DNA from: Blautia parvula
GTDB lineage: Bacteria; Bacillota; Clostridia; Lachnospirales; Lachnospiraceae
DNA: 64,000 nucleotides
Assembly (NCBI RefSeq): GCF_020215665.1
Contig: NZ_CP084061.1
Span: 4,493,001-4,557,000, forward strand
Reading direction: 5' to 3'
Below are positions 1-64,000 of the stretch, one piece after another. A program made the position numbers and the translations under genes. Within the stretch, counting starts at the first letter, position 1. Each line of letters opens with the position of its first letter. The notes under the pieces are model-generated. The model had not been told where the DNA came from, searched no databases, and worked only from the letters and a program-made list of their open reading frames with translations.

Positions 1-698
1 TAAAAGAAATAGATGGACTTCTGGCAGAAAAAATATCCGGTCTTGTAATAACTCCGGTTAATTCCCCAAATGTGGCACAGAAGATCCAGGAATTGGAAGA
101 CGCAAATATACCGGTAGTAACTATAAATACAGACATATCCAGTGTAAAACATCTTGCGTATGTGGGGTGCGATTATATAACCAGCGGATGTGTGGCAGGT
201 GAACTGCTGGGTATGATGAGCAATGGATTCGAGGAACATGTCGCCCTGATCATCGGTTCCAGTATGGTCATGGCACAGGAGCAGCGTCTCAGGGGAATAA
301 AGAAAACCCTGAAAAGAGATTACAGTAATATAACAGTGGAAGCAGTTATTGAGAATGACGACGATGACCAGAAATCATATGAACAGGTGAAAGCGCTGCT
401 GAAAGAGAAGCCTGAACTGACTACGATCTGTTTTGCATCAGCAGGTGTGGAGGGTGGTATAAAGGCCGTCCGTGAGTCGGAATGCGGAAGAAAGCTCCGT
501 ATAATAACGTATGACCTTACGGATATTGTGCGGGAAAATTTGAAATCCGGTGTTGTCTCAGCCACCATTTGTCAGGAGCCCTTCAGGCAGGGATTTCTGG
601 GAGTTGAAATTTTAGGGCGTTATCTTTTATATGGCACAAAACCAAAGGAATCTACAGTAAAGACGCATATATTTATAGCAACAAAATATAACTTATGA
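1..698 (+). CDS. LacI/periplasmic-binding-like sugar sensor domain, 5'-truncated by window edge
   Basis: The reading frame is open from base 3 through the window edge, so the GTG at 72 is internal and the true start lies upstream. The visible part is a type I periplasmic-binding fold (Peripla_BP_4): GLVITPVNS near the left edge, then NIPVVTINTD, a central GSSMVMAQEQRLRG, and a C-terminal half with CFASAGVEGG and QEPFRQGFLGVE. There is no linker to an export signal in view. The ending (HIFIATKYNL) looks like the C-terminus of LacI-family repressors rather than a lipoprotein binding protein, so a sugar-responsive regulator of the next operon is the preferred call; the helix-turn-helix would lie outside the window. 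Confidence 0.7.
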   Translation, partial: KEIDGLLAEKISGLVITPVNSPNVAQKIQELEDANIPVVTINTDISSVKHLAYVGCDYITSGCVAGELLGMMSNGFEEHVALIIGSSMVMAQEQRLRGIKKTLKRDYSNITVEAVIENDDDDQKSYEQVKALLKEKPELTTICFASAGVEGGIKAVRESECGRKLRIITYDLTDIVRENLKSGVVSATICQEPFRQGFLGVEILGRYLLYGTKPKESTVKTHIFIATKYNL

Positions 699-780
699 AA
701 GTTTCTCTTTATCCGATCAAGGGTAAAGAGAAAAAATTTAACCTTTATCGTGCACGGACACGAAAGAAAAGATTAGTTTT

Positions 781-792
781 AAGCGTATGCTT
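781..792. promoter_or_regulatory. candidate LacI-type operator
   Basis: AAGCGTATGCTT is a short dyad (AAGC and GCTT around GTAT) in the gap between the regulator and the UroD-family gene. An 8-bp palindrome CGTGCACG lies at 749-756. Either could be the site of the upstream LacI-like regulator; short half-sites make this tentative. Confidence 0.25.
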
Positions 793-872
793 TTACTAAT
801 AAATTTCAAAGGGTTTTATGAAACTCGAGATAGTAAAATTCTTTGATGAACTACATTGGAGGAGGAAGAAAA

Positions 873-2144
873 ATGGCAACCAGCAGAGAAAGGCTGAATC
901 AGACACTGAATCATATTGAGCCGGAAGAAGTGGTCGTAGATATGGGGGCGACACCAATTACCGGAATCAATGCAAATGCTCTTGACCGGTTAAGGAGGGC
1001 ACTGGGCCTGGAGGAAAAAAGAGTAAAGATCAACGAACCTCTTCAGTTATTGGGGGAAGTGGAAGAGGATGTTCGTCAGAAACTGCATCTTGACTGTGTG
1101 GAAGTATCCACAGGCATGAACATGTTCGGATTTTCCAATTCGGGCCGTAAGCCCTGGGTATTGCAGTCCGGTCTTGCAGTTGATGTTCCCTTGAATTTTA
1201 ATACCACAGTAGATGAGACAGGTCGTACATATCTGTATCCCCAGGGGGATTTAAGCGTACCGCCATCCGGTATGATGCCAAAAGGGGGATTTTTCTTTGA
1301 CAACATTACCAGAGGAAATATCGAGTTTGATGAAGACACAGACAGTGCGCGGGTGGATTTTAAGGATGACTTTGCTGTCATTACAGATGAACAGCTGGAT
1401 GAACTGAAACGGCAGTGTGACTACTACTATAACAATACAGATTACGGAATTGTTTACAGCGGTGCCATAGCCTCAATAGGTGATTTTGCAACGGTTCCCG
1501 GACCGAATGTGAAATATCCGAAAGGAATCAGGAACCTGTCAGATTTTATGATGGCACATCATGTATGTCCGGACTATATCCATGAGATTTTTGAGATGCA
1601 GGTGGAGACGGGACTAAAAAATGCAGAATTGATCCGCCAGGCCTGCGGCGACAAAATCCAGGTGATTTACATATCAGGGACAGACTTTGGAACTCAGAAC
1701 GGGCCGTTTATGTCATTGGATTCGTTTAGAGAGTTTTACAAACCGTATTATAAAAGAATCAATGACTGGGTGCACAAAAATACAAATTGGAAAACATTTT
1801 ATCATACATGCGGCGCAGTCATGACATTTTTACAGGACTTTTACGAAGCAGGAATGGATATTCTGAATCCTGTTCAGCTCTCAGCCAAGGGAATGAATGG
1901 TAAGATCCTGAAGGAAGAGTGGGGCGATAAGTTTGTTTTCTGGGGTGGAGGTATTGATACACAGCATACTCTGCCTTTCGGTACACCGGATGAAGTATAT
2001 CAGGAGGTAAGAGAACGCCTGGAACTATTTTCAAAGGGCGGCGGATTTATATTTAATACAACGCACAATATACAAAGTCCTACAAGTGCAGAGAATATGC
2101 TGGCAATGTTTCAGGCAGTTGAAGATTTCAAGAATACGAAATAG
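873..2144 (+). CDS. uroporphyrinogen decarboxylase-family protein (MtaA/CmuA-like methyltransferase)
   Basis: This 423-residue protein has the UroD (beta/alpha)8 fold used by corrinoid:thiol methyltransferases such as MtaA. YHTCG near residues 310-314 gives the HxC zinc pair of the methyltransferase branch. The C-terminal THNIQ segment near residue 397 sits where MtaA has its third, cysteine ligand, so His may replace it. GGGIDTQHTLPFG is a typical late UroD motif. I chose the ATG at 873 because the GGAGGAGG ribosome site (about 858-865) would otherwise lie inside the gene. It heads an operon with a sugar importer and a glycosidase, which argues against haem synthesis. Substrate unknown; a methyl-group role is inference. 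Confidence 0.75.
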   Translation: MATSRERLNQTLNHIEPEEVVVDMGATPITGINANALDRLRRALGLEEKRVKINEPLQLLGEVEEDVRQKLHLDCVEVSTGMNMFGFSNSGRKPWVLQSGLAVDVPLNFNTTVDETGRTYLYPQGDLSVPPSGMMPKGGFFFDNITRGNIEFDEDTDSARVDFKDDFAVITDEQLDELKRQCDYYYNNTDYGIVYSGAIASIGDFATVPGPNVKYPKGIRNLSDFMMAHHVCPDYIHEIFEMQVETGLKNAELIRQACGDKIQVIYISGTDFGTQNGPFMSLDSFREFYKPYYKRINDWVHKNTNWKTFYHTCGAVMTFLQDFYEAGMDILNPVQLSAKGMNGKILKEEWGDKFVFWGGGIDTQHTLPFGTPDEVYQEVRERLELFSKGGGFIFNTTHNIQSPTSAENMLAMFQAVEDFKNTK

Positions 2145-2177
2145 GTCTCGTTTTGGAGAGGAAAGTGGGGAAAAACT

Positions 2178-3521
2178 ATGAAAAAAATGGCGATGTTTTT
2201 GGGAACGGCAATGCTGATGACTACAATTTTAACCGGATGCGGCGGCACAAGCGAAGAGACAGATAATGGGGGGAAGGAAAATCAGGCGGATACAGGTACA
2301 GGGGGAGATACAGAGACAGTAACAGATACGAATTCAGATGATATTGTAATATGGGCATTTGCAGAACCACATGCGGAATATTTCAGATGGGTGACAGAGG
2401 AATATAAGAAGGAACATCCGGATGTTAATTTTACCATTGAGATCATGACAACAGATGCGCTTTCTGAACGTTTGGCAGTGATCAATGCATCCGGGGGAGA
2501 AGGAGCCCCCGATTTGGTAGATCAGGAACAGGGGTTTTTCTCACGCTTTATGTCCGAGGAGCAGATGTGCTATTATCCTCTTGACGAATTTATGGAGCGG
2601 GACGATGTAACGGATAAGATGGTCAAGAACCGCTTGGACCTGTATGCTTATGATGGACATTATTACGGCCTGGAGCATGCTCTGTGTCCGGTGACTATGG
2701 CATACAGAAAAGATTTATTTGAGGAATATAATATTGAAATTCCAACCACATGGGAGGAATATAAAGCTGCAGCAGAGGAATTTGCAAAACATGATATTTA
2801 TATTTCGGCAACAAAGGATATGTCAATGGGCGGCGAACTTGACGAGATTGTTTTACTTCTGCGCGCTGCCGGTCTGGACTATGTGGACGAAAACGGCAAA
2901 CTGAATATCACAGATGAATTTAAAAACATTGTCATGGATTATGTCCAAATGCAGCAAAACGGAATGATGTATGCCTGGGAGACACAGGACGAGGCATGGC
3001 CGGTGGTAGCGGAAGATAAAGTGGCAACCTATTTTACCGCTGACTGGGCGGCAGGGTGGCTCAGGGATAATGTTCCGGAACAGAGTGGAAAATGGCAGAT
3101 GGCACCATTGCCGAAGCTTACAGATACAGCTTCTGTGGTATCCGTCAGGGGAGGTACAGGCCTTTGTATGACAAAGTATACGGACAAAGATAAAGAGGAG
3201 CTTTGGGACTTCATGAAGTTTGCACAGCTGGATAAAGATAACTGTGTAAAGAAATACGAAATGATCGCATTATATCCACCGGTTTACGATGCCATGCCTG
3301 AATGTAACAGTCCGGTAGAGTATTATGACAATCAAAATCTTGGAGAACTCTATGAAAGCCTTGCAGACGAGATACCTGTACAGTATCAGGCAGACTGGAG
3401 AAATGCCTTTACAGAATCCTTTAATTCCAATGCCTACGATCTGGTAGAGGGAAATATAAGTATTGATGAGCTGACAGATATATTGACAGAGGCGGTGAAT
3501 GAATATAACGAATCAAAATAA
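2178..3521 (+). CDS. sugar ABC transporter substrate-binding lipoprotein
   Basis: This 447-residue family 1 extracellular solute-binding protein should capture a sugar or oligosaccharide outside the membrane and deliver it to the two permeases that follow. The N-terminus is a lipoprotein signal peptide, with positive MKKM, a hydrophobic stretch and lipobox ILTGC (Cys about residue 21), followed by an acidic/Gly-rich linker to about residue 55. The mature part starts at DIVIWAFAEPHAEYFRW and keeps the usual PTTWEEYKAAAEEFA hinge motif. It lies 33 bp after the UroD-family gene and 21 bp before the first permease, so one transcript is likely. The ligand cannot be told from sequence. Confidence 0.9.
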   Translation: MKKMAMFLGTAMLMTTILTGCGGTSEETDNGGKENQADTGTGGDTETVTDTNSDDIVIWAFAEPHAEYFRWVTEEYKKEHPDVNFTIEIMTTDALSERLAVINASGGEGAPDLVDQEQGFFSRFMSEEQMCYYPLDEFMERDDVTDKMVKNRLDLYAYDGHYYGLEHALCPVTMAYRKDLFEEYNIEIPTTWEEYKAAAEEFAKHDIYISATKDMSMGGELDEIVLLLRAAGLDYVDENGKLNITDEFKNIVMDYVQMQQNGMMYAWETQDEAWPVVAEDKVATYFTADWAAGWLRDNVPEQSGKWQMAPLPKLTDTASVVSVRGGTGLCMTKYTDKDKEELWDFMKFAQLDKDNCVKKYEMIALYPPVYDAMPECNSPVEYYDNQNLGELYESLADEIPVQYQADWRNAFTESFNSNAYDLVEGNISIDELTDILTEAVNEYNESK

Positions 3522-3542
3522 CATACAGGAGGATATGTAAAT

Positions 3543-4415
3543 ATGAAGAGAAATAAACGAAAAATTATGCCGTATCTTTTCATATCACCGTTTTTTATCC
3601 TGTATGCGATCTTTGGATTATATCCTGCAGTTTCAGGTCTGATATTGTCTTTGCAGACAAAAGCCGGACAGTTTACATTTTCCAATTATCAGACAGTGTT
3701 TATGGACTCCAGGTTCTGGAAGTCTGTAACGAATGCTGCCATTTATATGCTGGGGAGTATATTTATTATACTTCCCGTTGCATTAATTGCCGCGCTGATG
3801 CTGAACAGTAAATTTATGGGTAAGAAAAGCGGCTTTGTTTCAACCGCATTTTTCATTCCAAATGTAACATCTGTTATTGTAGTAGGCATTGTATTTAAAT
3901 TAATCCTTAGAACTAATAACGGGTTGATCAATACAGCTTTACAGGATATGGGTATCATAGAAAGGGCGGTTAAATTTTTAAGTGATCCGGTGTGGGCGAT
4001 TCCTTCCGTGCTTTTGATCGGATGTTGGAGATATTTTGGTATTAACAGTCTGTATTTTCTGAGCGGTTTACAGGGGATACCCACGGAACTTGGGGAGGCG
4101 GCCAGAATCGATGGTGCGGGCAAGTGGAAAGAGTTCTGGTATATTACACTACCTTTGCTGAAGCCTATTATGACATATATCGTATTTATTGCGATTACGG
4201 GTTCTTTTGCCATGTTTGGCGAAGTCATCACCCTGGTTCAAAACGGTTCATCTGTGGGTTCAAGGGATTCCATGCTGTATCCCGTTATATACCTGTACAA
4301 TATGATGTTTAAAAATAATCAGGTAAACCGCGCGGCTACGATGGGATATATGATAGCAGTTATCCTTCTGGTAATCACAACTATACAGAGATATCTGTTT
4401 CGTGAGAAAGACTGA
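3543..4415 (+). CDS. sugar ABC transporter permease, MalF/UgpA type
   Basis: A 290-residue inner-membrane permease with about six hydrophobic helices. The first starts near residue 10, after the basic MKRNKRK leader. The EAA loop that contacts the ATPase is clear: LGEAARIDGAGKWKEF followed by ITLPLLKP at about residues 180-210. A GGAGG site lies 10-12 bases before the ATG. It pairs with the next permease to form the channel for the upstream binding lipoprotein. No ATPase gene is in the operon, as is common for Firmicute CUT1 importers served by a shared MsmK-like ATPase. Confidence 0.92.
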   Translation: MKRNKRKIMPYLFISPFFILYAIFGLYPAVSGLILSLQTKAGQFTFSNYQTVFMDSRFWKSVTNAAIYMLGSIFIILPVALIAALMLNSKFMGKKSGFVSTAFFIPNVTSVIVVGIVFKLILRTNNGLINTALQDMGIIERAVKFLSDPVWAIPSVLLIGCWRYFGINSLYFLSGLQGIPTELGEAARIDGAGKWKEFWYITLPLLKPIMTYIVFIAITGSFAMFGEVITLVQNGSSVGSRDSMLYPVIYLYNMMFKNNQVNRAATMGYMIAVILLVITTIQRYLFREKD

Positions 4416-4424
4416 GGTATGCGG

Positions 4425-5255
4425 ATGAAGAAAAAAAGAGTGATTGCAAGTATCCTTTTCCATATAGTATTGTTGGTGGCTGTGCTGTTCATCCTGTACC
4501 CCTTCGTATTTATGATATCAGGAGCACTTAAGACGGATCTGGAGATGAACAGGCATATATTACGGCTGATTCCGAGGGAGATAACCCTTGATAATTTTAA
4601 AACCCTATTTGAGACTATCCCGTTCTGGAAGCAGTTTATGAACAGCTTTTGTGTGGCTGCGGCTGCTGCGGTTCTTGCTATGCTGGTTGACGGGCTGGTG
4701 GCATATGGATTCACAAGATTTGAATTTAGAGGAAAAGGTATTCTTATGAGCCTGATACTGGCAACGATGCTGATACCCCCGCAGGTGCTGATGGTTCCCC
4801 AGTTTCAGATGTATAAAACCATGGGGCTGTTCGGATCGTATGTACCCCTGATCATACCGGCACTGATAAACGCATTTGGAATATTTCTGCTGTGTCAGAT
4901 CATGGGACAGATTCCAAAAGATTTATATGAGAGCGCAATGATTGATGGGTATGGTGAGTTTAAGATATTCATGAAGATAGCAATACCCCTAAGTAAGGCA
5001 GGAATTGGCATACAGGGTGTTCTTACATTTATGAATACATGGAATGATTTTATGACGCCTTTGATCTATCTGAATGCGGAGGAAAAGTATACACTGCCTA
5101 TTGGCCTCATGCGTCTTCAGAGTTTTTATAAGATATCTTACGGGGCACCTCTTGCAGGGGCGTTACTGTCATGTATTCCGGTTATCATTATACTGGCTGT
5201 AGTGGGGCAAAAATATTTTGTGAAGGGACTGATGGCAGGGGCCGTCAAGGGTTAA
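4425..5255 (+). CDS. sugar ABC transporter permease, MalG/UgpE type
   Basis: Second membrane subunit of the importer, 276 residues. The EAA loop appears as LYESAMIDGYGEFKIF and then IAIPLSKAG around residues 170-195, and the protein ends in the family-typical GLMAGAVKG. Of two in-frame ATGs (4419 and 4425), the second is chosen because GAGG at 4414-4417 sits seven bases from it but only one base from the first. It follows the MalF-type gene with almost no gap, so coupled translation is likely. Confidence 0.92.
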   Translation: MKKKRVIASILFHIVLLVAVLFILYPFVFMISGALKTDLEMNRHILRLIPREITLDNFKTLFETIPFWKQFMNSFCVAAAAAVLAMLVDGLVAYGFTRFEFRGKGILMSLILATMLIPPQVLMVPQFQMYKTMGLFGSYVPLIIPALINAFGIFLLCQIMGQIPKDLYESAMIDGYGEFKIFMKIAIPLSKAGIGIQGVLTFMNTWNDFMTPLIYLNAEEKYTLPIGLMRLQSFYKISYGAPLAGALLSCIPVIIILAVVGQKYFVKGLMAGAVKG

Positions 5256-5286
5256 GTAAGCAGAAGGGATAAGTGTGTAGGTAGAT

Positions 5287-8136
5287 ATGAAAAGCTATAT
5301 AGTGACAGAAAAGGGAATGGACCTGCTGACAGGTCTGGCAGCAAAGGAATTAAGGCGTTATCTTTATGTGTTGGGTTTGGAGCTGCCGCTGATAGTGAAT
5401 AAAATGCCGGATAGCGGGAATGCGATAATTGCCGCATGTAAAGGAAGCAGCTTATTAGAATCATATGGACATGTTCTGGACTATACAGATCTTGGTGAAG
5501 AAGGATATATCTTGTATGGTTCAGGTACCGGAAAGGATCCGGTCATACTTACCGGAAATACGGAGATTTCTGTACTTTACGCAGCGTATCATTTTTTGGA
5601 GCTGCTGGGAATCAGATTTTATCTTCATGGGGATACCATACCGGAAGAGGATTGTGCTGTTGACATATGGAATAGGAAGATAAATATCAGAGAAATACCA
5701 ATTTTTAAGGAGAGAGGAATCCATCCGTTTCATGACTTTCCGGAGGGACCGGATTGGTGGAATAAGGATGATTATTATGCGATTCTGACACAACTGCCGA
5801 AGATGCGGGCTAATTTTTTTGCACTCCATACCTATCCTGAAAACAGGGAAGAACCAAAGGCAATGACCGCAGAACCACTGGTCTGGATCGGAAAGAAAGA
5901 AGACTGTAATAAAGATGGCACGGTAAAGTACAGTTATCCGGTCCAGCATTTTAAGACCAATGGAAACAGCTGGGGATATCATCCTATGAAGACAAAGGAT
6001 TACCCTTGCGGGGTGGGAAATATATTTGAGAAAGACTGTTATGGCCCAGATTATATGCAGGGGTATGAAGACGAAATATACAGTCATGAAATACACGAAG
6101 CAGATGTTCCGGCCGAGAAGTATAATCGGATGTTTAACGCTTATGGTAAAGTTTTGGCAGAGACCTTTTCTTATGCTAAAAAGATGGCCGTTAAGACATG
6201 TATAGGAACAGAAGCTCCCCTGACAATACCGGAAGCAGTAAGAAAACGTCTGGGTATTACAGAAGAGCCGGATAAAGAAATGATTCAAAGCCTTTATGAA
6301 GGTATTTTTGAAAGAATCAAAAGGACCCATTCCCTTGATTATTATTGGATGTGGACACCGGAAGACTGGACATGGCTTGGAAATACAAAGGAAGATACAG
6401 AAAAAACCATAAGGGACTTTTCCTGTGCCTTGGAGGCAAAAGAGAAGGTGGATGCCCCCTTTGAGCTGGCTGTCTGTGGCTGGACATTGGGTCCACAGGA
6501 GGACCGCGCGGCATTTGACAAGTATCTGCCGGAGAATATGCCATTTTCATGTATTAACAGAAATGTAGGCTTTGATCCGATTGAGCCTAAATTTCAGGAT
6601 TTGAAAAAAGACAGGCCATCCTGGGCAATACCCTGGCTGGAGGATGACCCTGCCATGATTTCTCCCCAGTTATGGGTGGGCAGGATGCGCAGGGATGCCT
6701 TCGACGCCAAACGATACGGTTGTGACGGACTTCTTGGGATTCACTGGAGAACAAGTAGTATTGCGCCAAATATTAAAGCACTGATGGAAGCCGCCTGGGA
6801 GCAGCCCTGGAATGAGTCAGTGTCTGAAAAAATATGTCTGGAAGGATATGTGGGAGCGGATTCTTATACAGAGGAATACCCTGAGTGCAAGGGCGTTTTG
6901 AACACAGCCAGAAAGGGGTGTTCAGGGTATGTTTTAAAACTTCCGCCGGGAAATTATACAGTATGTATGGTATTCCAGAAGTGTGATGCAAAACTGGATA
7001 TTAAGATCAAAAACCTGATTTTACGTGATAGAATGATCAGTGAGGAAAATAATGAAATTTGTGTCCCTGATATAGAGGTGGAACAGGATACGGTCCTTTC
7101 CATTGATTTTATGGTAAAAGAAGGATGCCCGGCAATTTCCGCTGTCACAATTGAGGGAGCGACCAAAAATAACCAGCTTGCGGGCAATGATTTCTCCAGG
7201 AAAATAAACTGCGGAGGCACAAGTTGGCAGGACTATGAAGCCGATTTGGAACTGTATAAAAAAAATGGACGCTGTGCTCCGACCGGTGACTTTTACCGAA
7301 ATTTTTCTGTAGCTGAATTTGGTAAAGGAGCAGGGGAAAAAGCAGCAGATATTTTTGCAGAACAGGATGGAAATATGCCCAGGCCAAGCAGATGGGAAGA
7401 TGGACCGGGGAATATATACTGCAATGAGATTCCCTGGGACGATATGAAGAAGCAGTATGACTTTGTGGATAAATTCGAGAAGCTGGGAACTTTGATACAC
7501 AGTGCAGGTGAAAAATCCCGTTATGATTATTGGAACCATACATTTCAGGCAATGAAGCGGACTGCTGAGATCGGATGTCTGTGGGGAAGCTTTGAAATAC
7601 ACTGTAAAGCAGACAGCCATGAAAGTGCATTGGCAGATTATAAAGAACTGCTCAGAGCGGTGGAAGAGCTGGAATATCATCTGCTGATGGCTGTAGAATC
7701 CAATGGAGACATGGGGGTTATAACAAATATACAGCAGAGAGCGGTTACGCCTATACTGAGACAATGTAAAGATAAACTGACAAAGTGGTATTCTGATCTG
7801 CCGGAGTTGAAGGGGAATGTGGTAGACAAGGCATTAAGACTTGTTGTTCCTACGGCCAGAACTTCCCTGCAGAGAGGAGAGGATTTAAGGCTGAAGGTAA
7901 TTGTCATAGGCGGCAGTGAAATATCGCCGGTTTTGGATATAAGATATATAGGATGTTCGGAATACAGGAGGTATAAGTTTGCAAAGTGTGAAAGGTGGGT
8001 GTACTCCCTGACAGTCCCGGCGGCAGAACTGGCGGAAGATTTTGAGTATCATATTTCACTGGAGGAAAATGGCAGGCGGCTGGTATACCCCTGCAGTTCT
8101 AAACATCAGGACCAGACAGTAGTTATAGCAGATTGA
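5287..8136 (+). CDS. large putative glycoside hydrolase with hexosaminidase/alpha-glucuronidase-type N-domain
   Basis: A 949-residue protein without a signal peptide. Residues 1-125 look like the small alpha/beta domain found before the barrels of GH20 and GH67 enzymes (ELRRYLYVLG, then VILTGNTEISVLYAAYHFLE and GIRFYLHGDTIPE). A barrel-like region follows to about 520, with WMWTPEDWTWLG and DGLLGIHWRTSS. From about 520 to 760 there are malectin-like beta-sandwich signatures (GNYTVCMVFQKC, PAISAVTIEG, INCGGTSWQDYEADL). I cannot assign a CAZy family or catalytic pair. As the last gene of the importer operon it probably acts on the imported glycan in the cytoplasm. The ribosome site before the ATG is weak (GTAGGTAG). 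Confidence 0.6.
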   Translation: MKSYIVTEKGMDLLTGLAAKELRRYLYVLGLELPLIVNKMPDSGNAIIAACKGSSLLESYGHVLDYTDLGEEGYILYGSGTGKDPVILTGNTEISVLYAAYHFLELLGIRFYLHGDTIPEEDCAVDIWNRKINIREIPIFKERGIHPFHDFPEGPDWWNKDDYYAILTQLPKMRANFFALHTYPENREEPKAMTAEPLVWIGKKEDCNKDGTVKYSYPVQHFKTNGNSWGYHPMKTKDYPCGVGNIFEKDCYGPDYMQGYEDEIYSHEIHEADVPAEKYNRMFNAYGKVLAETFSYAKKMAVKTCIGTEAPLTIPEAVRKRLGITEEPDKEMIQSLYEGIFERIKRTHSLDYYWMWTPEDWTWLGNTKEDTEKTIRDFSCALEAKEKVDAPFELAVCGWTLGPQEDRAAFDKYLPENMPFSCINRNVGFDPIEPKFQDLKKDRPSWAIPWLEDDPAMISPQLWVGRMRRDAFDAKRYGCDGLLGIHWRTSSIAPNIKALMEAAWEQPWNESVSEKICLEGYVGADSYTEEYPECKGVLNTARKGCSGYVLKLPPGNYTVCMVFQKCDAKLDIKIKNLILRDRMISEENNEICVPDIEVEQDTVLSIDFMVKEGCPAISAVTIEGATKNNQLAGNDFSRKINCGGTSWQDYEADLELYKKNGRCAPTGDFYRNFSVAEFGKGAGEKAADIFAEQDGNMPRPSRWEDGPGNIYCNEIPWDDMKKQYDFVDKFEKLGTLIHSAGEKSRYDYWNHTFQAMKRTAEIGCLWGSFEIHCKADSHESALADYKELLRAVEELEYHLLMAVESNGDMGVITNIQQRAVTPILRQCKDKLTKWYSDLPELKGNVVDKALRLVVPTARTSLQRGEDLRLKVIVIGGSEISPVLDIRYIGCSEYRRYKFAKCERWVYSLTVPAAELAEDFEYHISLEENGRRLVYPCSSKHQDQTVVIAD

Positions 8137-8173
8137 TCTGCCCATTTCTGGAATTACTATATATAGAAATACA

Positions 8174-8214
8174 GACAGGATATTTTCTGCAGAGATCAGC
8201 GGAAATATCCTGTC
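8174..8214 (+). terminator. rho-independent terminator after the UroD/ABC/glycosidase operon
   Basis: The 12-bp arms GACAGGATATTT (8174-8185) and AAATATCCTGTC (8203-8214) are perfectly complementary and are followed by TATGTTTTT. The site is 38 bp after the glycosidase stop and 47 bp before the 3' end of the convergent redox operon. Confidence 0.85.
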
Positions 8215-8260
8215 TATGTTTTTACGGACCAGCGGAGAAACAATCGCCCCCGCATTACTC

Positions 8261-9007
8261 CTATTTCGGACAAATATACCGCGGCAGCCCCATACTATGC
8301 CTCCCATACTCAATTGCCTCTTTCGGACAGCGGCAGATACATGCCATACAATGCGTACAATCTTCCCCCCACACCGGTTTCCCGTCATCCATATGGATAT
8401 TGCCCAGCGGACACACATCTGCACATTTTCCGCAGGAGATACAGGAGTCTGCTGCGGAAAACTTCTTTGCATGAACAAACACAGGATAAAAGATATCGTT
8501 GACAATGCTGCTGTTTATTTTATCTTTTACGGTAAGATGACTCTGCGGGAACTTTTTTCCGCCCTTTATCAGGCGTGCGGCATTGTCTATATGGGTTTCT
8601 GCAAGGCGGATGGTTTCCAGCGCCTCTTCTCTGCCGGGAGTGGAGAACATGGCTATATAATTCTCGGGCATGAGGAGGGGAAAGCATCCTGAAAAATCCA
8701 TGTTTTTAGAACTGCATAGTTTTTTTAGATACTTTTCCGCATTTCCGATACTGCCTCCGCAGGTCATGAGAAAATAAATCTCTCTGCTGCCGGACAGCGC
8801 AGTCTTTTCCAGCCATGCATGCAGAATGCGGGGGATTCTCCATGCATAGGTGGGTGAGACGATAACCCACGGCCTGTCAGAGCGCATGGCTGAAAAGTCA
8901 TGGTTTCTGATCCTTTCAAACAGATTCGTAACTTCATCTCCGATTTCTTTACCAATCCGCTTTGCAGCATATTCACTGTTGCCTGTTCCTGAAAAATATA
9001 AGATCAT
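8261..9007 (-). CDS. EFR1-type flavodoxin-ferredoxin fusion
   Basis: A 248-residue electron-transfer protein. The N-terminus MILYFSGTGNSEYAAKRI is a flavodoxin-like FMN phosphate-binding loop. The C-terminal quarter carries two 4Fe-4S ferredoxin motifs, CISCGKCADVCPLGNI and CTHCMACICRCPKEAI. This combination defines the EFR1 family of putative flavo-ferredoxins. The ATG at 9007 is chosen because the GGAGG (complement of 9016-9020) is eight bases upstream; the longer frame would start on a TTG upstream of that site. It is the last gene of a three-gene minus-strand operon with an ArsR repressor and a ferredoxin-nitroreductase, pointing to a redox role. Confidence 0.88.
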   Translation of the reverse strand: MILYFSGTGNSEYAAKRIGKEIGDEVTNLFERIRNHDFSAMRSDRPWVIVSPTYAWRIPRILHAWLEKTALSGSREIYFLMTCGGSIGNAEKYLKKLCSSKNMDFSGCFPLLMPENYIAMFSTPGREEALETIRLAETHIDNAARLIKGGKKFPQSHLTVKDKINSSIVNDIFYPVFVHAKKFSAADSCISCGKCADVCPLGNIHMDDGKPVWGEDCTHCMACICRCPKEAIEYGRHSMGLPRYICPK

Positions 9008-9036
9008 GGGACTGTCCTCCAAAATATAAAAAATTG

Positions 9037-9381
9037 TTATGACCGTGAGCTGATGTGCCGGATACTTCCATAGATAAGGTTAACTAAATCAGCGATTTCC
9101 TTCCACTGCGTTTCCTCTGCACTTAAATAATAATAGTTTTTTGTTCCTTCTTTCCGCATTGCGACGATACCGGATTCTTTGAGGATCTGAAGGTGATGGG
9201 ATACAGAAGGTCTTGTCAGATGCGTCTTTTGCGCAATCTCTCCTACCCGAATACCTGACAGGTCGCTTTCCAGCAGAACAAGCAGGATGAGCTGCCTTGT
9301 ATCATCTCCAATGGCAGAAAAGGCATTTCTGTTCTTTTGGAATCCGTCTACTATTTTTTTCAGTCTTTCTTCACATTCCAT
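9037..9381 (-). CDS. ArsR-family winged-helix repressor
   Basis: A 114-residue regulator with a winged helix spanning most of its length: FSAIGDDTRQLILLVLLES, then the recognition helix THLTRPSVSHHLQILKESG and the wing VAMRKEGTKNYYYLS. This is a standard ArsR/SmtB layout. I see no CxC metal-binding pair in the alpha-3 helix, so it may sense something other than a metal through that site. It lies 16 bp after the nitroreductase and 29 bp before the flavodoxin-ferredoxin gene, and probably autoregulates this operon. GGAG precedes the ATG. Confidence 0.9.
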   Translation of the reverse strand: MECEERLKKIVDGFQKNRNAFSAIGDDTRQLILLVLLESDLSGIRVGEIAQKTHLTRPSVSHHLQILKESGIVAMRKEGTKNYYYLSAEETQWKEIADLVNLIYGSIRHISSRS

Positions 9382-9397
9382 TATCGCACTCCATTTT

Positions 9398-10171
9398 CTA
9401 TAGATATCTTACATCTAAAGGTTCACGCTGCGCCGGGCGGAGATATTTTACATCCGGATATCCTAATACCAAAGTCATGGCAGCATGCTTTCCACGGGGT
9501 ATTTTCAAAGCTTTTTTGATTTTGAAAGAATGGTTGGCTGCGGTTGTAAAAAAGCCGCTGTACAAGACTCCAAGTCCGTTTGCTTCTGCAGCGAATTCCA
9601 TATTCTGGGCGGCCAGGATACCGTTTGTTTTATTTTTCGCCAGAATGACAATAACGACGGGGGCACGGAAAAAGAAAAAGTGTTTATCAATCTTATTACG
9701 CCTTGCCATGGGGCTGAATAGGTCAGCAGCAGGTTTTATTTTTTGAAAGAGGCTGACTGCCATCTGTTCTATGTTGTCTTTTTCTTTATCAAGGACAACA
9801 AAGGATACGTCCTGCATATTCTTTGCTGTATGGGTGAGTCTTCCGGCTTCCAGAATCTGGTCCATGATCTCTTTTGGTATCTTTTTATCCCGGAATTGCC
9901 GGATACTTCTTCGGAAACGGATCGTATCCAGAACTGCCGGCGGGTCTAAACGCACTTCCGGGTTCCTGTAAGTGTCCTCATGTTCATAACCGCTTATGGA
10001 AGCGGCCTCTTTGGGACAGACAGCGGTGCACTGTCCGCACATAAGGCAGTCATCCAGTATGATTTTGGCCTTCTTATTCTTCAGCTCTATGTTATGTGCC
10101 GGGCATGTCTTCACACATATCCCACAGCCAACGCATTTGTCTGTATCTATTCTTACCTGATGTTTTTTCAC
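9398..10171 (-). CDS. nitroreductase-family protein with N-terminal 2x[4Fe-4S] ferredoxin domain
   Basis: This 257-residue fusion starts with a two-cluster ferredoxin (CVGCGICVKTCPAHNI and CLMCGQCTAVCPKEAA, residues about 13-55), then an FMN-binding nitroreductase fold from about 80 (RFRRSIRQFRDKKIP, the usual RRSxRxF phosphate-binding motif; AANGLGVLYSGFF). Such clostridial fusions reduce substrates with electrons from ferredoxin. It is read from a GTG at 10171 with AAGGA upstream and is the first gene of the redox operon. Its physiological substrate is unknown. Confidence 0.88.
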   Translation of the reverse strand: MKKHQVRIDTDKCVGCGICVKTCPAHNIELKNKKAKIILDDCLMCGQCTAVCPKEAASISGYEHEDTYRNPEVRLDPPAVLDTIRFRRSIRQFRDKKIPKEIMDQILEAGRLTHTAKNMQDVSFVVLDKEKDNIEQMAVSLFQKIKPAADLFSPMARRNKIDKHFFFFRAPVVIVILAKNKTNGILAAQNMEFAAEANGLGVLYSGFFTTAANHSFKIKKALKIPRGKHAAMTLVLGYPDVKYLRPAQREPLDVRYL

Positions 10172-10317
10172 GGCTGAAATCCTTTCGTTTAAGTATGTTA
10201 ACCATTATACAGAACAAAAATGCCGGATACAACATTGGTAAAGAAATCGGTTACCATAAAAATGATCCCCGGCCGCTGTTCATTTCGTGCCCGGCAGCAC
10301 GCTTTGTAATGCACAGC

Positions 10318-10357
10318 AACGGGGTATTTCTGCGCATATTTACAGAAATACCCCGTT
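10318..10357 (-). terminator. strong hairpin after the larA-like gene, possible terminator
   Basis: The arms 10318-10332 and 10343-10357 (AACGGGGTATTTCTG and its complement) form a perfect 15-bp stem with a 10-base loop, 41 bp downstream of the epimerase stop on the minus strand. There is no clear U tract on either side, so it may be a processing or weak termination element rather than a classical terminator. Confidence 0.5.
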
Positions 10358-10397
10358 GTTTATAAAACAATGCAAAGATTCAATTTATATTTTCCCG

Positions 10398-11666
10398 TCA
10401 GTCCACTTTCCAAAGACCCAAAGCAGGCGTCTTCACAAAATAAATCTCTTCCCCGTTCTCCAGTGTGTTCCACCCGTCGTGCAAAGTCTCCGGATCGTAC
10501 AGGGATGCGGCTTTTTCATAATCCATCCACTGATAGCCCACACTCTCAATCTCTTCTTTTGAAAGATTTTCCGGTCTGGTACAGTATGTGATCCGGAATC
10601 TTCCGTCAGAGGAGCCCTGGATCAGATGAGCGGCAGCCATGATCCTGTTCTCAAAAGCACCTTCATTGAACAGTTTCAGCACATAGTCCCGGCCCTTGTA
10701 GCCGTATGTCCTGGTCATATGATCCATCTCTTCGTTTTCGCCGAAGGCCTTGACGCCGGGAGCCAGAATGATAAGGTCCCCTCCGTCGGCGACTGCCATT
10801 CTTGTGCGGTAGATGCCTTTGTTTCCCACCCATGTGGTTTTCAGCTCATAGGGGTCCAGATAGGTGACAAGTTTTTTTGCCCTGCGCTCCACATGACAGA
10901 TGTTCAGCTTTTCCGAGAGCTGGACCGCAAGCTCAAATGGTTTTCTGGAAGGCCCTGTGTAAAGTCCGTTCAGGCAGATTTCCTCATCCTTTAAGGTGGT
11001 GACAGTCTGGATATACACCAGGGGGAGTTTTCCGTCCAGGAAATGCTGCTGGGCATAGTCGAAGACTTTCCTTGCGGGGGAGTCCGCAACACCCAGGGCC
11101 TTCTCCATACCGCAAATGGCGCTGAGCATGTGGGATTTGTTGATCATCTGGCGTCCGCCCACACCTACGAAGATGTTCTTGCTGTAATTGGCCATGCCCA
11201 CAACCTCGTGGGGAACCACCTGTCCGATGGAGAGAATCAGGTCATATCCTCCGTGGATGAGCTTTTCATTGACCTCCACCTCAATGTCCGTGGAATACAG
11301 CCCTCCGGAAATTTCCTCGATGACTTCCTTAGGCACTTTTCCGATGGAAACGGTGTCTGTCTGCCAGTGGTGTACTAAAAATGCTTCCTCAGGCACGACA
11401 TGGCCGAACATCTTTTCCTTCTCCTCTGCGTCCATTGCCATGTGGGTGCCCAGGGCGGGCATCACATGTACGGTGGCGGTGGGGGACAGCTTCTTATAGA
11501 GAATCTGTGTCAGTTCCCCGGCATAGGAGTAGCAGCGGGTGAAATCCGGCGGTATGATAAGCACCTTTTTTAAGTCCGGGTACTGGGCCAGCAGTTCATC
11601 CATGCATTTCTCCACTTCAGCGGGAGTGATACCGGAAGTTTCATTTGTCAGGTATATCTCGTTCAT
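10398..11666 (-). CDS. LarA-family nickel-pincer racemase/epimerase (sugar-acid type predicted)
   Basis: A 422-residue member of the lactate racemase family (DUF2088), which uses a nickel pincer nucleotide to epimerise alpha-hydroxyacids at C2. The residues known from L. plantarum LarA are present with exact spacing: DFTR (D41, R44), GTH (H75), then H153 of VPHE, K163 ten residues later (the Lys that carries the cofactor) and H179 sixteen after that. AGGAGG precedes the ATG. It lies 31 bp after a zinc dehydrogenase gene in a region with GntP, IlvD/Edd and SDR genes, so a D-gluconate 2-epimerase-like role fits better than lactate. LarB, LarC and LarE are not in the window. Confidence 0.82.
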   Translation of the reverse strand: MNEIYLTNETSGITPAEVEKCMDELLAQYPDLKKVLIIPPDFTRCYSYAGELTQILYKKLSPTATVHVMPALGTHMAMDAEEKEKMFGHVVPEEAFLVHHWQTDTVSIGKVPKEVIEEISGGLYSTDIEVEVNEKLIHGGYDLILSIGQVVPHEVVGMANYSKNIFVGVGGRQMINKSHMLSAICGMEKALGVADSPARKVFDYAQQHFLDGKLPLVYIQTVTTLKDEEICLNGLYTGPSRKPFELAVQLSEKLNICHVERRAKKLVTYLDPYELKTTWVGNKGIYRTRMAVADGGDLIILAPGVKAFGENEEMDHMTRTYGYKGRDYVLKLFNEGAFENRIMAAAHLIQGSSDGRFRITYCTRPENLSKEEIESVGYQWMDYEKAASLYDPETLHDGWNTLENGEEIYFVKTPALGLWKVD

Positions 11667-11697
11667 AGATTCCTCCTGTTTCTGTCAATGGATTGAT

Positions 11698-12720
11698 TTA
11701 GTCTTCAAACTTCAGGACAAGCTTCAGTACATCCTGGGGATGTTCCGTGATCATGGTCAGAGCTTCCATTATATCTTTGTAATTGTAGGATTTTGTCATG
11801 AGCTGTTCCGGATGGAGGGTGCCGTCCTCAAAGCCGGCGATCACTTCGTCGAAACAGTTGTTGTTCAGACGTGAGCCTGCAATGGTCAGTTCCTTTTTGG
11901 TGATGTCAGCCATGGTGATCTGAGAGGGAACATTCTTCAGTCCGAGAACTACAATACGTCCGGCCGGGCAGGCAAGCTGTACACTCTGCTCAAAGGAGGA
12001 GGGGATGCATACAGTGTCTACGATCACCGGGATTCCTTCTCCGTCTGTGAATTTCAGGAGACGTTCCTCCAGGTTCTCCTCAGATACCAGAACCACTTCG
12101 TCTGCACCCATGGAAAGGGCCTTGTCAAGGCGTTCTTTTACCAGGTCTGTCATGATGACTTCAGCGCCGTTTCTTTTAGCAACCTGCATAGCAGCAATAC
12201 CGATAGGGCCGGAACCCATGATCAGCACCTTGTCGCCCTTTGTGATCTGGCCTCTTCTGTTGATCTCCACGCCGATGGTGAAAGGCTCGACCAGTCCCAG
12301 GAAGGATTCATCAAAATCCTTGTGGAATTTGTGGATGTTGGCTTCCGGAGCGCATACGAACTCAGCAAAGCCGCCGTCCCTGTGAACGCCCATGACTTCC
12401 AGGGTAGAGCATACATTGTGGCGTCCAATCCTGCAGGCATAGCAGTGGCCGCAGCTTATAACCGGGTCAACGGCAACCTTGTCGCCTGCCTTTACGGATG
12501 TTACATTTTTACCTGTCTCTGTTACGATTCCACCGAACTCATGGCCGATCAGACGCGGATAAGTTGCCAGTGAATTGGTTCCGTTATATATACCGATGTC
12601 AGACCCGCAGATACCACCGGAGGTGATGCGCACGATTACATCATCATCATTTTTGATCTCCGGCTTGGGGACGTCGACGATTTCAACTTTGAATGGTTCG
12701 ATTACTTTAATGGCTTTCAT
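11698..12720 (-). CDS. zinc-dependent MDR alcohol dehydrogenase (polyol/sugar-acid type)
   Basis: A 340-residue medium-chain dehydrogenase. Catalytic zinc site: GGICGSD and GHEFGG. The structural zinc cysteines are in CGHCYACRIGRHNVC. Rossmann motif GSGPIGIAAMQ is followed by an acidic residue (MTDL), suggesting NAD preference. The ATG at 12720 is chosen because AAGGAG lies upstream and homology starts with MKAIKV; the longer frame adds an unrelated leader. It is the first gene of the minus-strand pair with the LarA-like epimerase and is transcribed away from a GntR regulator. The closest families oxidise polyols or hexonates (idonate/gulonate 5-dehydrogenase, threonine dehydrogenase relatives). 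Confidence 0.85.
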   Translation of the reverse strand: MKAIKVIEPFKVEIVDVPKPEIKNDDDVIVRITSGGICGSDIGIYNGTNSLATYPRLIGHEFGGIVTETGKNVTSVKAGDKVAVDPVISCGHCYACRIGRHNVCSTLEVMGVHRDGGFAEFVCAPEANIHKFHKDFDESFLGLVEPFTIGVEINRRGQITKGDKVLIMGSGPIGIAAMQVAKRNGAEVIMTDLVKERLDKALSMGADEVVLVSEENLEERLLKFTDGEGIPVIVDTVCIPSSFEQSVQLACPAGRIVVLGLKNVPSQITMADITKKELTIAGSRLNNNCFDEVIAGFEDGTLHPEQLMTKSYNYKDIMEALTMITEHPQDVLKLVLKFED

Positions 12721-12764
12721 GTGATTAGAACACTCCTTTTTATTTGAAAAATAAACGTTGATAT

Positions 12765-12776
12765 AGAACACGTTCT
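12765..12776. promoter_or_regulatory. palindrome upstream of the dehydrogenase gene
   Basis: AGAACACGTTCT has half-sites AGAAC and GTTCT around two bases and lies 45 bp upstream of the dehydrogenase start. It is a candidate operator or promoter-proximal site for the minus-strand pair. Confidence 0.35.
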
Positions 12777-12790
12777 GTATATTGCAGCGC

Positions 12791-12884
12791 AACTGATATA
12801 TTAATTCGCGGCTTTTATTCTCAAGAATATGAAGAAAACAAGCCGAAATGGAATGGATGGATGAAATGAATTGATATATCAGTT
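12791..12884. repeat. 17-bp inverted repeat pair in the divergent regulatory region
   Basis: AACTGATATATTAATTC (12791-12807) and GAATTGATATATCAGTT (12868-12884) are reverse complements at 16 of 17 positions, 60 bp apart. They lie in the 357-bp space between the divergent dehydrogenase and GntR genes. Spacing and symmetry suggest paired regulator sites or a looped operator. The rest of this gap holds no gene that I can see. Confidence 0.55.
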
Positions 12885-12975
12885 ATCCTGAAACTACTAT
12901 AACAAATGCAGAAGCAAAGTACAATATGAAAAAGTGCCAACATATAAATGAGATTTATGTATAGAATTCACAAAA

Positions 12976-12987
12976 CGTATGACGTCT
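12976..12987 (+). promoter_or_regulatory. shared hexonate-regulon motif, copy 1
   Basis: CGTATGACGTCT lies about 90 bp upstream of the first GntR gene. Close copies occur in the GntP promoter (13865) and 5' of the dehydratase gene (16503). Consensus of the three: CGTRTGAYGTCT. Confidence 0.5.
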
Positions 12988-13077
12988 CTTGTCTTATGAT
13001 GCTGCTTGAGTTGACGCGGTGTCCAGGGTATGTTACGCTTCAGTAAAAGAGAGAATATACAGGACAGAGGACAGATT

Positions 13078-13773
13078 ATGACCATTAAAATATCAGAGAA
13101 GAGAGAAAAGGAAAATAACCGGGAATATGCCTACAGGCTGCTGAGAAGCAACATCATGACGCTGCAGCTCATGCCGGGGGCCACATTAAATGAAGGGGAG
13201 CTGACTGAGCTGCTGGGAATCAGCAGGACGCCCATACATGAGGCGATCATTATGCTGAAGGAGGAATCCCTTGTGGATGTTTTTCCGCAGAGCGGTTCCA
13301 GGGTTTCCATGATTCATATAGATATATTGAAGGAAGGGTATTTTGTCAGATCCGTGATCGAACCGGAGATCATTCGCCAGATTGCAGGCAATATAAAGGA
13401 AGAGGGAATGAAAATCCTGAAGGACAACCTGGACAGGCAGAAGGCAGCGCTGGAAGATGAGGAGAAGATAGACCCCTTCTTCAAGCTTGACGATGAATTT
13501 CATCATCTGATCTATACCATGGCGGGAAAGCAGAAGACCTGGTATGCCATGAAAAAGGTCAGTTCTCATTACGACAGGGTCAGGTATCTGGATGCGATCA
13601 TGAACAAGACTGACCTTACAGCCATTCATCAGGAGCACAGGGATATCTATCATATGCTGCTTCTGGGACTCTCTGTGGACTTTGATCTGAAGATTTTTTA
13701 TGACCGGCATTTGGGTACCTACCGGAGACATTTCCAGGAAATACTTGAAAAATACCCAGAGTATTTCTGCTAG
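13078..13773 (+). CDS. GntR-family regulator with FCD ligand domain
   Basis: A 231-residue transcription factor. The N-terminal winged helix covers about residues 10-80 (YAYRLLRSNIM, PGATLNEGELTELLGISRT, then DVFPQSGSRVS). An all-helical FCD domain follows, with the metal-site pattern DDEFHHLIY and a later HQEH. FCD regulators bind sugar acids or organic acids. The ATG at 13078 is chosen because GAGG precedes it and the GntR homology begins just after. It sits between the divergent dehydrogenase/epimerase pair and the GntP permease and probably controls both. Confidence 0.9.
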   Translation: MTIKISEKREKENNREYAYRLLRSNIMTLQLMPGATLNEGELTELLGISRTPIHEAIIMLKEESLVDVFPQSGSRVSMIHIDILKEGYFVRSVIEPEIIRQIAGNIKEEGMKILKDNLDRQKAALEDEEKIDPFFKLDDEFHHLIYTMAGKQKTWYAMKKVSSHYDRVRYLDAIMNKTDLTAIHQEHRDIYHMLLLGLSVDFDLKIFYDRHLGTYRRHFQEILEKYPEYFC

Positions 13774-13860
13774 CAGCGCGTTAAAGTGAAATGCGATATA
13801 AAAAGTGCACAAAAAGTTTATGGAAAATTTATAATAAACTTACATAATTTATATTTACCC

Positions 13861-13889
13861 TTGACGTGTGACGTCTGATTTGTTATAGT
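13861..13889 (+). promoter_or_regulatory. promoter of the GntP permease gene
   Basis: TTGACG (13861-13866), a 17-base spacer and TATAGT (13884-13889) form a good vegetative promoter. The copy of CGTRTGAYGTCT at 13865-13876 fills the spacer, so its bound regulator would block RNA polymerase. Confidence 0.7.
13865..13876 (+). promoter_or_regulatory. shared hexonate-regulon motif, copy 2 (operator inside promoter)
   Basis: CGTGTGACGTCT overlaps the -35 box and spacer of the permease promoter. The placement is that of a repressor operator; the likely binder is one of the two local GntR/FCD proteins. Confidence 0.5.
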
Positions 13890-13981
13890 CGAACTATGGA
13901 ATGGATGAGAGGTCATACGTGTTATTACTTGCTGAAGAAGTGACAGGGATAACAGGAAAAGGGAAAAGGAGGAAAACGTAT

Positions 13982-15379
13982 ATGTTTTCAGGAGAAATGG
14001 TAACAGGGCCATTGCTGATAGGTATTTTTATTCTTGCAATTGTCGTATTATTGTTGTTGATCATTAAATTTAAGCTGAACGCTTTTGTTGCGCTGTTGAT
14101 CACCGCATTTGGCACAGGTGTGCTGGTGAATATGCCGCTGGCTGATGTGGCGCAGACCGTTACAGACGGATTCGGCGGTACTCTGGGCGGTATCGGTATG
14201 GTAACAGGTCTTGGTGTAATGCTGGGTAAGTTCATGTTCGAGTCCGGCGGTATTGAGTCAATTTCCAATAAGATATTAGGTGCATTCGGTGAGAAAAAAT
14301 CACCTATCGCCGTAGCACTTTCAGGATTTATCACAGGTATTCCGGTATTCGGCGATGTTGTTTACATCATGTTTGCCCCAATGCTCCGTGTGCTTTCCAA
14401 AAAAACAAAGATCTCCATGGTAACATTTGCCTGTGCGATCTCTGTTGCAACAACATGTACTTTCGCATTAGTGCTTCCTACAGCGCCGCCGCTGGCTGTT
14501 GCTGAGGAGCTGAATATTGAAATCGGTATTTTCTTCTTCTATGCATTGATCTCCGCATTTGTGGGAATGATCGTGGGCGGTATCTTCTATGGTTCTATCC
14601 TGAACAAGCAGGACCACAAGAACAACCACTTCTATACATTTGAGGATCTGGATGAAGAAGAAGCAGAAATGTCCAAGAGCGGAAAAGGAAAAGAGCGCGC
14701 GAAAATGGGCGCAGGCAAGGCATTGTCCATCCTTCTTGTTCCCATCGTACTGATTCTGCTGGGAAGTTTTATCCCTCTTGCAGTGGGAAAAGATTCCGCG
14801 ATCGTTCCGTTTGTGACATTTATCGGAAATAAAAACTTTGCCATGATGGCAGGTGTTATCTACGCTGCAGTCATCTCAAGAAAATACATCACTAAGACAG
14901 CCACAGACATTATGACAGAGGCTGCCGACCAGGTTGGTCTGATTCTGTTGATCACAGGTGCAGGCGGAGCTTTCGGTAAGGTTCTGCAGGCTACAGGTAT
15001 CGCTGATTATGTTGCAGGTTCCCTGTCACAGTTCAGCATTCCGATTCTGGTACTGTGTTTCCTGATCGCACAGATCATCCGCTGCGCACAGGGCTCCACA
15101 ACTGTAGCGCTTATGACAACAGCAGCGATCATGTCCAGCACAATTGCATCCGGCGGTGTATCCCCGATTCTGTGTGCAATTGCTATCTGTGCAGGCGGTA
15201 TCGGCCTTTCACTGCCGAACGACTCCGGATTCTGGGCAATCAGCCGGTTCTTTAAGATTTCTGTTACGGATACTATCCGTGGATGGAGTATCGGCGGTTT
15301 TGTTGCCGGCGTGGCAATTCTCATATTTGTATCCATACTTTCTCTGTTCCAGGGCTTCCTGCCGGGACTTATGATGTAA
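13982..15379 (+). CDS. GntP-family gluconate/sugar-acid:H+ symporter
   Basis: This 465-residue membrane protein has about 12-14 hydrophobic segments. GntP features are clear: PLLIGIFILAIVVLLLLI at the N-terminus, GTLGGIGMVTGLGVMLGK, the GDVVYIMFAP and CTFALVLPTAPPL regions, and the late QGSTTVALMTTAA and LPNDSGFWAISRFF motifs. Length matches the family (about 440-470). The ATG at 13982 has AAAGGAGG just upstream; the longer frame would begin inside the 5' leader predicted from the promoter. GntP proteins import gluconate, idonate, fructuronate or related acids, which fits the dehydratase, SDR and LarA-like genes around it. Confidence 0.92.
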   Translation: MFSGEMVTGPLLIGIFILAIVVLLLLIIKFKLNAFVALLITAFGTGVLVNMPLADVAQTVTDGFGGTLGGIGMVTGLGVMLGKFMFESGGIESISNKILGAFGEKKSPIAVALSGFITGIPVFGDVVYIMFAPMLRVLSKKTKISMVTFACAISVATTCTFALVLPTAPPLAVAEELNIEIGIFFFYALISAFVGMIVGGIFYGSILNKQDHKNNHFYTFEDLDEEEAEMSKSGKGKERAKMGAGKALSILLVPIVLILLGSFIPLAVGKDSAIVPFVTFIGNKNFAMMAGVIYAAVISRKYITKTATDIMTEAADQVGLILLITGAGGAFGKVLQATGIADYVAGSLSQFSIPILVLCFLIAQIIRCAQGSTTVALMTTAAIMSSTIASGGVSPILCAIAICAGGIGLSLPNDSGFWAISRFFKISVTDTIRGWSIGGFVAGVAILIFVSILSLFQGFLPGLMM

Positions 15380-15403
15380 GTGTGAGAGCATAAGGTTAAA
15401 GCT

Positions 15404-15434
15404 GCCGTCCGGGGGATGCGTTTCTCCGGACGGC
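15404..15434 (+). terminator. rho-independent terminator after gntP-like gene
   Basis: GCCGTCCGG (15404-15412) pairs with CCGGACGGC (15426-15434) and is followed by ATTTTTTAT, 25 bp after the permease stop. Confidence 0.9.
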
Positions 15435-15475
15435 ATTTTTTATGCTGTGCCTGGTAGACTTTCTTTAAACGAACA

Positions 15476-15484
15476 TGCTATAAT
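15476..15484 (+). promoter_or_regulatory. extended -10 promoter of the second GntR gene
   Basis: TGCTATAAT is a TGn-extended -10 element about 140 bp upstream of the second GntR start; no good -35 box is visible. This leaves a long 5' leader. Confidence 0.45.
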
Positions 15485-15623
15485 ATGTAAACAAATGCTG
15501 AAAAATGCAGAAAACCTTCGACAAAAAGTACCCCTGACAGGGTTCCGTCTGTGATACACGTACAGCAAAACAGTGGTTATGAGGGTGCAGGATCATTATA
15601 AACAGGTAAAGAGGTAATTATAT

Positions 15624-16319
15624 ATGTTAGAATCGTTGAATGAAAGTAAAAAATTACTGCCTGAGAGAGTGGCAGAGCAGATTATCAGCCTGATAGCGGA
15701 CAGGGCGCTGAAGGCGGGGGATAAGCTGCCGAATGAATTTGATATGGCACAGCAGTTATCCGTGGGAAGAGGTACCATAAGGGAGGCAGTGAAGATCCTT
15801 GTCTCCAGAAACATCCTGGAGATCCGCCGGGGCTGCGGGACTTTTGTCTGTGAAAATCCCGGAGTGGTGGATGACCCGCTGGGATTTGCCTTTGTGGATG
15901 ATAAGAAAAGGCTTGGCCTTGATCTTTGTGAAGTCCGCATGATCATTGAGCCGGAAATCGCAGCGCTTGCCGCAGAGCGGGCCATGCCGGAGGAAATAGA
16001 AGAGCTGCAGCGGATCGAGGATGAGGTGAAAGAACTCTGCGACAAAGAGGAGCCTCATATGCACAAGGACATTGAGTTCCACGAAATGCTGGCAAAGATG
16101 AGCAAGAATATGATCATGCCGAATATCATTCCGGTCATCCAGTCAGGTATTTCCCTTTTTATAAATATCACGGACTATTCCCTGACAAAGGAAACCGTGC
16201 GCACTCACCAGATGATCGTGGATGCCATCAGAGAACGCAATCCCAAGGCTGCTAAGGATGCCATGATAGAGCATCTGGCAAGCAATCAGGATAAGATAGA
16301 GAGACTTTCCGGGCTGTAA
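15624..16319 (+). CDS. FadR-type GntR regulator with FCD domain
   Basis: A 231-residue regulator with a canonical FadR-subfamily winged helix (ISLIADRALKAGDKLPNEFD, then GRGTIREAVKIL and the wing RRGCGTFV) and a C-terminal FCD helical bundle (DIEFHEMLAKMS; the metal-site His near VRTHQMIVDAI). LldR, ExuR-like and related proteins of this group sense hydroxy acids and hexuronates. It is a separate transcription unit with terminators on both sides, between GntP and the dehydratase operon. AGAGG precedes the ATG at 15624. It may bind the CGTRTGAYGTCT motif, as may the first GntR protein; sequence alone does not decide. Confidence 0.9.
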   Translation: MLESLNESKKLLPERVAEQIISLIADRALKAGDKLPNEFDMAQQLSVGRGTIREAVKILVSRNILEIRRGCGTFVCENPGVVDDPLGFAFVDDKKRLGLDLCEVRMIIEPEIAALAAERAMPEEIEELQRIEDEVKELCDKEEPHMHKDIEFHEMLAKMSKNMIMPNIIPVIQSGISLFINITDYSLTKETVRTHQMIVDAIRERNPKAAKDAMIEHLASNQDKIERLSGL

Positions 16320-16329
16320 CAGGCCCGGA
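16308..16329 (+). terminator. terminator overlapping the end of the second GntR gene
   Basis: TCCGGGC (16308-16314) pairs with GCCCGGA (16323-16329), then TTTTTTATT. The stop codon lies in the loop, so ribosomes finishing the gene may interfere with the hairpin. Confidence 0.85.
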
Positions 16330-16459
16330 TTTTTTATTGCACACGGCGCAGAAGGAAAAAGTCCCGGGTGCCGTGCATGAAAGCGGCCTCTTGTTTTGTG
16401 AAATATGCATAAATTTCGGAGGGTAAAAATAAGCAAAAGGGATAAAATAAGTGAGCCTC

Positions 16460-16488
16460 TTGACCCCGGGGAAAAGAAGTGTTACTAT
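16460..16488 (+). promoter_or_regulatory. promoter of the dehydratase/SDR operon
   Basis: TTGACC (16460-16465), 17-base spacer, TACTAT (16483-16488). The regulon motif follows at 16503, near the expected transcript start. Confidence 0.65.
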
Positions 16489-16502
16489 ACAAACAGATAC
16501 GA

Positions 16503-16514
16503 CGTATGATGTCT
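16503..16514 (+). promoter_or_regulatory. shared hexonate-regulon motif, copy 3
   Basis: CGTATGATGTCT lies 15 bp after the -10 box of the dehydratase promoter, in the early transcribed region, where a bound regulator would act as a downstream repressor. Confidence 0.5.
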
Positions 16515-16583
16515 TCAAAAAAACCAATCCATTCCAAATCAAGCAGCGATTCATCAGATTCACTTAGTCAAAGGAGAACGATT

Positions 16584-18305
16584 ATGAAGTTAAGAAGCCA
16601 GGAATTAAGAAAAATTGCACCGGAATTAGACCCGCTCCGTCTGGGAACAGGATGGAAGCTGGAGGATTTGTCAAAACCCCAGATTATGATTGAGAGTACC
16701 TTTGGTGACAGCCATCCGGGCAGCGGACACCTGCTGGAGCTTGTGGAGGAGGCCAGGGCAGGAATCGCTGAGGCGGGCGGACACGGCGCCAGATATTTTA
16801 CCACGGACATCTGTGACGGCGAGGCCCAGGGCCACGATGGAATCAACTATTCCCTGGCATCCAGAGATATGATCGCCAATATGATCGAGATCCATGCCAA
16901 CGCCACACCTTTTGACGGCGGCGTGTTCGTTGCAAGCTGTGACAAGGGAATGCCGGCGCACCTGATGGGCGTGGGAAGAGTGAACATTCCTTCCATTATT
17001 GTGACAGGCGGTGTTATGGACGCAGGTCCTGACCTTTTGACACTGGAACAGATTGGTAAGTATAATGCCATGTGCGAGCGCGGGGAGATCACGCAGGAGA
17101 AGCTGACCTTCTACAAGCAGAACGCATGTCCCTCCTGCGGTGCCTGCTCTTTCATGGGAACCGCATCCACCATGCAGATCATGGCAGAGGCACTTGGCCT
17201 GATGCTGCCGGGAAGTGCGCTTATGCCCGCTACCAGCAAGGACCTGCGTGTAGTGGCAAGGGAAGCGGGAAAACAGTCAGTATGGCTGGCAGAGCATGAT
17301 CTGACACCGGACAAGATTGTGACCATGAAGTCCTTTGAGAACGCCATCATGGTGCACGCTGCAATCTCCGGCTCCACAAACTCCCTGCTCCACCTCCCGG
17401 CTATTGCAAGGGAATTCGGCATTGAGATCGACGGCGATACCTTTGACAGACTCCACAGAGGTGCACATTATCTGCTGAACATCCGTCCCGCAGGAGAGTG
17501 GCCGGCACAGTTCTTCTACTATGCGGGCGGCGTTCCGACCATTATGGAAGAAATCAAGGATATGCTGCATCTGGATGTGATGACAGTCACCGGTAAGACA
17601 TTGGGCGAGAACCTGGAGGAACTGAAAAAGAACGGCTTCTATGATAAATGCGACAGCTACCTGGAAAAAGTGGGTCTGAAAAGGGAAGATGTGATTCGTC
17701 CTTTTGACAAACCTTTTGGAACAGACGGCAGTATTGCCATTCTCTACGGCAACCTGGCTCCGGAAGGGGCTGTGGTAAAGCATACCGTAGTTCCGAAAGA
17801 AATGTTCGAGGCTACCCTGAAAGCACGTCCTTTTGACTGTGAGGAGGATGCCATCCACGCGGTGCTGACTCATGAGATCAAACCCGGTGACGCGGTGATC
17901 ATCCGTTACGAGGGACCGAAAGGAAGCGGTATGCCGGAGATGTTCTATACCACAGAGGCCATTGCGTCTGACGCGGAGCTGGGCGCTTCCATTGCCCTTC
18001 TCACAGACGGAAGATTTTCAGGAGCATCCAAGGGTCCTGCAATCGGACATATCTCTCCGGAAGCGGCAGAGGGCGGTCCCATCGCTCTGGTTGAGGAGGG
18101 CGATCTGATCGAGGTGAATATTCCGGGCCGCGTGCTCCGCATAGTGGGAATCGCAGGTGAGAAGAAGACACAGGAAGAGATTGAGGCTGTTTTAAAGGAA
18201 CGCAGAAGCAAATGGCAGCCAAAACCTGTAAAATATGAAAAGGGTGTCTTGAAAATCTTCTCAGAAAGGGCCGTCTCTCCTATGAAGGGCGGATACATGG
18301 AGTAA
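16584..18305 (+). CDS. IlvD/Edd-family dehydratase, probable sugar-acid dehydratase
   Basis: A 573-residue Fe-S dehydratase that removes water from 2,3-dihydroxy acids. Cluster ligands lie in SCDKGMPAHLMG and CPSCGACSFMGTAST. The C-terminal swivel domain has the catalytic-serine region LLTDGRFSGASKGPAIGHISPE. The N-terminal motif is STFGDSHPGSGHL instead of the NSWNE-type motif of biosynthetic IlvD, which points to the sugar-acid branch (arabonate, xylonate, gluconate or related). The ATG at 16584 has AAAGGAG upstream; the longer frame would begin inside the promoter. It is followed 5 bp later by an SDR gene. No branched-chain amino-acid genes are nearby, so catabolic formation of a 2-keto-3-deoxy acid is the inference. 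Confidence 0.85.
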   Translation: MKLRSQELRKIAPELDPLRLGTGWKLEDLSKPQIMIESTFGDSHPGSGHLLELVEEARAGIAEAGGHGARYFTTDICDGEAQGHDGINYSLASRDMIANMIEIHANATPFDGGVFVASCDKGMPAHLMGVGRVNIPSIIVTGGVMDAGPDLLTLEQIGKYNAMCERGEITQEKLTFYKQNACPSCGACSFMGTASTMQIMAEALGLMLPGSALMPATSKDLRVVAREAGKQSVWLAEHDLTPDKIVTMKSFENAIMVHAAISGSTNSLLHLPAIAREFGIEIDGDTFDRLHRGAHYLLNIRPAGEWPAQFFYYAGGVPTIMEEIKDMLHLDVMTVTGKTLGENLEELKKNGFYDKCDSYLEKVGLKREDVIRPFDKPFGTDGSIAILYGNLAPEGAVVKHTVVPKEMFEATLKARPFDCEEDAIHAVLTHEIKPGDAVIIRYEGPKGSGMPEMFYTTEAIASDAELGASIALLTDGRFSGASKGPAIGHISPEAAEGGPIALVEEGDLIEVNIPGRVLRIVGIAGEKKTQEEIEAVLKERRSKWQPKPVKYEKGVLKIFSERAVSPMKGGYME

Positions 18306-18310
18306 AGCAG

Positions 18311-19081
18311 ATGCACGCACAGGATTTATTTGATATCAGCGGAAAAAAAGCCATTGTGACCGGCGGGACAAGAGGACTGGGTTACGGAATGGCGGAAGGC
18401 TATATGGAAGCAGGCTGTGAGGTAGCGATCGTGGGTACCTCTGACAGTGTGTTCCGGGTGGCGGAGGAATTTAAGAGCCGTGGATTTAAATGCCACGGAG
18501 TCAAGGGAAATCTGGGGGACAGGGAGGATATATACCGTGTTTTCCGGGAGTGCCTGGACAGTCTGGGCGGTGATGTGGATATTCTTCTCACTGCCCACGG
18601 AATCCAGAGACGCCACAGTGCGGAAGAGTTTCCGTTGGAGGAGTGGGATGAGGTCATCCGCGTGAACCTGACCAGCATTTTTATCCTCTGCCAGGAGGCA
18701 GCCAGGGTGATGCTGAAAAAGGGTTACGGCAAGATCATCAACATTGCCTCTATGAATTCCTTTTTCGGCGGCCAGACCATACCTGCATACGCGGCATCCA
18801 AGGGTGGTGTGGCACAGCTTACCAAGGAACTCACCAATGACTGGCTGGCAAGAGGAATCAATGTGAATGCCATTGCGCCGGGGTATATGGCGACGGAGAT
18901 GAACAAGGCGCTTATGGATCCGGAAAATCCAAGATTTGCGTCTATTTCGGAGAGAATCCCGGCACACCGCTGGGGAACCGGGGATGACATGAAGGGCGCG
19001 GCTATTTTCTTGGCCTCCCATGCAAGTGATTACGTGAGCGGTGCGGTGATCCCGGTCGACGGCGGGTATCTGGTGAAATAA
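18311..19081 (+). CDS. KduD/gluconate 5-dehydrogenase-like short-chain dehydrogenase
   Basis: A 256-residue classical SDR: NAD(P)-binding TGGTRGLGYGMA, NAHG-equivalent LLTAHGIQ, catalytic Ser in NIASMNSFFGG, YAASK (Tyr and Lys) and the C-terminal SDYVSGAVIPVDGGY. Overall pattern resembles 2-deoxy-gluconate 3-dehydrogenase (KduD) and gluconate 5-dehydrogenase. It is co-transcribed with the dehydratase and probably interconverts keto and hydroxy forms of the same sugar acid. No KDG kinase or aldolase is in the window, so lower steps must be encoded elsewhere. Confidence 0.85.
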   Translation: MHAQDLFDISGKKAIVTGGTRGLGYGMAEGYMEAGCEVAIVGTSDSVFRVAEEFKSRGFKCHGVKGNLGDREDIYRVFRECLDSLGGDVDILLTAHGIQRRHSAEEFPLEEWDEVIRVNLTSIFILCQEAARVMLKKGYGKIINIASMNSFFGGQTIPAYAASKGGVAQLTKELTNDWLARGINVNAIAPGYMATEMNKALMDPENPRFASISERIPAHRWGTGDDMKGAAIFLASHASDYVSGAVIPVDGGYLVK

Positions 19082-19093
19082 ATCCATTACCCA

Positions 19094-19122
19094 TTGACAA
19101 ACCATAGAAAAAGCGTTATCGT
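19094..19122 (+). promoter_or_regulatory. candidate promoter of the SAM riboswitch-metK unit
   Basis: TTGACA (19094-19099), 17 bases, then TATCGT (19117-19122). The -10 is imperfect. A TATAAT at 19144 lies too close to the aptamer to leave its first stem intact. Confidence 0.45.
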
Positions 19123-19151
19123 ATATAAGACAAGTGAATAGGTTATAATTT

Positions 19152-19253
19152 CTCTTATTCAGAGTGATGGAGATACATAGGATCTGTGAAGTCACGGCAA
19201 CCCCTTGCAAAAGGAAGGTGCCAACCTGAGCGAAATAGTCGAACAATAAGAGG
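19152..19253 (+). ncRNA. SAM-I riboswitch (S-box)
   Basis: The leader begins CTCTTATTCAGAGTGATGGAG and closes with AATAAGAGG, forming P1. Between them are the conserved S-box parts: GTCACGGCAACC (K-turn side), CCTTGCAAAAGGAAGGTGCCAACCTG split between P3 and P4, and GCGAAATAG. It binds S-adenosylmethionine and here sits upstream of an intrinsic terminator and metK, so high SAM should switch off SAM synthetase. Confidence 0.93.
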
Positions 19254-19272
19254 ATTCATTTATGTAAGATAT

Positions 19273-19292
19273 GGGTCCGCTTAAGCGGACCC
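19273..19292 (+). terminator. SAM riboswitch expression-platform terminator
   Basis: A perfect 20-bp palindrome (GGGTCCGC, TTAA, GCGGACCC) is followed by TTTTTATT, about 20 bases after the aptamer. Confidence 0.9.
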
Positions 19293-19395
19293 TTTTTATT
19301 GCATACGGCGAGCAAGAGGAACATAACCGCAGGCGGCCGCGCTTCGGCGCAGGAATCAGCCGCAGGATAAATCAATCTTAAAAAAGGAGAACAAC

Positions 19396-20583
19396 ATGGA
19401 AAAAAGATTATTTACATCCGAATCAGTAACTGAAGGCCATCCGGATAAAATGTGCGATGCCATTTCTGACGCCATTCTGGATGCATTGATGGAAAAAGAC
19501 CCCATGAGCCGTGTGGCCTGCGAGACCTGTACCACAACGGGTGTGGTTATGGTAATGGGCGAGATCACAACGAATGCCTATGTAGATATTCCGAAGATCG
19601 TAAGGGAGACCGTACGTGAGATTGGCTATACGAGAGCCAAATACGGCTTTGACGCGGATACCTGCGGTGTGATCACCACGATTGATGAGCAGTCAAAGGA
19701 TATCGCCATGGGTGTGGACAAGGCTCTGGAGGCAAAGGAAAACAGCATGTCTGAGGAAGAGATCGACGCCATCGGCGCCGGTGATCAGGGTATGATGTAC
19801 GGCTATGCCACAGATGAGACAGAGGAGTTCATGCCTTATCCCATCTCCCTGGCACATAAATTGTCACGCCAGCTGACAAAGGTTAGAAAGGATGGCACAC
19901 TGACTTATTTGAGACCGGACGGCAAGACACAGGTGACGGTTGAGTACGATGAGAATGACCGCCCGATCCGCCTGGATGCAGTGGTACTCTCCACACAGCA
20001 TGACCCGGATGTCACACAGGAGCAGATTCACGAGGATATTAAGAAATACGTGTTTGACCCCATCCTTCCGGCAGACATGGTGGACGCAGAGACAAAATTT
20101 TTCATCAATCCTACAGGACGTTTTGTTATCGGCGGACCTCACGGGGACAGCGGCCTGACAGGACGTAAGATCATTGTGGATACTTACGGCGGATACGCCC
20201 GTCACGGCGGCGGCGCTTTTTCCGGTAAAGACTGTACAAAGGTGGACCGCTCCGCAGCATATGCAGCCCGTTATGTGGCAAAGAATATGGTGGCAGCAGG
20301 TCTTGCAAGAAAATGTGAGATTCAGCTTTCCTATGCCATCGGCGTTGCGCATCCCACATCCATCCAGGTGGAAACATTCGGCACAGGTAAACTTTCAGAC
20401 CAGAAGCTGACGGAGATCGTACGTGAAAACTTTGACTTAAGGCCCGCCGGAATCATTAAAATGCTGGATCTGAGACGTCCGATCTACAAACAGACCGCAG
20501 CTTACGGACATTTCGGAAGAAATGATCTGGATCTGCCCTGGGAGAGACTGGACAAGGCTGAAGACTTAAAGAAATATTTATAA
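19396..20583 (+). CDS. metK: S-adenosylmethionine synthetase
   Basis: Makes S-adenosylmethionine from methionine and ATP in the cytoplasm. The 395-residue length is standard. Signatures are present in order: [12 protein letters not shown] (ATP/Mg site) at the N-terminus, [12 protein letters not shown] (PROSITE-type hexapeptide region) about residue 117, and [19 protein letters not shown] near residue 270. AAAGGAG precedes the ATG. It is a single-gene unit between the SAM riboswitch and a strong terminator, so control is by feedback from its own product. Confidence 0.97.
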
Positions 20584-20589
20584 GAAATT

Positions 20590-20632
20590 AAAAGGTTCCG
20601 CATTCTCTGCTTGAAGGAATGCGGAACCTTTT
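20590..20632. terminator. bidirectional terminator between metK and the XRE gene
   Basis: AAAAGGTTCCGCATTC (20590-20605) pairs perfectly with 20617-20632. The A and T ends serve both metK (plus) and the convergent regulator (minus). Confidence 0.9.
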
Positions 20633-20635
20633 CTG

Positions 20636-20878
20636 CTATTGCTGCTGTTCACGGAAATTGAACAGGTCTCTGGGCTGTATGTCCAGTGCATCTGCAATAT
20701 CAAACAGACTTTCCAGGGAAAGGGATGTTTTGATCCTGGGCGCTTCGATATTACTGATGTGTGTACGGCTCAGACCAACGGCATTTGCAAGCTGTAATTG
20801 TGTGAGCCCTTTCAGTTTTCGGTAATACGATATAGTCAGTCCCAGTTCCCGAAACTGGCGTTCTCTTTTCTCGTCCAT
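20636..20878 (-). CDS. small XRE-family DNA-binding protein
   Basis: An 80-residue protein that is almost entirely a Cro/C1-type helix-turn-helix: FRELGLTISYYRKLKGLTQL, QLANAVGLSRTHISNIE as the recognition pair, and a fourth helix LESLFDIADALDIQP. There is no extra ligand domain. GGAG lies about 11 bases before the ATG. Similar stand-alone XRE proteins regulate nearby genes, but no partner is evident; the ATPase gene upstream is 114 bp away on the same strand. Confidence 0.9.
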   Translation of the reverse strand: MDEKRERQFRELGLTISYYRKLKGLTQLQLANAVGLSRTHISNIEAPRIKTSLSLESLFDIADALDIQPRDLFNFREQQQ

Positions 20879-20992
20879 TTCTGCCGTGTCTCCTTTTTTC
20901 TTTTAGTATATCCAAAAGGAAACTTGATAAAAACTAACTGGGAATTGACATTTATATCGTAAAAATTGTCATGTGCATCTATTTTACCAATT

Positions 20993-22387
20993 TTAGCAGA
21001 TATCTGGTGTGCAGACAACGGCATCTGCCCGGGTACACATCTGTTCCAGTGTAAAGACTTTCACAGTGTCCCCGAAGATGGTTTCCATGCCGGAGACAAA
21101 GTCGGATTTGGCAAACAGGCAGTACCAGATTGTACTGTGCGGGAACAGGCCGGCATGTTTTTGAAGACCCTGCAGGCCCTCCAGATCGATCCACTGGTCT
21201 GTCCAGAAACAGTCTCCCAGAAGCATGTTGCTGTCATCCGCGGCAGCGATGGGGACGTACTCGGTGCGTTTTCTGGTGGGATGCTGTCCCCACCAGCTTC
21301 CCGCGTGGTCATAGGGGAAAGGAGCCTCTCCCAGAGAGGCGAGAAGATCCAGATACTGCCTGCAGATATCCTCAAAGGTCTCTTTGGAGTAGCTGTCCAG
21401 GGCAGGGAGTATTTCCTTTTCAAATACATCTCTTCCGCACCCGAGTTCAATGGCGCTGCGGTGAGGCGCGGCAAAGGTATACCAGAAGCGGAATACGCCG
21501 TCAGCAATCCGGTAGAGCGTCCTGCGGCTTCCCGCGTCTTCCGTGACGGGAATGATCTTATCCACCAGACCAAGCAGGTCCAGGGTATTCATAAGGCTCC
21601 CCGCGGCGCTTGGGGTCAGTTCTGTCCGCTCGCAGATCTCGTGGAGCTTGCGCCTTTTTGCGCCGAGACACAGAAGGGCAGAGTGGGCCAGTTCCGGCTC
21701 GGACAGATGTACTTTTAAAAACTTGGTGGGACGTCGGTAAAAGGCACCTTCCTCCGTGAAAAATAACTGATACAGATTCTCCTGAAACGGCCTGCCATTG
21801 ACAAAGTAGGCCAGATAGCCGGGCACGCCTCCCGTAATGCCGAATATACAGATTTGCTGTTCTATGGGCAGATGGCGGAATAGCTGCCGCGTCTCGAAGA
21901 AAGTAAAGGGCTTTAAGAGCAGTGGATTGGCAGCCTGGGTACTTTCTTTTTCGTACAGGGAAGCTGGTTTACATAAAATCACAAAAAGTTTGGAAGTTTT
22001 CCACTCTTTTGTCATATAAGACTGGATCAATGTGGATAGTCTGCGGTTTTTATTGATGAGATGTGGAAAATCGTCAATAATAAAGAGCAGAGGTTCCTCT
22101 TTGGCGGATCTTCCTATGGTGCGGAACAGTTCCGCGAATCTTTTGGCAGCTTTCAGTTTTTCCAGAGCACCAAGCACACGGATAGCCTCTTCCTTCAGGG
22201 CCAGGAAGTTTTCACGGTCCGTAGTCTCCAGGGGTTTGAAATACAGGGTGCGTTTTCCAGCTGAAAATTGTCTGAGAAGAGTGGTCTTTCCCATACCGGC
22301 GTCACAGTAGAGGGAGGCGGACTGAAAGCAGTTCTGCCCGTACAGTTCATTTAATTTTGCGAGATGGTTATCTTTATCTAAAAACAT
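20993..22387 (-). CDS. AAA ATPase with DUF234-type C-terminus, variant P-loop
   Basis: A 464-residue protein of the archaeal-type ATPase/DUF234 group. The N-terminal P-loop reads CDAGMGKT (residues 28-35) with Cys in place of the first Gly; Walker B is LLFIIDDFPHL near residue 100. A winged-helix segment (KLHEICERTELTPSAAGSLM) and the DUF234-like VFRFWYTFAAPHRSAIELG follow. The C-terminal part resembles a nuclease-like fold of this family (TEYVPIAAADDSN, GDCFWTDQWIDLEG). GAGGAG precedes the ATG. These genes are common, often mobile, and of unknown function. Confidence 0.82.
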   Translation of the reverse strand: MFLDKDNHLAKLNELYGQNCFQSASLYCDAGMGKTTLLRQFSAGKRTLYFKPLETTDRENFLALKEEAIRVLGALEKLKAAKRFAELFRTIGRSAKEEPLLFIIDDFPHLINKNRRLSTLIQSYMTKEWKTSKLFVILCKPASLYEKESTQAANPLLLKPFTFFETRQLFRHLPIEQQICIFGITGGVPGYLAYFVNGRPFQENLYQLFFTEEGAFYRRPTKFLKVHLSEPELAHSALLCLGAKRRKLHEICERTELTPSAAGSLMNTLDLLGLVDKIIPVTEDAGSRRTLYRIADGVFRFWYTFAAPHRSAIELGCGRDVFEKEILPALDSYSKETFEDICRQYLDLLASLGEAPFPYDHAGSWWGQHPTRKRTEYVPIAAADDSNMLLGDCFWTDQWIDLEGLQGLQKHAGLFPHSTIWYCLFAKSDFVSGMETIFGDTVKVFTLEQMCTRADAVVCTPDIC

Positions 22388-22539
22388 AGTTTCTCCTCGG
22401 TGGGTCCTGCGGTCTGGCCGCTTTTCCTGTTGATTATATTTTAGAAGGTGTTTCAGGTAAAGTCAAAGGATTTTGCAGGGTTTTTTATAGAAAGTTTAGA
22501 TTTGATTCACTTTTGTTTAGAAGAAAATGCAGCAAATTA

Positions 22540-22548
22540 TGCTATAAT
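22540..22548 (+). promoter_or_regulatory. extended -10 promoter of the two-component operon
   Basis: TGCTATAAT forms an extended -10 with no recognisable -35. It lies 28 bp before a 75-bp palindromic element, which would therefore be in the 5' leader of the kinase mRNA. Confidence 0.5.
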
Positions 22549-22575
22549 ATTTACCAGAAGACATTATGCCCGTTT

Positions 22576-22650
22576 TAGAGCGTGTTTGAAAATTGCTTTC
22601 GGCAAGCTGTGCGCCACAGTTTGTCGGAATGAATTTTCAAACAGGCTCTA
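22576..22650. repeat. 75-bp palindromic MITE/REP-like element
   Basis: The outer 25-base arms begin TAGAGCGTGTTTGAAAATT and end AATTTTCAAACAGGCTCTA and match at 20 of 25 positions. The centre forms a second stem (GGCAAGCTGTG with CACAGTTTGTC). TA at both ends resembles a TA target duplication. It separates promoter and start codon of the histidine kinase gene. Confidence 0.65.
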
Positions 22651-22677
22651 GGGCAGAGGACAGAAAGGTGCCGGAAC

Positions 22678-24174
22678 ATGAAATTAAAGACAAGGATTAT
22701 CGTTTCTTTTTTCATCATCATACTGGAGCCTCTGCTGTTTACCGGTGTGGCGTTCTGGGGTTTCAGCCAGTATCAGCTCAAGGCCATAGAAAAGCAGTAT
22801 GGAATTGAGAATGCCACATATGAAAGCCTGACCAACACGGCAGAGGTGATCAACAGCATGACGAGCGGCGCTATCGGCCGGTTGTCGGAGGCAGCCAAGG
22901 AATCTCCCAAAGATTTGGAAAATATCGAATATCTGGATTCCATTAACAAGGAATTGGAGCAGGTACACTCCTATCTTATTGTGCGGGAAGATGATAAAAT
23001 AAGATATATAGGATGTGATCCCTACCCGTCGGAGCTTATCAGCAGGCTGCCGGATTACAAGGATGACAGCGGTGACAGCAGCGATGGTTTTTATCTGGGA
23101 GGCAAGATAAAGGCGCTGGTTAAGCAAATTGACTTTGAGACCAGCGAGCACGGAAAAGGCAGTCTTTTTGTGGTTTCCAGTGTGTTTAAAACGCTGCCGC
23201 AGATAGAGGAGCTGATTCGGAATATGCTGGCAGCCGTGGTGATCATCCTCACGGTTACGGCTTTGGGGCTTACCTGGTGGATTTACAGGGGCGTTATCTC
23301 ACCCCTTGATAAGCTGCGGACAGCGACCCAGAAGATCAAGGAAGGGAACCTGGACTTTTCTATTGCCAGCGAGGGTGTGAATGAGATATCCGATCTGTGC
23401 CAGGATTTTGAGGCCATGAGGCAGAGACTGAAGGAGAACGCTGAGGAGAAGCTGGAGTTTGACAAGGATAATAAGGAACTGATCAGTAATATTTCCCATG
23501 ATTTGAAGACACCGATCACTGCCATCAAGGGATATGTGGAAGGAATCATGGATGGCGTGGCAAATACACCGGAAAAGATGGACAGATATATCCATACAAT
23601 CTATAATAAAGCTAATGACATGGACAGACTGATCAATGAGCTGACGTTCTACTCCAAAATGGATACCAACAGGATACCCTACACCTTCAATAAGATTTCT
23701 GTGACGGAATTTTTTGATGATTGTGCAGAGGAGCTGGATTCTGAGTTGGAATCCAAGTCCGTACAGTTCCAGTATTCCAATTATGTGGGACCTGAGGTGC
23801 TTGTCATTGCCGATGCGGAGCAGATTAAAAGGGTTATAAACAATATTGTGAGCAACTCCCTCAAATACATGGGCAGCAGCAGAGAGCGGAGGATCAACCT
23901 GCGGGTGAAGGACGTAGGGGATTTTGTCCAGGTGGAAATTGAGGACAACGGAAAAGGAATCGCAGCGAAAGACCTGCCCAATATTTTTGACAGGTTTTAC
24001 CGTACGGATGCTTCCAGAAATTCTTCCAAGGGAGGAAGCGGCATTGGCCTCTCAATAGTCAAGAAGATCATGGAGGATCACGGAGGCAAGGTCTGGGCAA
24101 CGAGCAAGGAGAATATCGGAACGGTTATGTACTTCGTTCTTAGAAAATACCAGGAGGTACCGATGAATGAGTAA
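22678..24174 (+). CDS. sensor histidine kinase (HAMP-HisKA-HATPase)
   Basis: A 498-residue membrane sensor. Hydrophobic segments at about residues 7-27 and 183-205 bracket an extracytoplasmic domain of about 150 residues with no clear ligand motif. HAMP follows (PLDKLRTATQKIKEGNLDF). The phosphoacceptor is in SNISHDLKTPITAIKGY (His about 274). N, G1, F and G2 boxes are NNIVSNSLKYM, DNGKGI, IFDRFYR and GGSGIGLSIVKKI. It overlaps the response regulator gene by 8 bp, so the two are translationally coupled. AAAGG precedes the ATG. The signal is unknown. Confidence 0.95.
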   Translation: MKLKTRIIVSFFIIILEPLLFTGVAFWGFSQYQLKAIEKQYGIENATYESLTNTAEVINSMTSGAIGRLSEAAKESPKDLENIEYLDSINKELEQVHSYLIVREDDKIRYIGCDPYPSELISRLPDYKDDSGDSSDGFYLGGKIKALVKQIDFETSEHGKGSLFVVSSVFKTLPQIEELIRNMLAAVVIILTVTALGLTWWIYRGVISPLDKLRTATQKIKEGNLDFSIASEGVNEISDLCQDFEAMRQRLKENAEEKLEFDKDNKELISNISHDLKTPITAIKGYVEGIMDGVANTPEKMDRYIHTIYNKANDMDRLINELTFYSKMDTNRIPYTFNKISVTEFFDDCAEELDSELESKSVQFQYSNYVGPEVLVIADAEQIKRVINNIVSNSLKYMGSSRERRINLRVKDVGDFVQVEIEDNGKGIAAKDLPNIFDRFYRTDASRNSSKGGSGIGLSIVKKIMEDHGGKVWATSKENIGTVMYFVLRKYQEVPMNE

Positions 24175-24856
24175 GATATTAATTATTGAAGACGAGGAGG
24201 CAATTGCCGACCTTGAGAAGGATTACCTGGAGCTGAGCGGCTTTGAGGTGGAGATTGAGCACCGCGGTGACGTGGGGCTTAAGAAGGCGCTGGAGGGAAA
24301 TTATGATCTGTTCATTCTGGACCTGATGCTTCCGGAAGTGGACGGATTTGAGATTTGCCGTGAGATCAGGAATGTAAAGAACAATCCGGTGATCATGGTC
24401 TCTGCCAAAAAGGACGATATTGATAAGATCCGCGGTCTGGGTCTGGGAGCGGATGACTATATGACAAAACCGTTCAGTCCCAGTGAGCTGGTTGCCAGAG
24501 TGAAAGCACATCTGGCCAGATATGAGAGACTGATCGGTACAGGCGTGCAGGAGAATGACATTATTGAGATCCGCGGCCTGAAGATTGACAAGACGGCAAG
24601 GCGTGTGTGGATCAACGGTGAGGAGAAGAATTTTACAACCAAGGAGTTTGATCTGCTTACCTTCCTGGCACAGAATCCCAACCGGGTATTTACAAAGGAT
24701 GAGCTGTTCAAGGAAATCTGGGCTATGGAGTCCATCGGTGATATTGCCACAGTGACAGTGCATATTAAGAAGATTCGTGAAAAGATTGAATTTAATACGG
24801 CGAAACCGCAGTATATTGAGACCATATGGGGTGTTGGATACCGGTTTAAGGTGTGA
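24167..24856 (+). CDS. OmpR/PhoB-family response regulator
   Basis: A 229-residue regulator: receiver domain (IIEDEE acidic pocket, phospho-Asp D52 in LFILDLMLPEVDG, switch residues in MVSAKKD and KPFSPSEL) and a C-terminal winged helix (KEFDLLTFLAQNPNRVFTKD, TVTVHIKKIREKIE, ETIWGVGYRFKV). It is the partner of the overlapping histidine kinase. AGGAGG lies within the end of the kinase gene. Targets are not evident; the adjacent Rpn-family gene has its own promoter. Confidence 0.96.
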   Translation: MSKILIIEDEEAIADLEKDYLELSGFEVEIEHRGDVGLKKALEGNYDLFILDLMLPEVDGFEICREIRNVKNNPVIMVSAKKDDIDKIRGLGLGADDYMTKPFSPSELVARVKAHLARYERLIGTGVQENDIIEIRGLKIDKTARRVWINGEEKNFTTKEFDLLTFLAQNPNRVFTKDELFKEIWAMESIGDIATVTVHIKKIREKIEFNTAKPQYIETIWGVGYRFKV

Positions 24857-24866
24857 GAGGATTTGA

Positions 24867-24900
24867 GGATAGCAGTTGTGAGTTTTATGCACTGCTATCC
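24867..24900 (+). terminator. terminator of the two-component operon
   Basis: GGATAGCAGT (24867-24876) pairs with ACTGCTATCC (24891-24900) followed by six Ts, 10 bp after the regulator stop. Confidence 0.92.
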
Positions 24901-25065
24901 TTTTTTACTGCCTGTTGAAAGGAACCTTTCTCTGTGATATACTGAATACACTTATGATTTATCAGTTCATAAGTTCTGCTTTTCGGCCGAGAGGCTGTCA
25001 AATGGGGAGTTCCCCCGAATTTACCAAATCAAAATAAAATAAGGGCCGTTTTTCAGGGGAAGGTC

Positions 25066-25094
25066 TTGAATAATCCATAGGTTTTTTCTATACT
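25066..25094 (+). promoter_or_regulatory. promoter of the Rpn-family gene
   Basis: TTGAAT (25066-25071), 17-base spacer, TATACT (25089-25094), about 57 bp upstream of the start codon. Confidence 0.65.
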
Positions 25095-25151
25095 ATAAAA
25101 TATAGAAGCAAGTCTTCCTTTGGCCATATGGCCTGTAAAAGGAGGGCATTT

Positions 25152-26048
25152 ATGACAGCAAAAGAGAACCAGAAGTACAAGAACAGTGTATTTGTGGATT
25201 TGTTTTTCGAGGATGAATCTGCGGAGAAAAATGAGATTTCACTTTACAATGCACTGCATGAGGACCCCCTTCCGGAGGGGACGAAAGTCCGGAAGATCAG
25301 AGTGGATGATGTGCTTTATATGAATTTCTGCAATGACGTATCCTTTGGTATTGAGGATAAGGTAATGGTGTTTGGCGAACACCAGTCAACGATCAATGAG
25401 AACATGCCGCTGCGGGAACTGTTGTATATAGGCAGGGCCTTAGAACAGATCGTTCCGGTGCGTGACCGGTACAGAAAAAAGACGGTAAAGATTCCGACCC
25501 CTGAGTTTTATACCTTTTATAATGGGAAGGACCCCTGGGCAAAGGAGAAGATGCTGTACCTCTCAGATGCATATGCGCAGAAGGAGGATACCCATTCCCC
25601 CATGCTGGAACTCTGTGTGAAGGTCATCAATATCAATCCGGAGCAGGGCCATGAGATCCTTGACAGGTGCAGCATACTGAGGGAGTACAGCGAATTTGTA
25701 GAGATTCTAAGAAAACACCAGCAGACAGGCAGCTCTGATGCATACAAAAATGCCGTAGAGGAATGTATGAAGGCAGGAATACTGACCGAATATCTGAAAA
25801 AGAAGGGCAGTGAGGTGGTAAATATGCTGATAGCAGAGTACGATTATGATTTGGATGTGGAAGTACAGCGTGAAGAAGCCTATGCGGCTGGGAGACAGGA
25901 AGGGCAGCAGGAAGGACAGCAGGAGAAGCTGAAGGAATTAGTAAAGAGAAAGCTGGAAAAAGGAAAATCCATAGATGTAATTGCGGAAGAACTGGAGGAA
26001 ACCACGGAAGAAATCGCCAGGATCATCAAGAGTATACAGGAGGCATGA
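25152..26048 (+). CDS. Rpn/PD-(D/E)XK nuclease-family putative transposase
   Basis: A 298-residue protein of the Rpn (YhgA-like) family of recombination-promoting nucleases. The PD-(D/E)XK core is visible as VDDVLYMNFCNDV, then VMVFGEHQSTINENMPLREL (E and Q of the ExQ motif) and IGRALEQIV. The C-terminal Q/E-rich stretch (GRQEGQQEGQQEKL) and short helix-turn-helix-like tail (SIDVIAEELEETTEEIARII) are typical. AAAGGAGGG precedes the chosen ATG. No terminal inverted repeats or target duplication are evident, so it is a stand-alone gene rather than an insertion sequence. Confidence 0.85.
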   Translation: MTAKENQKYKNSVFVDLFFEDESAEKNEISLYNALHEDPLPEGTKVRKIRVDDVLYMNFCNDVSFGIEDKVMVFGEHQSTINENMPLRELLYIGRALEQIVPVRDRYRKKTVKIPTPEFYTFYNGKDPWAKEKMLYLSDAYAQKEDTHSPMLELCVKVININPEQGHEILDRCSILREYSEFVEILRKHQQTGSSDAYKNAVEECMKAGILTEYLKKKGSEVVNMLIAEYDYDLDVEVQREEAYAAGRQEGQQEGQQEKLKELVKRKLEKGKSIDVIAEELEETTEEIARIIKSIQEA

Positions 26049-26090
26049 GATATGGCCCCCGAGACATTTCTATAAAAGAAACCATTTCTT

Positions 26091-26115
26091 CCCCTGCGTG
26101 ATCACTGCAGGGGAA
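26091..26115 (+). terminator. hairpin after the Rpn-family gene
   Basis: TTCCCCTGC and GCAGGGGAA flank GTGATCACT about 40 bp after the stop. The T tract is poor. The rest of the 310-bp gap is AT-rich and contains the promoter of the next operon but no gene that I can see. Confidence 0.5.
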
Positions 26116-26276
26116 ACACCTTTCATGTGATCAGTTCTGATATTATAAATCAATAAATTTCCTAAAAATCATAAAAATCCCCTATATTTCTAATCCTCAT
26201 AATGATTTATTTTCCGTTTTAACGGCCCCTCTTTTTTTATATACGAATTTTCTCCGGAAAATCATAATTCTCTCCA

Positions 26277-26305
26277 TTGAGACACCCCCCTTCGGACAAT
26301 ATAAT
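26277..26305 (+). promoter_or_regulatory. promoter of the Lpl-type ABC importer operon
   Basis: TTGAGA (26277-26282), a 17-base C-rich spacer, TATAAT (26300-26305), about 60 bp before the first permease gene. Confidence 0.75.
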
Positions 26306-26364
26306 AGAACCATCAACAAGAGATACGAATCCGGAGCGTATAAAATAAGAGAGGAGGAATGAAA

Positions 26365-27276
26365 GTGGGAAAATTTAGGGCTGGAAAGATAAAACCAAAG
26401 TACAGGCTTTTTTTCATGGCCCTGCCCTTCATAATCTTTGTATTTGCATTTGCTTATGTACCTATATTTGGCTGGATGTATGGCTTCTTTGATTATAAGC
26501 CGGGACTGGCGCTTAGTGATATGGAGTTTGTGGGACTTAAGAACTTTATGAAAATCTTTACTGATTGGAGAGATCTGTCGAGAGTCCTGCGCAATACGCT
26601 GGTTATGAGCGGTCTGGGACTGCTTGCGGCACCGATACCCATGTTTTTTGCAATATTTTTAAATGAGATACGGAGGCCGTTTTTTAAAAAATTTGTACAG
26701 ACGACAACCACACTGCCTTACTTCATCAGCTGGATCATAGTATTTGCGCTGAGCTTTGCCGTGTTCTCCAATGAGGGTCTGATTGCCAATATCCTGAAGA
26801 TGATGGGGTCAACAAAGGCTTTCACTAATATTCTGGGAGAAAACGACGCGGTATGGTGTATGCAGTGGGTACTGGGAATCTGGAAATCCGTTGGATGGAA
26901 TGGAATCATCTACATAGCAGCCATCGCCGGTATCGACGCGGAACTCTATGAGGCTGCCAGAGTGGACGGTGCAAGCAGGTTCCAGCTTATCAGGAATATT
27001 ACGATTCCAAGTCTGTATCCTACATTTTTTGTACTGCTGCTGCTGAGTATCAGTAATCTGCTGAATAACGGATTTGACCAGTATTTTGTATTCTTCAACC
27101 CACTGGTTGCGGACAGGATCGAGGTTCTCGATTATTATGTGTATAAAGTAGGTATCCTGATCAATGATTATTCTTATTCAACCGTACTGGGTATGCTGAA
27201 GACACTGTTCAGTGTGGCTATGTTGTTTGGGGCAAATCAGCTTTCAAAAAAAGTCAGGGGCGAGTCGATCGTATAG
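26365..27276 (+). CDS. carbohydrate ABC permease, LplB/YtcP-partner type
   Basis: Inner-membrane permease of about 303 residues and six helices; the first helix is LFFMALPFIIFVFAFAYVPI. The EAA loop is LYEAARVDGASRFQLIRNITIPSL. This subfamily (LplB) pairs with LplC-type permeases and large LplA-type binding lipoproteins, as found here. The GTG at 26365 is chosen because GAGGAGG at 26351-26357 is seven bases away; an in-frame ATG at 26359 is only one base from it. First gene of a three-gene operon. Confidence 0.92.
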   Translation: MGKFRAGKIKPKYRLFFMALPFIIFVFAFAYVPIFGWMYGFFDYKPGLALSDMEFVGLKNFMKIFTDWRDLSRVLRNTLVMSGLGLLAAPIPMFFAIFLNEIRRPFFKKFVQTTTTLPYFISWIIVFALSFAVFSNEGLIANILKMMGSTKAFTNILGENDAVWCMQWVLGIWKSVGWNGIIYIAAIAGIDAELYEAARVDGASRFQLIRNITIPSLYPTFFVLLLLSISNLLNNGFDQYFVFFNPLVADRIEVLDYYVYKVGILINDYSYSTVLGMLKTLFSVAMLFGANQLSKKVRGESIV

Positions 27277-27285
27277 GAGGAAGAA

Positions 27286-28158
27286 ATGAAACAGAAATTT
27301 ACAGTATTTGACGCAATCAACTACCTGTTGTTTATCCTGATCACGATTGTCTGTATCTACCCGTTCTACTATGTGGTCATATATTCCATAAGCAATCCGG
27401 AACTGGCATCAAAGGTAGTTCTGCTGCCGAAGGGATTTTCCCTCCAGACGTATAAGACGCTTTTTTCTCTGAATAATATTGTGGGAGCTTTTGGAATCTC
27501 TGTGGCGAGAACGTTTTTAGGGACTGCGCTTACCGTGGTGTGTACATCATTTCTGGCGTACCTGGTGACAAAGCAGGAGATGTTTGCAAGAAAATTTGTT
27601 TACCGCTTTTTTGTTATCACAATGTATATCAATGCCGGACTGATTCCCTGGTATCTGACCATGAGAGCATACGGGCTGAAGGATAACTTCCTGCTTTACA
27701 TTCTGCCCACAGCAGTTTCTGCATATTATATGATTCTGATAAAAACGTATATGGAGTCTCTGCCGATTTCCATGGAGGAATCAGCAAGGATTGACGGGGC
27801 CGGTTATTTCAGGATATTCCGCTCCATTATCTTTCCGCTGTGCAAGCCAATCGTGGCAACCATTGCCATCTATGCTGCGGTAGCGCAGTGGAATAACTGG
27901 ACAGACAATTACTTTCTGGTAAATGATGAAAATTTACAGACAATGCAGATGATACTTTACAACTATATCAACCAGGCCCAGAATGTGGCAAATGTATCTT
28001 CACAGACTATGGCCGACACTGCAAACGCTGTAAAGATAACGCCGATGGCGATTAAAATGTGTATTACGGTGATCGCAACCGTACCAATTATGTGTGTATA
28101 TCCATTTCTGCAGAAACACTTTGTAAAGGGAATCATGATGGGGGCAGTGAAGGGATGA
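27286..28158 (+). CDS. carbohydrate ABC permease, LplC/YtcP type
   Basis: A 290-residue permease with six predicted helices, EAA loop MEESARIDGAGYFRIFRSIIFPL at about residues 163-186, and the family ending GIMMGAVKG. GGAGG lies six bases before the ATG. It starts 9 bp after the LplB-type gene and completes the channel. No ATPase gene follows. Confidence 0.93.
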   Translation: MKQKFTVFDAINYLLFILITIVCIYPFYYVVIYSISNPELASKVVLLPKGFSLQTYKTLFSLNNIVGAFGISVARTFLGTALTVVCTSFLAYLVTKQEMFARKFVYRFFVITMYINAGLIPWYLTMRAYGLKDNFLLYILPTAVSAYYMILIKTYMESLPISMEESARIDGAGYFRIFRSIIFPLCKPIVATIAIYAAVAQWNNWTDNYFLVNDENLQTMQMILYNYINQAQNVANVSSQTMADTANAVKITPMAIKMCITVIATVPIMCVYPFLQKHFVKGIMMGAVKG

Positions 28159-28195
28159 GTACAGCAGGAAAAATACAGGTTTAAGGAGAATGAGT

Positions 28196-29956
28196 ATGAA
28201 AAAAAGAATGAAGAGACTTACCGCATTATTTTTGAGCACAGCCATGGCAGTGTCCATGCTTGCAGGATGCGGCAGCAAAGACGAAGCGAAGAAAGACGCA
28301 GGGGAAAAAACAGAGAAACAGGAGGAGGGAAAGGACAGCAGCAGCGGCGGTGAGGTGGAGATCACCTTCTGGGATAAAGATGCTCTGGAGACAGGACCTC
28401 AGAATACCACCATCGCAGACGCTATAGCTGAGAAGACAGGGGTGCGCCTGAATGTCATCAACGGTGACGCCCAGAAGTTCAAAGTGCTTCTGGCCGGCGG
28501 TGACCTTCCGGGCATAGTGAACAGCAATTACGGGGATCTGGGTGTGGATGCCCAGGCACTCTTACAGAGCGGACAGCTCCTTGCTCTGGATGATCTGATC
28601 GAGGAACATGCACCGAACATCAAAGAGAAATTCGCGGATGCCATTGAATACTCCAAAGAATTTCTGAGCAATGACGGGAAACTGTATTATCTTCCTGTCC
28701 AGATCAACAAGGCCACGGACACAAAAGTGGTGGACCGCTCAGGTGCCAATCTTGCCCTCTATACAAGATATGATCTGTACAAAGAGATCGGTTCCCCGGA
28801 GATTAAGAGCACAGATGACTATCTGGAAGCTTTAAAGGCTATGCAGGATGCAGAACCGGAGACAGAAAACGGCAATAAGACCTATGCCATCTCAGGATGG
28901 AGTGACTGGGGCCTCTGGATGTGGACCATTCCTTATCAGGCTATGTCAGGCGTTACAAACTGGTCCTACGGCATGTGCTATGACATGGTAAATAAAGAGC
29001 CGCTGGCAACCTACTATTCCGAGCCGTTCTGGAACTGCATGGAATTCTACAACAAAGCATACAACATGGGAATCCTGGACCCGGAAATCTTCACACAGAA
29101 ATACGATAACTATATGGACAAGCTGAAAAACGGACAGACCTTTGTGACCTATGCAAACTGGCTGTACAATACGGCAAATGACGCTTACGCGGCAGCCGGA
29201 ACCCCGGAAAAGGGCTTTGAGATCGTGCCCACCGGCCTGGATTATATGTACGGTGCCTATGAGGGCGACAAACCTTTCGGATGGGCACAGGATTATCCGC
29301 TGGCACTGACAAAGAACTGTGAAGACCCGGTAAAAGCCATTGAGATGATTGATTATCTGTTCAGCGAAGAAGGCGCAAGGCTTTTAAACAGCGGTGTTGA
29401 GGGGGTTCACTGGGAAGTAGTGGATGGTGTTCCGCAGATGACAAAAGAGTACCGCGACGGCGTGGCTGCAAATGCCACTTATGCACAGAGTGAAGGCTTT
29501 GCCTATACAAAACTTTCTGGCCTCAGCTCCAGCCAGATCTTATCTGACGGATATCCGGCCAGTCTGTTAAAAGCTGCCGAGGAAGTTAAAAAATCCACCA
29601 CCAAGATTGACGAGATCTTCATTGCAGACAGCGGTGTTGCTGATGCCAAGTATCCGGGACAGGTGATCGAATCCAAGATTGCATCCGGTGAATATAAGCT
29701 GAGTACAGAAGTGGACCTGACACCAAACCTGATCAAGGAACCTTCTGATGAGACAAAGAATCTGTCCGCCCAGGTGGATGAGTATGTGAAGGTTGGAGTG
29801 GCTGATGTGATCATGTCAGACCCCAAAGACTTTGACGCCAAGAAAGATGCGTTTATCCAGTCTGTGGAGGATAAAGGATATGCGGATGTGGTGAAAGAGA
29901 TGGAAGGTATCTGGTCCGAAGCACAGAAGACAGCAAAAGAATTTGCAGATAAATAA
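28196..29956 (+). CDS. LplA-type extracellular sugar-binding lipoprotein
   Basis: A 586-residue lipoprotein, larger than ordinary family 1 binding proteins, as usual for the LplA/YtcQ group that binds oligosaccharides such as polygalacturonan or mannan fragments. The signal peptide ends with lipobox SMLAGC, followed by a charged/Ser-Gly linker (residues about 25-55). The ATG at 28196 is seven bases from AAGGAG; an ATG at 28190 is too close. Last gene of the importer operon. The convergent YesM/YesN-type system just downstream probably regulates it. Confidence 0.92.
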   Translation: MKKRMKRLTALFLSTAMAVSMLAGCGSKDEAKKDAGEKTEKQEEGKDSSSGGEVEITFWDKDALETGPQNTTIADAIAEKTGVRLNVINGDAQKFKVLLAGGDLPGIVNSNYGDLGVDAQALLQSGQLLALDDLIEEHAPNIKEKFADAIEYSKEFLSNDGKLYYLPVQINKATDTKVVDRSGANLALYTRYDLYKEIGSPEIKSTDDYLEALKAMQDAEPETENGNKTYAISGWSDWGLWMWTIPYQAMSGVTNWSYGMCYDMVNKEPLATYYSEPFWNCMEFYNKAYNMGILDPEIFTQKYDNYMDKLKNGQTFVTYANWLYNTANDAYAAAGTPEKGFEIVPTGLDYMYGAYEGDKPFGWAQDYPLALTKNCEDPVKAIEMIDYLFSEEGARLLNSGVEGVHWEVVDGVPQMTKEYRDGVAANATYAQSEGFAYTKLSGLSSSQILSDGYPASLLKAAEEVKKSTTKIDEIFIADSGVADAKYPGQVIESKIASGEYKLSTEVDLTPNLIKEPSDETKNLSAQVDEYVKVGVADVIMSDPKDFDAKKDAFIQSVEDKGYADVVKEMEGIWSEAQKTAKEFADK

Positions 29957-29995
29957 AGGACGCTTCCGAAGATAAACACGTACTCGTACGGAGAA

Positions 29996-30043
29996 GGCGC
30001 TGCCCGGGAGTGTGCTTTGACACACTCCGGTACGGGCGGCGCC
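29996..30043 (+). terminator. terminator of the Lpl-type importer operon
   Basis: A long hairpin runs from GGCGC (29996) to GGCGCC (30043), with an inner stem GGAGTGTG/CACACTCC, followed by TTTTTAT. It also separates the convergent kinase gene ending at 30047. Confidence 0.85.
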
Positions 30044-30046
30044 TTT

Positions 30047-31894
30047 TTATACCCTTTCGGTAACATTTACAAGAGTCAGTGTGATAGAAGTCCCGCGTCC
30101 CGGAGCAGATGCAACGGTAAGCCCGCAGGCATTGCCGTACTGGAGTTTGATGCGGCGGTTGGTGTTCAGGATACCGATACCGATACCCTGGGGCAGGGAG
30201 GCCCGGTCCAGGGGTTTGGTGCAGTCCTCATTGGAGGCCAGAAGTTCCTGAAGAACCTGTAGTCTGTCCGGATCGATGCCGAGGCCGTTGTCGGTGAGGA
30301 CAAGGAAGATTGTGTTGTCCTCCCTGTGCCCGGTAAGGGTGATGGTGTTCTTTACCTCCGGGGATGGATTCTGATGGGATATGGCGTTCTCCAGCAGTGG
30401 CTGCAGGATGAATTTCGGCATCAGGCAGGGCAGGATGGAGGGATCGATTTCCGACGTAAAATCAATAGGTGTTCCTGTCCGGTAATTCATGATGCGCAGG
30501 TAGTTTTTCAGATAGTTCAGTTCATCGCTGAGGGGCCAGGTGGTCTTGGTGTTTCGGAACAGAGGCTGCAGCAGATTGCCCAGAGCGGTCACACAGTCAG
30601 CCACATTTGTGGCCTTGCTGACGATAGCCATCCATTTGATCGTGTTCAGGGTATTGTAGAGAAAATGAGGGCTGAGCTGGTTCTGCAGGTTCTGTACTGC
30701 CAGTTCGTGGCGTTCCTCCTGTATGATCTCATTTTCATCTATCAGATGCTGGATGTTCCGGGACATCTGGTTGAACTGGTCTGTCAGGAATTTAAAGTCC
30801 GAGGATTTGGCAGCCTCCATTCTGACCCCGATCTGCCCGCTTCCCATGGTCTTCATGGCAGCAATCAGGCTGTTGAGCGGTTTGGTGATGGCGTATATCC
30901 AGAACATGCTGATGATCAGAGCCAGGACCAGGAACACGGCCAGCAGAGTGATGATCATGACCTTTAACTGATGGATATTCTCGAACAGGATCTCAAAGGG
31001 CATCTCATAGACAATGGAAAGCCCGTAATGCTCATAGGGATAATAGATGATCTGATTGTTCTTGTTCAGAAGATCATTGTCCCCCAGAGACAGGGTAAGA
31101 TGCACGGTATTGTCCGTATCCAGCGGACTGGTCACGGCTTTTGTGCCGATCAGTTCCTTGTTCTCAGCGGAGATGACAAGGTCGTGGGCATCCAGCAGCA
31201 GGCTTTCTCCTGATACGTTTTTCTTGTCATCGTGATACAGGGAACGGAGGTAGGACTCGCGGATATTGATGACTACATAGCCGGAGGTCTGTCCCGCAGT
31301 CTGAAGCCTTCTGCCCAGAGTGATGTAGCGGGTGTCCATCTTAGAGGAATACGTTCCTCCGAAGAAATCGCTGTATCGCAGGCCGCCGCATACAATCGGT
31401 CCGCCTTTCTCCTCCAGGTCCTTTTTCAGTTGGGTCTCATAGAAAGAGCCGGTCAGGCTGCTGTCAAAATTAAAGTAATTTTTATTATCGCTGGAACCGA
31501 TGATTAGGCCGTTGTCACCGTAATAGACAATAGAGTGTATGTAATCGTAGCTTGTCATCATCTCGGAAAAGTAGTCGTACACATCGTTGATGAACTGGAC
31601 ATCGTCCGGGGAGCTGATCTGGTCCAGCTTCATTTCCTCTGAGAAGTAGGAGGATACCAGGATATTCCTGCTCACAGTATTGACCGTATTCAGCACAGTG
31701 GTCAGATTGACCTCAAGCTGGGACAGAGAACTGAGCGTGGCTTTTTCTGACTGCTGCAGAAGCGTGGTGGATGTATAGCGGTAAAAAAACAGGGCAAACA
31801 GCAGAAGGATAAAAACACTGGTGAGCATAAAGGACAGGATCAGTTTTGATTTCAGCTTCAGGCTGATGGCTTTGTCTTTCAGCAGTCGGAACAT
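30047..31894 (-). CDS. YesM-type sensor histidine kinase
   Basis: A 615-residue membrane kinase of the LytS/YesM (His_kinase) class. A first helix (about residues 20-40), a dCACHE-like extracytoplasmic domain, a second helix near 315-335 (VMIITLLAVFLVLALIISMF), HAMP, then the phosphoacceptor segment QLSPHFLYNTLNTIKWMA and ATP-binding box LTDNGLGIDP. It is the second gene after the YesN-like regulator, 14 bp apart. Such pairs typically control a neighbouring Lpl-type importer, here the convergent operon, or the glycan operon starting at 33654. Confidence 0.93.
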   Translation of the reverse strand: MFRLLKDKAISLKLKSKLILSFMLTSVFILLLFALFFYRYTSTTLLQQSEKATLSSLSQLEVNLTTVLNTVNTVSRNILVSSYFSEEMKLDQISSPDDVQFINDVYDYFSEMMTSYDYIHSIVYYGDNGLIIGSSDNKNYFNFDSSLTGSFYETQLKKDLEEKGGPIVCGGLRYSDFFGGTYSSKMDTRYITLGRRLQTAGQTSGYVVINIRESYLRSLYHDDKKNVSGESLLLDAHDLVISAENKELIGTKAVTSPLDTDNTVHLTLSLGDNDLLNKNNQIIYYPYEHYGLSIVYEMPFEILFENIHQLKVMIITLLAVFLVLALIISMFWIYAITKPLNSLIAAMKTMGSGQIGVRMEAAKSSDFKFLTDQFNQMSRNIQHLIDENEIIQEERHELAVQNLQNQLSPHFLYNTLNTIKWMAIVSKATNVADCVTALGNLLQPLFRNTKTTWPLSDELNYLKNYLRIMNYRTGTPIDFTSEIDPSILPCLMPKFILQPLLENAISHQNPSPEVKNTITLTGHREDNTIFLVLTDNGLGIDPDRLQVLQELLASNEDCTKPLDRASLPQGIGIGILNTNRRIKLQYGNACGLTVASAPGRGTSITLTLVNVTERV

Positions 31895-31908
31895 GGACAG
31901 GTACTCCT

Positions 31909-33498
31909 TTACTCATTGGATGTGGTGAAAACACAGGACTTTTTGTATTCATTGGGTGTCTTGCCGGTGAACTTCTTGAAGGTCTTTCCATAATATCCCT
32001 CATCGGAAAAGCCGCATGCGTAGGCGATCTCATAGGATTTCATGGAAGTATTCTGCAGAAGCTTCATGGATTTTTCTATGCGGTAACGGTTCAGATACTC
32101 TAAAAAGGAAGTCCCCAGTTCTTTTTTGAAGATGCTGCTGAAGTAATTGGGGCTCAGTCCCACAAGGCCGGAGACTTCGTTCAGGGTAATCTGGCGGTGG
32201 TAATTATTCTGCAGGAACTGCAGTGCCTGGAGAATCTCCCGGCTGCAGGACATACGTTCCCGGGACAGCTTTTCCAGCTTCTGCGCGTGTGCCACAAACT
32301 GTTCCAGCATCTCGTAATAATTCTTGCAGGCAGAGAGCGCCTGCAGAAAATCGCGCACCCACAGATAGGAGTCGCCGTCACCGGGACCCTGGTTGTGCAG
32401 GTAGACGATATAGCTGTCGTAGAAGATGTTCAGCACGGCTTTGGATGAGAATTCTTTCTTTAACTGCTCCTCCAGGGGCTGTAAAAGGAAACCGGAGGTG
32501 AACCCCGGGTCCATAAAGGCGTTCAGTGTATGTCTGGTCCGTGTCAGCAGTGTCTGGCACAGGGAAGTCTTCCAGGAACTGTCATAGTGGTTCACTGAGC
32601 CGGGAAAGAGAAAGAACTCCTGTTCATCCAGCAGAAGGCACTGCTGATACAGTACCCGCAGCCGGGAAAGGTCCTGTGTCATCTCGCTGATACAAAAATG
32701 CGGCGTCACATTAAAATAGTTTTTCAAAACCGTCATGATCTCACTCAGCACCCCTGAGATCAGATGGAAGGAACGCGTCTCTTTCTCGTTGTGGAAGAGA
32801 AGCAGATAGCGGGAGCCTGAGACATGGACCACAAGTCCGGAACCGCTTTTTGCCAGGATCTCGTTGATGATATTCAAAAGAGAGAACTGTATAAGCTGTC
32901 CGTGGCTGTCCTGGTATAAGTCCTGGAGCTGTTCGTACTGGTCAACCACCATCAGTGCGGTTACCAGATCATGGGGATGGATGGTGACAGAATATTCCCT
33001 CAGGGTGGACAGGCACTCGGACAGGGAAGGGACATTGTATGTAAGATGGCTCAGCAGACTGTGTTCCAGGACATCATAGAGATTGACGGGAGCCACGGAA
33101 CTGCCTTTGGTTTTTGTGACTTTATCAAGAGTCTGACAGGCGTTTTCCAGAACCTCCTCCATCTCCTCTGTGGTCATGGTGAGTTTCAGGATATAGCCGC
33201 TGACACCAAGCCGGATCGCCTCCCTTGCCAGGGAAAAGTCGTCCAGACAGGACAGAATGATGATCTCCGTGGGGCTCCCGGTGTCACGGATTTTGCGGAT
33301 AAGTTCAATGCCGTCCATAAAGGGCATTTTAATGTCAGTGAGCACCAGATCGGGCTGATGCTTCCGGTAAAGCTCCCAGGCAGTCTGCCCGTCGGCTGCC
33401 TCATCCACTACATACATATTGAATTTTTCCCAGTCGATGGATGCGCGTATGCCGGTCCGCACCAGCATCTCATCCTCAGCGATCAGTACCTTATACAT
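31909..33498 (-). CDS. YesN-type AraC response regulator
   Basis: A 529-residue regulator with an N-terminal receiver (LIAEDEML, phospho-Asp D55 in LVLTDIKMPFMDG, Lys in the GYILKL switch) and a C-terminal AraC DNA-binding domain (TLNEVSGLVGLSPNYFSSIF and the second helix-turn-helix SYEIAYACGFSDEGYYGKTF). The middle 250 residues are a helical linker usual for the group. The start at 33498 is chosen because homology begins with MYKVLIAEDE and GGGGGA lies upstream. It is divergent from the dehydrogenase that opens the 33654-49588 operon, making that operon an equally likely target. Confidence 0.93.
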   Translation of the reverse strand: MYKVLIAEDEMLVRTGIRASIDWEKFNMYVVDEAADGQTAWELYRKHQPDLVLTDIKMPFMDGIELIRKIRDTGSPTEIIILSCLDDFSLAREAIRLGVSGYILKLTMTTEEMEEVLENACQTLDKVTKTKGSSVAPVNLYDVLEHSLLSHLTYNVPSLSECLSTLREYSVTIHPHDLVTALMVVDQYEQLQDLYQDSHGQLIQFSLLNIINEILAKSGSGLVVHVSGSRYLLLFHNEKETRSFHLISGVLSEIMTVLKNYFNVTPHFCISEMTQDLSRLRVLYQQCLLLDEQEFFLFPGSVNHYDSSWKTSLCQTLLTRTRHTLNAFMDPGFTSGFLLQPLEEQLKKEFSSKAVLNIFYDSYIVYLHNQGPGDGDSYLWVRDFLQALSACKNYYEMLEQFVAHAQKLEKLSRERMSCSREILQALQFLQNNYHRQITLNEVSGLVGLSPNYFSSIFKKELGTSFLEYLNRYRIEKSMKLLQNTSMKSYEIAYACGFSDEGYYGKTFKKFTGKTPNEYKKSCVFTTSNE

Positions 33499-33653
33499 GT
33501 GTAAATTCCCCCGTATTTCTTTTCTCAGAAATGATATGGCAGCCATGCGGGGATAGACCTGCATGGCTGCGTGATATCTTTAGTATATCAAGAATCGGGA
33601 AAATAACAAGCGTTAAAACAAAGGAAATAAATAGGAAGACAGGAGTAAATACA

Positions 33654-34673
33654 ATGAAAAACGGAAAAGTCAGTTTAGGTTTGATAGGCGCAGGCAGGGC
33701 AGGAATGATCCATGCCAGAAATTTCAGGGCCGCTGTGCCGAATGCAGCGCTGACCGCAGTGGCGGACCCCTGCAGGGAAAATGTGCAGGCAGCGCTTCAG
33801 GAACTGGAGATAGAGAAAGGATATGAGGACTACAGGGAACTGCTGAAGGACGAGGAGATTGACGCGGTGATCATCGTCACGCCCACCAAGTACCACTGTG
33901 AGATCGCCGTGGAGGCAGCCAGGGCGGGAAAACATATCCTCTGTGAGAAGCCCATGGCGATCACGGTGGAGGAGTGTGAGATCATGGAGGAGGCCGCTGC
34001 CAGATACCATGTGAAGCTCCAGGTGGCCTTTATGAGGCGGTTCGACAGTGCCTTTATGGAGGCCAGAAGCGTTGTGGACGCAGGGGATATCGGCGATGTT
34101 GTCATGGTCCGGTCCAATACCAGAGGTCCCAGCATACCGAAGCCCTGGATGTATGACATCAGCAAGAGTAACGGCCCTCTGGCGGAGGTGAACAGCCATG
34201 ATATTGACACCCTGCGCTGGTTTACGGGAAGTGAGTTCAAGACGGTCTATGCCATGGGCGGCAATTACCGCTGCCCGGACGCGAGAGAGGAATTCCCGGA
34301 TTTCTATGACAATGTCATCCTGTCCGCAGGGTTTGAAAACGGTATGCAGGGTATGATAGACGGAGCACAGGGCGTTCTGTACGGCTATGATGCCAGGGTG
34401 GAGATCCTGGGGACCAGGGGATGCATTTTCCTGGGAAAGACACAGGAAAGGCCCATTACGGTGTGCCGCAGTGATATGCACAGATACGAATCTTTTACCA
34501 ACAGCTGGAAGTTTCTGTTCAAGGATGCCTATCTGGAGGAGGATATGGATTTTGTGGACTGTATCCTCACAGACAGGGAGCCTAAGGTGACAGGGCATGA
34601 CGGCAAGATGGCAGTGAAGGTAGTGAACGCGGGAAATCTTTCGATCACCTCCGGCAAGATCATCACATTATAA
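33654..34673 (+). CDS. Gfo/Idh/MocA-family NAD-dependent dehydrogenase (inositol 2-dehydrogenase-like)
   Basis: A 339-residue oxidoreductase. The Rossmann domain begins SLGLIGAGRAGMIHARNF; the EKP motif appears as ILCEKPMAIT; the substrate-domain catalytic pattern is EVNSHDIDTLRWF. The group includes IolG and many sugar or sugar-acid dehydrogenases. AGGAG precedes the ATG at 33654; the frame extends further upstream only through the divergent YesN gene. It opens a run of ten same-strand carbohydrate genes ending at 49588 and is probably used to oxidise C2 or C3 of a released sugar. Confidence 0.88.
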   Translation: MKNGKVSLGLIGAGRAGMIHARNFRAAVPNAALTAVADPCRENVQAALQELEIEKGYEDYRELLKDEEIDAVIIVTPTKYHCEIAVEAARAGKHILCEKPMAITVEECEIMEEAAARYHVKLQVAFMRRFDSAFMEARSVVDAGDIGDVVMVRSNTRGPSIPKPWMYDISKSNGPLAEVNSHDIDTLRWFTGSEFKTVYAMGGNYRCPDAREEFPDFYDNVILSAGFENGMQGMIDGAQGVLYGYDARVEILGTRGCIFLGKTQERPITVCRSDMHRYESFTNSWKFLFKDAYLEEDMDFVDCILTDREPKVTGHDGKMAVKVVNAGNLSITSGKIITL

Positions 34674-34689
34674 CAGGGAGGATGCAGGT

Positions 34690-35586
34690 ATGAACAAGAT
34701 AGGAATTTATTTTGCCTTCTGGGAGAAGGAATGGGAGGCAGATTACTGCAGATATATTGAGAAGGCCAAAAAGCTGGGCTTTGATGTGCTGGAGCTGGCA
34801 GCGGGATGCCTGCCGGACATGACAGCAGCGCAGAGAAGGGAGATTGCATCCAGGGCAGAGGATGCGGGGATCGACCTCACCTACTGTATCGGCCTTCCCC
34901 CTCAGTATGACCTGGCCTGTGAGGACGCATCTGTCAGAGCATCGGGAATCCGGTATGTGGGAGAACTGTTAAAATGTATCCGCCAGATGGGCGGTGATAC
35001 GCTGGGCGGTATCATTTACTCCTGCTGGCCGGGCGGTACGGTCACATATGACTATAAGCAGAAGGCCAGAGAGAGAAGCCTGGACTCCCTGCGGGAACTG
35101 TCCCATATGGCAGAGGAATATGATATCAATTACTGCCTGGAAATCGTGAACCGTTATGAGCAGTATCTGCTCAATACAGCCGCCGAGGGCGTGGACTTTG
35201 TCCGTGAGCTGGACAGTCCAAAGATAAAGCTGCTCCTTGACTGCTTCCATATGAACATTGAGGAGGATTCCTTCTCCGAGGCGATAAAGACGGCAGGAGA
35301 GCTTCTGGGACATTTCCATATAGGGGAATGCAATCGCAAGGTTCCCGGCAGGGGACATATGGACTGGGACGATTTGATCCGGGGGTTAAGAGACATAGAT
35401 TACCGGGGGAAAATCGTCATGGAACCCTTTGTGCGCCCGGGCGGACAGGTGGGAAAGGATATCAAAATATACCGTGACCAGAGCGGAAATGCTTCCGAGG
35501 TACAGATGGATGAGATGGCAGAAGAGGCATTGACATTTATCAGAGAAAAATTAAGATCAGGAGGAGATCAGGATGGAAAAAATTAA
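34690..35586 (+). CDS. sugar epimerase/isomerase of the ketose 3-epimerase (DTE) family
   Basis: A 298-residue TIM barrel. The metal-dependent D-tagatose/psicose 3-epimerase signature is present: CLEIVNRYEQYLLNTAAEG (metal Glu), KLLLDCFHMNIEED (metal Asp and His), GHFHIGECNR (His) and VMEPFVR (second catalytic Glu). Activity is C3 epimerisation of a ketose or a related ketose-phosphate isomerisation. It follows the dehydrogenase by 16 bp and overlaps the next gene by 14 bp. Confidence 0.87.
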   Translation: MNKIGIYFAFWEKEWEADYCRYIEKAKKLGFDVLELAAGCLPDMTAAQRREIASRAEDAGIDLTYCIGLPPQYDLACEDASVRASGIRYVGELLKCIRQMGGDTLGGIIYSCWPGGTVTYDYKQKARERSLDSLRELSHMAEEYDINYCLEIVNRYEQYLLNTAAEGVDFVRELDSPKIKLLLDCFHMNIEEDSFSEAIKTAGELLGHFHIGECNRKVPGRGHMDWDDLIRGLRDIDYRGKIVMEPFVRPGGQVGKDIKIYRDQSGNASEVQMDEMAEEALTFIREKLRSGGDQDGKN

Positions 35587-36991
35587 AGTAGGTCTTTTGA
35601 CCATGTCAGACGGCAGGGAATATCTGCATGAGGAATACGCGCAGTTAAATATGGATTACCAGAGAGAGATCAAGGAGGCTCTGGAATCCACAGGCCTTTT
35701 CGAGGTGACAGCAGGGGATGTGCCTGTGCACAGCAATGAGGAGGCAAAAAGAGAGGCCAAGAAGCTGCAGAGGGCAGGTGTGGAGGCGACGATCTTCAAT
35801 TATACGATCTGGTGTTATCCGCAGTTTACCGCAGTGGCTCTGAATTTTGCCCCGGGCCCTTATCTGCTGTTCTGCAACCTCCATCCCTCTGAGTGCGGTA
35901 TGGTGGGAATGATGGCGGCAGCGGGAACCCTGGAACAGTTAAATGTAAAATTCCAGAAGCTGTGGGGTTCTATTAATGAGCCGGAGGTTCTGGGAAAAAT
36001 GGTGGATTTCCTGAAGGCAGCGGCTGCTGTCAAGAGACTGAAGGGAATGACGTTCGGCAACTTCGGCGGACGTCCCCTGGGCATGTACACAGCCGTGGCG
36101 AATCTGGAGCAGTGGCAGAAAGAATTCGGGATCGATGTGGAGAATGTGGAGCAGGATGACATCATCCGGGCAGGAGAGACCGTGGCGGAGGAAAAGGTGG
36201 AGCATGCCTTTGCGTGGCTGGAAGCCAATGTGGGAAGCATTGCGTATGACGGCATCGGCCTGACGCCTGAGAAGCTGAAGCTGCAGATCCGCTCCTACTA
36301 CGGACTGCGGAAGATCATTGCGGACAGAGGCCTGGATTTTGTGGGCATCAAAGCGCACGGGGACCTGACAGACCGCTATATCACCATGGATATCGCGGAG
36401 GCATTCTTAAATGACCCGTATGATTTTGACGGGCCCAAGGAACCCATCGTGGCTGCCACGGAGTCGGATATGGACGGCGCTCTGACTATGCAGTTATTCA
36501 AGCTGCTCACAGGGAAACCGGTTCTTTTCGCGGATGTGCGCCACTATGACAAGGAGAATGACGTGTGGTTCTTCTCCAACTCAGGCACCCATGCCACATA
36601 CTTTGCAGGTGCATCCATGGACCCGGCGGAGAACTTAAAGCACGTGACCTTCTGCCCGGAGACGCATTATTATCCCGCAGGCGGCGCCAGCGTACATCAT
36701 TTTGCCCGTGCAGGCAGGGTGACTCTTGCAAGGCTTGCCAGGAAGAACGGAAAATACGTGATGACTATTGTACCTGCCGAGATCGTGGAATTTGACAAGG
36801 AAAAGATGACTGCCATGGGAAACACCACCACCCCGGCCTGGCCGGTAGCCTTCACAAGGCTTCAGGTGACCGCGGATGAATTCCTGGAGAAGTTCCCCTG
36901 TAACCATATCCACGGTGTGTACGGGGACTGTACGGAGGCTCTGAAGCTGACAGCCAGGCTGCTTAACATGGATGTACAGATATTACAATAG
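35573..36991 (+). CDS. L-fucose/L-arabinose isomerase-family protein
   Basis: A 472-residue aldose-ketose isomerase fold. Metal-ligand candidates of the fucose isomerase family are visible: Glu in AATESDMDGALTMQL, Asp in LFADVRHYD and His in GGASVHHF. The N-terminal half contains the Rossmann-like AGVEATIFNYTIWCYPQF region. AGGAGG precedes the ATG inside the epimerase gene. With an FGGY kinase and a DeoC-type aldolase downstream, it completes a classic isomerase, kinase, aldolase order. The exact sugar (fucose-, arabinose- or rhamnose-like) cannot be read from the sequence. Confidence 0.83.
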   Translation: MEKIKVGLLTMSDGREYLHEEYAQLNMDYQREIKEALESTGLFEVTAGDVPVHSNEEAKREAKKLQRAGVEATIFNYTIWCYPQFTAVALNFAPGPYLLFCNLHPSECGMVGMMAAAGTLEQLNVKFQKLWGSINEPEVLGKMVDFLKAAAAVKRLKGMTFGNFGGRPLGMYTAVANLEQWQKEFGIDVENVEQDDIIRAGETVAEEKVEHAFAWLEANVGSIAYDGIGLTPEKLKLQIRSYYGLRKIIADRGLDFVGIKAHGDLTDRYITMDIAEAFLNDPYDFDGPKEPIVAATESDMDGALTMQLFKLLTGKPVLFADVRHYDKENDVWFFSNSGTHATYFAGASMDPAENLKHVTFCPETHYYPAGGASVHHFARAGRVTLARLARKNGKYVMTIVPAEIVEFDKEKMTAMGNTTTPAWPVAFTRLQVTADEFLEKFPCNHIHGVYGDCTEALKLTARLLNMDVQILQ

Positions 36992-37002
36992 GAGGTGGCG
37001 CC

Positions 37003-40000
37003 GTGTATTTAGAGCACAGACCTGAGAAGATGCGGGAGGAGGATTTCAGGAATCCTCCGGCCCGGTTCAGGGGGACGCCGTTCTGGGCGTGGAATTGTAC
37101 CCTGAAAAAGGAAAATCTGAGGAAACAGATTGGATATTTTAAAGAAATGGGAATGGGCGGTTTTCATATGCACTGCCGTACAGGTATGAATACGGAATAT
37201 CTGGGTGACGAGTTCATGGACATGGTGTCAGACTGCAATGAGACGGCAAAGCAGAAGGACATGCTCTGCTGGCTCTATGATGAGGACAGGTACGCATCGG
37301 GATTCGGCGGCGGCTATGTGACAAAGGATATCCAGTACAGAGAGCGGTATCTTCTGTTTACGCCATGCAGGCAGGACGGATACGAGAAGGACAGGGAGAC
37401 ATTCCAGAGAAAGTGCCGTCAGGGGGAGGAACCTAAAGGATACTTTGTCATGGCATACAGGGTGCGGCTCACCATGGGATATCTGGAGGGATATGTGGCA
37501 GAGCAGGAGGAGAGTATCCGGTGCGGGGACGGGGAAACTATATGGTACGCCTACCTGACAGTTGATGAGAAATCTTCCTGGTGGAACAACCAGACCTATG
37601 TCAATACCCTGGATAAGCCTGCTCTTGACCGTTTTATCCACATCACCCATGAGCGGTATTATGAGAAAGTGGGGGCTGACTTTGGAAAGAGCATCCCTGC
37701 CATATTTACAGACGAGCCGCAGTTTGCGGAGATGGAAAACCTGAATTTTGCGGAGGAGAAAAAGCCTGTCCGCCTGCCCTTCACCGATGATTTTGATGAG
37801 AGCTTTCAGACTGCATACAGGGCTTCGCTCCTTGAACATCTGCCCGAGGTTATATGGGAAAAGGGAAAAGAGACGGCGGCCACCTTCCGATATCAGTATA
37901 TCAACCATCTGACAGACCGTTTTGTGGAAGCGTACGCGGCAAATGTGGGAAGTTGGTGCGAAAATCACAACCTGGCGCTGACAGGACACATGAAGGGGGA
38001 GGAGACACTCCGCTCCCAGACCGTGTTCACAGGGGAGACTATGAGGTCCCTGCGGCATTTTCATCTGCCGGGCCACGATGTGCTGTCAGACCAGCGGGAT
38101 TATCCCACCGCAAAAATGGCCCAGAGTGTTTCACGGCAGTTCGGGCGTTTCGGTGCTCTGAGTGAGACATACGGGGTGACAAACTGGGATTTTGATTTCC
38201 GGGGACACAAAATGTCGGGAGACTGGCAGGCAGCCCTGGGCATTGCCGTGAGAGTGCACCATGTGAGCTGGCTCTCCATGGAGGGGGAGGCCAAGAGGGA
38301 TTATCCGGCATCCATAAACTATCAGTCACCCTGGTATAAGGAATACCCCCTGATCGAAAATTATTTCGGACGGGTCAATGCGGCTCTGACAAGCGGGAGG
38401 CCGCAGGTAAAAGTCGGTGTCATACATCCCGTGGAATCCTTCTGGATGACTTTCGGACCTTATGACCAGACCTACGAGAAGCAGGAAGCCTTGGAAAACC
38501 AGTACAGAGATCTGTGCGGATGGCTCACCTTCGGTCAGATGGATTTTGATTATATCAGTGAAGCGCTTCTGGCGGAAGAGACGAACGGCGCATTTGACAG
38601 CCAGGGCTTCTGTATGGGGGAAATGCGTTATCAGGTGATCCTGGTTCCGGGCTGTATCACGCTGCGGGAGAGCACGGTGGACCGCCTTCTGGCTTTTGCC
38701 GGCAGCGGAGGCAAAGTGGTGATCCTGGGGGAAGCGCCCGTCTGCATGGACGGCGTATTCTCCGAAAAGGTAAGGGAGTTTGCCGGAAAGTGTGAGGTGC
38801 TGACCTTTGAAAAAGGGGCGGTTCTCAAATGTCTGGAGCCATGGCGCGATGTGGATGTGCTTCTGGACAGCGGCGGACGAGCGGACAACCTGGTATATCA
38901 GATGAGGCAGGATGAGGACGGCAGATGGCTGTTCCTGGCACATGGATATGAGAAAGTGCGGGATACCTTCTGGAGCATGGTGGACTGTGAGGATTACCCT
39001 TATGTGGAGAACATACACCTGCGGATACAGGGGGAATATGACCTGACGGTTTATGATGCCATGACAGGAGAGACAGAAAAACTGCAGTGTACACACAGAA
39101 ACGGACAGACCAGAGCGGAATGGAGACTGGGCGTGCATGACAGCCTGCTGATCCGGCTGGCTCCGGCTGCAGAGCGGCAGCAGGGCAGCGGAAACGCGGC
39201 GGAGATAAGGGAACCGTCCAGCAGGATCCGGCTGACTCAGCCTTTCGAGGTGATGAGAGAGGAGCCGAATGTGCTGCTTCTTGACAAAGCAGAATACAGG
39301 ATCGACCGGGAACCATGGCAGCCGGAGGAGGATATTCTGAAACTTGACAATATCTGCCGCAGACGTTTTGGCTATCCGCCCAAAGAGGAGGCAGGAGCGC
39401 AGCCCTGGACCGTGAAGGATGAAAAGGGATTTCCCAATGTACTCTCTCTCCGGTTTGCCGTAGATTCCCTTACCGATACATGGGCAAGCCTTGCCCTTGA
39501 GAGCCGGGACAAAACAGAGATCTATGTGAACGGCAGCCTGGTGGAAGAAGAATCTTCCGGATGGTTTACCGATGAATCCATAGAGGTGGTGAAGATACCG
39601 CCGCTTCGCCGGGGAAGCAACACCATAGAGCTGAGGATGCCCTACGGGGAAAAGGCCAATGTGGAAAGCTGCTATCTGCTGGGGGATTTCGGGGTGGAAG
39701 TATTCGGAAAAGAAAAACGGATCATCCCGGCGCCCGAAAAGGTGGTATTCGGTGATCTGACCCGCCAAGGCATGCCCTTTTACGGAGGGAACCTTACATA
39801 CCGATGCAAGTTTACAGCTCCCGGAGGCCATATGCGCCTGAGAGCCCAGTATTTCAGCGGACCGCTTCTGGGTGCTGCAGTCGATGGGAAACGTACGGGA
39901 AGTATTGCCTTTGCCCCCTATGAGGTGGATTTGGGTGATCTGGAGGCAGGGGAGCATCTGCTGGAGATCACAGCATTCGGAAACCGTTACCACACCTTTG

Positions 40001-40134
40001 GGCAGCTCCACAACTGCGACAGGAATTATTCCTGGTTCGCCTCCTGTTCCTGGAGGACGAAAAATGACCGCTGGAGCGATGAGTATATGCTGAAGGAGCT
40101 GGGAATCCTTGTGACCCCTGAACTAATATATTGA
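37003..40134 (+). CDS. GH106-like putative alpha-L-rhamnosidase
   Basis: A 1043-residue protein without a signal peptide. It matches the GH106-like group by its N-terminus (RFRGTPFWAWNCTLKKENLR, GMGGFHMHCRTGMNTEYLG, WLYDEDRYASGFGGGYVT) and a probable acid-residue motif AIFTDEPQF near residue 247. C-terminal beta domains resemble GH2 sugar-binding modules (IYVNGSLVEEE, LRAQYFSGPLLGAAVDG). Translation starts at a GTG with GGAGG upstream. It lies between the isomerase and the kinase, so it may release the sugar they use. Rhamnosidase specificity is inference. Confidence 0.65.
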   Translation: MYLEHRPEKMREEDFRNPPARFRGTPFWAWNCTLKKENLRKQIGYFKEMGMGGFHMHCRTGMNTEYLGDEFMDMVSDCNETAKQKDMLCWLYDEDRYASGFGGGYVTKDIQYRERYLLFTPCRQDGYEKDRETFQRKCRQGEEPKGYFVMAYRVRLTMGYLEGYVAEQEESIRCGDGETIWYAYLTVDEKSSWWNNQTYVNTLDKPALDRFIHITHERYYEKVGADFGKSIPAIFTDEPQFAEMENLNFAEEKKPVRLPFTDDFDESFQTAYRASLLEHLPEVIWEKGKETAATFRYQYINHLTDRFVEAYAANVGSWCENHNLALTGHMKGEETLRSQTVFTGETMRSLRHFHLPGHDVLSDQRDYPTAKMAQSVSRQFGRFGALSETYGVTNWDFDFRGHKMSGDWQAALGIAVRVHHVSWLSMEGEAKRDYPASINYQSPWYKEYPLIENYFGRVNAALTSGRPQVKVGVIHPVESFWMTFGPYDQTYEKQEALENQYRDLCGWLTFGQMDFDYISEALLAEETNGAFDSQGFCMGEMRYQVILVPGCITLRESTVDRLLAFAGSGGKVVILGEAPVCMDGVFSEKVREFAGKCEVLTFEKGAVLKCLEPWRDVDVLLDSGGRADNLVYQMRQDEDGRWLFLAHGYEKVRDTFWSMVDCEDYPYVENIHLRIQGEYDLTVYDAMTGETEKLQCTHRNGQTRAEWRLGVHDSLLIRLAPAAERQQGSGNAAEIREPSSRIRLTQPFEVMREEPNVLLLDKAEYRIDREPWQPEEDILKLDNICRRRFGYPPKEEAGAQPWTVKDEKGFPNVLSLRFAVDSLTDTWASLALESRDKTEIYVNGSLVEEESSGWFTDESIEVVKIPPLRRGSNTIELRMPYGEKANVESCYLLGDFGVEVFGKEKRIIPAPEKVVFGDLTRQGMPFYGGNLTYRCKFTAPGGHMRLRAQYFSGPLLGAAVDGKRTGSIAFAPYEVDLGDLEAGEHLLEITAFGNRYHTFGQLHNCDRNYSWFASCSWRTKNDRWSDEYMLKELGILVTPELIY

Positions 40135-40163
40135 AGGAACCAAAATGCGGGAAAGGATGACAT

Positions 40164-41666
40164 ATGAAGTTACAGTATGCGGTTGGTATAGACATCGGAA
40201 CACAGGGAACAAAGGCTGCCCTTTTTTCCCTGGACGGAAAGAAAATGTCGGAGGCCTTTGAGAAGTCAAATCTTATATACGGCGGACCCGGGGAGGTCTG
40301 CCAGAACGCTGAGGATATCTATGGTTCCGTTCTGCGGACCGTAAACGCGCTGATGAAAAAGAGCGGTGTCCCGCCAAAACAGGTGGCTGCCATGGGAATC
40401 GACGCGCAGATGGCGGGCATCATGGCAGTGGATGCTGACTTTGAAGCGGTTGGCCCTTATGATTCCTGGCTGGATACCCGGTGTGAACCGTATATCCATA
40501 CAATGATAAACCGGGCCGGGGATGAGGTCATCCGCCGGACCGGGGGACCGGTCACTTACACACACGGTCCGAAGATATTATGGAGAAAGGCAGAAAGGCC
40601 GGCAGAGTATGAGAAGGCTGCCAAGTTCGTCCTGCCCGGGGTCTTTGTGGCCGGAAAGCTGTGCGGGCTGAAGGCGGAGCAGGCGTGGATCGATTATACC
40701 CATCTGCACTTCTCCGGATTTGCGGACAACAGGAGGAAAGTCTGGGATGAGGGTCTGCTCTCGGAGTTCGGCATAGAGAAGGATAAGATGCCCCGGATCG
40801 TAAGCCCCTGGACCGAGGTGGGCAGGCTGACCGAGCAGGCGGCAAAGGCCTGCGGTCTCACAAGCGGGACAAGGGTGGTGGCCGGATGCGGGGATTCTGC
40901 GGCTTCCGCTCTGGGTGCGGGGATCGTGGAAAAGGATATGATTTATGATGTGGCCGGGACTGCTTCCATTTTTTCCTGCAGCACGGACCGCTTTACGCCG
41001 GATCTGGAGACGAAGACCATACTGTTTTCCAGGTCAGTGATAGACGGGCTTTACACGCCCCTGGCATATATCGGAGGCGGAGGACTCTGCCTGCGGTGGT
41101 TTCTGGAACAGAACGGCAGGGATTATGAATATTGGAACAAACAGGCCGAAAGGCTGGAGGCAGGCAGCGGCGGATTGTATTTCGTACCGCATTTTTCAGG
41201 CCGTACCTGTCCAAATGATCCCGGGGTGAGAGGCGCATACTGGGGGCTTTCTTTTCATCACACCGGAGCTCATATGTACCGGAGTATTATGGAGAGTATC
41301 GCATATGAATACGCGTACTATTATTCCATTTTGAAGAGGCAGAATCCACAGATTTCACCCAAGTATATTTACGGAGCCGGGGGAGGCGCCAGAAGTGCAG
41401 TCTTCAGCCAGATAAAGGCAGACGCACTGGGGATACCTTACCGGCCCCTGCAGGAAGCGGATACGGCAGTGTACGCCAGTGCCATGCTGGCGGCTTACGG
41501 TACAGGACTGCTTGGGGATTTAAAAGCCGTCATGAAGGCGCCTCTGAGAGAAGAGGTATATCTTCCGGATAAAGAGAGATATGAGATATATCACAAAAAC
41601 AAAGAAATTTATGTAAACCTACTGGAGGCCCTTGGGGCTTTCGGAGAAAAGGAAAGAGGAGAATGA
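40164..41666 (+). CDS. FGGY-family carbohydrate kinase
   Basis: A 500-residue kinase in two actin-like domains. Phosphate-1 loop: [19 protein letters not shown]; mid-protein GMDAQ-like [11 protein letters not shown]; second-domain [13 protein letters not shown] with [11 protein letters not shown], and the C-terminal adenosine motif [18 protein letters not shown]. Closest relatives phosphorylate xylulose and related ketoses. AAAGGA precedes the ATG. It follows the GH106-like gene and meets the aldolase gene two bases later, consistent with the isomerase-kinase-aldolase route. Confidence 0.92.
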
Positions 41667-41667
41667 C

Positions 41668-42363
41668 ATGAAAAATAATCTTACACCACAGAAACTTGCA
41701 AAAATGATTGACCAGACACTGTTAAAAGCATATGTGAGCGACGAGGATTTCCAGGCGTTTTGTAAGGAGAGCGCAGCGTATGATTTTAAGATGGTGGCGA
41801 TCAATTCAGCGCCGGTAAAAAAATGCAGGGAGTTCCTTAAAGACAGCGATGTGCATGTGGGCGCAGCCATAAGTTTTCCTCTGGGCCAGACAACCATCGA
41901 AACGAAAGTATTTGAGACGGAGACAGCAATCCGGGAAGGCGCGGATGAGATCGACTATGTTGTCAATCTTGTGGAGCTGAAGAACAGGAATCTGGACTAT
42001 ATCCGCAGGGAGATGGAGAGCATTGTGGAAATCTGCCGGAAAGCGGGCGTGTTATCCAAAGTGATTTTTGAAAATTGTTATCTGACCCAGGAGGAGAAGG
42101 AGATCCTCTGTAAGATCGCCCTGGAGGTAAAACCCGACTTTATCAAGACATCCACCGGATTCGGTACAGGGGGAGCCACAGCGGAGGATGTGCGTCTGAT
42201 GAAATCCCTGGTCGGTGATGAGATAAAAGTAAAGGCAGCCGGAGGAATCCGGGATCTGGATACTGCCCTTACCATGATCGAGGCCGGAGCGGAACGAATC
42301 GGGACCAGTGCCGGTGTGAAGATCGTGGAGGAGCTGAGAGAACGGCTTGCGGCAGAAAACTGA
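41668..42363 (+). CDS. deoC: DeoC-type class I aldolase (deoxyribose-phosphate aldolase family)
   Basis: A 231-residue TIM-barrel aldolase. Catalytic features of DERA are kept: Asp in [12 protein letters not shown], the [10 protein letters not shown] strand, the Schiff-base Lys in [15 protein letters not shown] and the second Lys in [11 protein letters not shown]. Strand 2 reads [12 protein letters not shown] where classical DeoC has CVNP, a departure that may alter specificity. The ATG at 41668 has AAGAGGAG upstream. It sits behind an FGGY kinase in a glycan operon rather than with nucleoside genes, so cleavage of a ketose phosphate or deoxysugar phosphate is plausible. Confidence 0.85.
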
Positions 42364-42377
42364 GAGGAGGAGAAGCG

Positions 42378-44930
42378 ATGACTCAAAGGCTGGGAATCAG
42401 AAAATCCCTGGACGAGCTGGAGAAAGAAGCCTGGGCGCCGAAGCCGTCCATGCTGGAGACACCGGCTGTTATGACAGGGCTGGATGCGGACAGAAAAGTC
42501 GTGATAAAGGATACGGAGAACCGTGTATCCCTAAACGGCATCTGGCAGATGGTCTGGGACGGGGACGAGAGGGAGAGGCTGGATCTATCGGTGCCCTGGA
42601 AGGACAGTATTCCGGCCAATGTACCGTGCAGTGTACATACGGCCCTCTATGAAGCCGGGATCATTCCGGACCCTACGGTGGGGCTGAATGATAAAACTGC
42701 CAGGGAGTACAGTTATAAGACCTGGTGGCTGAAAAAGGAATTTTCCCGGGAAGATGGCTGCAGAGCGAATCAGTTGTACTTTGAAGGAATCTGCCATTAT
42801 GCAAAAATCTGGCTGAACGGTCATTACCTGGGAGAGCACAAGGGAATGTTCGGACGTCCTGTATTTGACGCCGCTCCTTATCTGCAGAGGGAGAACACCC
42901 TGATCGTGAAGATAGAAAACTCGCCGGCCAGGCCCCAGCCCATGTCCGAATATATGGATAACGACGAGGGGTGGCATGACGGTGTTGTCATCAACTGTGT
43001 GTATGGGTGGCATTATGCCTGCATTCCCAGCAGGGGTATATGGGCACCCGTCGGGCTGGAGGAAAAGAAACCTTCCTGCTGCAGTGAGAAGCCCCTGGTA
43101 TCCTGTGGGGATACAGATGAGGGGATTGTGGATATCTGCATGAAATTTCACGGAACAGGTGGAAAAGTGACCATCACCGGCGAGATAGAAGGAAAGAACC
43201 ACAAGGGAAAAGGCGGCAGTTTTGTCTTTGGGACGGAGATCCACACGGATGGACAGGTCGTCCATCTGCAGACCAGAATCGAGGATCCAAGGCTCTGGTG
43301 GCCGGTCAATATGGGAGAACAGAATCTGTACACACTTCGTCTGTCGGTGGTGACAGAACAGGGGGAGACACAGTATTTTGATACCACTTTCGGTATGCGC
43401 ACCATTGAGATGGGCCCGCTTCCGGGAGGACCATATGAGGACAAGCATAACTGGACATTTATAGTAAATAGACGCCCTGTTTTCATCAAGGGTACGAACT
43501 GGTGCACGCTGGATGTGCTTCTGCGGTTTGACAGGAATCTGTACCACAGGTTTTTAAGCCTTGCCAGGGACCAGAATATCCAGCTGCTCCGTGCTTGGGG
43601 CGGCGGAATGCCGGAGTCGGATCTGTTTTATGACTTGTGTGACGAATTGGGGATCATGGTCATGCAGGAGTGGCCTACCTGCTGGGACAGCCAGAAGGAC
43701 CAGCCCTTTGACGAACTGGAGGAGACGGTGCTGGTACATATGCCGCGGCTGAGAAACCATCCGTCCCTGATCATGTGGTGCGGCGGAAATGAGTCGGCCA
43801 GGGCTGACGGCAGGGCCATGGATATGATGGCACGCTGTGCCTATGAGCTTGACGGCAGCAGGGGATTCCACAGGACTTCACCGTGGGGAGGCGCCCTGCA
43901 CAATTATTCCACGTACTGGGATATGCAGGATATTGATGTGAGCCTTAACCTGAGGTCTCATTTTATGGGGGAATTCGGCATGGCTTCCGCGCCGAATCAC
44001 AGAAGTGTGATGCGGTATCTGCCAAAAGAGGAGGCAGAACAGTGGCCGCCCAGCCGCTTTGGCTCCTTCGGGCACCACACCCCCAGATTCAACCAGCTTG
44101 AACCTGATGATATGGCACATCTGAGTAAACGGGTGCCGGAATTCTGTGCAGGGGATACCATGGAGAGCTTTATCTGGGGAACACAGATGGCCCAGGCAAC
44201 GGCGGTCCGCCATACATTGGAAGCCTACCGGTGCAGGTGGCCTGAATCCACGGGAATCTGTTACTACAAGCTGACAGATGTGTACCCGGCATGCTCCTGG
44301 TCCACAATTGATTACTACGGCGTGCCGAAGCTTTCCTATTATGCAATCAAGGACAGTTATGAGCCGCTCCACGCCTGCATTTTATTTTCATCCATGCGGA
44401 TGGAGGAAGATGTGAAGCTTCCTGTATACCTGCTGGATGACGCAGACCGTCTGGATGGGAGTGCATGGAGTGTACAGGTGAGGGCTTACGATGAAAACCT
44501 GCATGTGATCAGCGAGGCGTTGTACAGCGGAAGAGACAGCGCAAATGTAACCTATCTCGGGCACTTGCCTGTGGACAGAGCAGATGTGGGCAGCGGACCG
44601 GTCCTGCTGACTACAGAGGTGTATGTGGAAGGAGAAAAAGCGGACGATACCTTTTACTGGTTCAATTATCAGCAGAAACAGGGCTGTCTGCTGGCACTGC
44701 CCGGAACAACGCTCACCTGTAACGTAAAAGAGGGCCATGCCGTCATTTCCAATACCGGGGATGTTCCGGCAGTCGGAGTCACCGTGGAATGCCCTGACAG
44801 AGATACGGAATTTGTAACCGAAAGCAGTTTGTTCTGGCTGAATCCGGGGGAGGTAAAACGCATTGCCGTTTCCCATACGGACAGCCTGGTGGTCCGGGCC
44901 TGGAATGCACCGGAAGCCACGGAGAGATGA
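42378..44930 (+). CDS. GH2 beta-mannosidase-like glycosidase (first copy)
   Basis: An 850-residue intracellular GH2 enzyme. Layout: sugar-binding jelly roll (GHYLGEHKGMFGRPVFD), immunoglobulin-like domain ending near LWWPVNMGEQNLY, TIM barrel with acid/base region LIMWCGGNES (Glu about 470) and nucleophile region FMGEFGMAS (Glu about 532), then C-terminal beta domains. The N-terminal RKSLDELEKEAWAPKPSM is an extension before the jelly roll. The LWWP and WCGGNE motifs favour beta-mannosidase over galactosidase. GGAGGAG precedes the ATG. A second, different GH2 gene ends the operon. Confidence 0.83.
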   Translation: MTQRLGIRKSLDELEKEAWAPKPSMLETPAVMTGLDADRKVVIKDTENRVSLNGIWQMVWDGDERERLDLSVPWKDSIPANVPCSVHTALYEAGIIPDPTVGLNDKTAREYSYKTWWLKKEFSREDGCRANQLYFEGICHYAKIWLNGHYLGEHKGMFGRPVFDAAPYLQRENTLIVKIENSPARPQPMSEYMDNDEGWHDGVVINCVYGWHYACIPSRGIWAPVGLEEKKPSCCSEKPLVSCGDTDEGIVDICMKFHGTGGKVTITGEIEGKNHKGKGGSFVFGTEIHTDGQVVHLQTRIEDPRLWWPVNMGEQNLYTLRLSVVTEQGETQYFDTTFGMRTIEMGPLPGGPYEDKHNWTFIVNRRPVFIKGTNWCTLDVLLRFDRNLYHRFLSLARDQNIQLLRAWGGGMPESDLFYDLCDELGIMVMQEWPTCWDSQKDQPFDELEETVLVHMPRLRNHPSLIMWCGGNESARADGRAMDMMARCAYELDGSRGFHRTSPWGGALHNYSTYWDMQDIDVSLNLRSHFMGEFGMASAPNHRSVMRYLPKEEAEQWPPSRFGSFGHHTPRFNQLEPDDMAHLSKRVPEFCAGDTMESFIWGTQMAQATAVRHTLEAYRCRWPESTGICYYKLTDVYPACSWSTIDYYGVPKLSYYAIKDSYEPLHACILFSSMRMEEDVKLPVYLLDDADRLDGSAWSVQVRAYDENLHVISEALYSGRDSANVTYLGHLPVDRADVGSGPVLLTTEVYVEGEKADDTFYWFNYQQKQGCLLALPGTTLTCNVKEGHAVISNTGDVPAVGVTVECPDRDTEFVTESSLFWLNPGEVKRIAVSHTDSLVVRAWNAPEATER

Positions 44931-44942
44931 GAGGGATAGAGA

Positions 44943-45989
44943 ATGAAAGCAATACAATTTTATGGAAAAAATGATTATGCGCTGACCGATGTGGCCAAAC
45001 CGGAGATCGGGGACGGTGAGCTTCTTCTGAAAGTAAAAGCGGCAGCCATCTGCGGCAGTGACCTGCGGATGATCCAGAACGGATACCAGGGAGTGACAAA
45101 GGAGACACCACGTATCTACGGACATGAGATATCCGGGATCATTGAGCAGGCCGGGAAAGCTGTGATCGGCTATGAGCCGGGAATGACTGTGGCGATCGCT
45201 CCGAATATGGGATGCGGCACCTGTGACGCCTGTGTATCAGGCAACACCCATCTGTGCCGGGAATACCGTGCCTTTGGGATCAACATGGACGGGGGATTTG
45301 CGGAATATGTGGTGATCCCCGAGGCGGCGGTCCGCCAGGGCAATGTAGTGAAGATAGAGATCGACGGGGACATGACTTTTGAGAAGGCGGCGGTCCTGGA
45401 ACCGTTATCCTGTGTATACAATGGCTTTGAGCAGGTAGGGATCAAGCCCTGTGACACAGTGCTGATCATCGGCGCCGGCCCTATCGGCATCATGCACGGT
45501 ATGCTGGCAAAGATGGCCGGTGCGGCAAAGGTCATGATCACGGATCTGAATGAAAACAGGGTGGCTATATGCAGGGAGTTTGACCCGTTCTTCACCACAT
45601 ACGCAGGCGGAGATCTGAAGGAATTCGTCATGGAGCAGACACAGGGCCAGGGTGTTTCTGTCTGCATCACTGCGTGCCCGTCTCCCCAGGCGCAGGCACA
45701 GGCTTTGGAACTGCTGGCGGTGAACGGCAGGGTGAACTTTTTCGGCGGACTTCCCGCTGACAGGTGTGAGGTGACGATCAATACCAATCAGGTACATTAT
45801 AAACAGCTTGTCCTCACAGGGAGCTGCCGTGCCAGTCTGACCCAGTACAGAAAATGCATGAAGCTGGTGCAGGCAGGTGTCCTGAATATAGATAAAATTG
45901 TTTCTGCCACATATGCTCTTGAGGAGTACGAGGAGGCTTTTGCCGCGGCAAGGGAAGGCAGGAACCTGAAAAACATATTTGTATTGTAA
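44943..45989 (+). CDS. zinc-dependent MDR dehydrogenase (sorbitol/galactitol-phosphate dehydrogenase type)
   Basis: A 348-residue enzyme with catalytic-zinc motifs AAICGSDLRM and GHEISGII, structural-zinc cysteines in CGTCDACVSGNTHLC, and cofactor loop IGAGPIGIMHGM followed by the acidic ITDLNE. It resembles polyol and polyol-phosphate dehydrogenases. GAGGG lies before the ATG, and the gene is 12 bp from the preceding GH2 gene. It may oxidise an alcohol sugar released from the glycan; exact substrate unknown. Confidence 0.87.
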   Translation: MKAIQFYGKNDYALTDVAKPEIGDGELLLKVKAAAICGSDLRMIQNGYQGVTKETPRIYGHEISGIIEQAGKAVIGYEPGMTVAIAPNMGCGTCDACVSGNTHLCREYRAFGINMDGGFAEYVVIPEAAVRQGNVVKIEIDGDMTFEKAAVLEPLSCVYNGFEQVGIKPCDTVLIIGAGPIGIMHGMLAKMAGAAKVMITDLNENRVAICREFDPFFTTYAGGDLKEFVMEQTQGQGVSVCITACPSPQAQAQALELLAVNGRVNFFGGLPADRCEVTINTNQVHYKQLVLTGSCRASLTQYRKCMKLVQAGVLNIDKIVSATYALEEYEEAFAAAREGRNLKNIFVL

Positions 45990-46033
45990 CTATTTGGCGC
46001 GGGAAAACGCGGACCTGAATCGGGAGGACAGAG

Positions 46034-47002
46034 ATGGGATACATAGAAGACAGGAAGAGAGAGCTGGAAAAATATCTGCCGCCCCTGACCCGGAAACTGG
46101 ATTTTGATCTGTTCTGGGAGCAGTCTCTGGAAGAGAGCCGGAGGCTGCCGCTTGGACTGGAAGTGAAAAGGCTGGAGGATTATCCGGCGGAAAAGGTCCA
46201 TGTGTATGACATCAGTTATCAGGGGATGGAGAATACCAGGATTCACGGCTGGTATCTGGCTCCGCGGACGGCGGGCGGGGGAAGACTTCCCTGTGTGATC
46301 CAGTATCATGGATTTTCCGGCAGCAGAGGGATGCCCTCAGACCATCTTTTCTGGACAGCGCTGGGGATGGCGGTTCTGGCTGTGGACTGCCGAGGACAGG
46401 GCGGGATCACAGCAGACCATGCCTGTTATCAGGAAGCTTATTTTGACGGGCCTGCATGCAGAGGGATCTTAGATCCCCATGAGTATTATTACCGGCATGT
46501 TTATCTGGACAGCGTCCGTGCCGTGGACGCGGCCTGCGCCATGGAGGAGACGGACAGGGACAGGATTGTGCTCCACGGAATCAGCCAGGGCGGAGCCCTT
46601 GTCATGGCAGCCGCGGCATTGGACAGCCGGCCTGCCGCAGCACTGGCGGATGTACCGGGCAACAGTGATCTGGCAGTGAGGGTGGAGGGGGAGTACGGCA
46701 GCTTTGGTGCCGCTGCCGCGTACCTCCGCAGATTTCCTAAGCATACGGATACGGCTTTCGGCACATTGAGCTACTTTGACACAATGAATCTGGCGTCCCG
46801 CATTACCTGTCCTGTCCTGTGTTCTGTATCCTTAAAGGATAAGACCTGCCCCGCAGAATGCTTTTTTGCTACTTATAACAGGATTGAATCGGATAAACAG
46901 ATAGAGATCTATCCGTTCTGCGGACATGAGAATGCTTACAGCATACAGATGGAGAAAAAGCTGGTGTTTCTGCGGCACTGTAATATCATAGGTAACTGTT
47001 AA
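46034..47002 (+). CDS. CE7-family acetyl esterase (acetylxylan esterase-like)
   Basis: A 322-residue alpha/beta hydrolase. Family 7 signatures: VIQYHGFSGSRG, the RGQ motif in AVDCRGQGG, nucleophile in HGISQGGALVM (Ser about 183), Asp in LKDKTCP (about 269) and His in CGHENAY (about 298). CE7 enzymes remove acetyl groups from short xylo- or other oligosaccharides and from cephalosporins, usually in the cytoplasm, which fits the absence of a signal peptide. GGAGG precedes the ATG. Confidence 0.9.
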   Translation: MGYIEDRKRELEKYLPPLTRKLDFDLFWEQSLEESRRLPLGLEVKRLEDYPAEKVHVYDISYQGMENTRIHGWYLAPRTAGGGRLPCVIQYHGFSGSRGMPSDHLFWTALGMAVLAVDCRGQGGITADHACYQEAYFDGPACRGILDPHEYYYRHVYLDSVRAVDAACAMEETDRDRIVLHGISQGGALVMAAAALDSRPAAALADVPGNSDLAVRVEGEYGSFGAAAAYLRRFPKHTDTAFGTLSYFDTMNLASRITCPVLCSVSLKDKTCPAECFFATYNRIESDKQIEIYPFCGHENAYSIQMEKKLVFLRHCNIIGNC

Positions 47003-47134
47003 GCACCCCTCAGTTCCGGGAGGTGTTTCGCCGAGCGAAACCCGAGTCAGCCGGCGCCGGACTGCTGCAGGGATACACGGTTAAGAAACATGGCATCCGG
47101 AAGGATGGAGACTAGACTGGAGGATAAACGAAAT

Positions 47135-49588
47135 ATGAGGAGACAGGAGATTACACAGGGGTGGACTCTCCAGGTTCAGGGAGAAAAGGAGAGGATTCCC
47201 GCCCAGGTGCCGGGGTCTGTTTACTATGACCTGCTTCGCACGGGCAGGATGGAAGATCCCTTCTGGAGGGACAACGAGGATGAAGCCCTGAAATGGATGG
47301 AGAAGGATTTTGTCTATGAAACCCGGTTCATACCGGAGAGCGGACTTTTTGATACAGATGAGATCAGACTTTGTTTTGACGGTCTGGACACCATTGCAGA
47401 CATTTATCTGAATGGATGCCTGCTGGGCCGGGCTGACAATATGCACCGCGCATGGGCATACTCCGTGACCGGGATGCTGCTGCGGGGAGAAAACAGTCTG
47501 AGGATTTATTTTCACAGTCCTGTTAAATATATCCGGGAGCGCTATGCGGAGTGTGTGACTATGGGATCTGAACACTGTATGGACGGGTTTCCCCAGATCA
47601 GGAAAGCACACTGCATGTTTGGCTGGGACTGGGGCCCAAGGCTTCCGGATGCGGGAATATGGAAGAATGTTTTTCTGCAGGGAGTAGAGAAAGGAAGGCT
47701 GGAATCCGTATATGTGGCGCAGGAGCATGAGGAGCAGAAGGTCACACTTTATATCCGCACAGAGATCGCTTCCGCAGGAGAAACACAGGAGGACAGGGCA
47801 AAAGCACAGGGGCTTTCCTACAGGGTCACAGTCACAGACCCACAGGGAAATGTGAGGACAGAGGAGGATTCACCGGAGTGTCTGGTCATCACACAGCCGC
47901 TTCTGTGGTGGCCGAACGGATACGGGGAACAGAATCTGTATGGAATCTGTGTGCAGCTTATGGACGGCAGCCGTGAAGTTGACCGATGGGAGAAGCGGAT
48001 AGGCCTTAGGACCATGACCGTGCACAGGGAGAAGGATGTATACGGCGAGAGCTTTGCCCATGAGGTAAACGGCGTGCAGATTTTTGCCATGGGCGCGGAT
48101 TATATACCGGAAGACAACATTTTCGGCAGGATCACCGGGGAGAGGACCAGGAAACTGCTGGAACAGTGCCGGGCGGCTAATTTTAACTGTATCCGGGTAT
48201 GGGGAGGCGGATTCTATCCCCATGACGATTTTTATGATGCCTGCGATGAGCTGGGACTGGTGGTCTGGCAGGATCTGATGTTTGCCTGCGCTGTCTATGA
48301 ACTGACAGAGGATTTTGATAAAAATATCAGGGCGGAGATCAGGGACAATGTGCGCCGCCTCCGCCATCATGCCAGTCTTGGACTCTGGTGCGGGAATAAT
48401 GAGATGGAAATGTTCGTGGATGAGGGCCAGTGGGTGAATACGCTGAAGCAGAAGGCGGATTATGTCAAGATGTACGAGTATATCATCCCGCAGGTGCTGA
48501 AGGAGGAAGACCCGCAGACCTTTTACTGGCCGGCAAGTCCGTCTTCGGGCGGAAGCTTCGACGCGCCCAATGACCCCGACCGGGGAGATGTGCATTACTG
48601 GGAGGTATGGCACGGAGATAAGCCATTTTCCGAATACCGTAAGTATTATTTCCGGTATGCCAGTGAGTTTGGATTCCAGTCTTTTCCGTGTCTGAAGACA
48701 GTGGAGGCGTTTACGCTGCCGGAGGACAGGAATATTTTTTCCTATGTGATGGATAAGCATCAGAGGAATGACGCGGCAAATGGGAAGATCATGAAGTATC
48801 TGTACCAGACCTTCCTGTATCCCACGGATTTTGATACGCTGCTGTATGCGTCCCAGCTCCTGCAGGGAGAAGCTATAAAATACGGAGTGGAGCATTTCCG
48901 AAGAAACAGGGGCAGGTGTATGGGAGCAGTGTACTGGCAGCTCAATGACTGCTGGCCGGTGGCTTCCTGGTCCTCCATTGACTATTACGGAAGGTGGAAG
49001 GCACTGCATTATTATGCCAAAAGGTTTTTTGCTCCAATCCTGCTGTCCTGCAGGGAGGAGGGGATGATGACGCAGAACACCAATGTGAATGCGCAGCCCT
49101 TTCAGATGGAGAAGAGTGTGACGTTCAATGTGTCTAATGAGACGCCGGAGGATAAAGTGGTCCGGGTCGTATGGGCTGTACGGGACCGGTTCGGCGGTAT
49201 TCTGCAGAAGGAGGAGACAGAGCTTTCCGTGCCGGCACTCTCCAGTGTGTGGATGGAAAAAAGGGAGCTTCCGGACATGAAAATCCGGGAAGAGTACATC
49301 AGCTATGATCTTTTTGAGGATGACCGGTGGGTATCCGGTTCCACAGTGATACTCACACTGCCGAGATTTTTCCGATATGAAGATCCGCAGCTTACGGTGG
49401 AGTCCGGAGACGGTGAGGTCATCGTCAGGGCAAAGGCGTATGCGAAGAGTGTTGAGATTCGGAACAGGAATGAGGATCTGGTGTTGGAGGACAACTATTT
49501 TGATATGAATGCAGGGGAGAGAAGAGTGAAAGTGGTTTGCGGTGAGATGGAGGATCTGACGGTACGGAGTGTGTTTGATATTCGGTAG
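47135..49588 (+). CDS. GH2 beta-mannosidase (second copy)
   Basis: An 817-residue GH2 enzyme. N-terminal jelly roll (ITQGWTLQVQGEKERIPAQV, GLDTIADIYLNGCLLG), FGWDWGPRLPDAGIW (the beta-mannosidase signature), domain end LLWWPNGYGEQNLY, acid/base in LWCGNNEMEMF (Glu about 421), nucleophile in YASEFGFQSFP (Glu about 510), and the late AVYWQLNDCWPVASWS. This is a closer match to true beta-mannosidases than the first GH2 gene. The ATG at 47135 has GGAGG 11 bases upstream; in-frame ATGs at 47090 and 47105 are less well placed. Last gene of the 33654-49588 run. Confidence 0.9.
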   Translation: MRRQEITQGWTLQVQGEKERIPAQVPGSVYYDLLRTGRMEDPFWRDNEDEALKWMEKDFVYETRFIPESGLFDTDEIRLCFDGLDTIADIYLNGCLLGRADNMHRAWAYSVTGMLLRGENSLRIYFHSPVKYIRERYAECVTMGSEHCMDGFPQIRKAHCMFGWDWGPRLPDAGIWKNVFLQGVEKGRLESVYVAQEHEEQKVTLYIRTEIASAGETQEDRAKAQGLSYRVTVTDPQGNVRTEEDSPECLVITQPLLWWPNGYGEQNLYGICVQLMDGSREVDRWEKRIGLRTMTVHREKDVYGESFAHEVNGVQIFAMGADYIPEDNIFGRITGERTRKLLEQCRAANFNCIRVWGGGFYPHDDFYDACDELGLVVWQDLMFACAVYELTEDFDKNIRAEIRDNVRRLRHHASLGLWCGNNEMEMFVDEGQWVNTLKQKADYVKMYEYIIPQVLKEEDPQTFYWPASPSSGGSFDAPNDPDRGDVHYWEVWHGDKPFSEYRKYYFRYASEFGFQSFPCLKTVEAFTLPEDRNIFSYVMDKHQRNDAANGKIMKYLYQTFLYPTDFDTLLYASQLLQGEAIKYGVEHFRRNRGRCMGAVYWQLNDCWPVASWSSIDYYGRWKALHYYAKRFFAPILLSCREEGMMTQNTNVNAQPFQMEKSVTFNVSNETPEDKVVRVVWAVRDRFGGILQKEETELSVPALSSVWMEKRELPDMKIREEYISYDLFEDDRWVSGSTVILTLPRFFRYEDPQLTVESGDGEVIVRAKAYAKSVEIRNRNEDLVLEDNYFDMNAGERRVKVVCGEMEDLTVRSVFDIR

Positions 49589-49705
49589 TGAAGGCAGCCG
49601 GCGCGATATAGAGCAGAATGTTCCATATCTGTGCATTGCGAAGCGTGTTGCTGGGCGCGCAGTGAAGGGTAACTGCTTTGGTATATTCAGAATAGAAAAT
49701 GCAAA

Positions 49706-49732
49706 TGGGTACTTGAGAAATTCAAGTACCCA
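49706..49732. other. perfect 11-bp hairpin
   Basis: TGGGTACTTGA (49706-49716) and TCAAGTACCCA (49722-49732) form a perfect stem with a five-base loop about 120 bp after the GH2 stop. No U tract follows. The 358-bp gap 49589-49946 also holds the terminator below and no gene that I can see. Confidence 0.5.
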
Positions 49733-49816
49733 GTGTATAATTGATTTAAAAGTAATCAATAGATAATCGTTATCCATTGATTGCGCTTCGGAAAACCATA
49801 GTAATTTATAGTTGCC

Positions 49817-49847
49817 AGCTATCCTCTACGGCCTATAGAGGATAGCT
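49817..49847 (+). terminator. terminator after the glycan operon
   Basis: AGCTATCCTCTA (49817-49828) pairs with TAGAGGATAGCT (49836-49847), followed by ATTTTCTTTT. Confidence 0.85.
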
Positions 49848-49946
49848 ATTTTCTTTTCTGATGATTGTCTAATATATCATTTAATCTTAAAATCAATGAT
49901 ACCCTTACCTTTTATCGCTAAAAATCTAATAATATGGAGGCGAAAC

Positions 49947-51254
49947 ATGAAAAAACTGAAAGTACACCATGAGAAACAGTATCTTATGTGGGAGGACGGG
50001 ACTCCTTTTTTCTACTTGGGAGATACAGCCTGGGAATTGTTTCACAGACTGAACAGAGAGGAAGCGGATGAGTATCTGAGCCTACGGGCAGCACAGGGAT
50101 TTCATGTGATCCAGGCGGCAGCGCTGGCGGAGCTGGATGGAATCTATACAGGAAATGCGTATGGGGATAAGCCGCTGCCGCTTTGCAGCGGGAAGGTCTG
50201 CCTGCCGGGGACGCAGGGAGAGGTATTTCCGGAAATGGAGGACTGCGAAGCGTATTGGAGGCATGTGGACTGGATCGTACATAGAGCAGCAGAACTGGGG
50301 ATGTTTATCGGGATGCTGCCCTGCTGGGGAGATAAGTGGAATAAGAAGTGGGGATGCGGGCCGGAAATCTTTAAAGATCCCGGAAGTGCTTATGACTATG
50401 GTGCCTGGATTGGGGAACGGTATAGCAGAGAATGGAATATCATATGGATCCTGGGCGGAGACAGACCGGTGGAAAACGAGGAGCAGGAGAGCGTGATTGA
50501 CGCAATGGCAGCCGGAATCAGGAGCAGGGATACAGAACATCTGATGACCTTCCATCCCTGCGGAGCGTCCTGTTCCACCCATTTCTTGCGGGATAAGTCA
50601 TATATTGATTTTAACTGCTGCCAGTCCGGGCATGGACTGGAGGGTTATGAGAGCTGGAAATTCATAAGGAAGATGCAGGAGGAGGAAGAGAAACCCTGTC
50701 TTGATCTGGAACCGAGATACGAGAGTCATCCGGCCTGTTTTCAGCCCGAGTATGGTGTGTTCTGGGGAGAGCGGGAAGTGAGGCAGAATGGGTATTGGAA
50801 TCTGCTTCAGGGAGCCTGCGGCTGTGTTTACGGGAACCATGCAGTGTGGTGTTTTTGCAGGGAGAAGGACCAAGGTCATCTGAAGACCTGGCGTGAAGGG
50901 CTTTTGGAGAAAGGTGCGGGACAGATGCGGTATATGGAAAAACTTCGGCTTGACAGACCGTTTTTTGAACTGCGCCCGGCACCTGAACTTGTGGAGCAGG
51001 AGGAGTGGTGCGGACAGTATATCTCTGCCGCCAGAGGAGATACATATGCTTTTTTGTATACCCCCTATGGGCAGGAGATAAAAGCCCATCTGGAAAAAAT
51101 GGGAGAGGGACCGGTGCTGTGCAGCTGGTTTGACCCTGAGGATGGAACAGTTAAGAAAAAGGAAATATGGCCGCCCTGTCCGGTGGTCTTAAGACCGCCG
51201 GATGGAGGGCGGGACTGGATTGCCGTGCTGGATCAGATGCGGGCAAAGATCTGA
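49947..51254 (+). CDS. DUF4038 glycoside hydrolase-like protein (GH140/apiosidase-like)
   Basis: A 435-residue protein of the DUF4038 barrel group with the characteristic start FFYLGDTAWELFHRLNREEA followed by LRAAQGFHVIQAA. Later barrel motifs are IIWILGGDRPV, MTFHPCGASC, YIDFNCCQSGH and PCLDLEPRYE. The C-terminal about 90 residues form the small beta domain often labelled a putative collagen-binding domain. No signal peptide is visible. GGAGG precedes the ATG at 49947. Its last 22 bp overlap the 3' end of the convergent DUF2961 gene. GH140 enzymes act on apiose in pectin; specificity here is unknown. Confidence 0.75.
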   Translation: MKKLKVHHEKQYLMWEDGTPFFYLGDTAWELFHRLNREEADEYLSLRAAQGFHVIQAAALAELDGIYTGNAYGDKPLPLCSGKVCLPGTQGEVFPEMEDCEAYWRHVDWIVHRAAELGMFIGMLPCWGDKWNKKWGCGPEIFKDPGSAYDYGAWIGERYSREWNIIWILGGDRPVENEEQESVIDAMAAGIRSRDTEHLMTFHPCGASCSTHFLRDKSYIDFNCCQSGHGLEGYESWKFIRKMQEEEEKPCLDLEPRYESHPACFQPEYGVFWGEREVRQNGYWNLLQGACGCVYGNHAVWCFCREKDQGHLKTWREGLLEKGAGQMRYMEKLRLDRPFFELRPAPELVEQEEWCGQYISAARGDTYAFLYTPYGQEIKAHLEKMGEGPVLCSWFDPEDGTVKKKEIWPPCPVVLRPPDGGRDWIAVLDQMRAKI

Positions 51255-53146
51255 TAGCCGTATTCATTCCAGGTCACATGGTCAGGAGATAACGGGCTAC
51301 CGCAGGGCTGAGGTTCTATGGTGATAGTGATGTCCGATTTTCCGGCAAGATATCTGCGGGGAATGATGAACTCGTCTTCCAGCCATCTCTTATATGGATT
51401 ATGATCCGGAAAATACCAGGGGTATTCTTCCACCGCTTCCTTATCTACAGAAACGAAAGCTTTTTGGCGTCCGTACTTTTGGTCGCTGACCCGGCGGAGG
51501 ATAACTGCCTGGGCGTCCGGTGGAACAGGGACAGTGAAGGAGCGTTTTTTTCTGCTGTAATGCCCGTAAAAAGTAACAGGAATATGGTCATCGTCCCCCT
51601 CAAAAAAGGAAGTCAGCGAAACGGGCACAGGGCTGTCCTCGCAGATATAATGAAAAGCTTCCAAAGTGCCGGGGTCCTGAAATTGGATCTCCCCTATTTT
51701 CTTAAGCTTTATCTCGTCTCTGCCGTAATAAAATACCATGCCGGAGTGTTCCATATACAGGTCATTGCACCCGCCGGATTCGATTCCGAAACGAAAACAG
51801 GAAGAAAAAGGATACCAGTCCCCCGGAAGGGAGCGATGCATGGACCAGTCTTTGTGTTCATGCCCGTCATAGCCGCTGGCAGGATTACACTCTTTGGGAG
51901 TCTCGAATCCCCAGCCGTAGCAGGAATAGCTTTCAGAACCGTCACTCTCAATCTGCGGTGTGCGTAGTCCGTCAAAATGGATGCGGACATCACCTTCACA
52001 GTCAGCCCTGGATTCGGGGGTCTCGCCATATGCGGTGATGATGGAGGAGATGATATGACCGTTTCCGGATACCTGTGCGATCAGGCTGTCAGCACCTTCC
52101 GTATGTTTTCGGCTGTAATAGGGAGCCCCTCTGAAATATAGGAATCCGTTTTCCTGATAGTATGGATTCCATTCACGGGTCCAGAGAATCTCGGCAAAGG
52201 GGATTTGTACCGCCAGGTCCCCGGTATTTTTCAAGGCCAGATCAGCACTATGGGAAAAAGGCATGGGGTAAAAATTATAATAATACCCGTCTGTATTCAT
52301 GCCTGACAGCAGATACTGTACACTGTGATACCCCAGTTCATTGGAGAAAAGGCAGCCGAATGAAGCATCGAAGTCAGGGGAGGAATGTCCGTCCCAGCGT
52401 GCGCTGAGAGACAGAGTGTGTAGCTGGGAGGCGGTATACTCCCCTGTGAGAATGCGGATACCGGCTATACAGCCGCTTTCCTCACAGGTAAAAAGCGGGA
52501 ACTCTTCCCCAGGCTTCAGAACCAGGTTTGTCAGTTGGCGGCGCAGGGGGGACTGCAGGCTGTGTATACAGCTTCCGGTCTGTTTCCAGAGAGCGGTCAG
52601 CCTCTGCTGTGCCGGGTCTTCTGCAGGGCTGAAAGTTTCCACGCCGTCTCCGTTTTCATAAGAGTGATAGACAACATGGCCCCAGCCGCCCTGGTTTTTA
52701 CTGCGGTCACAGCCTTCCAGCCGGATACTGCTGGTGATTTTACAGCTTTTTTTATAGGGCATGGGCACAAAGCTGCGCACCACGCGGATAGGACCTCTGC
52801 CGTTGTCATAGGGCCCGATATAGCGGGAGGCAAGAGGTTCTGTAAACGGGTATTTTTCACCGAATTCCGAGTGCCGGATGGTAAAGCGGGGGGTCTCTTC
52901 CCCGTCAAAGTAAAAACGGAAAACCGGCTCCTCACAGGACGGATAGCGGTGCTGGACAAAATTATAGATACATCCGGGGCCAAGGTGTTCAAAAAGAACC
53001 CATTCACCGTCTGCATCCCGGTAGAGCGCCCAGTCCCAGTCAGCATTTCCGCCTTTTTTATCAATACTTCCCTCATAGTGGGCTCTGCAGCCTGTCTTGG
53101 GGACCGGGAGGGACTTTAAGTCTGCCATGGTTTCGTAAATATTCAT
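51233..53146 (-). CDS. DUF2961/GH172-family glycoside hydrolase
   Basis: A 637-residue DUF2961 protein. The double-jelly-roll features are visible: CRAHYEGSIDKKGGNADWDWALYR, the FEHLGPGCIYNFV strand, FRFYFDGEETPRFTI and GWGHVVYHSYE. Characterised members of GH172 act on fructofuranose anhydrides or arabinofuranosides and form trimers or hexamers. AGGAG precedes the ATG. It is the only minus-strand gene in this part, divergent from the GH3 gene and convergent with the DUF4038 gene, so it must have its own promoter in the AT-rich 268-bp gap 53147-53414. Confidence 0.82.
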   Translation of the reverse strand: MNIYETMADLKSLPVPKTGCRAHYEGSIDKKGGNADWDWALYRDADGEWVLFEHLGPGCIYNFVQHRYPSCEEPVFRFYFDGEETPRFTIRHSEFGEKYPFTEPLASRYIGPYDNGRGPIRVVRSFVPMPYKKSCKITSSIRLEGCDRSKNQGGWGHVVYHSYENGDGVETFSPAEDPAQQRLTALWKQTGSCIHSLQSPLRRQLTNLVLKPGEEFPLFTCEESGCIAGIRILTGEYTASQLHTLSLSARWDGHSSPDFDASFGCLFSNELGYHSVQYLLSGMNTDGYYYNFYPMPFSHSADLALKNTGDLAVQIPFAEILWTREWNPYYQENGFLYFRGAPYYSRKHTEGADSLIAQVSGNGHIISSIITAYGETPESRADCEGDVRIHFDGLRTPQIESDGSESYSCYGWGFETPKECNPASGYDGHEHKDWSMHRSLPGDWYPFSSCFRFGIESGGCNDLYMEHSGMVFYYGRDEIKLKKIGEIQFQDPGTLEAFHYICEDSPVPVSLTSFFEGDDDHIPVTFYGHYSRKKRSFTVPVPPDAQAVILRRVSDQKYGRQKAFVSVDKEAVEEYPWYFPDHNPYKRWLEDEFIIPRRYLAGKSDITITIEPQPCGSPLSPDHVTWNEYGYQIFARI

Positions 53147-53414
53147 ATGGATATCTCCTGTCTTTTAGTGTTTTAGGATATTATAAAAAAAGGGGGGATT
53201 ATCTCAATGGATAATATTAAGATTTTTCGGAAAAAAGAAAGAAATGCACTGTGAAACAAACGGAGCGGCAAGGGTGGATGGAAGAGGTTAATATCAGGAA
53301 TATTTATGTCAATATAAGCTCTTGTTCCCCAGAGAATGGGGAGATAAGATAGAAAAAAGATTACGAGGAATCCCGCCCATAGAGGCGCGAGAAAAAACAG
53401 GAGGATTTTTAATT

Positions 53415-55772
53415 ATGAAGAAATGGGCGCGTGCGCTGTATCAGCCATGCCTGCCTTTAGGCAGGAACGGACAGAGAGTGACAGGATGTGAAGAACACAT
53501 TCTTTTATCCAGAAAAGCAGCAGCCGAGGGAATGGTGCTGTTAAAAAATGAAAAGAGTATCCTGCCCTTTGAGAAGGGGACCAGACTGGCATTATTCGGA
53601 AAAGGCAGTGTGGATTATGTAAAAGGAGGCGGAGGCAGCGGTGATGTGACTACCGCTTATGTGCGCAGTCTCCAGGATGGTCTTGAGATAAAGGAAGAAG
53701 AGGGAAAGGTACAGGTACTGGCGTCTCTCGGCAAATTCTACAGGGAAAATGTAAGTGCACAGTATGCCGGCGGGATTCAGCCGGGTATGACTGCAGAGCC
53801 GGAGATTCCCTGTGATCTGCTTGAGAAAGCCAAAGCATGGGCGGATGCGGCTGTAATATCCATCTGCCGGTTTTCCGGCGAAGGCTGGGACCGGAAAGGG
53901 ATTCCGGGAGATGGAGATTTTTATCTTACCCGGGAAGAGCAGAACATGGTGGATACAGTGACTGCCAATTTTGAAAAGGTTGTTGTTGTGCTGAACGTGG
54001 GCGGTATGGTGGATACCTCCTGGTTTTGTGATTCTGAAAAGATACAGGGAGTTCTCCTTGCATGGCAGGGAGGCATGGAGGGCGGACTGGCAGCGGCGGA
54101 TCTGCTGTGCGGGGACGTAAACCCATCCGGAAAGCTGACAGATACCTTTGCCCGTACATTTGATGACTACCCATCTTCTGCAGGTTTCAACGAATCCGAG
54201 GATTATGTGGATTACACAGAGGACATCTATGTGGGATACCGGTATTTTGAAACGATTCCGGGCGCTGCCGAGAAGGTAAATTATCCCTTTGGATTCGGAC
54301 TCTCCTACACGGAGTTTGCCATTGAGCCGCTTCGGGCAGGGGAAGAAGATGGGACCATTTGTGTGGATGTGAGAGTCACCAATATGGGAAGCAGAGCCGG
54401 AAAAGAAGTCGTACAGCTTTATTACCGGGCACCTCAGGGTGTTCTGGGAAAACCGCTTGAAGTGCTGGGGGCATTTGCCAAGACAGAGCTTTTGGGAGCC
54501 GGGCAGTCCCAGGTGCTCAGACTGAAAATGCCGGTCAAGGCCATGGCTTCGTATGATGATCTGGGAAAGATCCAGGCATCTGCTTATGTGCTGGAGGCCG
54601 GAAATTACAGCTTCAGAATCGGAAACTCTGTGAGAAATACAGTAAAACTGGACTATGAATACCAGGCAGCGCAGACGGTTGTGACAGAGCAGCTCGAAAG
54701 AAAATGCGCGCCGGCTGCCCTTAAATCACGCCTGTTGGCAGACGGGTCCTACGAGGAACTACCGCAGGGCGGAGACGTATATGAGAAGAACCGTCTGATT
54801 CCTCAGGATATTGATACGCTGGAAGGGGTGGAACCCGATGTACAGGGAATCACGTATCAGGAGAAAAAAGAATGGCGAAATGCGGACAGGATTACCCTTG
54901 AAGATGTAGCGGAAGGGAAGGCCGATTTACGCCGGCTTCTGGCACAGCTCAGCGACAGGGAATTAGCCGGGCTGCTGGGCGGTCAGGTAAATACAGGTAC
55001 TGCCAATACATATGGAATGGGCAATCTTCCGGCATATGGAATTCCCAATATTATGACTGCGGACGGCCCGGCAGGACTGAGAATCAGGGAGGAGTGCGGT
55101 GTCTATACGACGGCATGGCCCTGCGCCACACTGCTGGCCTGTACCTGGAATCCGGAGATAGTATTTGAGGCAGGGGCAGCAGGAGCGGCTGAAGTGAAGG
55201 AAAATAATATCGGTGTCTGGCTTACCCCGGCTATGAATATACACAGAAGTCCCCTGTGCGGAAGAAACTTTGAATATTATTCCGAGGACCCGCTGGTATC
55301 AGGAAAAATGGGAGCAGCTATGATCAGGGGCATCCAGTCTCAGCATATCGGGGCGTCCATGAAACATTTCTGCTGCAACAATAAGGAGACTAACAGGAAG
55401 GACAGCGATTCCAGGGTGTCGGAGAGGGCGCTCAGGGAAATCTATCTGAAAGGATTCGAGATCGCGGTAAAGGAAGCCCAGCCCTGGACAGTGATGACAT
55501 CCTATAATCTGATGAATGGATATCCCACTTCCTGTAACCCGGAACTGCTTAACGGAATCCTCAGAGAAGAGTGGGGCTTCGAGGGAATGGTGACTACGGA
55601 CTGGTGGAATCACGCGGAGCATTATCTGGAAGTAAAGGCCGGGGGAGATATCAAGATGGGATGTGGTTATCCTGACAGGATTCTGGAGGCTAAGGAGAAG
55701 GGATTCGTGAGCAGGGAAGAGATGGAGAAGTGCGCGGAGAGGATATTGGGGATGATATTGAAAGTGGATTAA
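53415..55772 (+). CDS. GH3 beta-glucosidase-family enzyme with swapped domain order
   Basis: A 785-residue GH3 protein. Domains are in the order GH3_C (about residues 25-270: AAAEGMVLLKNEKSILPF, LFGKGSVDYVKGGGGSGDV), fibronectin-III-like (VTNMGSRAGKEVVQLYYRAP), then the GH3 N-type barrel at the C-terminus (IMTADGPAGLRI, MKHFCCNNKE, VMTSYNLMNGYPTS, nucleophile Asp about 728 in MVTTDWWN). Most GH3 enzymes have the barrel first; the reversed order is known in Ruminococcus and Butyrivibrio enzymes. AGGAGG precedes the ATG at 53415; the upstream in-frame part has no homology. No signal peptide. Confidence 0.92.
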   Translation: MKKWARALYQPCLPLGRNGQRVTGCEEHILLSRKAAAEGMVLLKNEKSILPFEKGTRLALFGKGSVDYVKGGGGSGDVTTAYVRSLQDGLEIKEEEGKVQVLASLGKFYRENVSAQYAGGIQPGMTAEPEIPCDLLEKAKAWADAAVISICRFSGEGWDRKGIPGDGDFYLTREEQNMVDTVTANFEKVVVVLNVGGMVDTSWFCDSEKIQGVLLAWQGGMEGGLAAADLLCGDVNPSGKLTDTFARTFDDYPSSAGFNESEDYVDYTEDIYVGYRYFETIPGAAEKVNYPFGFGLSYTEFAIEPLRAGEEDGTICVDVRVTNMGSRAGKEVVQLYYRAPQGVLGKPLEVLGAFAKTELLGAGQSQVLRLKMPVKAMASYDDLGKIQASAYVLEAGNYSFRIGNSVRNTVKLDYEYQAAQTVVTEQLERKCAPAALKSRLLADGSYEELPQGGDVYEKNRLIPQDIDTLEGVEPDVQGITYQEKKEWRNADRITLEDVAEGKADLRRLLAQLSDRELAGLLGGQVNTGTANTYGMGNLPAYGIPNIMTADGPAGLRIREECGVYTTAWPCATLLACTWNPEIVFEAGAAGAAEVKENNIGVWLTPAMNIHRSPLCGRNFEYYSEDPLVSGKMGAAMIRGIQSQHIGASMKHFCCNNKETNRKDSDSRVSERALREIYLKGFEIAVKEAQPWTVMTSYNLMNGYPTSCNPELLNGILREEWGFEGMVTTDWWNHAEHYLEVKAGGDIKMGCGYPDRILEAKEKGFVSREEMEKCAERILGMILKVD

Positions 55773-55904
55773 ATATTCTGGACGGGACTGTGTACTTGCT
55801 GATTTGGAATTTTGATGCCATCGGCCTGAATATACCCTGCGGGACAGGAACGTGTAAATGGTAATCACAGGCGGCTTTTAGCAGCGGTTTTGTTTTTAAT
55901 ATCG

Positions 55905-55933
55905 TTGACATGGATGCGGTTTTGTGATAAGAT
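55905..55933 (+). promoter_or_regulatory. promoter of the T-box/proS unit
   Basis: TTGACA (55905-55910), 17-base spacer, TAAGAT (55928-55933), giving a transcript start near 55940, just before the T-box stem I. Confidence 0.75.
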
Positions 55934-55937
55934 TCGG

Positions 55938-56236
55938 AATCAAGAGAAAGGCGTTGAGAAGAGATAGTAAGCGTGTCTGGACGTTGCAGAGAGAAGCCGG
56001 GTGGTGCGAGGCTTTATGGAGGGGCGCTGAACCGGTCTTTGAGCTGCAGGCTGAAAGGTGACGAGTAGGTTATGACGGGTATCCTCCGTTATGGGGATGG
56101 AGTATCGGATGGCTGATGATCTTTGGATGGATGGCGTCCTGTACTTGGAGAGAGCAGAATGGAAATTCTGAATTCAGGTGGTAACACGGATATTTGAGTA
56201 TTCGCCCTGAACTGGCTTAGCTGGTTCAGGGTTTTT
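55938..56236 (+). ncRNA. T-box leader, proline-specific (specifier CCG)
   Basis: Stem I carries AGATAGTAAGCG (AGUA side of the specifier loop), GCAGAGAGAAGCC with GGTGGTGCGAGGC (distal loop), and on the 3' side GAA-CCG-G (56029-56035), placing CCG, a proline codon, in the specifier position. The antiterminator T-box sequence is AGGTGGTAACACGG (56176-56189), with UGGU able to pair with an ACCA tRNA end. An intrinsic terminator follows. Uncharged tRNA-Pro should allow read-through to proS, the next gene. Confidence 0.9.
56205..56231 (+). terminator. T-box regulated terminator
   Basis: CCCTGAAC (56205-56212) pairs with GTTCAGGG (56224-56231), followed by TTTTTGTTTTTT. It lies 16 bases after the T-box sequence. 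Confidence 0.9.
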
Positions 56237-56237
56237 G

Positions 56238-56456
56238 TTTTTTCTGCCGCTCGCTGTCCCATCGGTTCCGGGCAACGTGGTGTGTTGCGTTTGTATGCAG
56301 CCGAATTCTACACCGAGGGTATTTCGTCCGCCTGAGACGAACAATGGGTTGTACGGCTCAGACGGACGAAATACCCTCGGTGTAGCTTCGGAATGCATAC
56401 GGCACTGCAACACACCACGTTGCCCGGAACCGATGGGACAGCGGCGGCAGAAAAAA
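56238..56456. repeat. 219-bp giant inverted repeat (near-perfect palindrome)
   Basis: The two arms of about 105 bases are nearly complementary over their full length. Perfect blocks: 37 bases (56252-56288 with 56407-56443), 23 bases (56308-56330 with 56363-56385), and the tip ACAA-TGGG-TTGT. The ends are T-rich and A-rich runs (TTTTTTCTGCCGC and GCGGCAGAAAAAA). It sits between the T-box terminator and proS. Overlapping frames on both strands are by-products of the symmetry. It could be a MITE-like insertion or a structured RNA in the proS leader. Confidence 0.85.
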
Positions 56457-56621
56457 GCACTTCGTGCAGGGTGAGGGCGGGAGGTTGTTTTATGTGAGCA
56501 AGCGATAATTCCATTGTTAGATGCAATTCAGGATGGATTTTGCCTTTAGATGTGAGGGGTGCTGAATAGTTGGTAGATTTAGATATATGAAATAAAAAAA
56601 TGTGAATGGAGGAAGAGTGTT

Positions 56622-58340
56622 ATGAAGATGGAGAAAGTTGTGGGGGAAAGGTTTCGGGAGAGGCCGGCGGATTGTGTGATCGACAGCCATGCTTTGATGG
56701 TGAGAGGCGGGTATATGAAGTATGTGGGGAATGGGATTTATTCGCAGTTTGGGCCGTTGAGGAGGATTTGCAGGAAGATTGAGGGGATTATTCGGGAGGA
56801 AATGGATGGGATTGATGGGCAGGAGGTGCAGTTTCCTGTTGTTATGCCGGCCTCGCTTTGGGAGGAGTCGGGGAGATATGAGAGTGTGGGGAGTGAGCTG
56901 CTGCGGTTTTCGGATAGAAATGGGAGTAAGATGGTACTGGGGATGACACATGAGGAGGCTTCGGTGCAGTTGGTGCGGGAGTATGGAAAGAGTTATGCTA
57001 AGTATCCTTTTATGATTTATCAGATCCAGACAAAGTTCAGGGATGAGGCAAGGCCGAGGGCAGGGCTGATCCGGGTGAGAGAGTTTACAATGAAGGATGC
57101 TTACTCATTCCATACTTCTCAGGAGGACCTGGAGGAATATTATCAGAAGTGTTATCATGCTTATGAGAGGATTTTTGCAAGGGCCGGGATTCCGGAGACG
57201 ATTGCCGTGGCTTCGGATTCGGGGATGATGGGCGGCAGTCTGTCTCATGAATTTATGCTGCTGACTCCTGTGGGGGAGGACTCTGTTGCGGTCTGCCCGG
57301 AATGCGGGTTCAGGGTTAATGTGGAGATGGCTGAGAGTATTGTTGAGAATCCGCAGGATGATGTGCAGGAGGAACTGAAACTGGTGTACACACCGGATAT
57401 TCATACGATTGAGGATGTGTGCGGATTTTTGGGGATGCCTGAGGAGAAATCCTGTAAGGCTGTGGTGTATCAGAAGAATTCGGATGACAAGTTTGTGGTG
57501 CTGTTTATCCGCGGGGATCTGGATGTGAATGAGACAAAGGTTACCAATTTCCTGAAAAGTGAGATTCGTCCGGCGGAAATAACGAAGGAATCCGGACTGC
57601 ATCCCGGATTTATCGGGCCTTATGATCTGCAGGGGGATTTTACGGTGCTCTATGACAGGTCTTTGCAGGGGGGAATGAATCTCTCCTGCGGCGGTAATGT
57701 GGAGGAACATCATTATACAGGACTTTGTATGGAAAGGGACTGCCCGCAGGCGGAGTATCATGATTTTGCCAAGATTTCAGAGGGCGGCGTGTGTCCCGGA
57801 TGCGGTAAGCATACGATTCAGGTATGCAGAGGTATTGAGGTGGGAAATATTTTTCAGCTCGGTACAAAGTATACGGAGAGTATGGGGATGCAGTATCTGG
57901 ATAAAGATGGGAAGGAAAAGTATCCTTTGATGGGGTGTTATGGGATAGGGATCGGAAGGCTGGCAGCCTCCGTGTGTGAAGCACATCATGATGAGTACGG
58001 GCCAATCTGGCCTATGGCCATTGCTCCCTGGCAGGTGCATCTGTGCTGTGTAAGGCCGGATAATGAGGAAGTGAAAGCATTTGCGGATAAGCTGTATGAA
58101 GACCTTCAGAGGCAGGGCGTGGAGGTGCTCTATGATGACAGGAAAGTGAGCGCCGGGGTTATGTTCTCAGATGCGGATCTTATGGGTGTGCCTGTGCGTG
58201 TGATCGTCAGCCCGAGAAATATGAAAGAAGGGTGCTGCGAGATCGTGACAAGGGATAAAAATGTTCAGAAGAAAGCGGCGCTTCAGGATGTTAAAAAGGA
58301 GATTGCAGTGCTGATTGAGGAATTGTCTGGGAGAGGATGA
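56622..58340 (+). CDS. proS: prolyl-tRNA synthetase, bacterial type with editing domain
   Basis: Charges tRNA-Pro with proline. The 572-residue length matches the bacterial ProS with an inserted editing (INS) domain at about 240-390 (EEKSCKAVVYQKNSDDKF, GDLDVNETKVTNF). Class II motifs: motif 1 near GPLRRICRKIEGIIREEM, motif 2 FRDEARPRAGLIRVREFTMK, motif 3 GCYGIGIGRLAASVCE. The anticodon-binding domain closes the protein (DLQRQGVEVLYDDRK). GGAGG precedes the ATG. Expression is governed by the T-box leader. The first third uses GGG and GAG codons heavily compared with genes to the left. Confidence 0.95.
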   Translation: MKMEKVVGERFRERPADCVIDSHALMVRGGYMKYVGNGIYSQFGPLRRICRKIEGIIREEMDGIDGQEVQFPVVMPASLWEESGRYESVGSELLRFSDRNGSKMVLGMTHEEASVQLVREYGKSYAKYPFMIYQIQTKFRDEARPRAGLIRVREFTMKDAYSFHTSQEDLEEYYQKCYHAYERIFARAGIPETIAVASDSGMMGGSLSHEFMLLTPVGEDSVAVCPECGFRVNVEMAESIVENPQDDVQEELKLVYTPDIHTIEDVCGFLGMPEEKSCKAVVYQKNSDDKFVVLFIRGDLDVNETKVTNFLKSEIRPAEITKESGLHPGFIGPYDLQGDFTVLYDRSLQGGMNLSCGGNVEEHHYTGLCMERDCPQAEYHDFAKISEGGVCPGCGKHTIQVCRGIEVGNIFQLGTKYTESMGMQYLDKDGKEKYPLMGCYGIGIGRLAASVCEAHHDEYGPIWPMAIAPWQVHLCCVRPDNEEVKAFADKLYEDLQRQGVEVLYDDRKVSAGVMFSDADLMGVPVRVIVSPRNMKEGCCEIVTRDKNVQKKAALQDVKKEIAVLIEELSGRG

Positions 58341-58344
58341 GAAA

Positions 58345-59781
58345 ATGGAACAGCAGAAGTGGCTGGATGAGGCTTTATATGAATATGGAAGAAAGGATTA
58401 CTATCCATTTCACATGCCGGGGCATAAACGGGAATTTTGTCCGGGGACGCTGAAAAACCCTTATTTGGTTGACATAACTGAGATAGACGGGTTTGACAAT
58501 CTGCATCACGCCGAAGGGATTCTGCTGGAGGCTCAGCAGCGGGCTGCCTCTCTTTACGGGGCGCGTGAGACATGGTATCTGGTAAATGGCAGCACGTCGG
58601 GAATTTTGGCCGCTGTGTCCGCATGTACGTCCAGAGGCGGTGAGATACTGATGGCAAGAAACTGTCACAAGGCAGTTTATCACGCGGCTTATCTGAGAGG
58701 ACTGACAACACATTATCTCTTTCCGGAGGCCGAAAAAAGTGTGGGATTGAACGGTGGAATTTCGCCTGAGGCTGTCAGGGAGATGCTGGAGAGGTATCCC
58801 GGCACAGAGGCAGTGCTTATCACGTCTCCTACTTATGACGGAGTGGTGTCTGATGTGAAGAGGATTGCGAAGATTGCTCATGCATTTCATGTGCCTTTGA
58901 TCGTGGACGAGGCACATGGGGCGCATTTTCCGTTTTCGGAATATTTTCCGGAATCCGCGCTTGCATGTGGGGCGGATGTGGTGATTCATAGTTTACATAA
59001 AACTCTGCCATCGCTGACGCAGACCGCGCTTCTGCACAGGAACAGTGAGAGAGTGAGTGAGGAAAAGCTCAGGCGTTTTCTGGGGATTTATCAGAGCAGC
59101 AGTCCGTCTTATCTGTTTATGGCCGGGATGGATGCGTGCGTAAGGCTGATCCGGGAAAAGGGGAAGGAGCTGTTTGCGGGCTATACAGAGAGGCTTAAAA
59201 CCTGCAGGGGGAGACTGGCGGCCCTTAAGAATCTGCATCTGGTGAGTAAGGATGATATTTTGGGACGGGGTTTAGTGTATGACCTGGATGAATCAAAGAT
59301 TCTGATCTCTACGGCAGATGCGGAAATAGATGGGGCAAAGCTCCATGAAATTTTGCTGGAACGGTATCATCTGCAGATGGAGATGGCGGCAAGCCAGTAT
59401 GTGATCGCGCTCACTGGCGTAATGGATACAGAGGACGGGTTTGACAGGCTGGAGCAGGCGCTTCTGGATATTGATCGTGAAACGGAGAGAACAGAAGCAG
59501 TGAAGGATGGGATTTGTACCTATATCGTCGGTGAAGTCTGCAAATCTATAGCGGAGGCTGTGGAAGGGGACCAGGAGGAAATTAACCTGTCGGACAGTGA
59601 GGGAAGGATTTCTTCGGAATATGCGTATCTGTATCCGCCCGGAATCCCGTTTCTGGTTCCGGGAGAGAGAATCAGCAAAGATGTATTGCGGCAGATTTGT
59701 ATTTGGAAGGAACAGGGTATGGACATTCAGGGCTTAAATGACTATACTCTAAAGAAGATTCACGTGTTAAAAGATGTTTGA
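58345..59781 (+). CDS. Orn/Lys/Arg decarboxylase-family PLP enzyme (YaaO-like)
   Basis: A 478-residue fold-type I PLP protein of the SpeA/CadA family without the N-terminal wing domain. Motifs: YYPFHMPGHKREF, NGSTSGILAAVSA, the Asp of LIVDEAHGAHF, and PLP-Lys in VIHSLHKTLPSLTQTA. The C-terminal domain includes PPGIPFLVPGE. It follows proS by 4 bp, with the start at 58345 (GAGAGGA upstream). In Bacillus the equivalent gene yaaO starts the tmk-holB neighbourhood, which is matched here. Substrate (Lys, Arg or Orn) is not assigned. Confidence 0.88.
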   Translation: MEQQKWLDEALYEYGRKDYYPFHMPGHKREFCPGTLKNPYLVDITEIDGFDNLHHAEGILLEAQQRAASLYGARETWYLVNGSTSGILAAVSACTSRGGEILMARNCHKAVYHAAYLRGLTTHYLFPEAEKSVGLNGGISPEAVREMLERYPGTEAVLITSPTYDGVVSDVKRIAKIAHAFHVPLIVDEAHGAHFPFSEYFPESALACGADVVIHSLHKTLPSLTQTALLHRNSERVSEEKLRRFLGIYQSSSPSYLFMAGMDACVRLIREKGKELFAGYTERLKTCRGRLAALKNLHLVSKDDILGRGLVYDLDESKILISTADAEIDGAKLHEILLERYHLQMEMAASQYVIALTGVMDTEDGFDRLEQALLDIDRETERTEAVKDGICTYIVGEVCKSIAEAVEGDQEEINLSDSEGRISSEYAYLYPPGIPFLVPGERISKDVLRQICIWKEQGMDIQGLNDYTLKKIHVLKDV

Positions 59782-59921
59782 AAGTAACGATTCGGCAGGT
59801 CTGCGCATTTACTGCGCTGCCCTTAAGAAAACACTTTGCAGCGAAGCAAAAATTCTATTGCCAAAGGTGAATTTGCATGGATTTTTGCCTGTAACGGTGA
59901 AGATATTGAACAGTTACGTTT
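59781..59921. repeat. imperfect palindromic element, about 140 bp
   Basis: AAAGTAACGATTC (59781-59793) is complementary, with small gaps, to GAACAGTTACGTTT (59908-59921). An inner stem GCAAAAATTC/GGATTTTTGC and a TGCGCA/TGCGC stem lie within. It fills the gap between the decarboxylase and the guanylate-kinase-like gene and looks like a REP or MITE-type repeat. Confidence 0.45.
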
Positions 59922-59987
59922 GAAAATCCATTTCTGCAGTCCGTGTACCAGCCGGGGAAGGTGTCCCATAGTTGGAGGAATGATAAG

Positions 59988-60641
59988 ATGAAGACATACT
60001 CTTTGAAATTGCCGGGCGGGGATGGAAATAAGAGACAGAGGAACAAAAGAATGGGCAGAATTTTTTATATTATGGGTAAAAGCTCTTCCGGTAAAGATAC
60101 CATTTACAGCAGACTTCTCCGTGACAAGGAGTTTGGTTTAAAGAATGTTTTGTTATATACAACACGTCCGGTCCGACAGGGGGAGGCTGATGGGAGAGAG
60201 TACCACTTTGTGGATGAGGAGCGTTTCAGACAGTTTATGGATGAGGGAAAGGTGATCGAGTACAGAACTTATGAGACTGTGCACGGCCCCTGGACTTATT
60301 TTACGGCGGATGACGGGCAGGTGGATTTGAAGGCGCGCAGTTATCTGGCAATCGGGACGCTGGAGTCCTATGAGAATATGAAGAGATATTTTGGGGAGGA
60401 AAATGTCTGCCCCATTTATGTGGAAGTGGAGGATGGGGAGCGCCTAAAACGGGCCCTCGCCAGGGAAGAATTGCAGGAGAAGCCCCGTTATGCGGAAATG
60501 TGCCGGCGTTTTTTGGCTGATACAGAAGATTTCTCGGAGGAGAACCTGGAAAGAGCGGGAATCAAAAGGCGTTTTCAGAACGTGGAGCTGGAAAGCTGTA
60601 TGGAAGAAATTCGGGAGTATATCCGCAGCCGGAGCGTCTGA
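59988..60641 (+). CDS. guanylate kinase-like protein in the tmk position
   Basis: A 217-residue nucleotide kinase-like protein. P-loop MGKSSSGKDTIYSRLL and the GMP-binding segment TTRPVRQGEADGREYHFV match guanylate kinase. The lid and C-terminal part (VHGPWTYFTADDGQVD, then EELQEKPRYAEMCRRFLADT) differ from housekeeping Gmk, so this is probably a paralogue. The start at 59988 has GGAGG nine bases upstream; about 20 residues precede the kinase core. An internal ATG at 60051 would give a core-length protein. It occupies the place of tmk in the Bacillus order. Confidence 0.8.
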   Translation: MKTYSLKLPGGDGNKRQRNKRMGRIFYIMGKSSSGKDTIYSRLLRDKEFGLKNVLLYTTRPVRQGEADGREYHFVDEERFRQFMDEGKVIEYRTYETVHGPWTYFTADDGQVDLKARSYLAIGTLESYENMKRYFGEENVCPIYVEVEDGERLKRALAREELQEKPRYAEMCRRFLADTEDFSEENLERAGIKRRFQNVELESCMEEIREYIRSRSV

Positions 60642-60742
60642 TATCCATTCCGGGCACGGACAGCGGCTGTTTGTACATTATCTGGAAGGTCCCGGAGTTT
60701 TTGATGCTTTGCGGGGCAAGGAAGCCTGGGACCTGTATCAGG

Positions 60743-61320
60743 TTATCTGTAAAGCAGGGAGAAACCGCGGTGGTGTCTCCAAAATTACCGGCGAAAACCC
60801 AAGACAACATTCAAATTATCTGCAAAGTAGGCAGAAACAGTAGCCGGGCGGCTCAGAATTACCGACGAAAGCCTAAGATGACATTCAAATTATTTGTAAA
60901 GCCAGCAGAAACCACGGCCAGGCCGCCCAAAATTACCAACGAAAACCCAAGACAGCATTCAAATTATCTGTAAAGCAAGCAGAAACAGTGGCTGGGCGGC
61001 TCAGAATTACCGACGAAAGCCTAAGATGGCATTCAAATTATTTGTAAAGTAAGTAGAAACCATGGTTGGGCCGCCAAAAATTACCAACGAAAACCCAAGA
61101 CAACATTCAAATTATCTGTAAAGCAAGCAGAAACCACAGCCGGGCCACCCAAAATTACCAACGAAAACCCAAGACAACATTCAAATTATCTGTAAAGCAA
61201 GCAGAAACAGTAGCCGGGCGGCTCAGAATTACCGACGAAAGCCTAAGATGACATTCAAATTATCTGTAAAGTAAGCAGAAACAGTGGCCGGGCCGCTCCG
61301 AATTACCGACGAAAGTCCAA
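60743..61320. repeat. 74-bp tandem repeat array, eight copies
   Basis: The anchor ATTACC recurs at 60784, 60858, 60932, 61006, 61080, 61154, 61228 and 61302, exactly 74 bp apart; a degenerate half copy starts near 60743 and the last copy is cut short. Two variants alternate: A (ACCAACGAAAACCCAAGACA) and B (ACCGACGAAAGCCTAAGATG), in the order A B A B A A B B'. The period is not a multiple of three and no conserved frame runs through it. No unique spacers exist, so it is not CRISPR. The 863-bp space 60642-61504 otherwise holds only the holB promoter. Confidence 0.95.
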
Positions 61321-61397
61321 ACAGTTCACACAACCACAGTATTCGGGAGGGGACACCAACCGGGGATGAAATAATAGAAAAGTAAGAACACCAGACG

Positions 61398-61427
61398 TTG
61401 CAGGACCCGGAAAACCTGTGCTATAAT
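61398..61427 (+). promoter_or_regulatory. promoter of the holB-ricT-trmN6 operon
   Basis: TTGCAG (61398-61403), 18-base spacer, TATAAT (61422-61427), about 78 bp before holB and just beyond the repeat array. Confidence 0.7.
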
Positions 61428-61504
61428 GATAGAAACGAGCCGGTGCAGGCCAGCTCTGAATATAAATGCCCTTATTGCAGGGCGGAAGGATAGAGGTGAT
61501 TGCA

Positions 61505-62494
61505 ATGCAGGAAGTTGAAAAGGTATTAGGACATGAGGAGGTTATCCGCCATTTACAAAATGCGGTTGCCATGGATCAGGTTTCTCATTCCTACATTTTT
61601 GCAGGAGAGAAAGGGAGCGGAAAAAAACTTCTGGCGAAGCTGTTTGCCATGACATTGCAATGCGAGAAGCACGGAAAAGAGCCGTGTCTGCAGTGCGGCT
61701 CATGTAAAAAGGCCATGAACAGGAATCATCCGGACATTATCTATGTCAGCCATCTGAAACCAAATTCCATTGGTATTGAGGATATCAGGGAACAGCTCAT
61801 TGCGGATGTGGAAATCAAACCCTATACAGGGCCTTATAAAATATATATTGTGGACGAAGCAGAGAAGATGACAGTCCAGGCACAGAACGCTCTTTTGAAA
61901 ACCATTGAGGAGCCGCCGGCCTATGCGGTGATTCTGCTTTTGGCGAACAACAATACCAGTCTTCTTCCAACCATCACGTCCAGGTGTGTGACCCTGAATT
62001 TCAAACCGGTCAGGGATGATCTGATCAAGAGTTATCTCATGGAGGAGCTGCACGTACCGGACTACCAGGCAGAGGTCAGCGTGGCGTTTGCCCAGGGAAA
62101 TGTAGGGAAGGCTAAGCAGATCGCAACGGCCGAGGATTTTGCCGACATGATGGATGCTGCCCTGAAGATTCTGAAGAAGGGGGACGGCATGGAGGTCTAC
62201 GAGATGGTGGATGCCATCAAGACACTCTCAGAGGAGAAGCATACGGTATATGAATATCTGGACCTGTTTTTAGTGTGGTTCAGGGATGTGCTGATGTTCA
62301 AAGCTACAAAAGAAGTGGACGGACTGGTGTTCCGTCAGGAATATAATGCAATCAAGGATCGTGCAGACAAGAGCTCTTACGAGGGACTGGAGAAAATCAT
62401 CCAGGCGATCGAAACAGCTAAGACACGTCTGCAGGCAAACGTTAATTTTGACTTAACCATGGAACTTCTGTTCCTTACAATCAGGGAGAACTAA
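61505..62494 (+). CDS. holB: DNA polymerase III delta' subunit
   Basis: Clamp-loader subunit of 329 residues. AAA+ fold with GEKGSGKKLLAKLF, whose final Lys replaces the Thr/Ser of a working Walker A, as expected for the non-ATP-binding delta'. Zinc module CEKHGKEPCLQCGSCKKAM; Walker B region KIYIVDEAEKMTVQAQNALLKTIEEPP; sensor-1 NNNTSLLPTITSRC. The ATG at 61505 has GAGGTG upstream. It is followed at once by ricT, the same order as in Bacillus (holB-yaaT). Confidence 0.95.
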   Translation: MQEVEKVLGHEEVIRHLQNAVAMDQVSHSYIFAGEKGSGKKLLAKLFAMTLQCEKHGKEPCLQCGSCKKAMNRNHPDIIYVSHLKPNSIGIEDIREQLIADVEIKPYTGPYKIYIVDEAEKMTVQAQNALLKTIEEPPAYAVILLLANNNTSLLPTITSRCVTLNFKPVRDDLIKSYLMEELHVPDYQAEVSVAFAQGNVGKAKQIATAEDFADMMDAALKILKKGDGMEVYEMVDAIKTLSEEKHTVYEYLDLFLVWFRDVLMFKATKEVDGLVFRQEYNAIKDRADKSSYEGLEKIIQAIETAKTRLQANVNFDLTMELLFLTIREN

Positions 62495-62495
62495 A

Positions 62496-63374
62496 ATGAC
62501 AAGAGTGATTGGAGTCAGATTCCGGAATGTGGGAAAAATCTATTATTTTTCTCCAAAGAATCTGGAGATAAAATCCGGCGACCATGTAATTGTGGAGACC
62601 GCAAGAGGTGTAGAATACGGAAACGTGGTTCTGCCCCCCAGGGATGTAGAGGATGAGAAGGTGGTTCAGCCTTTGAAAGAGGTCATCAGAATCGCCAATG
62701 CACAGGATGACAAGAAAGAGGAGAGCAACAGAAAGCGGGAAAAAGAAGCATACCAGATCTGTTTGAAGAAGATCAAAGAGCACGGGCTTGAGATGAAGCT
62801 GATCGATGTGGAATATACATTTGACAATAATAAAGTACTCTTTTACTTTACCGCGGACGGACGGATTGATTTCCGTGAGCTGGTGAAGGATCTGGCAGCT
62901 ATCTTTAAGACACGCATTGAACTGCGCCAGATTGGTGTCAGGGATGAGACAAAGATTCTGGGAGGCATCGGAATCTGCGGGCGTGCCCTGTGCTGTCATA
63001 CTTATCTGTCTGAATTTGCACCTGTTTCCATCAAAATGGCCAAGGAGCAGAATCTCTCTCTGAATCCCACCAAGATTTCAGGAGTCTGCGGAAGGCTTAT
63101 GTGCTGTCTGAAAAATGAGGAAGAGACATACGAGGAGCTGAACCGGAAACTGCCGGTTGTAGGAGACAGAGTGAACACACCGGAGGGTCTCAGAGGCGAA
63201 GTACAGAGTGTAAATGTGCTGCGCCAGCTTGTCAAAGTCATTGTAGATGTGGATGACGAGAAGGAAATTAGGGAATACGCTGTGGAGGATCTAAAATTCA
63301 AACCGCGGCAGAAAAAAGAAAAGATAAAACTGTCTGATGAAGAATTAAAAGCATTAAAGGAACTGGAGAAATGA
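62496..63374 (+). CDS. ricT: RicT/YaaT, PSP1-domain Fe-S regulatory subunit
   Basis: A 292-residue PSP1-domain protein. Family features: VIGVRFRNVGKIYYFSP, GDHVIVETARGVEYGNVV, and the cysteine-rich GGIGICGRALCCHTYL and ISGVCGRLMCCLKNEEETYEE that contribute Fe-S ligands in the Ric complex. In Bacillus, RicT with RicA and RicF helps RNase Y mature transcripts. It starts one base after the holB stop (AGGGAG within holB) and overlaps the next start codon. RicA/RicF genes are not in the window. Confidence 0.94.
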   Translation: MTRVIGVRFRNVGKIYYFSPKNLEIKSGDHVIVETARGVEYGNVVLPPRDVEDEKVVQPLKEVIRIANAQDDKKEESNRKREKEAYQICLKKIKEHGLEMKLIDVEYTFDNNKVLFYFTADGRIDFRELVKDLAAIFKTRIELRQIGVRDETKILGGIGICGRALCCHTYLSEFAPVSIKMAKEQNLSLNPTKISGVCGRLMCCLKNEEETYEELNRKLPVVGDRVNTPEGLRGEVQSVNVLRQLVKVIVDVDDEKEIREYAVEDLKFKPRQKKEKIKLSDEELKALKELEK

Positions 63375-64000
63375 AATCTCTGATTATGGAAAATGAACGT
63401 CTGGATGACCTTCAGAACGGCTACATGCTGATTCAGAATCCAAAACAGTTTTGTTTCGGAATAGACGCAGTGCTTCTCGCCTGGTTTGCCAGGGTAAAAC
63501 CGGGTGAGAATGCATTGGATATGGGGACGGGGACTGGCATCGTCCCTATTTTGCTGAAAGCCAGGTACCCGCAGGGGCATTTTACGGGACTGGAGATCCA
63601 GGAGGAGAGCGCGGCGCTGGCCAGACGGAGCGTGGCTTACAACGGACTGGATGCAGATATTTCCATTGAAACGGGTGACATCAGGGAGGCGGCGAAGACT
63701 TTCGGAGCATCCTCTTTTGACGTGGTCACTACCAACCCGCCTTATATGATCGGAAGTCATGGTCTCGTAGGGGAAAACATGGCAAAGACCATTGCCCGCC
63801 ACGAAACCCTCTGTACACTGGAGGATGTGATCTCCCAGGCAGCCTCTGTTCTGGTGCCGAAAGGGAGATTCTACATGGTACACAGGCCATTTCGTCTGGC
63901 AGAAATTATGTCAACCATGGTAAAATACAGGATTGAACCCAAAAGGATGCGCCTTGTCTATCCCTATGTGGACAAGGAACCCAATCTTGTGCTCATAGAG
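63371..64000 (+). CDS. tRNA1(Val) (adenine37-N6)-methyltransferase-like protein, 3'-truncated by window edge
   Basis: The frame opens with ATG at 63371, overlapping the ricT stop by four bases (ATGA), and is still open at the right edge after 210 codons. It is a class I SAM-dependent methyltransferase: LDMGTGTGIVPILLKAR (motif I), LEIQEESAALARRS, and the N6-adenine motif TTNPPYM. N-terminal QNPKQFCFGIDAVLLAWFA is typical of the YfiC/YabB (TrmN6) family. Position after ricT matches Bacillus yabB, with yabA missing. Confidence 0.92.
   Translation, partial: MKSLIMENERLDDLQNGYMLIQNPKQFCFGIDAVLLAWFARVKPGENALDMGTGTGIVPILLKARYPQGHFTGLEIQEESAALARRSVAYNGLDADISIETGDIREAAKTFGASSFDVVTTNPPYMIGSHGLVGENMAKTIARHETLCTLEDVISQAASVLVPKGRFYMVHRPFRLAEIMSTMVKYRIEPKRMRLVYPYVDKEPNLVLIE

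Follow-up and report, generated by a model that had tools for sequence, protein, structure and literature searches.

We found that a gene in a 64,000-nucleotide stretch of Blautia parvula DNA (contig NZ_CP084061.1, positions 4,493,001 to 4,557,000; hereafter the window) encodes what is, judged by its sequence, a real and intact protein of LarA group 18, which had been named and predicted before. Its most likely function is that of a hexonate C2 epimerase, probably inverting one carbon of gluconate or mannonate so that the adjoining genes can import and degrade these acids. In the reading that we favour, with a probability of roughly 0.6, the protein would be a GntE-type nickel-pincer-nucleotide (NPN) 2-epimerase that interconverts D-gluconate and D-mannonate and feeds a gluconate dehydratase leading to KDG. 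The dehydrogenases encoded at the locus allow either this activity or an L-gulonate/L-idonate epimerase. The gene context is clearer than the initial annotation of the locus could see, and its features are collected in Table 1.

Table 1. Genes and operator-like sites around the epimerase gene, in window positions
Feature	Position	Strand	Basis
larA-group-18 gene, putative nickel-pincer-nucleotide hexonate 2-epimerase, 422 aa	10398..11666	-	Profiles, alignment, predicted fold; residue roles from the consulted parts of PMC7583248 and PMC11770544
Zn-dependent sugar-acid dehydrogenase (ZnDH), RspB/LgoD-like, 340 aa	11698..12720	-	PRK10083 338.7 bits; RspB 4ILK 278.6 bits
Imperfect palindrome AACTGATATATTAATT before the ZnDH-epimerase unit, possible GntR operator	12791..12806	.	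Sequence inspection
Near-palindrome AATTGATATATCAGTT, partner of the 12791 palindrome; perfect palindrome AACTGATATATCAGTT in genus copy L056	12869..12884	.	
Operator-like site ACGTATGACGTC before gntR1	12975..12986	+	Pattern search
GntR/FCD regulator 1 (gntR1), likely start ATG 13078	13078..13773	+	Profiles, start inspection
Operator-like site ACGTGTGACGTC before gntP, over a stretch promoter-like by eye	13864..13875	+	Pattern search
GntP-family gluconate-type permease, likely start ATG 13982 after GGAGG	13982..15379	+	TIGR00791 312.4 bits, above the cut-off of 292.75
GntR/FCD regulator 2	15624..16319	+	Profiles
Operator-like site ACGTATGATGTC before ilvD	16502..16513	+	Pattern search
IlvD/Edd-family sugar-acid dehydratase, 573 aa, ATG 16584 after AAAGGAG; proposed gluconate dehydratase	16584..18305	+	Profiles
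SDR, KduD/gluconate-5-dehydrogenase type, adjoining ilvD	18311..19081	+	Profiles

The putative epimerase

The open reading frame of the epimerase starts with an ATG preceded by AGGAGG. Its product scored above the gathering cut-off of Pfam Lar_N (55.5 against 23.3 bits) and, over its full length, above the cut-off of the NCBIfam model of group 18 (NF052594, 603.5 against 500 bits), while the other NCBIfam models gave at most 60 bits. An AlphaFold2 model built from 46 sequences (pLDDT 93.8, pTM 0.92) retrieved 18 PDB entries or chains at E<=0.001 in a fold search, all of them LarA or LarA-like, with 4NAR at the top (TM 0.85, 24% identity in the fold alignment). In the sequence search against solved structures, 4NAR gave 128.1 bits and the next match, a lactate racemase, 24.5. 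Both profile scores and the fold matches thus put the LarA-family match far beyond chance.

The initial annotation had read D41, R44, H75, H153, K163 and H179, with spacings of 10 and 16 residues, from the open reading frame, and they are indeed there. These residues are identical in 46 of 46 aligned sequences (the window protein plus 45 relatives) and also unchanged within each sub-branch of the tree described below (13 and 36 rows). Following the residue roles given in the literature, D41, H75, H153 and K283 would form the catalytic set and R44, K163 and H179 the NPN-binding set, K283 being the retained counterpart of LarA K298. Alignment with 4NAR outlines a GntE-type pocket of E154, V155, W279, A346 and H347. 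The GntE signature published in the accessible part of PMC11770544 consists of E, V, A and H at LarA positions F175, F176, W358 and T359; it is present in our protein as E154, V155, A346 and H347, where the match of A346-H347 with W358/T359 is our own reading of the 4NAR alignment.

The consulted sections of PMC7583248 identify 4NAR as GntE2, a D-gluconate 2-epimerase by assay. The same sections, which defined group 18 in 2020 and hypothesised hexonate epimerisation for it, link groups 18, 19 and 20 through a common pocket made of an E-V/S loop, a W in helix 11 and an A/V in helix 14. In agreement, NCBIfam names NF052594 "nickel-dependent putative hexonate epimerase" (NPN_18_hexonate). Among the open-licence papers that we searched, no assay of a group-18 protein was found. 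In Thermotoga, a nickel gluconate/mannonate epimerase is known in hexuronate breakdown. The initial annotation is thus supported as regards the most likely function of the protein, but given the Thermotoga enzyme, the prediction of 2020 and the NCBIfam name, the nickel-dependent hexonate route that it proposed is of a kind already known.

Neighbouring genes and proposed pathway

The ZnDH gene is located on the same strand as the epimerase gene and 31 bp upstream, which corroborates the previously noted pairing with a zinc dehydrogenase. Its start is ATG 12720 after GGAGTG, the very position at which the initial annotation had ended the pair, and not the mechanical TTG 12792. PRK10083 (RspB/LgoD type) was its best match of 27 families, with a score below the cut-off of 376; the L-idonate 5-dehydrogenase model gave 173.9 bits, and RspB is the nearest solved chain. 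The GntP, IlvD/Edd and SDR genes that had been placed around the epimerase are present as well, but on the opposite strand, across a divergent intergenic region.

The IlvD/Edd protein scored 521.5 bits with TIGR00110 (IlvD dihydroxy-acid dehydratase), under the cut-off of 618.15, and fell below the cut-offs of the named dehydratases. It is unlikely to be a branched-chain amino acid enzyme, since the genome holds four IlvD/Edd genes including this one. Two of the others give higher family-domain scores, and by our reading one of those two sits between leuB- and ilvB-like genes. In gut Blautia, gene clusters for the conversion of gluconate to KDG by a dehydratase are described in the consulted part of PMC11424487. 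In view of these clusters and of the missed cut-offs, the window enzyme would most simply be a gluconate dehydratase. The SDR resembles KduD and gluconate-5-dehydrogenase and is not of the mannonate oxidoreductase type.

We propose that GntP would import the hexonate and that the IlvD/Edd enzyme would dehydrate gluconate to KDG, which would be phosphorylated and then cleaved by Eda; the epimerase would bring mannonate to the same dehydratase. During the reaction, the C2 hydride would pass from the hexonate to the cofactor and the hydroxyl proton to H75 or H153; return of the hydride on the opposite face would invert C2. The ZnDH and the SDR would admit a C5 epimer to the pathway, taking L-gulonate through fructuronate to mannonate.

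An EFR1-family ferredoxin and a ferredoxin-nitroreductase fusion are encoded at 8261-10171, on the strand of the epimerase gene and downstream of it. We discarded them as pathway members because they are absent near the relatives' genes (no EFR1 ferredoxin/nitroreductase match within 6 kb of the epimerase gene among the best 80 loci listed) and because the downstream neighbour differs in the genus copies. Further on, a 949-aa protein (5287-8136) follows sugar ABC-transporter genes. Its score with the Pfam GH67 N-terminal domain lies just under the cut-off (24.2 against 24.3), it had no NCBIfam match at E<=0.001, and a 75% identical copy adjoins the epimerase gene in the genus copy L055.

Operator-like sites

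The motif ACGTRTGAYGTC, the core of a GACGT-N3-ACGTC palindrome, occurs upstream of gntR1, gntP and ilvD. With at most one mismatch, it has four matches in the window, three of them exact, against a mean of 0.47 in shuffled sequences, which never reached four. Genome-wide (6.25 Mb) there are four exact copies, three at this locus and one within another open reading frame; since the reversed control pattern has six, the motif shows no overall enrichment and the evidence lies in its clustering. Having three of the four exact copies before them suggests that gntR, gntP and ilvD may form one regulon. The motif is retained three times in each of the genus copies L054 and L055 and once in L056. The epimerase-ZnDH promoter lies in the same intergenic region as the first ACGTRTGAYGTC site and has in addition its own pair of TGATATATCA-type palindromes.

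Cofactor genes, pathway genes and other LarA homologues in the genome

The genome is a single contig of 6,247,046 bases. The initial annotation had proposed to look for larB, larC and larE, and the profile search detected all three above cut-off (292.6, 214.1 and 289 bits, respectively); larC and larE overlap by 4 bases and larB is 2.76 Mb away. The genome also encodes Eda, one UxaC and two UxuA proteins, the latter elsewhere than at the window locus. This rules out that the genome depends on the epimerase through a missing UxuA, and mannonate need not pass through the epimerase. The eda gene adjoins a PfkB-type gene that is KDG kinase-like (kdgK-like) by eye, both of them away from the window locus. 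A 6-phosphogluconate dehydrogenase is encoded too (654.7 bits), so gluconate could also exit by this enzyme if a kinase exists.

Three other LarA homologues were observed. At C1:2559000-2574000 (998-8887), a group-22 homologue (544.9 bits) follows a ZnDH and a GntP permease, and this gene set faces a tagaturonate reductase and a galactarate-dehydratase-like gene; perhaps it is the same combination of epimerase, ZnDH and GntP as in the window, for another sugar-acid series. Another group-22 homologue, at C1:810000-824000 (3237-8439; 502.4 bits), is found beside TRAP-transporter-like genes, with a neighbouring 329-aa protein that has no NCBIfam match at E<=1e-20. The third, at C1:4583000-4600000 (2458-9750), is a 525-aa protein nearest to groups 14, 15 and 16, with 177.2 bits far short of the cut-off of 740. 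Its cluster includes a ZnDH and, as named by eye, an SDR, transketolase-like halves and a pentulose-phosphate-epimerase-like gene. A further candidate at C1:478714 was rejected, as its 22.5 bits are under the Lar_N cut-off; this 371-aa protein is DUF362-like by our reading and had no NCBIfam match at E<=1e-20.

Relatives and two branches of group 18

Of 391 genomes sampled from the class, 58 encode a group-18 protein above cut-off; in the genus, 5 of 20 do, our own counted. From a scan of named genomes we took the 80 best-scoring loci, a set that therefore leans towards the window's protein. Neighbours within 6 kb were found by tblastn; in 8 of the 80, the epimerase escaped the calling of open reading frames, perhaps through longer overlapping frames. 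A 6-phosphogluconate dehydrogenase lies within this distance in 48 of the best 80 loci (47 on the same strand), a PfkB kinase in 28, an SDR mannonate oxidoreductase in 25 and a uronate isomerase in 11, while ZnDH, UxuA and GntP were found in 6 each and IlvD in 4. Many contigs are short, and 6 kb were available on both sides in 39 of the 80; of these, 24 have the 6-phosphogluconate dehydrogenase and 9 have none of the eight neighbours tested. The first four neighbours may be read as a mannonate-to-6-phosphogluconate context. The supplementary tables of the 2020 LarA paper give gene contexts (PMC7583248, consulted in part), and parts of the context described here may already be known, perhaps through them.

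A tree of 52 rows, including 45 of the best 80 loci (the other 35 are outside it) and 4NAR as a long outgroup branch, splits group 18 in two. The window's branch has 13 rows (support 95/91) and the larger branch 36 (99/100); L071 and L100 belong to neither and were excluded from branch counts. Among the eight of these loci that fall in the window's branch, ZnDH and GntP occur in 5 each, IlvD and UxuA in 4 each, and 6-phosphogluconate dehydrogenase in none. In the larger branch the latter is present in 24 of the 35 loci from this set, which fits a mannonate-to-gluconate conversion, and IlvD or UxuA in none of the 35. Outside the tree, L132 and L135 carry 6-phosphogluconate dehydrogenase and UxuA both within 6 kb, so the tree perhaps makes the contexts look more sharply separated than they are. 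Between the branches, the catalytic, cofactor and signature residues agree except for one row at 346. Seventeen alignment columns distinguish the branches, including V280/L and Q350/H, two positions near pocket residues in sequence, and the substrate of the window's branch may therefore differ.

The genus copies L054 and L055 keep the entire window arrangement, and in L056 and L057 the contig ends short of where IlvD could appear. In L064, ZnDH, epimerase, IlvD and SDR genes stand in a row, with GntR2 and GntP facing away; L065 and L067 have the order ZnDH-epimerase-IlvD-UxuA, and the PfkB match of L065 (33% identity) is likely a KDG kinase. Close to their epimerase genes, L064, L065, L067 and L068 encode an IlvD that shares 71-75% identity with the window enzyme, on the opposite strand in L068. 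Clostridium drakei (L069) has GntR-UxuA-SDR-GntP-ZnDH-epimerase plus a 218-aa open reading frame, and Sporobacter termitidis (L121) ZnDH-SDR-PfkB-Gnd-epimerase. The ZnDHs of L064, L067, L069, L077 and L121 share 54-80% identity among themselves and 33-37% with that of the window. It seems that the genus has replaced this enzyme by a different dehydrogenase from within the superfamily.

In five loci of the larger branch (L089, L106, L113, L118 and L143), uronate isomerase, mannonate oxidoreductase, epimerase, PfkB and 6-phosphogluconate dehydrogenase genes occur together. They are candidate genes for a uronate-to-pentose-phosphate route, and candidates also for the 6-phosphomannonate 2-epimerase gene of Lactobacillus suebicus.

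Which substrate

A D-gluconate/D-mannonate 2-epimerase is indicated by the group-18 score, by 4NAR as the nearest relative in sequence and in predicted fold, and by the putative GntE pocket. That its signature is common to the window's branch and the 6-phosphogluconate dehydrogenase branch (one row at 346 excepted) also argues for it, as do the mannonate-to-6-phosphogluconate context among the best 80 loci, the IlvD genes near the epimerase in four relatives, the clustered ACGTRTGAYGTC, the presence of Eda, UxuA and UxaC in the genome and the gluconate dehydratase clusters described for gut Blautia. On the other side stand the two UxuA genes elsewhere in the genome, the type of the window SDR, the branch-separating columns and the nine full-flank loci with none of the tested neighbours. 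Moreover, with IlvD and UxuA both beside the epimerase gene in L065 and L067, a gluconate/mannonate epimerase looks redundant there. Gene context can also mislead, as in the case of GntE1, for which the consulted part of PMC7583248 gives a very high Km for mannonate.

An L-gulonate/L-idonate 2-epimerase acting before the ZnDH seems to us unlikely, although this set of genes is compatible with it. L-gulonate would be converted to L-idonate, oxidised at C5 to 5-ketogluconate, reduced by the SDR to gluconate and dehydrated by IlvD to KDG. Epimerase, ZnDH, SDR and IlvD would then make one linear path, in keeping with the co-directional ZnDH gene 31 bp upstream and with an SDR of the gluconate-5-dehydrogenase/KduD type. 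The C. drakei set UxuA-SDR-GntP-ZnDH-epimerase would be linear too, given L-idonate as food, and the joint presence of IlvD and UxuA in L065 and L067 favours this path. The fungal glucuronate pathway carries out the same C2 inversion in two redox steps (PMC6353982, consulted in part). The window's branch would then hold a new nickel L-gulonate/L-idonate 2-epimerase activity, a possibility to which we give little credit, inverting C2 in one step where fungi use an oxidation and a reduction. More generally, such an enzyme would be a C2 switch joining the L-idonate/5-ketogluconate/gluconate and L-gulonate/fructuronate/mannonate branches, which meet at KDG. Against it, the pocket carries the D-gluconate/D-mannonate GntE signature and is near-identical in the 6-phosphogluconate dehydrogenase branch; the ZnDH is closer to PRK10083 than to L-idonate 5-dehydrogenase (338.7 vs 173.9 bits); and the S. 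termitidis locus, where ZnDH accompanies SDR-PfkB-Gnd-epimerase, calls for conversion of mannonate to gluconate. The D-gluconate/D-mannonate reading gains from this locus, from the common pocket and from the resemblance of the ZnDH to RspB/LgoD.

Less probable still is that the enzyme inverts C2 in some other pair of aldonates, for example L-galactonate/L-talonate or D-altronate/D-allonate. The PRK10083/LgoD family of the ZnDH presumably includes L-galactonate dehydrogenases, and a group-22 LarA homologue of the genome is paired with ZnDH, GntP and tagaturonate reductase; but no altronate dehydratase or tagaturonate reductase was found in the ten window genes scanned (5287-19081), and the relatives carry UxuA, IlvD or 6-phosphogluconate dehydrogenase nearby (eight neighbours tested). 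We consider very improbable a phosphorylated substrate, with 6-phosphomannonate converted to 6-phosphogluconate. The larger branch is often accompanied by PfkB kinase and 6-phosphogluconate dehydrogenase, and 6-phosphomannonate 2-epimerisation was measured in extracts of L. suebicus, with no gene assigned to it in 2020 in the consulted part of PMC6978723. However, the ten scanned window genes include no kinase or 6-phosphogluconate dehydrogenase, and the genus members G400 and G406 (91% complete) carry the epimerase gene with no 6-phosphogluconate dehydrogenase match. Finally, a lactate or malate racemase belongs to the same superfamily but can be dismissed with near certainty, as NF033504 gave 42.5 bits against a cut-off of 460, the malate models 60 and 45.3 (cut-offs 500 and 462), and the lactate signature F, F, W has given way to E, V, A. 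The initial annotation, which took the protein for a LarA-family enzyme other than a strict lactate racemase, is confirmed in this sense, and with larB, larC and larE in the genome neither of the objections that it foresaw applies.

Significance

The gene sets narrow the substrate of group 18 mainly to two C2-epimer pairs and point to two different downstream uses of a seemingly near-identical pocket. How gut Blautia and its relatives use gluconate bears on competition with Enterobacteriaceae, according to the consulted part of PMC11424487. In this context, a nickel epimerase step would make part of Blautia gluconate use nickel-dependent.

Comparison with known systems

With lactate racemase LarA (group 1), the window protein has the fold and the NPN-binding and catalytic residues in common and differs in the pocket residues. 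It is nearer to GntE2 of Thermotoga maritima (4NAR, group 20), with which it shares the catalytic set, the E after the second catalytic H, the W in helix 11 and the A-H in helix 14; the two are 24% identical in the fold alignment, and S156 and G286 of GntE2 correspond to V155 and N282. GntE2 was proposed to feed a gluconate kinase and the pentose phosphate route (PMC7583248 and PMC6978723, both consulted in part). As for group 18 itself (NF052594), the full-length match and the cofactor, catalytic and group-signature residues are shared with no defining difference; within the group, the window belongs to the smaller tree branch, whose neighbours are GntP, ZnDH and dehydratases, not 6-phosphogluconate dehydrogenase. 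The gluconate dehydratase route of gut Blautia, as far as the consulted part of PMC11424487 describes it, is alike in the gluconate-type permease, the proposed KDG-forming dehydratase and the Eda encoded in the genome. To this route, the window locus adds a putative nickel epimerase, a ZnDH and an SDR, while eda and the kdgK-like gene lie elsewhere.
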